Under the pieces are notes generated by a model that ran no database searches, had not been told where the DNA came from, and was given only the letters and a program-made list of their open reading frames with translations. The position numbers and the translations under genes are program-made. A stretch of DNA of 39,657 nucleotides from a virus: positions 1 to 39,657 of IMG/VR virus record IMGVR_UViG_3300022200_000131. One strand, 5' to 3'. Shown piece after piece: positions 1 through 39,657 of this stretch (position 1 is its first letter; the number at the start of each line of letters is the position of its first letter).

Positions 1-2
1 TA

Positions 3-122
3 TCTCCATGTAAAAGTCTTTCAAATAGTGTACGAAAATTAGAAATGGCAAAAGAAGTCATTGATAGATTTTTAGAGAACCCAGTCACTGAAGATAAAGT
101 AGAATACATTAAATACCCATAA
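3..122 (+). CDS. C-terminal fragment of an unidentified protein (5' end outside window)
   Basis: An open frame runs from the window edge to a TAA at 120-122 and encodes 39 residues ending in EDKVEYIKYP. It lies one base before the start of the resolvase gene and in the same direction, so it is the end of the preceding gene in the early/metabolic operon. The fragment is helical-looking (VRKLEMAKEVIDRFLENP) with no recognisable catalytic motif. The true product cannot be named from this tail. That it is coding is supported by its position and by uninterrupted reading to the edge. Confidence 0.6.
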   Translation, partial: SPCKSLSNSVRKLEMAKEVIDRFLENPVTEDKVEYIKYP

Positions 123-123
123 G

Positions 124-561
124 ATGAAACTAAAAAAGAAACTTGGTCCAGTAAGGTCTAATAAAGTTAAGTACGATGGTATAGAATTTCTATCTGGATT
201 AGAGTGTTATATGTACAAAGCTTTAAAGGAAGCTGGAATAGAAGCTGAGTACGAGGGTAAAACATATGAGCTTATACCTTCTTTTTTCTTTGATGAAGAT
301 TCTTACGAAAGACAGGCAAACGGAAAGGGAGATATGATAAACAGAGGTCGTAAAAAAGTCCTTAAACTATCCTACACTCCAGACTTTGTAAGTAACAGGT
401 TTATAATAGAATGCAAAGGAAGGGCTAACGAGAGTTTCCCATTAAGGTGGAAATTGTTTAAGTATTATGCTAAACAAAACTTAAAAGGCGTAATATTGTA
501 TAAGCCTCAAAACCAAAAAGAGTGTGACATAGTTATAGAACTAATAAAAAAAATCAAATGA
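124..561 (+). CDS. T7 endonuclease I-like Holliday junction resolvase (PD-(D/E)XK nuclease)
   Basis: 145 aa. The sequence shows the signature of T7 endonuclease I (gp3): SGLE with E27, then YTPDF with D87, then IECKG with E96 and K98. These match the T7 catalytic set E20, D55, E65, K67 in order and in local wording (SGLE and YTPDF are identical in T7). The family cleaves branched DNA, such as Holliday junctions and replication forks, as a domain-swapped dimer. Between the first acid and YTPDF there is an insertion of roughly 30 residues (about 54-83) relative to T7. The T7 C-terminal region is shorter here. The related phage DUF1064 nuclease family is an alternative label with the same fold. 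It overlaps the next gene by 4 bases (ATGA), consistent with translational coupling. A role in resolving replication or packaging intermediates is inferred. Confidence 0.8.
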   Translation: MKLKKKLGPVRSNKVKYDGIEFLSGLECYMYKALKEAGIEAEYEGKTYELIPSFFFDEDSYERQANGKGDMINRGRKKVLKLSYTPDFVSNRFIIECKGRANESFPLRWKLFKYYAKQNLKGVILYKPQNQKECDIVIELIKKIK

Positions 562-767
562 AAACAATATTTGGAGTCAAAGTTCCATCCCTGTTTATTA
601 CAGATGCAGAGAGAACAATTGAAATTGCTTTTATGAATGAAGTAGCAGTATGGAAAAATCCATTGGCTCAATTATTACCAAATGATACGCCAGTTGTGGT
701 GATAGATGGTGATGATAAAGGGATAAAAACAATAGGTGACATAAAAAAAATAATTCAAAACCAATAA
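558..767 (+). CDS. Hypothetical protein, 69 aa
   Basis: A small protein whose start codon overlaps the stop of the resolvase gene (ATGA). No family recognised. The middle is a hydrophobic beta-strand-like stretch (DTPVVVIDGDDKG) and the C-terminus is lysine/isoleucine rich. Its place in a tight operon between the resolvase and the RNR genes supports it being real. No function can be assigned. Confidence 0.6.
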   Translation: MKTIFGVKVPSLFITDAERTIEIAFMNEVAVWKNPLAQLLPNDTPVVVIDGDDKGIKTIGDIKKIIQNQ

Positions 768-770
768 GTA

Positions 771-1007
771 ATGACAGGTAAGGCAATACTAGAGTTTGAC
801 CTCACTGATAATGATCAGAAATTATCGCACCTTCGAGCTGTTATGGCTGATAAATTATTCTTTGCTATACATGAGTATAGGAATGTTCTCAGGAATTACG
901 GTAAGGGAGATTTAACCGATGATGAGTACAAGGCATTTGAACACTTGCAGAGTAGGTTTTATCAGTGCATTGACGAAGAGACGATACACTTAATGGATAT
1001 GCTATGA
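771..1007 (+). CDS. Conserved small phage protein, 78 aa
   Basis: The protein opens with KAILEFDLTDNDQ. Similar openings (short acidic, E-F-D/N-L) occur in small proteins of unknown function near nucleotide-metabolism genes of many tailed phages; I recognise the style but not a named domain. The rest is mostly helical. It starts 3 bases after the upstream stop and its own stop overlaps the next start (ATGA at 1004-1007), so it belongs to the RNR operon. Function unknown. Confidence 0.65.
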   Translation: MTGKAILEFDLTDNDQKLSHLRAVMADKLFFAIHEYRNVLRNYGKGDLTDDEYKAFEHLQSRFYQCIDEETIHLMDML

Positions 1008-1168
1008 ATTGGGAAATAAGTGTAGGTCTGTACCCTGGATTTCTAATTGGTTTTAGAAATTACGTAACGGAAGAAGTAAATAAAAAGACGAACAAGTCTT
1101 TTATTAAAAGTACAGACACTGTTTATCTTCCATTTATATATATGTCGCTAATAATATACAGTAGTTAA
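1004..1168 (+). CDS. Conserved 54-aa phage protein (WEIS-GLYPGFLIGF type) before nrdB
   Basis: This short frame starts at an ATGA overlap with the 78-aa gene and ends one base before the nrdB ATG. It reads MNWEISVGLYPGFLIGFRNY and closes with a hydrophobic stretch ending LIIYSS. The N-terminal WEISxGLYPGxLxGxR pattern and the YLPFIY segment match a miniature protein I recognise from nucleotide-metabolism clusters of marine phages. No enzymatic function is known to me. Exact fit between its neighbours and the conserved wording make it a real gene. A role linked to RNR is only a guess from position. Confidence 0.75.
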   Translation: MNWEISVGLYPGFLIGFRNYVTEEVNKKTNKSFIKSTDTVYLPFIYMSLIIYSS

Positions 1169-1169
1169 T

Positions 1170-2141
1170 ATGGGATTATTTGATGAGAGAATAGAGTACA
1201 AACCTTTTGAGTACCCGGTGTACTACACGGAGGGATGGTTAAAGCAGGCTCAAGCATTTTGGTTGCACACAGAAATAAGTATGTCTGGAGATGTTAAAGA
1301 CTGGAATGAAAGATTAACAGTTTCTGAGAAGAACTTAGTTGGAAACATACTTCTTGGTTTCGCACAAACAGAGTGTGCTGTTTCTGATTATTGGACACAA
1401 AAAGTAGTGTCTTGGTTTCCGAAGCACGAGATACAACAAATGGCAATGATGTTTGGGTCGCAAGAGACTATACACGCTGTTGCATATTCGTACCTTAACG
1501 AGACATTAGGTCTTAATGATTTTAAAGCTTTTTTACATGAGGAGAATACGGCTCGAAGATTTAATAATCTTGTGGCTTACAACGGTAGCGATAGGGTCGG
1601 AATTGCTACGTCTTTGGCTATATTTAGTGCTTTCGCAGAAGGTGTTTCTTTGTATTCTGCTTTTGCTGTTCTTTATAGCTTCCAGCTACGTAACCTACTC
1701 AAAGGTATTGGGCAACAAATGAAGTGGAGTGTAAGGGACGAATCTCTTCATTCTAAGATGGGATGTATGCTATTCAATCAGATGTGTGATGAGCAAGAAG
1801 GTCTAAGGGAAGAGATCAAGGATAAGGTTAGTGAGGCTGCTAAAATAATGGTTGATCTAGAAGAGAAGTACATAGACAAAATGTTTGAGTACGGTGATTT
1901 AGAAAACCTTAAAAAGGAAGACCTTAAAAACTTCATAAGAAGAAGAACAAACGAGAAGTTAAATGAAATAGGGTACGGAAGTATATTTTACTACAATGAT
2001 GAATCCGCTAAAGAATTAGACTGGTTTTATCACCTGACTGGAGGACACACACATACAGATTTCTTTTCAGTAAGACCAACAGACTACAGTAAAGCAAACG
2101 AAGGAGAAGACTTTGAGAACATATGGGAACAATTAAATTAA
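1170..2141 (+). CDS. nrdB: Class I ribonucleotide reductase, small (radical-generating) subunit NrdB
   Basis: 323 aa, close to the usual 320-380. The di-metal site is complete: E68, E99 and H102 (ETIH), E157, E191 and H194 (ESLH). The spacings equal those of E. coli D84/E115/H118/E204/E238/H241. The first ligand is Glu instead of the usual Asp. A tyrosine (Y106) sits at the radical position corresponding to E. coli Y122, so this is not the Phe-bearing class Ic form. The C-terminal tail (ENIWEQLN) would dock on NrdA. The protein supplies the thiyl-generating radical for reduction of ribonucleoside diphosphates to deoxynucleotides. It lies in the order nrdB, 70-aa gene, nrdA, a reverse order compared with E. 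coli. Strong identification. Confidence 0.96.
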   Translation: MGLFDERIEYKPFEYPVYYTEGWLKQAQAFWLHTEISMSGDVKDWNERLTVSEKNLVGNILLGFAQTECAVSDYWTQKVVSWFPKHEIQQMAMMFGSQETIHAVAYSYLNETLGLNDFKAFLHEENTARRFNNLVAYNGSDRVGIATSLAIFSAFAEGVSLYSAFAVLYSFQLRNLLKGIGQQMKWSVRDESLHSKMGCMLFNQMCDEQEGLREEIKDKVSEAAKIMVDLEEKYIDKMFEYGDLENLKKEDLKNFIRRRTNEKLNEIGYGSIFYYNDESAKELDWFYHLTGGHTHTDFFSVRPTDYSKANEGEDFENIWEQLN

Positions 2142-2146
2142 ATAAA

Positions 2147-2359
2147 ATGAAAGAGAGTACAATTTTAAAAACGATTAAGAAAGTAGAATCACTAACAAGG
2201 CTAGTTGAGTACCTACTTAATGAAATGCAACAAACAAAGCAGATTGCTGTAGGAACACTAGAGCTAGTAAAGATGATGCCGCAGTATAACGAAGCGCTTG
2301 AGTCTTTAAAGAACAAAAACCTAGAGGAAATTAAAAAAAGAAAAGAAGATGCAGAGTAG
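2147..2359 (+). CDS. 70-aa helical protein between nrdB and nrdA
   Basis: An upstream in-frame ATG at 2123 lies inside nrdB. The ATG at 2147, 5 bases after the nrdB stop, is a more economical start and gives a 70-residue protein starting MKESTILKTIKKVESLTRLV. It is entirely helical in appearance, with heptad-like Leu/Ile spacing and a charged C-terminus. Its stop overlaps the nrdA start by 11 bases. No domain recognised. Its position between the two RNR subunits suggests it may act with them, but this is inference. Confidence 0.7.
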   Translation: MKESTILKTIKKVESLTRLVEYLLNEMQQTKQIAVGTLELVKMMPQYNEALESLKNKNLEEIKKRKEDAE

Positions 2360-4070
2360 TGATTGGGTAAAAGGAGTTGACTATCCTGAGTGGGCAGACT
2401 CAGACGTGTACAAGAAAACAATACAGGGTGGTTACTTATTAAACAATGAAACACCAAGAGATGCCTACTGGAGAGTATCTAATACTGTTGCAGCTCATTT
2501 AGACCGTCCTGAGATGGCTAAAACTTTCTTTGAGTACATATGGAAGGGTTGGTTGTGTTTAGCGTCTCCTGTGCTTTCTAATACAGGCACGTCAAGAGGA
2601 TTGCCTATTAGTTGTTTCGGTATTGATGTTGCTGATTCAATCGCTGATATTGGAGGTAAGAATCTTGAGATGATGCTGCTTGCAAAACATGGCGGTGGTG
2701 TTGGTGTTGGTATTAACCAAATCAGACCAGCTGGTGCTAACATAAAAGGGAATGGAACATCTGACGGTGTAGTTCCCTTCTGTAAAATATATGACTCATC
2801 TATCCTAGCTACAAATCAAGGGTCTGTAAGAAGAGGTGCTGCAAGTGTAAATCTAAACATAGAGCATGATGACTTTGAGAATTGGCTTGAGATTAGAGAG
2901 CCTAGAGGTGATGTAAACAGACAGTCTCTTAACCTGCACCAGTGTGCTGTAGTTGGAGATAAGTTCATGCGAAAGCTATTAGACGGTGATACCGAAGCTA
3001 GAACAAAATGGAGTAAGCTACTTCAAAAGCGTAAAGCTACTGGAGAGCCGTACATCATGTTCAAGGGCAATGTGAACAAACATAATCCAGAGCAGTATAA
3101 GAAGCTTGGATTGAAGGTTCATATGACAAACATATGTTCTGAAATTGTCTTACACACAGATGAGAACCACAGCTTTGTTTGTTGTTTGTCTAGTCTTAAT
3201 TTAGCTAAGTACGATGAGTGGAAAGACACAAATGTTATTTACGACTCTATATGGTTTCTTGACGGAGTTCTTGAAGAGTTTATTCAAAAAGCAAAAGGTA
3301 AGATTGGGCTTGAAAACTCCGTGCGTTCTGCTGAGAAAGGACGTGCCTTGGGACTGGGCGTACTTGGATGGCACACTTACCTTCAAGAGAAAGGATTACC
3401 TTTCGAAGGTTTACTATCGCAGTATGAGACTCGTAGAATCTTTAGTCAAATCAAGATTGAAACAGAGAGAGCAAGCATGGCTCTTGCAGAAGCTTTCGGA
3501 GAGCCGCTTTGGTGTGTTGGTACAGGAATGCGAAACACGCATCTTCGTGCTGTTGCTCCTACCGTTTCTAATTCGAAACTTAGTGGTAATGTTAGTTCTG
3601 GTATTGAGCCTTGGGCAGCTAATGTTTTTACAGAGCAGTCACTTAAGGGAACGTTTATTAGAAAAAATCCTACACTAGAAAGGGTTTTGAGTGAAAATAA
3701 TCTGAACACAGATCGTATTTGGAATAAGATTCTTTCTGATGGTGGTTCTGTGCAAGACATAGATGAGCTGGAAGATGTTTTGGTTGGTCCTAATATGTTC
3801 CCGGCCAAAGCAGTATTCAAAACCTTTAAGGAGATAAATCAGTTAGAGGTTGTTAATCAAGCTGGTATACGCCAACAGTATATAGACCAAAGCGTCAGTC
3901 TTAATCTTGCTTTTCCTTCTACGGTTGATCCTAAGTTTATAAACAGGGTACACATGGACGCTTGGAAAAAGGGAATCAAGACTCTTTACTATGTAAGAAC
4001 TGAGTCTGTGCTAAGGGGAGATATAGCTTCGATGGCTACTGATACCAACTGCTTAAGCTGTGATGGATAA
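2349..4070 (+). CDS. nrdA: Class I ribonucleotide reductase, large (catalytic) subunit NrdA, short form without ATP cone
   Basis: 573 aa against about 760 in E. coli. Catalytic residues are visible: C89 (ISCFG; E. coli C225), N261-x-C263-x-E265 (NICSE; N437/C439/E441), C278 (VCCLSSLNL; C462), Y547-Y548 (TLYYVRT; Y730/Y731) and a C-terminal CLSC (C568, C571) for re-reduction. The protein starts almost directly in the catalytic barrel region. The N-terminal ATP-cone that carries dATP feedback inhibition is absent, as in some phage RNRs. It would therefore probably keep making dNTPs when the host enzyme is inhibited (inference). It is the last gene of the plus-strand operon and is followed by a terminator. 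Confidence 0.96.
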   Translation: MQSSDWVKGVDYPEWADSDVYKKTIQGGYLLNNETPRDAYWRVSNTVAAHLDRPEMAKTFFEYIWKGWLCLASPVLSNTGTSRGLPISCFGIDVADSIADIGGKNLEMMLLAKHGGGVGVGINQIRPAGANIKGNGTSDGVVPFCKIYDSSILATNQGSVRRGAASVNLNIEHDDFENWLEIREPRGDVNRQSLNLHQCAVVGDKFMRKLLDGDTEARTKWSKLLQKRKATGEPYIMFKGNVNKHNPEQYKKLGLKVHMTNICSEIVLHTDENHSFVCCLSSLNLAKYDEWKDTNVIYDSIWFLDGVLEEFIQKAKGKIGLENSVRSAEKGRALGLGVLGWHTYLQEKGLPFEGLLSQYETRRIFSQIKIETERASMALAEAFGEPLWCVGTGMRNTHLRAVAPTVSNSKLSGNVSSGIEPWAANVFTEQSLKGTFIRKNPTLERVLSENNLNTDRIWNKILSDGGSVQDIDELEDVLVGPNMFPAKAVFKTFKEINQLEVVNQAGIRQQYIDQSVSLNLAFPSTVDPKFINRVHMDAWKKGIKTLYYVRTESVLRGDIASMATDTNCLSCDG

Positions 4071-4184
4071 TTATTTTTTAATTATGCTATACAGGTTTAA
4101 TATGTTTTTATATATTCGCACCTGATTTGGTTTTATTGGTTCAATAAAAAAGGGAGATATCTTAATTGATACCTCCCTTTTTCT
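4071..4184. other. Convergent intergenic region between metabolic and structural operons
   Basis: 114 bases between the nrdA stop and the stop of the 2847-aa gene on the opposite strand. No ORF is seen. It holds an 8-bp AT hairpin (TTTTATTG at 4131-4138 with CAATAAAA at 4142-4149) and the stronger bidirectional terminator annotated separately. Confidence 0.7.
4146..4182. terminator. Bidirectional rho-independent terminator
   Basis: An inverted repeat, GGGAGATATC at 4152-4161 and GATACCTCCC at 4168-4177, forms a 10-bp stem with one A-C mismatch and a 6-base loop. It is preceded by six A (4146-4151) and followed by five T (4178-4182), so it has a U-tract in both transcripts. It sits exactly where the plus-strand RNR operon meets the minus-strand structural operon, which fits termination of both. 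Confidence 0.85.
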
Positions 4185-7100
4185 TTATCTACTAGGACGA
4201 TCCGCTCGTTCAGCTCGTTCAGGACGCTCCGCTCGCTCTGATCTTTGAGGTCTTTCAGAAGAAGTTGTCTTCTCTTTTTTAGCGTCATTAATTCCTTGGA
4301 ATAAATACTTCAGATATATTTTTCTCAAGTCCTTGTATCCAGGTATAACTCCCGTCTCTCCAGCTAACTCAAATGGTATTCTTTCAAATAACTCATCCTT
4401 ATTCTTCTGAATGGTCTCTTCGTTTTTTCCTGTCTGAACTCTTGTAGAAAGCTCACTAGCTCTTAACGCTGTTTTCACTACAGGTGTAAAAGAACCTAAA
4501 GAAGAAACAATTAAATTAAGAAACGCATTATCCTGTGGGTCTGGATTCAAAGCTATTTTTGAAAATACAACACTGTCTTTATACGGATTATATTCACCCT
4601 CTCTTGTTATTCCTTCGCCATACAGCTCATTTAGCCATTCTATCCCATAGTTTACTGGCATCTGCGCAAAGTTACCTAAGTTTCTACCAAAAGCTAGTGT
4701 GGCTATACCTCCCAAGATGTTTCTTGTTATGTCTGTGCTTGGATTTATCTCATCTTCATCATCGTCTATTCCTAGCATTGAAAATATTAAGCTAAAGACA
4801 GTCTCCATTGCCATTTTATACATTGACATTCTAACCACAGTTCCAGTTAGAAGCATTGCTCCCTGCATTCTTGTTATCTCGCCCTTGCCAAATAGGTTTT
4901 GAACACCTTTTAAAGCTGAATAGTATTCAAAGATTCTAAACCTACTCATGTACACGTTCATGGTTTGGTACGCTCTTTTTATCATAGAAGCGTCTGGGTC
5001 AGCCAAATTCTTAGGTATAGAGTCAAAAGGGTTGTTTGACGCAGCATTGTCGATTACAGCTGAGTCAGCAGCGGCAGACGACTGGTCTATAGCTTCGGCA
5101 AATCTTTCTCGATAAGCCTCGTCATTTGCCATTTTTTCCCAATTTAACTTCTGCCCTGTTAATTTCTTAAACTCTTGACTGAACACACCAATAAACAAAG
5201 GTCTAGCTATTAATGTATCTGGCTTTGATATAAGTCCTTCGTTGAATTTAATAGCAAAATCAAATGGGATTTTAGCAGCTGCAAATACAGTTTTTGCATT
5301 GGCCGAGAACTCACTAGTCATCTCTTCGTTAGAGAACAGCTTTGATTTTTCAAACAACCTAGACTCAACGCTTGATGAGCTTTCTAGGTCAGCGTTCCCA
5401 GTGATTCTAGAACCCTGTGTTGTATTTGTAAACCTAAGTGCCGCATCAATTATTTCTGAGCTTTCGCTAAACATAATTTTCTCTCCATTAACAAAAGCTG
5501 CTGGATTCAAGAACATAGCGTGTGTCGCATTTGTTGTTAGCTCGACTACAGATTTAACTGGTCCAGCTAATTGAGATAAGTATCCAGCCTTACCAAACCA
5601 AGCCAATCCCTTTTCAATAACAGCGCTATTTCTAACATTAGCCTGGAACTCATTTCTAATAATAGTGTCGTAAACATCCTCCAACGAAGAAACAAGGTCT
5701 TTAGAGAACTTAGTTTCAGCTTTTTTAGATAAGCTACTAAACGACACCTTTGCAGACTTAACGACTGGGTACATATAGTAGCTATTTATAGCTTTTCTCG
5801 ATGCTGCGTAAGCGTTTGATACCGGGTCAAATGATACTGAGTGAGTCTTGCCAGTACGTTGTATTAAAGCCTTGCTTTTTATTGATGGGTTTTTAAATGT
5901 TTCAAACAAATCATTGAAGTCATCACTTACTTGGTCAGTCTGCTTTGAGGATTTTGGTAAGTGTACGTAGTTCTCTCTTAAGATAAATGGCAATCCCTGA
6001 GCTGTTGCATCAACCGTTGCCTTATCTTGGATGCTGTTATAAACTTTATCTATAAGTCTTAACGCTTTAACTTCTTTTTCAGTTAAACTATCGAAAATAC
6101 TTTTAGCGTCTATCTGCCCATCAACTAAGAACTCATCTCTTATTTTTTCTAAAGCCTTGATTTCCTTATCGCTAAGAAGCGTGTCCTTGTCTTTAATTGA
6201 TGCGTTAATCCAATCAATAGCTGGGTTTACCTCTTTATTGCCTTTGTTGCTATCAAATTCTCTTTGTATTTGATAGATCATAATCTTGGCTTTCTGAATA
6301 AACCTTTCATTTTGGTTGAATGACAAAAGATTGTTTGCTGCTTTTAAGTTTGTTTCAGCTACTTTTAAATCATCTTGAGCTTTTGATAGAGCAACAGAAG
6401 AAGGTCTGAACAAAGACTCGTACAACGATGTGGCTTTAAACTTCTTAGCACCGTCCTTCATTTCCTTTTCAACATCGAATAGTTGTTCAAGATTCTTTAA
6501 TGGACTTGCCGAAATTCTATCAGCAACAGCTGTAGACTTATTTTTTCTTGACTTAAATGTATTTGTTGCTCCAGTTTTTATTCTGCTGTATACCTTATCT
6601 ATTACGCCAGATTCTTTTATCTCTAGAAGAGGAACTTTGTTTGCAGCTCTGTGACCATCAATCTTTATAATTCCTTGAACTAAACTAGGTGTCACAAATC
6701 CAGCTCTCATCATTTCGATGCCTCTTACAGTTAACTTAGCATCTCTAACGCTTAAATCTCTAAGGTCTTCTACTGTTATTTTGTTAGCCTTATCAACGTA
6801 CACCTTCTCCCCAGACATTAAAGAGATAAATGAAGACTGGGCTTTAGCCATAGCTTCAATAAAATCACTCTCTATTACCTTACGATTTTCAGACTCAATC
6901 ATTGATTTGTATTCAGCTAATTCCTCGTCTGTATATCCCTCCATAGGATCAACTATAGACGATTCATTTAGAATCACACTAAATCTAGTTATGATGTCAT
7001 GCTCCTCCTTTGTAAGGATATCATCCTTTAACATTTTTGCTAGATTTGATCGTATGCTCTTGCTAGGATCTATTAAGTCATTTATAAGCGTAGCGATATT

Positions 7101-10100
7101 GTTAGCCTTTACTGAGTCTCTAGAGTAAGAAGTTATGATGTAATTTATATTTTTACTAAATTCCTCCCTGGTTGAATTATCATACTTTTTGTTTACATTC
7201 AATAAATCACTTATGATGCTGTCATACCTAGCTAAAGCATCGTCTGATAAATACTTTGGGTCTATTCTTATAGCGGTTATAAGAGAATTTTGTAGTTCCT
7301 TCAAAGCTCCTATCTTGGCTATATTTTTAATTGCATTAGCCCTTGCTTTGTATCTATTGTTTCTAGCTACTCTTGTCTCATCATTAGCTATAGCGTCACC
7401 AACGTTGTCAAGCATCTTCTGCATATTTCCAACTGTGGTATTCTTTAGGTTTGTGATAACCTTATTTACAGTTGTTTTAGAAAACTGACTTAAACTTGAA
7501 TCCTTTAACAATACCCTAAGCTCTGCTGCAACTACCTTTCTAGCCTCGTTATTATCAGTAAGCTTAGATATTTTATTCTTAAGGTTTTTTATAAGTTTTA
7601 CATTAACCGCGTCTTTTTCAATTACTGATGTAGGTGCGGCTTTTGATTTTGGAAATGCTTTATTTATAGCAGAGTCACTGTAACCCTCTTCTTTAAGGAA
7701 TTCTATTAAATCTTTGTTAGATATTCCTTCCTCCTTTGCAAAGTCTATTATATTTTGTATAGAAGGCTTGCCTTTTGAAAATTTAACCCCAACTGACTTA
7801 ATTTGTTTCTCTGTTATTTCTTTGCCTGATAGGATAGCTGCTAACGAATTATCTACAAAATCCTCTAAGCTCATGTTTTGAATCTCTTTTGGGGACATCC
7901 CTTCAAAACCATTAACCTTAGACTTAAGATAAGAAAACACAGCATTTAACCAATTTTTAAATTTTGAGTTTTTACCTGCTTCAATTATTGTTTCACCTCT
8001 GTTAGCAATCGCTTCAGCCATTGCTTCTTGCCTTGCTAATATAGTGTCTCCAAACTCTTCTATTTTTCTTTTAAGTAGCTCTGTACCCTCTAATAACTTA
8101 TATCCTTTTTCAAGCAATTCTGGATTATTCTCTTCCAAAAATGACATCCACACGTGTGAAAATTCGTGTAGTGGGGTGTTCAAACTTAACTTATCTGGAT
8201 TAAGGTATACCCTTCCGTCACTAGTAAATCCGTAGACTACCTCCCCGTCTTTTACAAACTTTTTAACGTTTGGTGAATCTAAAGCCTTGTCAAACTCTTT
8301 TTTAGTATCTACAACAGTTACGCTAGGAAAAGATAATTTTAAAAGACCCAGTAATTTGTTAAGGTCACTTAGCTTATCATTTATTTTCGCTCCTCTAAGA
8401 GCTTTAATTGCTGCTATCTGTCCAGACGCAGCAACAGCTTGCCCCACAACTTTTCTTACAGAAGGCATTACACCTCCAACCGCTGGCTTATTCATTGCAA
8501 ATATCCTAGCGTAAACCTCTGGGAAAACGTCTGCAACGTGTACAGGTGACTCTAGTACCCCAAGCATTTGGCCTTTAACTCCGTCAGGGTAGTTTCTATG
8601 GTTTGGTTTTGTAAGCTGAGGGTTTAATACATCAATAGAGGTAATGCCAATTATATGCTCCTCTGGGATATTATTTGTTGCTTCTTCTTTTAGTATGTTA
8701 TTAAGTGTCTGTGTGTGGATATACTTATTGTACTCTTTACCCTTGTTGCCTAATAGCGCAAAAGCAGATTTTTTAGATGGCCTTCCCTTAGTTGGGTCTG
8801 TGTCTTTACCTACACCTCCTGTAAATAATAAGTCTGACACTTGTCTTCTATCTCCAATAGGCGACAACTTATTTAAGTTATCGAGTAGTTCATCTATTGT
8901 GGTAAAGTTATTATCCTTAATAAATTGAATAACATTATTTTCTGAGTATACCTTATTTCTCAAATCAAGTTCCTCAGACTTTGTTAGCGGCTTTAAGCCT
9001 TTCTTTTTTCTGTTTTTATTTTCTTTAGTAATAATACTACTAGTAGAGTATATAAAATCTTTTATGTCCTCCTTCAAACCAATCAAAGAGTTTCTCCTTT
9101 CTTCCTCTGAGAAGTGAGTCTTTATGTTGTCTGCCGCCAGTCTAAATAGTGCTTCGTTAGTCAGTATAGACTCTTGCCCCATCTTAACTATTGCTACAGG
9201 AATATGTCCGTAAGGTAGATTCTTCTCTTTCCACAACCTGTCAAAAAGCTCAGTATTGTTTCTGTAGACTTCCTGCGCATTATTAAGCATTTCTGCTGCT
9301 TTATCCTCAGCAGTGTTTGCCCAAGCATTATTCTCATTACCTTCAGTCAAAGCAAACCCTAAGCCTCCATTTAAGTCTATGGTATTGCCTGTTAGTGGGT
9401 TTTCCTTTGCGCCAGAAGATAGTTGGTCAGATATAGTAAAGATAAAAGGTATGCCATTAAAGTCAGATATGTTTTTTATTACGCCTCCGTTCCAAAGACT
9501 CTTTAATTTATTCCCAAACCTTTGTACTAAACTACCAATGTTGATTTTTTCATTTGTAGTTAGATTAGATGGAGCATCAAAATTTGCTACTTCTTCTGGT
9601 AGGTTATCCATTTCATCTTGTACCTCCTCTTTGTTTGAGGTGTCAATAGTATCCCCTTGCTCTCCCTTTTTAAATTTAGGAGAAGTTGTGCCAAATTTTT
9701 CTCTTAGTTTTTCCTTATCTGTTTTAGAAGCTTGTTTAGGTTCTGATTTAGGCTTAGTATTAACAGCGACCTTCTTCTCAGATGGAGCTTTCTTAACCTC
9801 AACTTGTTCTTCTCCAACAAACTCTAAATAAGTCTCGTTAAATGTCTCTTCGTCAAATTGTTGCTGTATAACCTTCTCTTCAGATACAGCTACGGCTATT
9901 TCTGGAGACTTTATTGTTATTTGGTTTCCCTCTTTAGTTTTAAAAGTAACACTAGTCGGATTACCTTCTTTGTCAAGGTTTACTACACCGTCATTAAAAG
10001 CTTTCGATGTTTCACCTAAGACTACTTTTTGCTGAAGGGTATCAGTTTGAGACACCTTTCTTTCATCTCCTTCCACCACAGTTGGATTAGCACTTTCAAG

Positions 10101-12728
10101 AACATAGTACTCCCTTCCGTCTGGAGTTTGAGTAACTGATATTGTACCTGAAGCACCACCACCTTTACCGTCTGTGTATTTTACCTTCTTACCTACGAAG
10201 TTTTTTTCTTTCCTTGGGATTGTTTTTCTTGGAGTCTTTTTAGAAACTGTCCTTGTACGTTCTTCGGCAACTTTTCTAGTTTCAGTCGTTGTGATATTGT
10301 CATAATTTTCTAACTTTTGAATTTCATCTTCTATTAATTCTCGCATTATTTCAGCCTCCTGGGTATTAACCCCGTCTAGCTGGTTTAACGCATCGTAAGC
10401 CTCGTTTAAAGCGTTATCTAGTTTTACCTCATTGACAGACTCACCGCTAGAAATAGTGATTGAAACCTCGTTAAAAACAGCTTTGTTTTCCAATACTGTT
10501 TCAGAGGTTAGGTCTGCTTCTTGATCACTAGGTTTTAACCCTGTATTATCTTTATTTTCAGTTTCTTTTATTTTTACCTCTTGTGATTTTATCCTTATCT
10601 CTTCTTCTAAAGATTTTATCTCTTCATCTATTTGTTCTTTAGCAACACCTTTTTTATTCTTTGCTTCTGCTCTAAGTTCCGTAAGCCTTATTGCTTGATC
10701 TAAAGTAGTTGATGCTTCCTCTTCTGTGAAGCTACTAGGTATCTCAGATACCGCCTCAAATGATTTGTTTACCTTATTTAAGAATGCGTTCGCATCTTCT
10801 TTTTTTACTATTCCTTTTTTAACAAATTGATCCAAAACCTGTTTAGTTCCATTTAAGTCTCTACTAGCTTTGAGTATCATTTGATTCTCAATTTGCTTTC
10901 TTTTATTCAAGCTTGTTATAGTTGGAATAGTACCAGATGCGATAGTAGTTGTAGCTACAGTATTGATTAATTCACCCAAAGTTGGTAAGTAAACTTCAAC
11001 ATCTTCATTTTGAATAGCTATAGCTCCAGTTTGAAATGTCTTTCCAGCCAAGACAAGAATTTCTTCTAAGTTCTCTTTACCAACTATTTCTCCAATACTC
11101 TTTAACGCTTCTTTAGCAGCAAAACGATTTCCTCTAGATAAATTAGATGCAAATGTTTTAAGAGCAATATCTTTAATTTCTTTTGAGAAAATTTTGTTAT
11201 CTGGCATTATAAGCTCTGTAGCTCCCTCTAGTAAAGACATGAATTGAGTATAAGCGAAAGCATCTGATCCGCTTAGATTCATTTCTTTAGCATCCCTCCT
11301 ATTACTCTCTAATGAAGCAGCGTATCCACCAGCAACAGTATATACGTTTTGAGATGAAGAAACTAAAGCGTCTTTAGCAAATGAAGTTAATAAACTACCT
11401 TCTGTTGAAGCCAACGCAGCTCTTCCAGCGTATACATTTCCCAAAGCTAAAGCTGCTAATATACCCACTTGATCTGCCGCACCTAAAAAAGCACCGCCTA
11501 AATCATACTCTCCAGTTTGTTCGTTATAAAACTGTCTCTCACTTACAAGTAGTTTATCTTTATATGTTTTATCAGCATAGTCTAATATTCTATCAGATAT
11601 AGTGTACAAATCACCCCTACCTGTAATATCTTCAAAGCTTGAAGCAAGAGTAGCTGGAAGAGTTATTAAATCAGTGGCAACGTTGTTTAAGCTATTTAAT
11701 GCCCTGAAAGCTAAGTCTTTAGAAAAATTTAATACACCTCCTGTATTTAATTCGTCTATTATTTCTTGATCTTCTCTTATCTTATCTATGATAGGCTTGT
11801 TTTCTGTTTGAAGATTCACAAACTTTGCATAATCATTTATGAAGTTTGTTTTTTTCTTTTCAATTTCTATATAAGATAAGAAGTCAGTAGGCTTTTCAAT
11901 ACTTTGTAATTCCGATGCTTCTTGAGTGATTTTATTTCTTAGGTATTCAGATTGAATAAGAAATGACTCTTCATTATCTATAGTTTTATCTTGTCTGTAT
12001 CTAGATAATCTTTCAGGGTCGTTTAATAAATCAAATCTCATCTTTTGATTAAAAGAAGAGTCACCCATCATCATAGGGAACGCATTATTGATAATGCTAT
12101 CCAACCCTTTATCAAAGTCTGTTTTAAAATTTTGAGAATCATTTTGGGAAGCAATATCAGCGTCAATCTTTGCTTTTTCATTAACTAACAACGCATCACT
12201 TGCTTTATTTACCTCATCTTCAAGCATCTTGTCTTGCTCAGGAATCTCTTGAAGTTTTTTTCTCACTAAGTCTTCAAAATTTAATTTAACACCTAGTTTA
12301 TCTTTTTCTGCTTGTTTTTCAGAAATTACTTGAGTTGGTTTTTTATTTCCGTCATCCCAACTATATAAGTCTGAGTCTTTTGGTTTTTTATTTTGTTCTT
12401 TTGAAATAGATTCTGTGGATTTTAAATACTCTGGTGTGTTATCTATAAAAGGAATCCCATTCTGCTTTGAAGGCTCTGTAGGCTGCGACTGTAGCTCCAC
12501 AGAGCCTTTTGTAAAATTTACAGGTTCACCCTCCACGCTGCTAGAAAACACAGATTGAAATTCCTCTGGAGTATTTGGAACATCTATTTTTTGTGACTTT
12601 ACAAATGAATAAAATTGACTTGCGGTATTCTTATCTTGCATTGAAGATTGAAATTCCTTATAAGATTCAGGAACGTCTATATTAGATGACTTTAAATATT
12701 CGTAAAATTGCTCTCCTTTATCGTTCAT
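4185..12728 (-). CDS. Giant internal virion/ejection protein (2847 aa) with zinc metallopeptidase motif
   Basis: The largest gene in the window and the last of the structural operon, a place that in T7-like and crAss-like phages holds DNA-ejection or cargo proteins. The N-terminus has two copies of a short unit (QFYEYLKSSNIDVP near residue 7; QFYSFVKSQKIDVP near 38). Long charged, coiled-coil-like segments rich in K/E follow. At residues about 1519-1526 is LHEFSHVW, with H1521, E1522 and H1525 forming a HExxH zinc site, and a downstream QEAMAEAIAN offers a third Glu ligand. This resembles the peptidase modules of phage 'polyvalent' giant proteins. A hydrophobic region lies in the last 250 residues (ending near FSLIFSMLG), and the extreme C-terminus is an R/E/S/P-rich repeat tail. 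Known families suggest it is packaged in the capsid and ejected; peptidoglycan or protein cleavage is inferred. Not a tape measure by context. Confidence 0.75.
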   Translation of the reverse strand: MNDKGEQFYEYLKSSNIDVPESYKEFQSSMQDKNTASQFYSFVKSQKIDVPNTPEEFQSVFSSSVEGEPVNFTKGSVELQSQPTEPSKQNGIPFIDNTPEYLKSTESISKEQNKKPKDSDLYSWDDGNKKPTQVISEKQAEKDKLGVKLNFEDLVRKKLQEIPEQDKMLEDEVNKASDALLVNEKAKIDADIASQNDSQNFKTDFDKGLDSIINNAFPMMMGDSSFNQKMRFDLLNDPERLSRYRQDKTIDNEESFLIQSEYLRNKITQEASELQSIEKPTDFLSYIEIEKKKTNFINDYAKFVNLQTENKPIIDKIREDQEIIDELNTGGVLNFSKDLAFRALNSLNNVATDLITLPATLASSFEDITGRGDLYTISDRILDYADKTYKDKLLVSERQFYNEQTGEYDLGGAFLGAADQVGILAALALGNVYAGRAALASTEGSLLTSFAKDALVSSSQNVYTVAGGYAASLESNRRDAKEMNLSGSDAFAYTQFMSLLEGATELIMPDNKIFSKEIKDIALKTFASNLSRGNRFAAKEALKSIGEIVGKENLEEILVLAGKTFQTGAIAIQNEDVEVYLPTLGELINTVATTTIASGTIPTITSLNKRKQIENQMILKASRDLNGTKQVLDQFVKKGIVKKEDANAFLNKVNKSFEAVSEIPSSFTEEEASTTLDQAIRLTELRAEAKNKKGVAKEQIDEEIKSLEEEIRIKSQEVKIKETENKDNTGLKPSDQEADLTSETVLENKAVFNEVSITISSGESVNEVKLDNALNEAYDALNQLDGVNTQEAEIMRELIEDEIQKLENYDNITTTETRKVAEERTRTVSKKTPRKTIPRKEKNFVGKKVKYTDGKGGGASGTISVTQTPDGREYYVLESANPTVVEGDERKVSQTDTLQQKVVLGETSKAFNDGVVNLDKEGNPTSVTFKTKEGNQITIKSPEIAVAVSEEKVIQQQFDEETFNETYLEFVGEEQVEVKKAPSEKKVAVNTKPKSEPKQASKTDKEKLREKFGTTSPKFKKGEQGDTIDTSNKEEVQDEMDNLPEEVANFDAPSNLTTNEKINIGSLVQRFGNKLKSLWNGGVIKNISDFNGIPFIFTISDQLSSGAKENPLTGNTIDLNGGLGFALTEGNENNAWANTAEDKAAEMLNNAQEVYRNNTELFDRLWKEKNLPYGHIPVAIVKMGQESILTNEALFRLAADNIKTHFSEEERRNSLIGLKEDIKDFIYSTSSIITKENKNRKKKGLKPLTKSEELDLRNKVYSENNVIQFIKDNNFTTIDELLDNLNKLSPIGDRRQVSDLLFTGGVGKDTDPTKGRPSKKSAFALLGNKGKEYNKYIHTQTLNNILKEEATNNIPEEHIIGITSIDVLNPQLTKPNHRNYPDGVKGQMLGVLESPVHVADVFPEVYARIFAMNKPAVGGVMPSVRKVVGQAVAASGQIAAIKALRGAKINDKLSDLNKLLGLLKLSFPSVTVVDTKKEFDKALDSPNVKKFVKDGEVVYGFTSDGRVYLNPDKLSLNTPLHEFSHVWMSFLEENNPELLEKGYKLLEGTELLKRKIEEFGDTILARQEAMAEAIANRGETIIEAGKNSKFKNWLNAVFSYLKSKVNGFEGMSPKEIQNMSLEDFVDNSLAAILSGKEITEKQIKSVGVKFSKGKPSIQNIIDFAKEEGISNKDLIEFLKEEGYSDSAINKAFPKSKAAPTSVIEKDAVNVKLIKNLKNKISKLTDNNEARKVVAAELRVLLKDSSLSQFSKTTVNKVITNLKNTTVGNMQKMLDNVGDAIANDETRVARNNRYKARANAIKNIAKIGALKELQNSLITAIRIDPKYLSDDALARYDSIISDLLNVNKKYDNSTREEFSKNINYIITSYSRDSVKANNIATLINDLIDPSKSIRSNLAKMLKDDILTKEEHDIITRFSVILNESSIVDPMEGYTDEELAEYKSMIESENRKVIESDFIEAMAKAQSSFISLMSGEKVYVDKANKITVEDLRDLSVRDAKLTVRGIEMMRAGFVTPSLVQGIIKIDGHRAANKVPLLEIKESGVIDKVYSRIKTGATNTFKSRKNKSTAVADRISASPLKNLEQLFDVEKEMKDGAKKFKATSLYESLFRPSSVALSKAQDDLKVAETNLKAANNLLSFNQNERFIQKAKIMIYQIQREFDSNKGNKEVNPAIDWINASIKDKDTLLSDKEIKALEKIRDEFLVDGQIDAKSIFDSLTEKEVKALRLIDKVYNSIQDKATVDATAQGLPFILRENYVHLPKSSKQTDQVSDDFNDLFETFKNPSIKSKALIQRTGKTHSVSFDPVSNAYAASRKAINSYYMYPVVKSAKVSFSSLSKKAETKFSKDLVSSLEDVYDTIIRNEFQANVRNSAVIEKGLAWFGKAGYLSQLAGPVKSVVELTTNATHAMFLNPAAFVNGEKIMFSESSEIIDAALRFTNTTQGSRITGNADLESSSSVESRLFEKSKLFSNEEMTSEFSANAKTVFAAAKIPFDFAIKFNEGLISKPDTLIARPLFIGVFSQEFKKLTGQKLNWEKMANDEAYRERFAEAIDQSSAAADSAVIDNAASNNPFDSIPKNLADPDASMIKRAYQTMNVYMSRFRIFEYYSALKGVQNLFGKGEITRMQGAMLLTGTVVRMSMYKMAMETVFSLIFSMLGIDDDEDEINPSTDITRNILGGIATLAFGRNLGNFAQMPVNYGIEWLNELYGEGITREGEYNPYKDSVVFSKIALNPDPQDNAFLNLIVSSLGSFTPVVKTALRASELSTRVQTGKNEETIQKNKDELFERIPFELAGETGVIPGYKDLRKIYLKYLFQGINDAKKEKTTSSERPQRSERAERPERAERADRPSR

Positions 12729-12740
12729 TTGTATATCTTA

Positions 12741-14918
12741 TTATTTTTTAGAAAATGGATTTGTCACTGGTTCTTCAGTGCTTGCTTCTACGCTTGTTTT
12801 TAATTTTTGTTCAGTAAGAAAGTCACTAAGCTTTTTATTAATTTCATTTATCTCTTCCTCTGTGGACGAAGCAGTGGGTAGTTTAAGGTCTAACACTTCT
12901 TTATCGTTGCCATCCTCTACAATTATTCCCTGCCCTCCTGCATAATAACGTCTAACACTAAGACCTCCTTCTTTAAATACTTCTGGGTATTTAGTGGTTA
13001 ATGTTTCAGCTACAACTTTATCATCTTTATATAGCTTAGTATTATCTGGATTCTTTAATAAATCAATAGTTTCTTTAACGTCTTTTTTAGCTAATCTAGA
13101 TTTATTTGCCTCTTCTAAGTTTTCAGATTTACCATATCTTACTTCATCAAGGGAGTTTTGATCTACATTTCTCAACTCTGTGTCAATAGCACTTCTTAAG
13201 TTCTTTATTTCTTGCTCTTTGTCTTTAGCTTCGAAATCATACTTAAATGTAAGCTTTTCTCCAGAAGGAACTAACTCACCATCCCTCATTACATTTGGTT
13301 TTGGGAACACAAATGTTTTTGATTTTTCATCATAATAAGCAGTTCCTTTTTCGCCTTTAAAAGCATTAGTTAAAATACTAGAGATATTAGAAAGCCTTTC
13401 ATCGTCATACCTTGCAATATCCGAAACACCAAACACATCTTCAGATTCAGCGAGCTTTAACTCTTCAATAAACTTATCTGTTATCTCAGTATTCATATTT
13501 CTTTGAATCTCTCCCTCTGTTGGTTTTCTGACTGTAGGTTTTTCTACTTTTGTTCCAGGAATAGGAACGCCAGTCTGCTGATTAAATACTCCTGCATCAG
13601 TCAATTGAGAAATAGTATACATACTTGTAAGATTCTCATAACCAGCTTTAGTCATGCCTCCGTATTGATCTCCACCAGCTGACAAGTCAAAAAACTCTGA
13701 ATTTATCTCTGTTGCTCCGTCTTTCTCTGTAGCTAAAACAATCCTTTCTCCAAATATAACACTGCCGTTTTTGTCATATTGTAAAAATCCATCTTCAGCA
13801 GTTTTAGGTTTTGAAATAAAGTATTCTCCTGTTTTTGAGTCGTAACTAGCGTACGCTTGTATGTTTGATAACACCCTGTCTGGACCAGACTTAGAAACTA
13901 ATTGAGCTAATGCCTTAGCATCGTTTACTACTAAGTTTTGAGTCTCGTTGAAGTTAATTGATTTATTAGATACTTGGACACTGCTTCCATCTGGAAGAAC
14001 CTTTGTTGTAGTACCTATATTTTTTAAGAACTCTGGATTCATTAATCCATTCTTACCAGTCAATCCTACCTTGTTAGAGCTTTGCTGCATTCTTTCATCC
14101 CAGTCGTCATTAACAATATATCCAAACATACTATTTGGACTCTTTGTAGGGTCTGATAAGAAGCTACTCACTTTCCCCATGTCTACCTCAAACTCTTTTC
14201 CTTCGTTTAGTTTAGACATATCTTTCCCAGCGTACTTTGCCACAACTCTGTATCCGTCAGTAGCGTTACCTACAACACTAAATTCTTCTTTAATATCTAT
14301 TCCATTACTTGGATTAGTAGACATGGCAATAGCCATAACTTTTGGGTCTGTTAGCTCTGGGTTTATCTGACCTCTACCTGTACCAACTCCTTTGGTAGCA
14401 AGTATGTCTTCCATCTTGCCAAGGTTGGCATTGTATAAATCTACAGTTTGACCTACATTATTTATTAAGTCGTTACCAGCTTTAATTTGATTTAAATCAT
14501 CCTCTCTTGTAATAGTTCTAATCTCCCCGGTGATAGGGTCTACCTTCTGTCTGTTGTAGCTCCCACCTGATGAGTTGTACGCAATCAATGCTTCTGTTTG
14601 ATCATCCAATACTTTACTCATGGTTTGCTTCAATACATCTGTATTTTCAGATGCAGCTTGCTTAACTATATTGCCTTTATCGTCAAATTGAGGGCCAAAT
14701 GATTTATTAAGATCATTCTGCATCGTCATTTTTTGCGTCTCAGCATTCTTAATAATCTCTTGATTCTTCGCTTTTCTTTGTCTATTAGCGTCAAAAAAAC
14801 CAACAGCTAAACCACCTACAGTAGAGACAGCTGCCGCTGCAATCTGACCTCCAATGTCATTCCTCTCTATTGGCCTTGAATCCCTCTGACTGATTCCTCC
14901 TTGATCTCTATAACCCAT
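12741..14918 (-). CDS. Putative internal virion protein, 725 aa
   Basis: The protein lies between the 213-aa and 2847-aa genes, with 12 bases to the latter. The N-terminus has a short Ala/Gly/Val hydrophobic stretch (GGQIAAAAVSTVGGLAVGFF, about residues 23-42) that could be a membrane-active or membrane-associated helix. The remainder is soluble, rich in D/E/K/N/T, with no catalytic motif I recognise. The C-terminus ends TEEPVTNPFSKK. By position it is probably a capsid-internal or ejected protein working with the 2847-aa protein, analogous to T7 gp15, but there is no sequence similarity I can point to. Confidence 0.6.
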   Translation of the reverse strand: MGYRDQGGISQRDSRPIERNDIGGQIAAAAVSTVGGLAVGFFDANRQRKAKNQEIIKNAETQKMTMQNDLNKSFGPQFDDKGNIVKQAASENTDVLKQTMSKVLDDQTEALIAYNSSGGSYNRQKVDPITGEIRTITREDDLNQIKAGNDLINNVGQTVDLYNANLGKMEDILATKGVGTGRGQINPELTDPKVMAIAMSTNPSNGIDIKEEFSVVGNATDGYRVVAKYAGKDMSKLNEGKEFEVDMGKVSSFLSDPTKSPNSMFGYIVNDDWDERMQQSSNKVGLTGKNGLMNPEFLKNIGTTTKVLPDGSSVQVSNKSINFNETQNLVVNDAKALAQLVSKSGPDRVLSNIQAYASYDSKTGEYFISKPKTAEDGFLQYDKNGSVIFGERIVLATEKDGATEINSEFFDLSAGGDQYGGMTKAGYENLTSMYTISQLTDAGVFNQQTGVPIPGTKVEKPTVRKPTEGEIQRNMNTEITDKFIEELKLAESEDVFGVSDIARYDDERLSNISSILTNAFKGEKGTAYYDEKSKTFVFPKPNVMRDGELVPSGEKLTFKYDFEAKDKEQEIKNLRSAIDTELRNVDQNSLDEVRYGKSENLEEANKSRLAKKDVKETIDLLKNPDNTKLYKDDKVVAETLTTKYPEVFKEGGLSVRRYYAGGQGIIVEDGNDKEVLDLKLPTASSTEEEINEINKKLSDFLTEQKLKTSVEASTEEPVTNPFSKK

Positions 14919-14941
14919 TTCGATGTTTTTTGTAATAATTA

Positions 14942-15583
14942 TTAATAAGGATTTCCGAGATTGTAATCACGCGAACTGCCAAATACATCTTTAGAAAGTC
15001 TCCTTCTTGATAAAACTGACGCTTCAAAATCACCAAGTGCTTGATAAGATCTATCATCAGCTAACTGCATTTGGTTTGCGTAGAAATCTAAATCAGCATT
15101 TGTTCTTGCCTCCTCAGCAGAGAATGTGAACTCCATACCAGCAGCCTTAGCAGCTTGAACCCTTTGTTTTTCAGATGCAACCATTTTTTGAAGTTGTGCG
15201 TCACCATCAGCTTTTAACTGTTGATTCTTAGCCTCTTGTTGTTCTATGTTTGCCGTAACCTCTCTTTTACTCTGTAAAGCAGCTTGTGCTAAAGCGGTTG
15301 CACCACCAGCTCCTGAACCTGTAGCCCTAAGAGTGTCTAACGTGTTAGCAAGCGCAGCGTCTGTTTGTTCCATTTGCATTTTCGCAGCTTGAGTAGCAAC
15401 ACCTAAATTAGCATAAGGATTAAAGAACGTGTCGCTTATATCAGTAACTGCTGATGACGGGTCTAAAATCTCAGCTCTTTGACTCCTAATATTCATTAAA
15501 GAACTATAGTTCAATTTAGCCTGTTCGTTGTAGTACTGCTCCCTTTCCTGAGCTGCAATAGCCTCTCTTCTTTTTCTTCCCAT
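14942..15583 (-). CDS. Putative internal virion protein, 213 aa, alanine/glutamine-rich
   Basis: The sequence is rich in Ala, Gln and Glu with long helical segments and a central glycine/alanine patch (RATGSGAGGATALAQAALQS). It starts MGRKRREAIAAQEREQYYNE and has coiled-coil-like stretches around residues 110-155. Composition and place (after the tail proteins, before two larger ejection-type proteins) resemble T7 gp14-like small internal core proteins of podoviruses. The assignment rests on synteny and composition, not on a diagnostic motif. Confidence 0.6.
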   Translation of the reverse strand: MGRKRREAIAAQEREQYYNEQAKLNYSSLMNIRSQRAEILDPSSAVTDISDTFFNPYANLGVATQAAKMQMEQTDAALANTLDTLRATGSGAGGATALAQAALQSKREVTANIEQQEAKNQQLKADGDAQLQKMVASEKQRVQAAKAAGMEFTFSAEEARTNADLDFYANQMQLADDRSYQALGDFEASVLSRRRLSKDVFGSSRDYNLGNPY

Positions 15584-15594
15584 TTCTTACTATG

Positions 15595-17268
15595 TTATTT
15601 TGATGAAAGCACATTGTTAGTTGATACCGCAAATAATTGCTTGCTTCCACCAACATCAGTCGTTAAATCTGTTTTTATTTTTACTGTTGCGTAAAATCCT
15701 TTTATTCCTGATATGTCGTTTCCGTAAACAACCTCATCAATTCTAGCAGTACTATTATTAATTAAATTAGCAACATACTTACCTTCTTTTCTATCGAATC
15801 CTGCTCTGTAGGTAGTTCCACCTTCCTTATAAGCTCCTTCGTCATAACTATAGACGTTTGCAGTCACATCTTGGTAGTCATTCAAACTAGGTGGTCCAGA
15901 ATAATTATTTAGGTCAATGCCTTGAGCATCTGACTTAAAACTTTCTATTGTCCAACCATTTGTTCCTTCGTATGAAACAACATTAAAATTCTTAGATATA
16001 GACACGCTTGGGTTAAATACAAACGTCACACTAGTTTCAGTTTGCTGACCATAGAACAAACCTTTGTTTTTAGCCGTAGTATTGTCATAGTGCTTCCATA
16101 TACTTCCACCCTTTGCTGTGTAATAACTTGAGTTTAATGTATCTGCAATATTTGGCTTGTAATCCCAAAAGCTGCTGAATCCGTTATTTGAATCGTTAAA
16201 AGAAACTGTACTGTACTCACCATCACCTACTGATAGATTTTTTACAGCTGGCTGTATTGAAACAACGTAAGAGTCTTGATAGTTATCGTAACCACCAACT
16301 ACCTTATCTTTAACAAGTTTGTATAGGTTAAGAGTTCCAGATCCAGCGTTCATAAATTGACTAAAGGTTACACTTGCTGATGTTGGACTAGTCACCGATA
16401 TGTTTGTAACATAAGCACCACTAACACCACCGTAGTTTCCGTACACGCTCATACCAAGCTCTATCAAGTCTACAGAACCAGTTAAATTTATTGTTTGACC
16501 AGTTCCAGACACCGCGAAAGCAATCAAATCACTTAACTTATAATTACCTGTTATTGACGAAAGTTCATCTCTAAAATGATCCCTCATTCCATACTCACTA
16601 ATTTCTGTGATACCGTCTCTGGAGAGTCTTAAAATAGCTCCCCTTGGTTGGTCACCCCAATAAATTCTATTGCCTTTTTTAGCAAATGATTCCGGGTGTT
16701 TACCTATTCCATATTCACCAGAGTAAGGGGTTACCTGACCTATCACTAAGTCGCTTGACGTAACCGTAGCGTCTCCTTCAGCAGAGTATATTGCAGACTT
16801 GTCTATCAACGCTCTACTCACCTTATCTTCCTGGAACACCATTAGGTTACCATCATTGGTGTATATTCTTTGTATGCTTCCGTATGTTGGGTCAACACTC
16901 TTTGTTATGTTTTCACCAACTGAGAATACGTTTGTTTCGTTAAAATCAGTAAGCGCGTTGTATATACCTGAGTAGATTAATGAATTTGACGATACAATTT
17001 CATCATCTTTTGTTTCGGTTATATAAGCCCTAACACCATAACCAGTTTCGGTGTTATTATAACCACCTCTAATTCTAGACTCTTCTACGTACCACCTGTA
17101 ATTGTTTGACACAGCTGTCTCCGGGACTCCATTTGTAGGCCATGTTAAACTATATGGATTCCAAGGTATACCGGGCCAAATAGCTTTACCACCTGCTGGA
17201 GAACCAGAGGTGGTAACTTTTTTAACTATAAATGAGTTGAAGTATTTTATTTCAATTAATGCACCCAT
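15595..17268 (-). CDS. Tail protein, 557 aa (crAss-like/podoviral tail hub or nozzle component)
   Basis: A beta-rich protein dominated by S, T, N, G and Y. Around residues 186-228 it carries a run of the type YGIGKHPESFAKKGNRIYWG followed by RGAILRLSRDGITEISEYGM. I associate this wording with structural tail proteins of crAss-like and related Bacteroidota phages, where a propeller-like domain precedes a distal region. The last ~240 residues look like beta-sandwich domains and could contact the receptor. It starts 2 bases after the 1118-aa gene ends and in another frame, so the two are separate genes. No dedicated tail fibre is visible in the window, so this protein or the 1118-aa one may carry that role (inference). 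Confidence 0.65.
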   Translation of the reverse strand: MGALIEIKYFNSFIVKKVTTSGSPAGGKAIWPGIPWNPYSLTWPTNGVPETAVSNNYRWYVEESRIRGGYNNTETGYGVRAYITETKDDEIVSSNSLIYSGIYNALTDFNETNVFSVGENITKSVDPTYGSIQRIYTNDGNLMVFQEDKVSRALIDKSAIYSAEGDATVTSSDLVIGQVTPYSGEYGIGKHPESFAKKGNRIYWGDQPRGAILRLSRDGITEISEYGMRDHFRDELSSITGNYKLSDLIAFAVSGTGQTINLTGSVDLIELGMSVYGNYGGVSGAYVTNISVTSPTSASVTFSQFMNAGSGTLNLYKLVKDKVVGGYDNYQDSYVVSIQPAVKNLSVGDGEYSTVSFNDSNNGFSSFWDYKPNIADTLNSSYYTAKGGSIWKHYDNTTAKNKGLFYGQQTETSVTFVFNPSVSISKNFNVVSYEGTNGWTIESFKSDAQGIDLNNYSGPPSLNDYQDVTANVYSYDEGAYKEGGTTYRAGFDRKEGKYVANLINNSTARIDEVVYGNDISGIKGFYATVKIKTDLTTDVGGSKQLFAVSTNNVLSSK

Positions 17269-17270
17269 AT

Positions 17271-20200
17271 TTAATCTGTTCTATTTATAGTTGTAGACTG
17301 TATGGTTTGGTACTGTAGTCCAGTTCCTCCTGAGTCAATTAATCTAAGTGTAACCCTTACATTTGTAGTAGTTCTGTTTTGGTAGTTGTATAAAGAACTC
17401 AAGTTAGCTCCTAAAACATTTAAGCATACAAATTGATTATTGTACTGCAACGTCTCAGGTATAGACTGTCCACTTCCCTTAACTATTCTAAACATATCTC
17501 CAACAGGAGTCTCGTACTCTGTCCATTGATTGCTATTGTTAGTCCATTGAAACTCAGCCTTTACAACCTCCCACACAAGACCAGTCTTTTGAGCTGATGT
17601 TTCGGCAGATCCATTAACTCCGTCTAAAACAGAAAGTTCAGACCAAGCAGAGGGTTGTCTTATTTCTTGTATTGGATTAACTGTAGATGCGGTAGCGCTT
17701 GGAGATACATTTGATAGATAATTACCGTATCCAGTGGATATTAATGAAACACTCGTATTCCCATTAGAAGCCTTTATTGTAAAGGTGTAGTTATCTCTTA
17801 TTATACTATGCTGATTATAAGTAAAGTAAGCCCCAGCTGAAGTTGTTATATAAAAACTATTATCAAAATCTTTATAGATATTAAACTTATCTGTAACAAC
17901 TCCACCGTTACCATCTCTAACCTCTATTAATTCTGCCTGTGTGTTGATGTTAGACAATAAAATATTGTTAGATGTGGCTAAGTTAAACCTACAAATCTCA
18001 GTTCCTGGAGTATCATCTTCTGACAAGCTCCACACAAAATCTCTTAACTGAACTGGTGTCTTTGAGAAGTTTTGAGCTACGTTTTTATTTAACTCAGAAA
18101 TAAGTCCAGAGGTGCTAGTCTCCCAAAATATATCTAAGTTTGATACAAACGGTGCTGTTTCGTATACATTTAATCTTGTTTTTAAGTCGGTAACACCCGG
18201 AGCTGGAGTAGAGGTTAAATCACCACCGCCTGGCGCTCCAATTAACTTCAACGTGGACACTCTACCAATGTATGGGTTTGCTCCTACTAATGATGATCCG
18301 TCTCCAATCACATCTCCAATATTATCTGTTGGTATACTGTAAAATGGAGAGCTATAATACTCCTTACCGCCAGCGGTTCTATCTAACCCAATTTCATTTC
18401 TATCACCTATCAATGTTACTTCGTCAGCTATATTTTCTGGAAAGTACTGTCTATTTGTAGCTGATGTAGATAAATAACTAGTATTGTAAACCCTGCCATA
18501 AAGTCTTACAGAGCTTGAAAACTGAACATCTTGAGGCCCAACTTCCTGCAAGTCTCTAGGTACTTTGTTTATGTTATCAGAAAAAAGAGTTATATAAGCT
18601 TCGTCATTGACCAAATCATACGCTGCGTTACCAGTTATGTTTTGTGGGTATCCATTTAATATTGTTGGTAGGTAAACATTGTAATAACTCTGCTCCTGTT
18701 GTTTTACTACAAACTTATAGCTGTACCAGCCTAGAGGATTTTCCTCTTCGTTGTACAAGCCTATGTACCCTATGTTTGACGAAACATTTGGTATAGGAGC
18801 GTTAAATTGAACCTGTAAAGAATCACCTAAATAATCCAAGTCCATAAGAGAACTCTTGTACGGATGAAATACAGTTGAATTTGGTGAGAGTATCACATCT
18901 GACTGCCTTCCAAATTTATCAGATAAAACTACTCCAACTTGGTATGTTCTATTTTGTTTTACCGTATGATTTGGGTACTCCCTTTGAGATGTTGAACTAA
19001 ATGAGCCGTAAGTTAATTTACTTCCAGTTGTTACGCTGTAACTCAAAGAGCCTAGAGAAGCGCTTCTTAAGGTTAGATTTCCGTATATAACTCTATTACC
19101 AGCAACAGCTTGTGCTTTTGCTCTTAACGGAACTTTATCACTAACTCTAATTGTTTCTTTTGTGGGTAATGACCTTATTGGCTTTGATGAGTCGTACGTG
19201 TAGATGTATTCTGTCCCGGACGCTGTTTTAAGTTCGTCAAACGTTATTGTGTCTACAACTTTTATTGTTACACCGTCTGACTCTTTGTATAATATATCTA
19301 TCTCAGTTACCTTGTACTTATCATAAATGCTATTCGTGTCATCCCCAAGTACAACATCTTCTGGCATTGGTATGCTAACGTCTACCTTGTTTACTTTATT
19401 TTCAAAAAAATCAACTACGGTACTTTTAATAGTACTTACCTCATCACTATCAGAAGCTGAGTCTAACATACTTGTAGGTATAGAATCCTCCGTAAAGTAT
19501 CCATCTTGCTTAGGTATGAATGCCGCTTGTGAAAACGGAGCTATTAACGAATACTCGTTATCTTCAAATTTGAACCTGTAAGAAAATCTTACAAATTTGT
19601 CAGACAAGAATTTTTCATCGCCTGTAAAGTTAGCATCGTAATATGGATTTGGAGTAACACCATCTGGAAGGTTTTGACTTACAACGTCCCACATAGACTG
19701 AGTTCTAGCCATGTTTGACCTAGTGACAACAAATACAGCGTCTCCAAGAACGCTTGCGGGAAAAAACAATGCCGATAGTGTAGCGTTACTTATTGTTATC
19801 GTATCTCCTGGTTCGTAACCACTAACTCCATTGTTTGTAGTTATTCCAGTTTCAATAATATATTGGTTTGTAGCACCAGTTGGAGCAAAGCTAACAGAAA
19901 ATGTTAATGCTCCACCAACACCGCTAGTTGTAGCATTAGAGCCAACGGTAAATGATTGAGAAGGAGGAGGTGAGGCCAACCCGTTTATTCTTGGTATTGT
20001 TTGCAATTGAAGCACGCTCCCAGTAAATAATGTGCCATCACCATTAAGTGTGCTTAGATCTGGAGCGAAACACGGATAGTACTTAGCTACCGATATATGG
20101 TCTTCAGATGTGTAGTAAGGATTTGATGAGCCATATGGATTTGCTAGAGCTAGGTTTACATTTATTTTTCTAGGTTGATTTCTATTGTCTGTAAAAAACA

Positions 20201-20627
20201 ACAAGTTCTCTATCAGGTCAATGCCTAGAATTTCATGTGTATCAGAAAAGTTTAAAAAGCTACCACCAACAAGAATTGTATAATCATTTGATACTGTGTT
20301 ATATACAGCTATATAATGAGCCGAAGCAGACGGAGCTGGGTTTGATAAACCACTAGCAGACGAATCTGTGTAGTTAGTAATAAAGGCAAACAATCTATCA
20401 TTAGAGCTGTCTACGTAAAGACCTATAATTTTTAACTTTGAATCAGTTAATCCAAAGTCAGTTAACTCTATATTGCCAAAAACATTTTCAAGCATACCAG
20501 AGTCACCCCCAGCTGAATCAGTAACCGAAGCATTTCTAGCTTCTATATATTCACGGTTAGATATCAATCTTGGATCAAGATCTTTATTCATCTTAGCTCC
20601 AAGAAAAACGTTTTTAGTTTCTGCCAT
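17271..20627 (-). CDS. Large tail protein, 1118 aa (tail nozzle/tubular B-like)
   Basis: The N-terminus (MNKDLDPRLISNREYIEARN at 13-32, then SGMLENVFGN at 43-52) resembles the opening of large podoviral tail proteins of Bacteroidota phages. The N-terminal part then alternates beta-strands with lines such as LLFFTDNRNQPRKINVN (142-158), like a propeller fold. An inserted element with VSGYEPGDTITI lies at about 268-279. The remainder is beta-rich and likely multidomain. It sits between the 399-aa connector-like gene and the 557-aa tail gene, as T7 gp12-type nozzle proteins do. A structural role in the short tail is well supported by context; the exact position in the tail is inferred. Confidence 0.65.
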   Translation of the reverse strand: MAETKNVFLGAKMNKDLDPRLISNREYIEARNASVTDSAGGDSGMLENVFGNIELTDFGLTDSKLKIIGLYVDSSNDRLFAFITNYTDSSASGLSNPAPSASAHYIAVYNTVSNDYTILVGGSFLNFSDTHEILGIDLIENLLFFTDNRNQPRKINVNLALANPYGSSNPYYTSEDHISVAKYYPCFAPDLSTLNGDGTLFTGSVLQLQTIPRINGLASPPPSQSFTVGSNATTSGVGGALTFSVSFAPTGATNQYIIETGITTNNGVSGYEPGDTITISNATLSALFFPASVLGDAVFVVTRSNMARTQSMWDVVSQNLPDGVTPNPYYDANFTGDEKFLSDKFVRFSYRFKFEDNEYSLIAPFSQAAFIPKQDGYFTEDSIPTSMLDSASDSDEVSTIKSTVVDFFENKVNKVDVSIPMPEDVVLGDDTNSIYDKYKVTEIDILYKESDGVTIKVVDTITFDELKTASGTEYIYTYDSSKPIRSLPTKETIRVSDKVPLRAKAQAVAGNRVIYGNLTLRSASLGSLSYSVTTGSKLTYGSFSSTSQREYPNHTVKQNRTYQVGVVLSDKFGRQSDVILSPNSTVFHPYKSSLMDLDYLGDSLQVQFNAPIPNVSSNIGYIGLYNEEENPLGWYSYKFVVKQQEQSYYNVYLPTILNGYPQNITGNAAYDLVNDEAYITLFSDNINKVPRDLQEVGPQDVQFSSSVRLYGRVYNTSYLSTSATNRQYFPENIADEVTLIGDRNEIGLDRTAGGKEYYSSPFYSIPTDNIGDVIGDGSSLVGANPYIGRVSTLKLIGAPGGGDLTSTPAPGVTDLKTRLNVYETAPFVSNLDIFWETSTSGLISELNKNVAQNFSKTPVQLRDFVWSLSEDDTPGTEICRFNLATSNNILLSNINTQAELIEVRDGNGGVVTDKFNIYKDFDNSFYITTSAGAYFTYNQHSIIRDNYTFTIKASNGNTSVSLISTGYGNYLSNVSPSATASTVNPIQEIRQPSAWSELSVLDGVNGSAETSAQKTGLVWEVVKAEFQWTNNSNQWTEYETPVGDMFRIVKGSGQSIPETLQYNNQFVCLNVLGANLSSLYNYQNRTTTNVRVTLRLIDSGGTGLQYQTIQSTTINRTD

Positions 20628-20633
20628 TTAATA

Positions 20634-21833
20634 TTAGTGTTTAATCATCTTAGACTTACCTCTCATTACCTGAGTAAGCTCATCCATCTTTAAATTAGAA
20701 AGTCTGATTTTAGCATTTCGTAATTTGGCGTATCTGTCTTTTTTCCAACGCTGAACAACGTACTCTGGTTGGTTTACTCTAGTAGATAGTATGCTATACA
20801 CTAAATGAGAATACATTGCATCCTCAGCCATCTTAGGAACTTTTGAGTCCTCGTTATAAGCAAGGCCATCAGAAACATACTCTATGACAACAAGCTTATT
20901 TGACAAGTTACTTGAAAAACTAAACGACCCTGTTCTTTCATTAACTGTGAACCATCCGTTACCTTGAGTTAACGCTGGGTCTAACCCATATCTTTGACCA
21001 AAGTATCCACCATTCCCCCATGCGTAGCCTTGTCCATTACCCCACCAATCATATCCTTCGTTTACAGTATTTTGATTAAATACACCAGTTATTTTATTTG
21101 TGTCGTTTGTGTTCCACCTTTGATCAGTCTGTGAAGAAAGTTGGTTATTAACACCAAAACTATCTTGGATAATCTCACCAGTAGAGTCTTGCTGAGGACT
21201 TTGTGTTGGATTTATCGTCAGGTTGTTAGCTGGGTGTATGATGTGTTTAACGCCAAGTTGGTCTATCCACGACAATCTAACATAGTTTACGTAGTCTTGA
21301 GGGATTGGTAAACTAAGACTAGGAGGTATTGTTAATTCAATTGAGCTTACACTTTTCAATGTGTCGTAACTAAATTCTTGAAGACCTCTTTTAGCGTGGA
21401 ATATAACATCAGTTCTCTTAACACTAGGTATAAGCTTACCAGCTCCAACGTAAGCGATTAAAAAGTTGTTTATGATATCTCCAAGCTTTATATAAGAATA
21501 ACCTCCGTAATTAGCCTCTAATGCAGCCACAAACAGAACTACTCTTACAAGTATACCTGGATTTAAATCAATTGGCGTATCATTTGTGCCACTTACTACT
21601 GTATTTGTTGTGCCAGTCTTAACCTCTGACGGGATTGTTACCCAAGTAGAGCCGCTATTGTTACTAGTTTGTAAGTAGTAATTTCTATTGTACTCACCCA
21701 CCACTCCATCTGTAAGCTCAGTGTTAAGAGTTGTCACAAATTCATTCTGTACGGAAGTTAGGTTGTACACCTTCTGACCAACGTAGTACTCTTCATTTGT
21801 TTCGGTAATTAAACCTCCGTTTGGTGTTGACAT
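20634..21833 (-). CDS. Head-tail connector / tail tubular A-like protein, 399 aa
   Basis: The central part (residues about 115-200) has a helical segment KLGDIINNFLIAYVG and RTDVIFHAKRGLQEFSYD, then IPQDYVNYVRLSWIDQLG. The C-terminal part has LVVIEYVSDGLAYNEDSKVP and helices. This layout resembles T7 gp11/P22 gp4-type tail ring proteins, which join the portal to the nozzle. An extra beta-rich N-terminal domain of about 100 residues precedes it. There is a Trp/Gly/Tyr-rich loop (DWWGNGQGYAWGNGGYFGQR) near the middle. The protein ends in a basic tail. Position two genes after the capsid gene agrees. Confidence 0.7.
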   Translation of the reverse strand: MSTPNGGLITETNEEYYVGQKVYNLTSVQNEFVTTLNTELTDGVVGEYNRNYYLQTSNNSGSTWVTIPSEVKTGTTNTVVSGTNDTPIDLNPGILVRVVLFVAALEANYGGYSYIKLGDIINNFLIAYVGAGKLIPSVKRTDVIFHAKRGLQEFSYDTLKSVSSIELTIPPSLSLPIPQDYVNYVRLSWIDQLGVKHIIHPANNLTINPTQSPQQDSTGEIIQDSFGVNNQLSSQTDQRWNTNDTNKITGVFNQNTVNEGYDWWGNGQGYAWGNGGYFGQRYGLDPALTQGNGWFTVNERTGSFSFSSNLSNKLVVIEYVSDGLAYNEDSKVPKMAEDAMYSHLVYSILSTRVNQPEYVVQRWKKDRYAKLRNAKIRLSNLKMDELTQVMRGKSKMIKH

Positions 21834-21839
21834 ATTTTA

Positions 21840-22862
21840 TTAGCTTTTTTCGTTTATCTCTTCTGCTCTAGCCTCTTGAGTAGCTACTTGAATTACCTGT
21901 GGGTCTCTGATTACTACGCCAAAGTAAAATAATACTTTAATTATAAAGTCAGTCTGCTCAGAAACGTGTAGTTCTATATCTGTTGATCCGTACGTGCTGT
22001 CAGCGTTAAAGTCTGATTCTTGAAGTGTTATTATCGCTCCAAAAGAATCAATACCTAACTGGTCGTCATTAATTTCTATTTGATCTCCAACTTTAAATCC
22101 AGTACCTGCTGACACAACACTTATAGACACAGTATCGGTAGATGTTACGGTTGCACTTAGTATTAACCCAGTTCCAACTCCAGTTGTCTGATAAGTTGGC
22201 GTGTAAGTTCCTATTACACCGTCAATAACATTTTGAGTTATACTGCTTGTTAGTACGTTAGAACCTGTATTTAGTAAAGAAGCTCCGTATGTAGTAGGGT
22301 CGTAAACATATTGCCCTAATCTACCTACGCTATACCCCCATCTAGGCTCTTTTGGTTTTCTAAGGTAATCTAAAGATATTCCAGTCTTTATTGAATCTGG
22401 CTTAACGTATATTTTTTCGTTCTCGTACAGACACGTTGGAAAGTATTTTGTCGATGCTGTTAAAGGTGATCTCTGTATGTTATAGAAATCATGTCTTTGC
22501 AATCTTTGTAATTCAACTTGGTTATTATTTAACCCGGTATACACAACCTGACCTAAGCGATATAAGTCTACTGGCATTGTCCAGTAAGGAGTGTTTGGTG
22601 TTGTGGTGTTGTCGTATAATGCGTCACCAAATGTCTTAAATATAGATAGTTTCTCATCTGTATTCATTACCCTGTCCGAGTAATCAGCATCGGCTTGTGG
22701 AATCCGAATTTGCTGGTTTAGTTCTTCTGCATAGTTTTCAAACATCTGCAATTGAACTTGATTGGCTATTTTATTAAACTCAGATGGAGGTACATAACCT
22801 CTTTGTTCTTTATTGAGAATTAGTAAAGTAGTTTTATATACATCGTTAATGTTTATAGCCAT
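21840..22862 (-). CDS. Virion structural protein, 340 aa (connector/ring-like)
   Basis: The opening MAININDVYKTTLLILNKEQ and following EFNKIANQVQLQMFENYAEE is a conserved start I have seen in structural proteins of Bacteroidota phages lying between capsid and connector genes. The N-terminal half is helical, then a Trp/Pro/Tyr-rich beta region. A beta insertion (about 228-266) contains GTGFKVGDQIEI, similar to an element in the 1118-aa tail protein. The C-terminus returns to a helix. By position it may be a head-completion or ring protein below the portal. It is preceded by a hairpin in the leader at 22886-22912. Confidence 0.65.
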   Translation of the reverse strand: MAININDVYKTTLLILNKEQRGYVPPSEFNKIANQVQLQMFENYAEELNQQIRIPQADADYSDRVMNTDEKLSIFKTFGDALYDNTTTPNTPYWTMPVDLYRLGQVVYTGLNNNQVELQRLQRHDFYNIQRSPLTASTKYFPTCLYENEKIYVKPDSIKTGISLDYLRKPKEPRWGYSVGRLGQYVYDPTTYGASLLNTGSNVLTSSITQNVIDGVIGTYTPTYQTTGVGTGLILSATVTSTDTVSISVVSAGTGFKVGDQIEINDDQLGIDSFGAIITLQESDFNADSTYGSTDIELHVSEQTDFIIKVLFYFGVVIRDPQVIQVATQEARAEEINEKS

Positions 22863-22932
22863 ATTTTAATTTATTGATTATATCAGTTAGGTCAGCTTTG
22901 AACTGACCTAACCTCTATAATATATTACGTTG
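22863..22932 (-). promoter_or_regulatory. Leader with perfect 10-bp hairpin upstream of the 340-aa gene
   Basis: GTTAGGTCAG at 22886-22895 and CTGACCTAAC at 22903-22912 form an uninterrupted 10-bp stem with a 7-base loop. Neither strand has a U-tract after it, so it is not a classical terminator. In the minus-strand transcript it lies between the 298-aa gene and the 340-aa start and could be an RNA processing or stability element. No convincing promoter was recognised. Confidence 0.55.
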
Positions 22933-23829
22933 TTATACTAATTTCTTCTCGATAGATGAAAATACTTCCATACCCTCATCTGTCTTAAAGAATGCAGCCA
23001 TAGCAGAATATGGATGCTCATCAAACGGAACGGTAATTAATTTCCTACCATTAGAGGCCCACGTAAATGTTCGTTGGTCTTGAGATAGTTTAATTATACC
23101 CTGTTCAGCAGCCTTTACAGCAACATTTCTTAGTTGAATGTTTTCGTCAATAGCTAAACTAATAAATAGTTTTGGATTTTGCTTCGCCAATAAAACCAAG
23201 TCTCTCCTGATTTCTTTGCTTGTCATTTTAGATACTGACGATCCTTTTTCAGCTCTAAGGATAGCCTCTGCATGATCAATATCTAGATTTATAGCAGCTG
23301 TCATTGCCTCTACTTCAACCTCTAAGTCCTCTAATCCATATTCAGCTTGCTCAACTGGATCAAATTCTTTGTATAATTTGTTTTTATGTGGGTGGAAAAT
23401 AGAAAGTAATTGTTGCAATGATTGCTGTTCTTTTGGAACAAATAACGTTCCATTTTTGAATACAATATGCTCTAGTGTTACAGATCCTTTTTGCTCATCA
23501 ACAAAACAACTTTTTTGGTTCGTAGCATACCGTATCTCTCTTTGTGTTCTCATTTCTGAGTCATACCAAAATAACGGATGTCTTGGACTGTGCTTACTAG
23601 CTAATGTGAAAGTAAGTGGTGATTTGTTATTTGTTAAAAAATATTGACGGTCTTTTATTTCCCAATCATCTTGTTTTTTAACCGATGGTTTAACTTTTGC
23701 TGAGGCTTTAGGTTGTTCCACCGTTTCTTCGTAATCTTCGTTAAACACTTCTTGTGTTTCAATTTCAGTTTCCTCAATGTTATCTACTTGAGGATCTAAT
23801 GTTTCATATGTTTTTCTAGGTCTAGCCAT
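22933..23829 (-). CDS. Hypothetical virion-associated protein downstream of the capsid gene, 298 aa
   Basis: The N-terminal ~55 residues are acidic and low-complexity (DNIEETEIETQEVF), likely disordered. A folded part follows with HPLFWYDSEM near residue 84 and GTLFVPKEQQSLQQLLSIFHP around 128-148. The C-terminal half is helical and includes a segment about transcription-factor-sized helices (SKEIRRDLVLLAKQNP). No enzyme motif is seen. It is bracketed by a terminator on the capsid side and a hairpin on the other, so it forms its own small transcription unit or is expressed at a lower level than the capsid gene. A head-associated role is likely from place only. Confidence 0.55.
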   Translation of the reverse strand: MARPRKTYETLDPQVDNIEETEIETQEVFNEDYEETVEQPKASAKVKPSVKKQDDWEIKDRQYFLTNNKSPLTFTLASKHSPRHPLFWYDSEMRTQREIRYATNQKSCFVDEQKGSVTLEHIVFKNGTLFVPKEQQSLQQLLSIFHPHKNKLYKEFDPVEQAEYGLEDLEVEVEAMTAAINLDIDHAEAILRAEKGSSVSKMTSKEIRRDLVLLAKQNPKLFISLAIDENIQLRNVAVKAAEQGIIKLSQDQRTFTWASNGRKLITVPFDEHPYSAMAAFFKTDEGMEVFSSIEKKLV

Positions 23830-23904
23830 AATAAAATATAATTAAATAATTAAAAAAAAAAATAAACAGAGGCCACAAATTGCAGCCTCTGTTTTGAATT
23901 AATA
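23830..23904 (-). terminator. Rho-independent terminator after the major capsid gene
   Basis: AAACAGAGGC at 23864-23873 pairs perfectly with GCCTCTGTTT at 23885-23894 (10 bp, 11-base loop). In the minus-strand transcript the stem is followed by a T-rich run (TTATTTTTTTTTT-like, 23851-23863). This is the best terminator of the structural block. It directly follows the capsid gene and would limit expression of the downstream genes relative to the capsid. Confidence 0.85.
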
Positions 23905-25410
23905 TTAAGCCGCTGTAGACTTAAACAACACGAAGTTGTTAGCAGCCTGTGTAACTAAACATCTTTCAGAAAGGAAGTTAACTGTCATCGCATCAAGAGA
24001 TGAAGTAACAGCACCGCCCACAGAACCTGTAACCCAAGACTTCATTCTACGGTCATCAGCCTCTGAAGCACGATAACGAACGTGAAGGAATGGTCTGCGT
24101 ACGTTAGTACCCAACATTTGATCGTAAACAGTTGATGTTCCAGCAGGAACTAAAACTCCATCAATGTCTTGAGTAAGACCACGAGTAGAAGCATCGTTAA
24201 GATATTTCCAATCTGTCTTATAGAAGTCATAAGAACCTCTACGGAATCCAGAGAAACCAAGATTCAAGGCCATGTCAGCGCTGTTTTCAAATACACCGTA
24301 AGAAGTACCACCAGCACCGTAAGAGTTTTGAGCTGCAAGCATATCATCAAAATCAAGAGAAGTACCTCTGTTTAAGAATAGCATATTCTCTTCAATAGCA
24401 CCCTGCTTATCAAGGTTATCTAATACTTTATCAAAGTCAGCAAGACCTGTAGCAGCAGAGAAGTTATTGTAAACATTCCCTCTTTCTTCAATAGCTGCGA
24501 ACATACCTTGAGTTCCTTTTACGAAAGCATTTGAACTACCTCCAGCAAGTTGTCCGATAGCAGCAGAACCAGCAGCCGCAAGTTCACCTTCTACAGATAC
24601 CATTTCCAAATAGTCTTGAAAACGCAAGCGAGTCTCGCCTTCAGCCTTCAAGTACCATAGGTATCCAGATAGACCAGCTTCATCAGTTACTTCAACCCAC
24701 CCAATTTGAGCTGTGTCAGAACCAGAAATCTCGTAATTATCTTTAATGATAACTGGACTGTTGTTGTATTGAGTAAAAGAAGGAGTAATGCTTCCACTCA
24801 TGCCTTCAGTACCTTTACCAAATTCAGATCCGTAAACAAAGATTTTGATGCTACCACCGCCTGTAAAGTTAGAAACAGCATCTAGGTTAGCAGCATCATA
24901 AGGATAAGCGTTGATTTGATACAAGCCTCCCATTGTAGGAGAAGGAGCAGCAGCTACAAAACATTTAACAGAGGCAAATGTAACTGTATTGTAAACTACA
25001 ATAGTAGAACCAGCTCTGATAGCTGGAGCGATTGAAGCACCTACTGAGTTCTCACCAGCTAAACCAGTAATCAAAGTTGTGCCAGTTCCTATCTGAATAT
25101 CAGACGGGAATGTTGCGTTTGCTCCACCCATTCCGTCTTCGTAAGAAAGGTGTAAACGATTTTGCTCAGACCAAATAACTTGATCAGATGTCATTGGCAT
25201 TTCAGCGCCAACCATTCGAAGAAACCCAGATACAGTACGATTGCCGTAGCGCTCTACTTCTGCTTCATAGATTTCTGGTAAATACTGTTGGGCGAAATCG
25301 TTTCCGCTGCCATCAGCAAAGTTTAAGTAAGAACCCTCTGTAATACTCTTGAATGGAGTAGGGGTCAAAGAAAACGAACCTAACGGATCGTTAGTTGCAA
25401 ATGTTCCCAT
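23905..25410 (-). CDS. Major capsid protein, 501 aa
   Basis: Called from length, Ala/Gly/Ser-rich composition, position after portal and scaffold-like genes, and a strong terminator immediately after it. The N-terminal part (NDFAQQYLPEIYEAEVERYG near 38-57, followed by RTVSGFLRMVG) fits an N-arm and helix, and the C-terminal part (FLHVRYRASEADDRRMKSWV) fits a P-domain-like end of an HK97-fold capsid. A Gly/Ser/Thr-rich beta region in the middle may be an insertion domain. I associate the pattern with crAss-like and related phages, but have not aligned it. Its codon choice looks somewhat more GC-rich than the neighbours, as expected for a highly expressed gene. Confidence 0.75.
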   Translation of the reverse strand: MGTFATNDPLGSFSLTPTPFKSITEGSYLNFADGSGNDFAQQYLPEIYEAEVERYGNRTVSGFLRMVGAEMPMTSDQVIWSEQNRLHLSYEDGMGGANATFPSDIQIGTGTTLITGLAGENSVGASIAPAIRAGSTIVVYNTVTFASVKCFVAAAPSPTMGGLYQINAYPYDAANLDAVSNFTGGGSIKIFVYGSEFGKGTEGMSGSITPSFTQYNNSPVIIKDNYEISGSDTAQIGWVEVTDEAGLSGYLWYLKAEGETRLRFQDYLEMVSVEGELAAAGSAAIGQLAGGSSNAFVKGTQGMFAAIEERGNVYNNFSAATGLADFDKVLDNLDKQGAIEENMLFLNRGTSLDFDDMLAAQNSYGAGGTSYGVFENSADMALNLGFSGFRRGSYDFYKTDWKYLNDASTRGLTQDIDGVLVPAGTSTVYDQMLGTNVRRPFLHVRYRASEADDRRMKSWVTGSVGGAVTSSLDAMTVNFLSERCLVTQAANNFVLFKSTAA

Positions 25411-25420
25411 AGTTTAATTT

Positions 25421-26485
25421 TTAAAATTTGTTTTTGTTAATTTTTAGTTTCGAAGAACTAACACCATTAACAGCCTTAACCTTTAAACCACCTATAAACA
25501 AGCTATCGTTAGCTGTCTGTCTTGGAGAATCTGTTGTTATGTTTTTAGATTTAACAGAAACATCCCTGATAGCATCAGCCTTTCCTTGCTCATAGAAGTG
25601 TGAGGCAATTTTGTCAACGTTTTGAGCTGCATACATTGCTTTGTGATAACCACTTAGGTCTTTTACATTGCCTTTTTCATCGAGAAACTTTCCCAATATA
25701 TTGTCAATATTAGACTGTGATTCAGCAATTGAGTCAGTGTTGCTCACTCCGTACCTAAATTTCTTTTCTCCAAAATCAAAATCAAAACCTTTGAATTCAT
25801 TTTGGAAGAAGTTTTTAGTTTTGGATTGAAACAACTTACTGTTCTCTTCAGCTTTTTGTTGTCCTTCTTTATAACGATTGAAAAAGTCCGTTGCTTTCTT
25901 TTGTTCGTTGGATAACGTAGGTCTCGACTTGATTTCCTCGTAATATTTACCCTTTAAATCATCTAAGAAAGAACGAGCTTTTGAAACCTCTTCTTTTTTA
26001 GCGAGTTTTTTTAACTTGATGTCTCGCTCATCATCAATGTCTTCATCATAACTAAAGTTTTCATCAATTATAAAGTCCAATTCCTCGTTATCAAGGTGTG
26101 GTTTTATTTTTTTATAGTACTCCTTCAGTAATGTTTTTTCATCAACAGTAGAATAATCTGCGTTAAGTCTCAGATAATCATTTAAGTCACCACCTGTTTC
26201 ATTGATAAACTCAACTAGCTTGTCAACACCAGCGGGTAATGATAGGCTTACTTTATCATCTGTAACCTCAATAGGGCTTACAAAATCCATTTTCTCCCCT
26301 ATTTCAATAATTGATTTTTCTGATTCAGTTGTTTCAACCTCTTTTTTTTCTACTTCTACAACCTCTTGTAACTTAACTTCCTCAACCTTGTCATCTACAT
26401 TTTTAGCTGATAAATCTAGCTTAGTTACTGTCTCTTGTGTTTTTTTAGGTTTTACTTTTGATAAATCCAATTTTGTTTCTGCCAT
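25421..26485 (-). CDS. Putative scaffolding protein, 354 aa
   Basis: Highly charged, with an acidic N-terminal third (many E/D/K, e.g. VEVEKKEVETTESEKS), helical middle and a basic end (KLKINKNKF), lying between portal and capsid. This is where scaffolding proteins sit. The first 27 residues contain a duplicated unit, KLDLSKVKPKKTQETV and KLDLSAKN. No protease motif is seen in it. Scaffold function is inferred from composition and synteny; a capsid maturation partner is an alternative. Confidence 0.65.
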   Translation of the reverse strand: MAETKLDLSKVKPKKTQETVTKLDLSAKNVDDKVEEVKLQEVVEVEKKEVETTESEKSIIEIGEKMDFVSPIEVTDDKVSLSLPAGVDKLVEFINETGGDLNDYLRLNADYSTVDEKTLLKEYYKKIKPHLDNEELDFIIDENFSYDEDIDDERDIKLKKLAKKEEVSKARSFLDDLKGKYYEEIKSRPTLSNEQKKATDFFNRYKEGQQKAEENSKLFQSKTKNFFQNEFKGFDFDFGEKKFRYGVSNTDSIAESQSNIDNILGKFLDEKGNVKDLSGYHKAMYAAQNVDKIASHFYEQGKADAIRDVSVKSKNITTDSPRQTANDSLFIGGLKVKAVNGVSSSKLKINKNKF

Positions 26486-26514
26486 AATAGTATAATATAT
26501 AATTGTTTAAAAGA

Positions 26515-28920
26515 TTACCTTGGTTCGAACTGCTCCAAGCCGATGCCTCCTAGCACATCATTCCCGGATGATTCAAAATCCGTTGGTAGTAAATTGTTTT
26601 TCCTTTGATTAATAAGCTCACTTTGCTGTGATGCTTGTATTTTAGTTCGCTTGTCTTTTCTGTCTTCCGTTTCTCTTACTTTTGTTCCTTCAGAATTAGC
26701 TTTTATTTGAGCTAACTGCATATTGAAATCAAACTCCGCTTGCATCAAACCTCTTTTAATCTCAGCTTCCTCTCTCATCTGTGTGATTATAAAGTTTGAT
26801 TTTGCTTGCTCAATATTTATTTTTTCAGCAGTAAGCGCTTGTTGTTTTTGAGTTTCAGCCATAGCAGCTCTTTCAGCAGCCTGAGCGTTAGCCTCTCCCT
26901 GCATCTTTATATTCTGTTCTTGCTGCGCTCTTTCTCTTTCAAGCTTCTTTTGTCTTTTCTGCTTTAGAATCTCATTAGCAAGTTTGATGTTGTTTATCTC
27001 TCTAATGTCAATAACATCTTCTATGTCGATTCCTCCCATCTTTAGGGCAATCTGTATGTTTTGCTCCAACTGAGCTTTTTCTTCATCTTCTGGCTCAAGT
27101 TCTAGATAAATACCAAAGTCGTGTAAGTGAAGCTTGCTAATTTCTTGAAGCGTACCTACATTGTAAGCACTTATTGCGCTTTGAAGAGAATTGTTTGTCA
27201 ATGCAAATTCAACAGAGTCAGCAATTCTTAACGACAAGTTTTCAGCCGTTCTAGCAATCAAATACAAGCTAGACTGTAATATGTGTCTAGTTGCTACATT
27301 TGACGCATTAGCGGCAAGCTTCTGAAGCCCTACGAGCGTATCCTCCATTGGAGTGCTACCATCTCTTGCTTCGTTAAGACCAGTCACATCTCTGATCATC
27401 TGCAAGTAGTACTGATAAGTATTTATTAAAGCAGCTAATTTTGCTTGTCCGTTTGATGAGTTTAATTCCTGGATAGGAACTTTCCCTCTGTTTGCGTCAC
27501 CTTCTTGTGTTAATGACCTGCCAAGTATACTACCTGTTTGGAAGTACATATTTAAAGCTTCCTGCGGACTATAATTCGTTCCATTACCTAAGTCTACTTC
27601 AGCTAATCCGTCAACATCCAAATAAACACCATCTGGTACTAATCTAGATATAACCTGTTGTATTTTTAGGTTAGTGATATTAATCATATCTGCAAATCCT
27701 GTAATCTTACTTACGGTAGACTCTATCCTTCCCTTATACATTCTAGGAGCTGTGATAGCGTAATTCATTCTAACCTTAGTTGTGTCAGCGTAAGGTCTAG
27801 TCATGTTTTCAGCTAACCTCCAATCAATCATTCTATCTCTTCCAAGTATTTTTACGCCTTGGTATAAAACATCTATAGTTCTAGAAACTCTTTGGAATGT
27901 GTCTGACTGAGGTGGGTTGAATGAGTCTGTTTTCTCTAATACTTTTTCTAATCCAGTTCCAGTTTGTTTTATTTTGAATACTTGATTCATATATGTCTTA
28001 TACTCAAAGTATAAAACCTGAACAGTATTTTCATCGTAATCATTCCACCCAACAACAAAATCGTTTCGATTCCCCATCTTAGAAATCTCATTAAGCTCTT
28101 GCTCAGATATATTTGGGAATTGCTTTTTCAGCTCTGGTATTGTTATTGACTTAACCTCTCCAACATAGTATATATCTTCAAAGTTTGGGTCTTCTGTGTA
28201 AGACCAAACCATTCTAGCCGGGTCGCAGTACTCAATGACGATGCCCTCTGATTTATTCCAACTTGTTTTTACTGATGCGATACCAAGTACGGTTAAATCT
28301 AGGTTTAATCTTCTTCTTGTTAATTCAAATTTGTTTTTGTCAAACGTATTGTTTATTGCTTCTTCTTCAGCTATCTCTATTGATGGCTTGTATTTTAGTT
28401 GCATATATATAGCCACCTCTTCAGGGTTCTCTGGCATATCAACCTTATTTGGGAAGTTAGAAACATCTATACCTAAATCGTTTTTCAACTTTTGTATTTG
28501 CTCTTGAGCTACAACATCTCTTAATAAGTTGTTTGCGTAGTTTGTTCTTTCTTTTAATGAAGCTGGGTCTTGAGAGTATGCGTTAATCTTATACTTCTTT
28601 TCAGACATCCCATTAACCACTATATCCACAAACTTTGATATAACTGGTACTGGCTTCCAATCTAAATTAAGGTATGACAAATCACCATTTATAGATAATT
28701 CATCCTTGTATTTTTGTATAGGTTGTTCACCTCTAGCGTACAATCTTAAGTTGTGGTACTTATTCCAGTTAGTAGCAAATCTGTTTCCGCTTCTACCACC
28801 GTTAAACCACTCACCCTCTATAGCTCTACCAACCTGAGCGCCATACTCAAAACTACTTTTTTCCTCATCACTAACGACTTGGCTTGGGAACGAACTATTT
28901 GGATTTGTACTTATACTCAT
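26515..28920 (-). CDS. Portal protein, 801 aa
   Basis: The gene overlaps the terminase gene by 4 bases (ATGA) and is followed by the scaffold-like gene. Length is typical of large podoviral and crAss-like portals. The first 200 residues contain NWNKYHNLRLYARGEQPIQK and later LDWKPVPVISKFVDIVVNGM, typical of portal N-terminal wing/clip regions. The last ~170 residues are a long Gln/Glu/Ala/Lys-rich helix (ERERAQQEQNIKMQGEANAQ and beyond), matching a barrel domain that extends into the head. It forms the dodecameric DNA entry/exit channel. Strong by combined length, layout and order. Confidence 0.85.
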   Translation of the reverse strand: MSISTNPNSSFPSQVVSDEEKSSFEYGAQVGRAIEGEWFNGGRSGNRFATNWNKYHNLRLYARGEQPIQKYKDELSINGDLSYLNLDWKPVPVISKFVDIVVNGMSEKKYKINAYSQDPASLKERTNYANNLLRDVVAQEQIQKLKNDLGIDVSNFPNKVDMPENPEEVAIYMQLKYKPSIEIAEEEAINNTFDKNKFELTRRRLNLDLTVLGIASVKTSWNKSEGIVIEYCDPARMVWSYTEDPNFEDIYYVGEVKSITIPELKKQFPNISEQELNEISKMGNRNDFVVGWNDYDENTVQVLYFEYKTYMNQVFKIKQTGTGLEKVLEKTDSFNPPQSDTFQRVSRTIDVLYQGVKILGRDRMIDWRLAENMTRPYADTTKVRMNYAITAPRMYKGRIESTVSKITGFADMINITNLKIQQVISRLVPDGVYLDVDGLAEVDLGNGTNYSPQEALNMYFQTGSILGRSLTQEGDANRGKVPIQELNSSNGQAKLAALINTYQYYLQMIRDVTGLNEARDGSTPMEDTLVGLQKLAANASNVATRHILQSSLYLIARTAENLSLRIADSVEFALTNNSLQSAISAYNVGTLQEISKLHLHDFGIYLELEPEDEEKAQLEQNIQIALKMGGIDIEDVIDIREINNIKLANEILKQKRQKKLERERAQQEQNIKMQGEANAQAAERAAMAETQKQQALTAEKINIEQAKSNFIITQMREEAEIKRGLMQAEFDFNMQLAQIKANSEGTKVRETEDRKDKRTKIQASQQSELINQRKNNLLPTDFESSGNDVLGGIGLEQFEPR

Positions 28921-31133
28921 TTATTTATTATTTTGGAAATGTTACCAGAGTTGTCATATCTTTTAAATCCAAGACTGATGTTATTTCTAACTACTTTATT
29001 TATGGGTGCATATCTATTTTTGTTACAAGCCATTATTGCTAGTCCTGAACTAATAGACGCATCAAACTTTGTTCTGTTGTTTATATCAAATCTCGCCCAA
29101 TCATTTAACGTCCTATCAAAATACATATCTCCAAACTCAAAATCTCCTAGTTCACCAACACATTCATCTATGTAGGTTTCTATAGCAGCAGCGTGAGCTT
29201 GTTTTACATCCTCACTTGAGTTTGGTATTCCACCTATTTCTTTTTCCGTTTGCGAAAGGTTATTCCAAACCCTATCTGGTCTGTTCATTGAAAAACCCCT
29301 ATATCCTCTTCTCTTTATGTGGTACAACAATCTTGGCTTGTTATTCTCACATAGTATAGGCATACCGTAAAAAATGATAGCCATTAAAACATCTTCAAAA
29401 AATATTTCAGCTGTTTGAGGTCTAGATATGTATTCTAAGAAAAAATGATTAGCAGGAGCTTCTTCCATTGAGAACTTTGTCAATCCATGTAATGAACCAT
29501 TTGAACCTGAGCCGCTTACAGTTCCTGAAATATCGTAACTATCGCAACCAAATGCTCCTATATGTTCATTACCAGGATATTTAACTCCATTCTTTATTAT
29601 TACTCTATTTTGTAAATTTATAGGAGGAGTCCAAGAAATTAAAAATCTACCATTATTACTTGGCATAAATATCACCCTTGTGTCTGGTATGCCATTTTCC
29701 CATTGGAAATTACCTTTAGTTAATATGTTAGTATTTCTAAGATCTTGGTTGTAATCTACTTGCTGGTAAATTTTAGCAAGATTAAACAATGAATTTTTAG
29801 CCTCATCTCTAAAAGCGTGTTCTACACTTCTTGGAAACTGTCTGTAATATTCATTTAACGCATCTTGGTCTTTCTTTAATCCATCAACTTCGTTTTGCCA
29901 GTAATCAATAACTCCTGTTTTTATTTGATTACCATATGGGTCGTAAATTTTTTCTTCTGGAGTTTCAAACACTGGATATCCGTACTCATCTATATATCCT
30001 TCATAATTCCATTCCATTGAAATAAATAAAGAATACAAGCCAGATGATGTCTGTCCGTTTGCGTTTCTTTTTGTTACGTCAGAATTTTCATAAAGCTTTT
30101 TAAAGTTATCTCCTCCTTTATCTAAAGAATTAGAAGTAGAACCCATCATGCACTTGCCAATGATTCGACTACCTAATCTCAAACACGTTTTTGTAATCCT
30201 CCAATTGTTAAGTATGTTAGTTGGTTTTTCCCATTTACCAGATTCATCGTGAATTAGTATTAATAATTTTTCACCATCGTAAGAGTTATCACCTGTATTT
30301 TTCCAGTCTATTGTTGTATCAAGACCGTTTACATCTTCAATATGAACATTAGTATCTAGTTTTTTTCTAGTAAACTTAGACGCTGGAACTCTATAGGCTA
30401 ATTCTGTTTTAGGTCTATCCATACCGTCCTGTATAGGCTTAAAGAAAAATGGATAATTTACAGATATAGGAACAACCTTATCCGTAAACATTTTTTTAGC
30501 ATCCTGCCCAGTTTTTGATAGTATCCCAAATCTAGAGTCGCTAGACAATGTTGCTACATTAACTACTTCGGCTGAAGACATAAATGAAAATCCAGATCTT
30601 CTATTCTTTAAGTAACACATTCCATAAGACCTTGGGTCAGCCTTGCAAGCCTCCCAAAAAATAAAAAATATCCTGTTTGACTCTCTAAAGTCAGGAGTGC
30701 CAACATCAATCTTAGACCACTGAAGATACGTGTAGTGAGACCCAGTTATGTATGTTGGTTTGTCTTTATTTACAAACCAAAAACCATTTTCTCTTTTATT
30801 AAACTCAGAGTCTATGTAGTCAAACCAATTGTTTTTAAAATTATCTGAGGCATCATTCCAATCAAATACTGTCTTAAACCTTGATAATTCTTTTGGTAAT
30901 TCTGTATGAGTCCATTTATTTTTACTGAACTTAACTACATCAAACTCGCTTGGAAGTGCTATTTTTAAGTTTTGTATTTCGTATACTTCACCTATTTCAC
31001 CAGTCTTGCTTATAACAACCATGTCGTGGTCTTCGTTATATCCATACTGCCACTTCTTAGCCTTGTTCATTTTCTTTAGAACATGAGGCTTTATGTAATC
31101 ATCTAATACTTTTATTAATGACTGTTCGTACAT
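28917..31133 (-). CDS. terL: Terminase large subunit (packaging ATPase/nuclease), 738 aa
   Basis: Motor motifs are visible in order: a deviant Walker A, LKNRRSGFSF at 175-184; Walker B, LILIHDES at 291-298 with D297?/E298 region acidic pair; and a coupling motif GSTSN at 331-335. The C-terminal nuclease carries an acidic start GCDSYD (D531, D534), a middle acid near E596 and a late FDASISSGLA (D691), the pattern of an RNase H-like terminase nuclease. The protein cuts concatemers and drives DNA into the procapsid through the portal encoded next. N-terminal ~120 residues form an extra domain before the ATPase. It starts with a 1-base overlap with the stop of the small-subunit candidate. Confidence 0.9.
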   Translation of the reverse strand: MYEQSLIKVLDDYIKPHVLKKMNKAKKWQYGYNEDHDMVVISKTGEIGEVYEIQNLKIALPSEFDVVKFSKNKWTHTELPKELSRFKTVFDWNDASDNFKNNWFDYIDSEFNKRENGFWFVNKDKPTYITGSHYTYLQWSKIDVGTPDFRESNRIFFIFWEACKADPRSYGMCYLKNRRSGFSFMSSAEVVNVATLSSDSRFGILSKTGQDAKKMFTDKVVPISVNYPFFFKPIQDGMDRPKTELAYRVPASKFTRKKLDTNVHIEDVNGLDTTIDWKNTGDNSYDGEKLLILIHDESGKWEKPTNILNNWRITKTCLRLGSRIIGKCMMGSTSNSLDKGGDNFKKLYENSDVTKRNANGQTSSGLYSLFISMEWNYEGYIDEYGYPVFETPEEKIYDPYGNQIKTGVIDYWQNEVDGLKKDQDALNEYYRQFPRSVEHAFRDEAKNSLFNLAKIYQQVDYNQDLRNTNILTKGNFQWENGIPDTRVIFMPSNNGRFLISWTPPINLQNRVIIKNGVKYPGNEHIGAFGCDSYDISGTVSGSGSNGSLHGLTKFSMEEAPANHFFLEYISRPQTAEIFFEDVLMAIIFYGMPILCENNKPRLLYHIKRRGYRGFSMNRPDRVWNNLSQTEKEIGGIPNSSEDVKQAHAAAIETYIDECVGELGDFEFGDMYFDRTLNDWARFDINNRTKFDASISSGLAIMACNKNRYAPINKVVRNNISLGFKRYDNSGNISKIINK

Positions 31134-31399
31134 TACTTCTTAGATCTACCTTCAGCAAAACCAGAAAAAATCTTTTTTGAAGGATTTGATATTTCAATAT
31201 CATTCAAAGCATTTTCTTCGTCATTTATTCTGTTAAGAATTTCAAACGCATCAAATATCGCAAGCTTTTTAGTTGCTGCCGCATTCTTTAATCTATCAGA
31301 AGAAACATCATCTTCTCCCCCTGTAACTATTGGTTCTTTAGCAACCTTAATTAATTCCTCAACTGCCGTTCGTCCAGCTTGGATTATACTTAGTTTCAT
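31133..31399 (-). CDS. Putative terminase small subunit, about 88 aa
   Basis: A small helical protein immediately upstream of the large terminase gene, sharing one base with it (TAATG). It reads KLSIIQAGRTAVEELIKVAK at the start and DRLKNAAATKKLAIFDAFEI in the middle, which would suit a short helix bundle. I chose the ATG at 31399 because GGAG lies 9 bases before it. Other in-frame starts at 31408, 31414 and a TTG at 31426 would overlap the upstream gene more. No helix-turn-helix is obvious. The call is mostly positional, since terS genes usually adjoin terL. Confidence 0.55.
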   Translation of the reverse strand: MKLSIIQAGRTAVEELIKVAKEPIVTGGEDDVSSDRLKNAAATKKLAIFDAFEILNRINDEENALNDIEISNPSKKIFSGFAEGRSKK

Positions 31400-31955
31400 T
31401 TCCTTCATCTCCATAAGAAAAGACAATATTTTTAGATTTCATACAATATAATAGCTCACCATCTACAACAAACTCAAACTCAGACTCAGGAGTGAATCCA
31501 ACAACCATTCCTGGATGTACATTATTTTCATCAAGAATCTTATTTCCAAATTTTAAAATTCCAGTAAGAGCTTTTTCTTTTTTAGTTGACCACTTGTCAG
31601 TATTAACAAGTGGTTGAACAAAACAATAATCAAGGTTTGATTTATTGTCTGCGTATAAATATATCTGCTCTGGTGAACAAGCGTACATATCGTCTGCTAT
31701 ATGACTCCTACTGTTTTTTTCATTACCTCTTATGTCATAAAACCTTCTAAAAACATTGTGGTGAACAATTACTTTGTCACCAACTTTTATATCGGTTTTT
31801 ATGGCTAAAGGCGTAGCGATTACTTCTGCTTCATTACTAACACTTTTATAGCTCTCTATTTTAGTGTTTGTAACAAAATCAATACCACCAATTTTCTTAG
31901 TGTTATTGTACCTACTATTTGTAGGTTTGATAATAAAATCATACACACTGTTCAT
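31359..31955 (-). CDS. GroES-like beta-barrel protein, 198 aa (possible second co-chaperonin)
   Basis: The segment EVIATPLAIKTDIKVGDKVI followed by VHHNVFRRFYDIRG looks like the central GroES fold line (hxxVGDxVhh...), and the C-terminal part, with VVDGELLYCMKSKNIVF, looks like the closing strand. A second half with HPGMVVGFTPESEFEF suggests an added or duplicated barrel region. The protein is twice the length of GroES, and no clear mobile loop is visible. It lies upstream of the terminase genes, far from the GroEL-GroES pair. It could be a structural protein using the same fold; the chaperone role is inference. Confidence 0.45.
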   Translation of the reverse strand: MNSVYDFIIKPTNSRYNNTKKIGGIDFVTNTKIESYKSVSNEAEVIATPLAIKTDIKVGDKVIVHHNVFRRFYDIRGNEKNSRSHIADDMYACSPEQIYLYADNKSNLDYCFVQPLVNTDKWSTKKEKALTGILKFGNKILDENNVHPGMVVGFTPESEFEFVVDGELLYCMKSKNIVFSYGDEGNETKYNPSWTNGS

Positions 31956-31960
31956 GCGTA

Positions 31961-32185
31961 TTAGTATTTTAAATCATACTCAACAGATATACCCATGTTT
32001 TTATTAAAGTCCTTCCAAGGCATTACCTCATTGTTTTTTGTTATGTACACTCTGTATACATTTTCTTCTTCAATGTTCTGTATATCGCAAATACAATGAT
32101 CATCATAAACTGGTTGCCCAACAGAAAAATGCATTGAGTTTTCTTTATACTCTTTACCAACAGTTATCTTCCTAATTTTATTCAT
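31961..32185 (-). CDS. Hypothetical protein, 74 aa
   Basis: The protein begins MNKIRKITVGKEYKENSMHF and contains VGQPVYDDHCICDI, a line of the type seen in small beta-barrel phage proteins. It overlaps the upstream 79-aa gene by 8 bases and ends 5 bases before the GroES-like gene, so it is part of a tightly packed operon. Function not recognised. Confidence 0.6.
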   Translation of the reverse strand: MNKIRKITVGKEYKENSMHFSVGQPVYDDHCICDIQNIEEENVYRVYITKNNEVMPWKDFNKNMGISVEYDLKY

Positions 32186-32417
32186 CTAACTGATTCTGAT
32201 CAATCATTGTATAAGAGCCATCTGATAAATTTATATTTACAGCTCCGTATTTAGACTCAAGTTCTTTTTTTGTTAGATTAGAGTTTATTAAAACCTCATT
32301 GTATCTATTTAACATGGTATTTTTTTCAACCTCAATAAAGCCAATTTGCTTTAGTAAGTTATTCATCTCTACTTGTTGAGACACAACTTTATCAAGTTCT
32401 TCCTGTTCGATTTTCAT
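32178..32417 (-). CDS. Hypothetical coiled-coil protein, 79 aa
   Basis: The first 60 residues are Glu/Lys/Leu/Asn-rich and likely helical or coiled-coil (QEELDKVVSQQVEMNNLLKQ). The end DGSYTMIDQNQLDE is short and polar. The start codon is preceded by a perfect 14-bp palindrome (32420-32433) that is also found before groEL. No domain is recognised. Its place in the operon and overlap with the next gene support it as real. Confidence 0.6.
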   Translation of the reverse strand: MKIEQEELDKVVSQQVEMNNLLKQIGFIEVEKNTMLNRYNEVLINSNLTKKELESKYGAVNINLSDGSYTMIDQNQLDE

Positions 32418-32419
32418 AT

Positions 32420-32433
32420 AATTAAATTTAATT
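32420..32433. repeat. 14-bp palindrome AATTAAATTTAATT before the 79-aa gene
   Basis: The 14-mer is its own reverse complement and ends 2 bases before the ATG of the 79-aa gene on the minus strand. An identical copy lies at 39412-39425 before groEL. It could be a translation-leader element or an operator, or simply a product of AT-richness. Confidence 0.5.
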
Positions 32434-32444
32434 AGTGTTGAGTA

Positions 32445-32564
32445 TTATTTTTTAGGCTTCATTTTATTTTTGCCTTCTGTTTTGCTTTTTTTAGAATATC
32501 CTTCAGCTAATTTCATAGCTTTTGATTCTTTTTTCTCGTGGTTTTTATCCTCTTTGTACTTCAT
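32445..32564 (-). CDS. 39-aa lysine-rich miniature protein
   Basis: An ATG at 32564 opens a 39-residue frame in which 15 residues are Lys; it starts MKYKEDKNHEKKESKAMKLA and ends KNKMKPKK. It fills the gap between the 113-aa and 79-aa genes, 24 bases after the former stop. The extreme basic charge suggests nucleic-acid or capsid-interior binding, as seen in small basic virion proteins. That is inference; no family is recognised. Such short genes are easily missed, and an ATG, a stop and clean packing support it. Confidence 0.55.
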   Translation of the reverse strand: MKYKEDKNHEKKESKAMKLAEGYSKKSKTEGKNKMKPKK

Positions 32565-32588
32565 CTGTTATTGTTGTTATTTTATTTA

Positions 32589-32930
32589 TTAGACAGGTAT
32601 TGAACCATAAGGTTTCCCACCTTTTTTGTAAGCTTCTTTTTCCCAAGGCTCTTTGCCTGTACCCATCATGTTTAATGACCTAGGATATTTCTTCCCTTTC
32701 CAATAAAAATTAGGACCGTCAAAACTTAGGTCACCCCTTTTAATTTGGTCAACATGAACTTTTTCATGCTTTATTACATCCTTGTGGTATTTAGGGTCTA
32801 AGTCCTTGTTTAGTAATATAGTTCCATTCGCATTAGTTCTCCCAAGAACATAAGGCTCGTCACTAAAATCATTTAGATATACAACTGGACTATCAAGATT
32901 ATACGGTGGTTTAACTAACTTGAATCCCAT
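32589..32930 (-). CDS. Putative small zinc metallopeptidase-like protein, 113 aa
   Basis: Residues 55-59 are HEKVH, a HExxH zinc-binding motif within a helix (DVIKHEKVHVDQIKRG). A later stretch, EPWEKEAY (94-101), supplies Glu residues placed like the third ligand of gluzincin-type peptidases. The rest is short: an N-terminal part with NANGTILLNKDLD before the motif and a basic Gly-rich end. The protein is smaller than most zinc peptidases, so it is a minimal domain or an inactive binder. It lies among small head-proximal genes upstream of terminase. A role in processing scaffold or capsid proteins, or in infection, is possible but not shown. Confidence 0.55.
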   Translation of the reverse strand: MGFKLVKPPYNLDSPVVYLNDFSDEPYVLGRTNANGTILLNKDLDPKYHKDVIKHEKVHVDQIKRGDLSFDGPNFYWKGKKYPRSLNMMGTGKEPWEKEAYKKGGKPYGSIPV

Positions 32931-32935
32931 ATTAC

Positions 32936-33250
32936 TTATTTTTTAACTCCACACATAGCCGCGCCTTTTCCACCCATGTGTTTTGATATAGGATTATGAC
33001 CCATCATAGACGGACCTCCGTAACCAGTGCTTTGGCTTTTTGTGTTAAATCTATCTAGTTTAGAAGATTGTTCTTCTTTTCTTTCTTTGCTTTTTTTAAT
33101 ACCCTTTGTAATTGCTTTAGAACCACCTTTTAACGCAGCTGTTCCTGCTGCTGTTAATCCAGCTCCTACTGCTCCTGCTGACAAACCAGTTGCTGCTGCT
33201 AAAGTACCTGCTAACGCAGTTCCCGCTATTGCTGTTGCTACAAAACTCAT
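32936..33250 (-). CDS. Hydrophobic Ala/Gly-rich small protein, 104 aa, with GPSMM motif
   Basis: Residues 1-48 form an Ala/Gly/Thr-rich helix with glycine-zipper spacing (TAIAGTALAGTLAAATGLSA), able to insert in or associate with membranes. A strongly basic segment (KKSKERKEEQSSK) follows. The end carries STGYGGPSMMGHNPISKHMG (75-94), which resembles segments of the 182-aa and 76-aa proteins. It could be a small ejected virion protein, a holin-like protein or a membrane-interacting protein; the sequence does not decide. Confidence 0.55.
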   Translation of the reverse strand: MSFVATAIAGTALAGTLAAATGLSAGAVGAGLTAAGTAALKGGSKAITKGIKKSKERKEEQSSKLDRFNTKSQSTGYGGPSMMGHNPISKHMGGKGAAMCGVKK

Positions 33251-33846
33251 ATTGTTATTTTTTTTAGTAATTTAATATCTTCTATCGAGATGATTGGATC
33301 ATCAAAATCCTTTGCTATAACATCTTCTTCTACTTCTTCTGGAGTTTTTTTATCAGTAGCATGAACTGTTATAAAAACACAGTCAGTGTGAGTGTAAATT
33401 ATCCTTTTTGTTCCGGGCTTTGTTATTCCGTGATAAGGAGCTTGTAAATGCACAACGCCACTTTCTGTCAATACAGACATACTTCCCTCCATTAAGAAAA
33501 ACGGATGTTCCTGCTTATGTATTTTTGTAACAATTAACTGATCAGCTGGATTAAATATTTTTCTAATATAACACCCATCAGAAAAAGTATGCTCAGTAGG
33601 ATTGTAAGCGTGCAATTCATCACCAACCAACACACCGTCTTGGTTTAGCATTTTTTGTTCCAAATCTGTTATTTTATCCCTAAAATCTTTTCTCCTTCTT
33701 AATTCTTGACCTATTTCCCAAGCTTCATCAAAGTCAAATGTATGTTTTAAACCCAGCTCTTTTGTGTGTTTGATAAACTGATCTTTAGCTTGTTCTTTTG
33801 TTAATGGATTATCATTAACCTGAGCGGCTATATCTTTTTCTGTCAT
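33247..33846 (-). CDS. Cupin-like protein, 199 aa
   Basis: I place the start at the ATG at 33846, one base after the stop of the 182-aa gene; an upstream TTG at 33936 would give 229 aa but overlaps that gene. The C-terminal half contains TKIHKQEHPFFLMEGSMSVL (107-126) with H110, H114 and E120, followed by GTKRIIYTHTDCVFITVH (145-162). This is the two-motif layout of a cupin barrel, with a plausible metal site. The N-terminal half is helical and charged. The substrate is unknown; phage cupins may be non-enzymatic. It is in the head-proximal small-gene cluster. Confidence 0.6.
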   Translation of the reverse strand: MTEKDIAAQVNDNPLTKEQAKDQFIKHTKELGLKHTFDFDEAWEIGQELRRRKDFRDKITDLEQKMLNQDGVLVGDELHAYNPTEHTFSDGCYIRKIFNPADQLIVTKIHKQEHPFFLMEGSMSVLTESGVVHLQAPYHGITKPGTKRIIYTHTDCVFITVHATDKKTPEEVEEDVIAKDFDDPIISIEDIKLLKKITI

Positions 33847-33847
33847 T

Positions 33848-34396
33848 TTATTTTTTTTGAGAAGAATATCCTCTTGAGCCTCCTTTAGCACTAAACCTGT
33901 TTCTAGCTTGTTCTTCTTTGTATCGCTTATCAGCAATTAAAGAAGCGGCTTGTGACACACCTGTTTCTAAAGCTCCTATAGCAAGACTTCTAAGCATATC
34001 CTTTGTACCTGGATGCTTTCCTTCTATATCTGTCAGTTTTTTATCAGCTGTTAGGTACGCTGTTTTAACTTTATTGTACGGCTTTTGATTATTCTCAGAA
34101 GGCTTGTACTCACCCATCTCTCTTGACTCTATCTCCTTTAATCCTAATTCTTTTTTATTAAATGGATTTAATGTAGGCATTTTTGACATAGGGTCTTTAT
34201 CAGTCATCATGTTAGGACCACTAATATTTTTATGGTTGTACATACGCCCATACATAGAAGGTCCAGACATTGTTTTTAAAGAACTAGAAACAGCATTTGG
34301 ATTCTCAACAGCGCTTTTACTGTATCCTTTCATATCATCAGGAGTTTTACCAAGCTCTTTGTTGAGCCTTTTTATTTCTTTTTTCTTCTTACCCAT
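33848..34396 (-). CDS. Basic protein, 182 aa, with two GPxM motifs
   Basis: The protein begins MGKKKKEIKRLNKELGK and is Lys/Ser/Met-rich and mostly disordered in appearance. Two copies of a short motif occur, SGPSMYGRMY (44-53) and SGPNMMTDKDPMSKM (59-73), similar to segments of the 104-aa and 76-aa proteins. A helical part follows (LRSLAIGALETGVSQAASLI near 130-150), and the end is basic (SAKGGSRGYSSQKK). No catalytic motif. It is likely a virion-associated or assembly-related basic protein; this is inference from composition and location. Confidence 0.5.
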   Translation of the reverse strand: MGKKKKEIKRLNKELGKTPDDMKGYSKSAVENPNAVSSSLKTMSGPSMYGRMYNHKNISGPNMMTDKDPMSKMPTLNPFNKKELGLKEIESREMGEYKPSENNQKPYNKVKTAYLTADKKLTDIEGKHPGTKDMLRSLAIGALETGVSQAASLIADKRYKEEQARNRFSAKGGSRGYSSQKK

Positions 34397-34401
34397 GTCG
34401 A

Positions 34402-34545
34402 TTATTTTTTCGCTGTTTTGGCAGCTTTTTTAAACTGTGATTTAGTTGGAGCGCCTTTATCTCCAGGTTTTCTCATTTTTTCTCCTGAACCTTCTTCAAT
34501 TCTTTTGCGCTTAGCGTGAATGTTAGCATATAATCCTTTTCCCAC
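34402..34545 (-). CDS. 47-aa basic conserved protein (KGLYANIHAKRKRI type), GTG start
   Basis: The frame starts at a GTG 4 bases after the stop of the 84-aa gene and encodes GKGLYANIHAKRKRIEEGSG then EKMRKPGDKGAPTKSQFKKA. The pattern KGL-ANIHAKR-RI--GSGE-MRKPG-KGAP recurs in small phage proteins of many marine phages, as I remember it. The GTG is the only start consistent with the packing; the open frame continues upstream but there overlaps the 84-aa gene. It ends 5 bases before the 182-aa gene. Function unknown; the strong basic charge suggests nucleic acid contact. Confidence 0.65.
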   Translation of the reverse strand: MGKGLYANIHAKRKRIEEGSGEKMRKPGDKGAPTKSQFKKAAKTAKK

Positions 34546-34549
34546 TTTG

Positions 34550-34804
34550 TTACTTTTTTGATTTAGCCCCGGAACACTTCCATCTTTTTCTTGATAGATT
34601 ATTTGGAGTGTTTGGGTCGTTTTGTTTTTCTTTTGATAATCCGTTTTTTATACCAAGACTTCTAGCGCAATATGAATCGCCTTTAGACGTTCCCGGCTTA
34701 ACTCTTGGACCACCATCTTTAGCTTGACCAGCTTGTCCGTAGCTAACTTTTTTTCCAGTGGATGTTATTTTTACTTTTGCTTTTCCTGCTCTAGGTGTTG
34801 GCAT
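34550..34804 (-). CDS. 84-aa basic conserved phage protein
   Basis: Residues 17-40 read KKVSYGQAGQAKDGGPRVKP then GTSKGDSYCARSLGI, followed by DPNTPNNLSRKRWKCSGAKS near the end. This wording (GDSYCARSxGI...NxPNxLSRxxWxC) is a conserved small protein type in phages that I recognise without a known function. Two cysteines (in SYCAR and KWKC-like positions) may bind a metal. It adjoins the 47-aa gene of similar character, and in some phages the two sequences may be found together. It is in the cluster between the lysis genes and terminase. Confidence 0.6.
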   Translation of the reverse strand: MPTPRAGKAKVKITSTGKKVSYGQAGQAKDGGPRVKPGTSKGDSYCARSLGIKNGLSKEKQNDPNTPNNLSRKRWKCSGAKSKK

Positions 34805-34805
34805 C

Positions 34806-35273
34806 TTATCTCAGTAATTTAAAGGTAAATCTTATGCCTAGTATACCTAGGACTATTAGTAGCAATGATACAGCAATACCCTTGACATTATTTGTCAATT
34901 CCTTTATAATTCCCTGCTCTTTTACTACAACCCTCTCAAATGGTATCTTAATGAATTGCGTAACTGTGTCGCTTTCGCATTTACCTTCAATGTAAACTGA
35001 ATCATTAACTCTAACATATTTAATCTTAAGTTTATCTTTATATATAAAAGCAGTATCACCAGGAACATCAATGAACGATGTATCCATTTTAATCTCCTTA
35101 GTGATAATACTAATCGTGTCATATAGTGTGTCTTTTTGTAGTAATTGAGGATATTTAATTGTCAACTTCTCTATCTTTCTTTCGGCTTTACGGAGTTTTT
35201 TCTCCATCTTGCCTTCAAATGAACAGCTAGATAGTACAAGTAAAAACACACATATTAAGAAATTAATTCTCAT
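34806..35273 (-). CDS. Putative unimolecular spanin (u-spanin), 155 aa lipoprotein
   Basis: The N-terminus is a lipoprotein signal, MRINFLICVFLLVLSSC, with lipobox L14-S15-S16-C17. The middle is charged and partly coiled (MEKKLRKAERKIEKLTIKYP), then beta-like. The C-terminus is a transmembrane helix (VSLLLIVLGILGIRFTF, about 136-152). An outer-membrane-attached lipid at one end and an inner-membrane helix at the other is the u-spanin topology, as in T1 gp11, which fuses the two membranes at the last step of lysis in Gram-negative hosts. It overlaps the lysin gene by 11 bases and is the last gene of the lysis cassette. Strong by topology; no family match claimed. Confidence 0.75.
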   Translation of the reverse strand: MRINFLICVFLLVLSSCSFEGKMEKKLRKAERKIEKLTIKYPQLLQKDTLYDTISIITKEIKMDTSFIDVPGDTAFIYKDKLKIKYVRVNDSVYIEGKCESDTVTQFIKIPFERVVVKEQGIIKELTNNVKGIAVSLLLIVLGILGIRFTFKLLR

Positions 35274-35703
35274 CTAGATACTGTATTGTAACCTCTTTTC
35301 CGTCCTCAAGTGCCTTGGCGATCTTTGGGTACATCTTCTTGTAAGCGTCAACACTTCTGCCAATCACTCCGCCAAGATCTGCTGTTTCGCCTACTAAAAG
35401 GCATCCTGCTGTATGCTCGTCCGTGTTGCCCGTGTGTATAAGTATCCACTGAAAGTTTGGTACGTCCTGTACGTGTAGCATTCCCTTGTGCATACTTCCG
35501 TACTTGGCTGTGTACTTTGCGTGGAAGCCTCCCTCTTTTCTAAACTTAATCTTGTATGTTCCTGCTGGGATTCTTGTCTCTTCCTTTATCTTAACGTCTC
35601 TGTGTTCGTCCTCTAAGGTAAAGCACTGAAACACTCCGTCAATAAACATTGCGCCTACTGTAGCGTCTCCTGTGTCGTGCAGTCTTTGTACTTTAATCTT
35701 CAT
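35263..35703 (-). CDS. DUF5675-type putative peptidoglycan-acting lysis enzyme, 146 aa
   Basis: I place the start at the ATG at 35703 (MKIKVQRLHD); a TTG at 35748 would overlap the holin-like gene by 56 bases. The sequence shows VGAMFIDGVFQCFTLEDEHR, IPAGTYKIKFRKEGG and then ILIHTGNTDEHTAGCLLVG, with H90 and C101. This is the DUF5675 pattern and recalls the H...GC line of L,D-transpeptidase/YkuD-like folds. These proteins commonly sit in lysis modules. A peptidoglycan-cleaving or crosslink-editing role is inferred. Base composition is unusual: by hand count about 46% GC over 35281-35640 against about 25-38% in sampled neighbouring lines. Confidence 0.7.
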   Translation of the reverse strand: MKIKVQRLHDTGDATVGAMFIDGVFQCFTLEDEHRDVKIKEETRIPAGTYKIKFRKEGGFHAKYTAKYGSMHKGMLHVQDVPNFQWILIHTGNTDEHTAGCLLVGETADLGGVIGRSVDAYKKMYPKIAKALEDGKEVTIQYLDEN

Positions 35704-35932
35704 CCTTTTCTTTTTTACCGAATATCTCGCCCGCAGCAGATATGCCAAATGTACCTAATGTAATGTAAACAAACGAGTTAAAGATTATGTCGTTTATTAC
35801 CAACTCCTTGCCCCATATACCTGTGGCAATATCTACAGCTGCAAATAGCGACATCATTGCAAACGAAAGGAATCCAACAATGTTCTTTTCGTTGTACTTG
35901 TTCCTGTTATTAAATATCTCCCAAAATGCCAT
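35693..35932 (-). CDS. Putative holin, 79 aa
   Basis: Two hydrophobic helices, about 18-38 (NIVGFLSFAMMSLFAAVDI) and 46-67 (INDIIFNSFVYITLGTFGIS), are separated by a short turn, with a charged C-terminus (KKEKDED). The length and topology fit a class II-like phage holin, which opens the inner membrane for the lysis enzyme. It overlaps the lysin gene by 11 bases and follows the 103-aa membrane-coiled-coil gene by 2 bases. Named on topology and cassette context. Confidence 0.65.
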   Translation of the reverse strand: MAFWEIFNNRNKYNEKNIVGFLSFAMMSLFAAVDIATGIWGKELVINDIIFNSFVYITLGTFGISAAGEIFGKKEKDED

Positions 35933-35934
35933 TA

Positions 35935-36246
35935 CTACTCTGCTTTTGGTTTTCTTGTTGACACTCTAGATTTAGCAGCGTGAATCACCCTTTCTTCTAG
36001 TCTAGCTATTGTAGCAGTTTGCGCTAGTAGCAGCTTATTGTAATCCTCTAATTTTTCTCGCAATTCTTGAATCTCTTTACGAAGTTCTGCAATTGTTTCC
36101 TCGTGCTGTCTTACGATAGCGGCAGCTTGTAATGTACTCATTAACCAGTCTCGCTTAAAGTATCCTAACACTATCAAGCCAAAAAATATGACTGTTGATA
36201 CTCCGTAATCCTTTACTAGCTCTAGCAATTCTCTTAGTAACTCCAT
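35935..36246 (-). CDS. Membrane-anchored coiled-coil protein of the lysis cassette, 103 aa
   Basis: One N-terminal transmembrane helix (VSTVIFFGLIVLGYF, about 16-30) is followed by a long amphipathic coiled coil (HEETIAELRKEIQELREKLE and onward to about 92) and a basic tail (KSRVSTRKPKAE). This resembles i-spanin-like or holin-accessory proteins. With a u-spanin encoded in the same cassette, a second spanin-type role is less likely, so a holin regulator or antiholin is possible. First gene of the lysis cassette. Function inferred from topology. Confidence 0.6.
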   Translation of the reverse strand: MELLRELLELVKDYGVSTVIFFGLIVLGYFKRDWLMSTLQAAAIVRQHEETIAELRKEIQELREKLEDYNKLLLAQTATIARLEERVIHAAKSRVSTRKPKAE

Positions 36247-36267
36247 CTTGCTTTTAACGATTGAGGA

Positions 36268-36435
36268 TTAATAACCCTTTGCTCTTTCTGTAATTGGACT
36301 TCTTTTACACGCTGGTTGGTTTTTAGCTAAAAGCTGAATACCGTTAATACCATTGCTGTCACCTTTTTTTGTTGGAAACATACTTGTATCTAAAGGACCA
36401 TCCCACACTGCATTTATTCCTAATTGTTTATTCAT
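36268..36435 (-). CDS. 55-aa hypothetical protein
   Basis: An ATG at 36435 opens a 55-residue frame (MNKQLGINAVWDGPLDTSMF, later NGINGIQLLAKNQPACKRSP) ending at TAA 36268-36270. It starts 27 bases after the 152-aa gene and ends 21 bases before the lysis cassette, and an A/G-rich leader (AAAGAAAAAAA) precedes the ATG. No family recognised. Clean packing in an otherwise unexplained 216-base gap supports it as coding. Confidence 0.6.
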   Translation of the reverse strand: MNKQLGINAVWDGPLDTSMFPTKKGDSNGINGIQLLAKNQPACKRSPITERAKGY

Positions 36436-36462
36436 TTTGCTTAGTTTTTTTCTTTAATTTTT

Positions 36463-36921
36463 TTAAAAAATACCTCTTGAGGAAATATCACCATAAAGCC
36501 TTTTAAATAAATCTCCCAAACCTTGGTCAGCTCTATTTGACACTGGATTAATGCTAGGCGAAGCTGGTATTTCAAAGTTTGTTTGATTAATCTGCGGAGA
36601 CGGAGTAGCACCATCTCTTGATATCTTTCCTTTTATCCCGCTCACTTTAAACAAGTCTTCGTTTTCTTCTTTAAAAACCTGATTTTGAGCATCGTCTCCT
36701 CTTCCTTTGTTTACAACATTACGCATCCTGTAAAGTTCTTTTTGCTCAGGAGACATTGTTTCTACTGGTGATGGTTGAGGGGTTTGTGGTGGTGGTTGTG
36801 TTCGATTTGAATTACCAGGATTCGTAGTATAATTATATGCTTGTCCAATATTGCTTTGTTGAAATTTATCAACGGCAAAATCAGCGAAGTTATTAAATGA
36901 TTCTCCTAAATTAAATCCCAT
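36463..36921 (-). CDS. Hypothetical protein, 152 aa, proline/asparagine-rich
   Basis: The sequence opens MGFNLGESFNNFADFAVDKF and has a Pro/Gln-rich linker (RTQPPPQTPQPSPVETMSPE) that is probably disordered, then a helical/charged part and a C-terminus ending LYGDISSRGIF. No catalytic motif recognised. It overlaps the upstream 76-aa gene by 11 bases. Possibly a virion-associated protein; no function assigned. Confidence 0.55.
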   Translation of the reverse strand: MGFNLGESFNNFADFAVDKFQQSNIGQAYNYTTNPGNSNRTQPPPQTPQPSPVETMSPEQKELYRMRNVVNKGRGDDAQNQVFKEENEDLFKVSGIKGKISRDGATPSPQINQTNFEIPASPSINPVSNRADQGLGDLFKRLYGDISSRGIF

Positions 36922-37141
36922 TATTACTCCTCATTTTTAAAATGTTATTCTTGCTAGATCTTTTTATAGCTTTATCAATAGCCATCATTGCTGGTCCAGG
37001 AATATCCTCTTCAACATAGTTCATAATTCTATTCATAGACCTAGACTTAAGTCTTCTATCTTTATAATCGCTTTTATTAATGATGGGTTCTGAAGCGTTA
37101 TAAATATTAATTATATCTTTTTGTTTAGGATTGTTTTTCAT
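36911..37141 (-). CDS. Hypothetical basic protein, 76 aa, with GPAMM motif
   Basis: A basic Asn/Lys/Ile-rich protein (DIINIYNASEPIINKSDYKD) with EEDIPGPAMMAIDKAIKRSS near residues 44-63. The GPxMM segment recurs in the 104-aa and 182-aa proteins. It lies downstream of the winged-helix gene and overlaps the next gene by 11 bases. No family recognised. Confidence 0.55.
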   Translation of the reverse strand: MKNNPKQKDIINIYNASEPIINKSDYKDRRLKSRSMNRIMNYVEEDIPGPAMMAIDKAIKRSSKNNILKMRSNNGI

Positions 37142-37167
37142 TTTAAGAAATTGTCTTGTAGTATATA

Positions 37168-37608
37168 TTACCTCTTTTTGTCATTATTAACAGAAATGAT
37201 TGACTTGGATAAAACTTTGTCACTATATGTTTTACCGAGCATTATCTTATTGTAGCTACTCGTTGGTAAATTTTCTTGCCCAAGCATTATCTTGTACATC
37301 TTATTAATCATTTGCTTAGTTCTTAAAGAAACCTCGTATATGTTGTATTTTTGAGTAGTTTGATTCCTTGTTCTCCAAACAACAATCCAACCATTCTTAA
37401 ATAATCTATCCCATCTTCTTTTGTCCCAGCTGTACGAGAAAACACCTTTTTCGTAATCATTCTTTGTGAATCTACCCTCACAGTCCAGATATATTAATAA
37501 CTCAATATCTGAATCTGTGAGGTCATTAGATTTACAGGCCCATTTCCTAATAGTCCTGTAGTGTTTTAATAGACTTGTTTCTTTTAGATATTGTGGGTCT
37601 ATTTTCAT
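37168..37608 (-). CDS. Winged helix-like putative DNA-binding protein, 146 aa
   Basis: The sequence has a run of helices and a wing: LKHYRTIRKWACKSNDLTDS, DIELLIYLDCEGRFTKNDY, then WDRLFKNGWIVVWRTRNQTT and IYEVSLRTKQMINKMYKIML. The order of helices followed by a beta wing (GWIVVWRTRNQTTQKYNIYEV) is MarR-like. The C-terminal 40 residues are basic and polar. It overlaps groES by 4 bases. It could be a phage transcription regulator switching on the structural genes, or another DNA-binding protein. The fold is inferred from secondary-structure pattern only. Confidence 0.55.
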   Translation of the reverse strand: MKIDPQYLKETSLLKHYRTIRKWACKSNDLTDSDIELLIYLDCEGRFTKNDYEKGVFSYSWDKRRWDRLFKNGWIVVWRTRNQTTQKYNIYEVSLRTKQMINKMYKIMLGQENLPTSSYNKIMLGKTYSDKVLSKSIISVNNDKKR

Positions 37609-37865
37609 ACAACCACAACAACATCAAACTCTTTTATTACTTTATACACAACTCCTTTGATATCCATATCAAAACCAGCGTGTCTATCATAATAAATTGT
37701 GTCACCGTCATTAATTCCTTCGACTAGCGTTCCTATCTTGAATACAGTGGCTTCCCTGTATCTAATATCATCCTTATGAGCATTAGACAACTCTAAACCA
37801 CTTGCGTTTCTTGTGACTCCTTCTTTAACAGGAGTGATCAGCATATACTTACCTATTACTTCCAT
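37605..37865 (-). CDS. groES: Phage co-chaperonin GroES, 86 aa
   Basis: The protein shows the GroES layout: an opening strand (GKYMLITPVKEG), a mobile-loop-like stretch RNASGLELSNAHKDD in which GLEL takes the place of GIVL that contacts GroEL, then EATVFKIGTLVEGINDGDTI and YYDRHAGFDMDIKGVVYKVI. The length equals the usual ~95 within a few residues. It would cap the phage GroEL rather than (or as well as) the host GroEL. The start overlaps the groEL stop by one base (TAATG), with groEL first, the reverse of the bacterial order. Its stop overlaps the winged-helix gene by 4 bases. Strong by layout plus partner. Confidence 0.8.
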   Translation of the reverse strand: MEVIGKYMLITPVKEGVTRNASGLELSNAHKDDIRYREATVFKIGTLVEGINDGDTIYYDRHAGFDMDIKGVVYKVIKEFDVVVVV

Positions 37866-39406
37866 TACATTTGTCTTAAGTTGCTAATAACACAATTTGT
37901 AGACATTATTGTTGTTGCTACAGACACAGCATTCTTCAATGCGCTTTTTGTAACCAACAATGGATCTATGATTCCACTTTTAATCATATCTACAACCTTA
38001 CCAGTTTTTATGTCAACGCCATATCCTGCTCTCTTATCATAGATAATCTCTTCGTACTCACCATTAGTCATAATAACCTCGTAAGGTCTTCTAATAGCCT
38101 TCAAAAACGCTTTCTCGATATCATTTGAAGGTCTAACTTTATCAGACGCGTTTAATAATGCAACTCCACCTCCTGGCAGTATGCCTTGCTTGATGGCTGC
38201 TCTTGTTGCGCAAATAGCGTCTTCAACTCTATCACTTTTTTCTTTTAGTTCTATTTCTGAGTTTGCTCCAACCTTTATAACTGAGACCTTACAAGATAAA
38301 ACAGCAAGTCTTTTTTCTAATTGGATTTTCTTTCCCGGTAGGTTTGTTTCTTCAATCTGAATTTTAACACGCTCTATAAGTTCTTTAACTTCATCGCTAA
38401 GAGACTCTACTTCTAGAATTGTTTCTTCTCTATTTGTAGTTGCTTTTAAACAGCTTCCAAGGTGTTCTGGTTGAATTAAATCCATGTCATCACCAAGGTC
38501 TTCATTAATAACAGTAGCTCCTGTTATCATTGCAAGGTCATGCATTTTTTCTTTTCTGTGTATACCGTAATCTGGAGCGTCAACAACGTTAACCTTTATG
38601 TTACCTTTTATTTTATTCATTGCTAATGCTGAGATAACCTGCTCATCAGCATCACCGATAATCAGCAATTCTTTTTTGTTTTTTATAACATAAGCAAGAA
38701 TTGACTCTATCTTTCTTATGCTTTCTATTTTATTCTCGACAATTAGAACAAGAGGATTATTTAAAACGCAAGCGCCAGTATCTTTATTTGTAATAAAATG
38801 AAAGTTCTTCAATGGCTGGTCTAATGTTGCTCCATTAACAACTTCGAAAGATGTTTCTTCATCTCTTGATATCTCCATTGTGACTACACCACCTTTCCCA
38901 GACGCATTAAAAGCAGATGAAATAATTTCCCCAATTTCCTCATCGTTATTTGCAGAGATAGTAGCAATGTGTTTTAACATATCTCCAGTAACCTCTTTGG
39001 ATCTGTCTTCCAAGTATTTCAACACTTTAGTTGTTGCTGAGTTTACACTAGACTTTATCTCTCTTTCACTAAAGCCTTCAATCTTTTGGCATTCACTTAT
39101 AATTGAGTGTGCTAGTATTGTTGCTGTAGTTGTTCCGTCACCAGCTTCTTCAACTGTTTTTCTAGCGGCTTGTTTTAAAAGAGTAGCACCCATGTTTTCT
39201 ACTGGGTCTATTAGTGTTACAGCATTCGCTACGGTTACACCATCTTTTGTTACAATTGGTTTACCAGAAGAGTCTTCTAGTAAAACACATTTTCCACTTG
39301 CTCCTAATGTAGAGCTTACTGCTAGGTATAATTTATCAATACCTCTAAATACGTTATCTCTAGCTTCTGTTCCAAAGCTTAGATTCTTAATGATCTCGTT
39401 AGACAT
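37865..39406 (-). CDS. groEL: Phage chaperonin GroEL, 513 aa
   Basis: ATP site and catalytic residues are visible: DGVTV at 55-59, EAGDGTTTATILA around 87-99 with D90 (E. coli D87), and the RVEDAICATRAAIKQGILPG line at 393-412 with D396 (E. coli D398) then GGGVAL. The apical domain (about 190-375) is more divergent. The protein is shorter than the 548 of E. coli mainly through a shorter C-terminal loop and the lack of a GGM tail; it ends MSTNCVISNLRQM. It forms the ring folding chamber. Phage GroELs are known but uncommon. It heads the minus-strand late operon. The likely clients are the capsid or giant virion proteins (inference). Confidence 0.93.
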   Translation of the reverse strand: MSNEIIKNLSFGTEARDNVFRGIDKLYLAVSSTLGASGKCVLLEDSSGKPIVTKDGVTVANAVTLIDPVENMGATLLKQAARKTVEEAGDGTTTATILAHSIISECQKIEGFSEREIKSSVNSATTKVLKYLEDRSKEVTGDMLKHIATISANNDEEIGEIISSAFNASGKGGVVTMEISRDEETSFEVVNGATLDQPLKNFHFITNKDTGACVLNNPLVLIVENKIESIRKIESILAYVIKNKKELLIIGDADEQVISALAMNKIKGNIKVNVVDAPDYGIHRKEKMHDLAMITGATVINEDLGDDMDLIQPEHLGSCLKATTNREETILEVESLSDEVKELIERVKIQIEETNLPGKKIQLEKRLAVLSCKVSVIKVGANSEIELKEKSDRVEDAICATRAAIKQGILPGGGVALLNASDKVRPSNDIEKAFLKAIRRPYEVIMTNGEYEEIIYDKRAGYGVDIKTGKVVDMIKSGIIDPLLVTKSALKNAVSVATTIMSTNCVISNLRQM

Positions 39407-39490
39407 TATTTAATTAAATTTAATTTACTTATTAAAAAGACGAAAACTTAGAAAACTAGATGTCTTTATATTTTGTAGATTACAGTATGG
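39407..39490 (-). promoter_or_regulatory. groEL leader with palindrome and weak hairpin
   Basis: 84 bases separate the partial gene at the edge from groEL. They hold the 14-bp palindrome AATTAAATTTAATT at 39412-39425, 5 bases before the groEL ATG, and a weak AAAGAC/GTCTTT inverted repeat with a long loop around 39435-39468. I see no confident Bacteroidota promoter (TTG at -33, TAnnTTTG at -7); the nearest is a near match reading TAAGTTTT in the minus orientation. Confidence 0.4.
39412..39425. repeat. 14-bp palindrome AATTAAATTTAATT before groEL
   Basis: Identical to the palindrome at 32420-32433. It is 5 bases from the groEL start codon on the minus strand. Both copies are in leaders of genes with no strong Shine-Dalgarno sequence. 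Confidence 0.5.
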
Positions 39491-39657
39491 TTATATTTCT
39501 TCTGTTGGGGCGTATTGATTAATCCAAGATCTAAAGTCCGTTATAACTTCTCCGTTTTCAGGGATTAATTCTTGAGAAGTACATTCAAAACCTATATAGG
39601 GTTTTAGACTTCCGCCTTCTTCGTATCGGTTAAATTCCCATGTGCAGAATGTTGGTG
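39491..39657 (-). CDS. C-terminal fragment of an unidentified protein (start outside window)
   Basis: On the minus strand an open frame enters from the window edge and ends with TAA at 39491-39493, giving 54 residues such as CTWEFNRYEEGGSLKPYIGF and ending FRSWINQYAPTEEI. It lies upstream of groEL in the same direction. The fragment contains three Glu/Gly-rich loops and two tryptophans but no recognisable motif, so the product is unknown. Confidence 0.6.
   Translation of the reverse strand, partial: PTFCTWEFNRYEEGGSLKPYIGFECTSQELIPENGEVITDFRSWINQYAPTEEI

Follow-up and report, generated by a model that had tools for sequence, protein, structure and literature searches.

Late gene region and source genome

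The DNA analyzed here, referred to as the window, is the entire IMG/VR record IMGVR_UViG_3300022200_000131 (39,657 bases). As it encodes terminase, portal, muzzle and further virion proteins together with GroES/GroEL and ribonucleotide reductase, its source is a crassvirus-like podovirus near the Pachyviridae and Pervagoviridae, whose cultured members have Flavobacteriia as hosts. A giant gene is the final gene of the late operon, in which the following were identified.

28917-31133, minus strand: terminase large subunit (phrog_6681, E 3e-163)
26515-28920, minus strand: portal protein (phrog_6547, E 4e-144)
17271-20627, minus strand: muzzle protein, N-terminal part (split gene)
15595-17268, minus strand: muzzle protein, C-terminal part (crAss_MUZ_C PF25729; crAss001 gp44, E 2.4e-45)
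14942-15583, minus strand: small gene of a trio, 213 aa, in the position of T7 gp14 / N4 gp52 (homologue of phi18:3 gp120, E 3.5e-25)
12741-14918, minus strand: medium gene of the trio, 725 aa, in the position of T7 gp15 / N4 gp51 (by position and size, with weak sequence similarity only)
4185-12728, minus strand: giant gene, 2847 aa, last of the operon, probably an ejected polyvalent-type virion protein

The giant gene and its HExxH motif

The giant reading frame starts with ATG and comprises 2847 codons, reading from 12728 down to 4185, which confirms the gene as drawn in the initial annotation. That annotation had also pointed to HEFSH at H1521-H1525 and to a likely third Glu in QEAMAEAIAN. 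The motif lies exactly there and the protein has no other HExxH; 0.005 occurrences are expected from composition (13 His in 2847 residues). QEAMAEAIAN occupies residues 1567-1576, and the proposed third Glu is therefore E1568. To judge from the alignments, the motif is no chance occurrence, because H1521, E1522, H1525 and E1568 are invariant both in a 42-sequence alignment and in 86/86 homologous domains.

8154-8168, minus strand: HEFSH, residues 1521-1525, two predicted zinc ligands and the predicted catalytic Glu (H, E and H invariant in 86/86)
8025-8027, minus strand: E1568, predicted third zinc ligand (invariant in 86/86; part of no search pattern)
11439-11495, minus strand: most hydrophobic stretch, residues 412-430 (mean hydropathy 1.52)

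A hydrophobic region that had been noted near the C terminus does exist at residues 2636-2654 but is weak (mean hydropathy 1.28), residues 412-430 being more hydrophobic; no 19-residue stretch of the giant reaches 1.6 or more. An Arg/Glu/Pro-rich tail, SSERPQRSERAERPERAERADRPSR, closes the protein (window about 4188-4262). Whole-protein searches of Pfam, PHROGs, NCBIfam and PDB sequences gave phrog_32588, at the C terminus, as the sole informative family. The Pfam matches to mTOR_dom, RepB_C, FliS and IF2_N were weak, fell under their cut-offs and were dismissed.

A predicted zincin preceded by a YTH-like domain

7803-8369, minus strand: predicted zincin metallopeptidase domain, residues 1454-1642 (AlphaFold model, VIA-align, conserved motif)
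8376-9527, minus strand: alpha/beta domain with a helical insert, residues 1068-1451 (high pLDDT; resembles YTH, PUA-like, at fold level only)

The initial annotation had named structure prediction of residues 1300-1700 and a profile search against MPTase-PolyVal as checks on a peptidase, and the two came out differently. The AlphaFold model with the zincin, for which 40 sequences served as input, predicts a gluzincin fold at residues 1454-1642 (pLDDT 87). HExxH sits on the helix after the edge strand in this model, and E1568 lies on a later helix (546-569 in model numbering), where it could act as a ligand. When model positions 437-625, equivalent to residues 1454-1642, were compared by VIA-align, zincins dominated the matches, with the M34 lethal-factor family at Z 6.9, PPEP-3 at Z 6.1, IrrE at Z 5.6 and M1/M2 peptidases at Z about 4. 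These values are moderate (4-6.9), yet the fold class recurs over the motif region across unrelated families. Foldseek of the zincin model against the PDB gave nothing significant, and the fold claim thus draws together the modeled structure, the VIA-align matches and the motif; profile searches A4 and A5 against the PDB returned chance matches only. The Pfam MPTase-PolyVal model (PF18818), in turn, does not match anywhere in the window and is absent among the matches listed for 40 homologues (E 0.1). Assignment of the zincin to PF18818 was rejected by this profile test. Most likely, the domain is of a type that is exchanged among phages of Bacteroidetes and is not listed in standard libraries.

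An alignment-based query that combined the window domain with two relatives retrieved 80 zincin loci and others were reached via the C-terminal module described below, while the window's zincin region on its own, as a bare query, retrieved no relative. The homologous domains form two groups, an HEFGHxW type and an HE[VI]FHA type, and H, E, H and the downstream Glu are invariant in all 86 of them. Because HEFxHxW was part of the pattern with which the first group was searched, the HExxH conservation of that group is biased; the second group, 22/22 invariant, was found via other regions, with no HExxH in the pattern. Purifying selection is seen on the domain, with a median dN/dS of 0.125 (81 pairs, non-independent). 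E1522 is invariant though it is no ligand, which points to catalysis, and as the invariance of a non-ligand Glu is otherwise hard to explain, the zincin is probably an active peptidase. The single relative from the genome collection, L149, is on a contig of an Aliivibrio metagenome-assembled genome, and is probably a phage contig binned there.

The alpha/beta domain that precedes the zincin aligns to YTH domains with VIA-align Z of 5.7-6.4 (YTHDF1 YTH domain, Z 6.4). YTH domains are PUA-like and bind modified RNA, and the modeled domain could be a nucleic-acid-binding payload. Polyvalent proteins combine several unrelated catalytic domains in a chain; the window giant has the zincin and, at fold level, the YTH-like domain, and the related giant L013, which has the same C-terminal module, combines a zincin with ART-PolyVal.

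Mosaic architecture of the giant

12543-12713, minus strand: N-terminal tandem repeat, residues 6-31 and 38-62, candidate packaging/portal-docking tag
10539-12542, minus strand: N-terminal block, residues 63-730 (69% identity to the giant of IMG/VR contig 3300022200_003705, L003)
7653-7778, minus strand: short helical hinge, residues 1651-1692, common to module borders
4188-7763, minus strand: C-terminal helical module, residues 1656-2847, likely for delivery (phrog_32588 at 2490-2814, E 3e-59)

Pairwise comparisons indicate that the giant is a mosaic, as the nearest relative of residues 69-730, 999-1692 and 1656-2820 is a different phage for each. The first segment has 69% identity with L003, whose tail genes are far less similar to those of the window (34% for the muzzle). 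The second has 31% identity with MW202828 and 51 to 58% with L024 and L025, and the third, along with the tail genes, is 45 to 62% identical to L006, L007 and L011 in most stretches. One mosaic border coincides with the hinge at 1651-1692, which is found at an equal position in many relatives.

The C-terminal module (~1190 aa) is common to related giants. Long helical parts had been expected, and the AlphaFold model of residues 1650-2847 is indeed almost all helix (pLDDT 69). With VIA-align, the phiM1 ejectosome protein ranked third and T7 gp16 fourth, aligning over 213 and 212 residues of one region of this helical, pLDDT 69 model at Z 5.9-6.1; most other rows were shorter coil matches. The modeled module thus weakly resembles T7 gp16, within the range of helical coincidence. 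In BFVD, it matches C-terminal pieces of phage polyvalent proteins (LPD, PolyVal-ART; E 1e-9 to 1e-4), as well as a structural protein of phi14:2 and, at E about 1e-3, two internal virion proteins (LKA1, Foldseek E 1.3e-3). A role as an ejection module is likely.

Wherever both were detected in a giant, the zincin is always N-terminal to the C module and never after it. Among the 25 giants with an intact start that were retrieved by the C module, a zincin was detected in 16 and not detected in 9, and the peptidase would therefore be an optional payload. Three Cellulophaga giants have no HExxH. Other domains in relatives include ART-PolyVal (3/13), LPD23, Kinase-PolyVal, pyrophosphatase (InPase), methyltransferase and GNAT.

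Giants are often opened by a tandem repeat of ~27 aa (consensus LNDLYNLFKSDGYTKSKEDFQSLMG), as also seen in L004, L013, L032, L033, L117 and others. A two-sequence profile for it found nothing, and the counts given here come from a broader seed. The repeat was detected in 34/84 giants, with two copies in 31, is very N-terminal and never past residue 200, and occurs in only 3/2042 other ORFs. A K-rich patch of the KKK[ED] type lies within the first 220 residues of 50/84 giants, versus 4.4% of later sequence windows. The N-terminal repeat is a candidate packaging signal.

A probable ejection gene trio

The giant is the third gene of a small-medium-giant trio (213/725/2847 aa), as is T7 gp16. The order is that of T7 gp14/gp15/gp16 (196/747/1318 aa) and N4 gp52/gp51/gp50 (150/644/3500 aa). 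Trio proteins of T7 and N4 are ejected and span the envelope. All 43 relatives with enough flank have a same-strand gene directly 5' of the giant, mostly a medium and small pair (medians of 597 and 270 aa), while genes 3' of the giant are often on the opposite strand, marking an operon border. An equivalent trio is present in cultured relatives, and gp120, gp121 and the giant gp123 of Cellulophaga phage phi18:3 are recorded virion proteins ("experimental MS/MS proteomics"). The window giant connects to the MS/MS-verified giants only via Gundel_1 and elemoA, through different segments and not end to end. Given the trio order, the virion status of homologues and the delivery-type C module, ejection is the best reading, and we consider it very probable that the giant is ejected into the host. 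The view of the initial annotation, a packaged giant with a peptidase, is thereby supported, with virion presence and enzymatic activity as probable properties. Neither of the two findings that it had named as contrary, a missing peptidase fold near residue 1521 and absence from virions, emerged in this analysis, since a zincin fold is predicted there and the giant of a cultured relative, phi18:3 gp123, is a recorded virion protein.

In one relative, the 870-aa medium gene (L002:1115-3727) weakly matches SLT transglycosylase (E 0.008), which fits what an ejectosome protein would need for opening peptidoglycan.

Comparison with known giant virion proteins

Like phage polyvalent proteins, in which the zincin is a hub domain (Iyer et al. 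2017, PMC5512222), the window giant is a giant late protein encoded alongside portal and terminase. The likeness extends to ART-PolyVal, Kinase-PolyVal, LPD23, GNAT and methyltransferase domains in its relatives, and to the BFVD link between the C module and C-terminal pieces of LPD/PolyVal-ART proteins. In contrast to them, it is matched by none of the PolyVal models of Pfam, its zincin falls outside PF18818, and a chassis with a swappable middle is resolved in its set.

The zincin domain of N4 is the founder of the polyvalent-protein peptidases (PMC5512222). Like N4 vRNAP (gp50, Schitoviridae), which is ejected, the window giant closes a small-medium-giant trio and would be ejected too; both have a zincin followed by a mostly helical C-terminal part, of ~1100 aa in N4. 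Unlike in N4, no RNA polymerase domain was found in the window giant, none of the RNA polymerase families of Pfam and PHROGs being matched. The family zincin profile matches the N4 vRNAP zincin at 2179-2346 (15.6 bits), and hhalign of the zincin family against the N4 family (C1, N4 2124-2375) gives P 2.4e-4, versus 0.06 for the best of 30 decoys. The window zincin and the N4 domain are thus distantly related. At the sequence level, the C module shows no similarity to N4 C2 (2376-3500; hhalign P 0.17). Several N4-like vRNAPs (L199, L201-L221) keep HExxH and not the third Glu, which suggests that some N4-type zincins may have lost activity.

The large ejectosome proteins T7 gp16 and phiM1 are comparable in gene order and sizes, and the common C-module region aligns to both. 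In contrast to T7 gp16, no transglycosylase domain was found in the window giant, and the C module has no similarity to T7 gp16 sequence profiles (hhalign P 0.6, no better than a reversed decoy).

In phicrAss001 (Crassvirales), gp45-gp47 are likewise encoded directly 3' of the muzzle, and their products are packaged cargo. One of them, the virion RNA polymerase-related gp47 (NC_049977; L019:34477-41502), contains HEAFH at 2157 and matches the family zincin profile marginally; beyond this match, no sequence similarity was found between the window giant and gp45, gp46 or gp47. The tail of the window phage is of the crassvirus kind, and for such phages storage of cargo in head and tail is known (PMC10172136).

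Giants of Pachyviridae, Pervagoviridae and Elemovirus (Gundel_1 gp74, phi18:3 gp123, phi38:1 gp101, elemoA gp21) are syntenic with the window giant and linked to it by segments. Those of Gundel_1 and elemoA carry a zincin, as the window giant does, whereas the Cellulophaga giants lack HExxH and are shorter (1691-1990 aa). The novelty is one of degree, as the class is known (polyvalent, N4-like) and the arrangement is new.

Proposed role of the giant and its peptidase

We moderately favor a combined statement in which the giant is a large ejected polyvalent protein, similar to N4 vRNAP with no detectable polymerase, and its peptidase cuts a host protein. This builds on the gene, the motif, the conserved triad, modularity, synteny and the virion record of homologues, together with the modeled fold; ejection, zinc binding, proteolysis and target are what we infer from them. 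The giant would be packed in the virion of a crassvirus-related podovirus of Bacteroidetes, exit by way of the portal and muzzle tail together with its 213- and 725-aa partners, either before the DNA or along with it, and help to form a conduit across the envelope. Its delivery chassis would consist of the N-terminal tag and block and, at the other end, the helical C-terminal module (~1190 aa). Between them, the exchangeable middle (about 730-1655), with the YTH-like domain and then the gluzincin peptidase, would be the payload. Zinc would be held by H1521, H1525 and E1568, with water activated by E1522. Once delivered, the peptidase would most likely cut a host protein, in the envelope or the cytoplasm; self-cleavage at domain borders, freeing the payload, would come next.

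Such self-cleavage leads to a rather unlikely alternative, a maturation or self-processing protease that would cleave the giant, either within the head or once delivered, for packing or release. Zincin-driven processing of polyvalent proteins is a published proposal, which includes the cutting of phage P1 DdrB before it is packaged (PMC5512222); moreover, the window zincin has the N block on one side and the C module on the other and adjoins the hinge where modules are exchanged. However, the zincin went undetected in 9/25 C-anchored giants and also in three from Cellulophaga phages, of which one is a virion protein by MS/MS. The family therefore cannot depend on cutting by this domain for assembly; this patchy distribution argues against an obligatory maturation role. 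N4 vRNAP, which has a related zincin, is also packaged whole. Because the module is optional, action on the host is preferred over self-processing. Zincin-lacking giants could be processed otherwise, and the host-target step is thus the weakest.

As N4 vRNAP is packaged uncut (PMC5512222), a related zincin need not have any known substrate. It might be a non-cutting, structural or regulatory module of a giant that serves as a conduit or tape-like virion component. In favor of this, the N4 CTD inhibits RNA synthesis by its own polymerase (PMC12633501) and the third Glu is not conserved among N4 relatives, but the catalytic and third Glu are invariant in 86/86 domains here and dN/dS is low, which makes this reading improbable. 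Least probable is that the giant, though made late, stays out of the virion as a replication or takeover protein and is not ejected, for while it is at an operon border with opposite-strand genes often next to it, it follows the muzzle and trio in the late operon and its homologues have MS/MS virion status.

Returning to the ejected host-directed peptidase, a wider and tentative possibility, which we doubt more than we credit, is that aquatic Bacteroidetes podoviruses have a plug-in injection system. In it, a fixed chassis, made of the N-terminal tandem tag with a lysine-rich linker, the C-terminal ejection module and the two partner proteins, would deliver exchangeable effectors, and a common plug-in peptidase would cut a host defense or envelope protein early. 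Polyvalent proteins have long been known, as has the N4 zincin, with no tested peptidase role. In this large phage set, the delivery frame is otherwise conserved while the peptidase may be present or absent, and phages with it (Tenacibaculum phage Gundel_1) and lacking it (Cellulophaga phages) are cultured, which makes the target of an injected peptidase directly testable. The split into chassis and payload also offers a way to predict ejected phage giants and the location of their effectors.

Two features of the surrounding genome may be added. The muzzle is encoded by two ORFs (1118 and 557 aa; window 15595-20627), as in L006, L007, L008, L011 and L016, and by a single unsplit gene in L003, L004, Gundel_1 and the Cellulophaga phages. 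GroES-like and GroEL-like chaperonins are both phage-encoded (window 31359-31955 and 37865-39406) and perhaps have a role in folding giant virion proteins.
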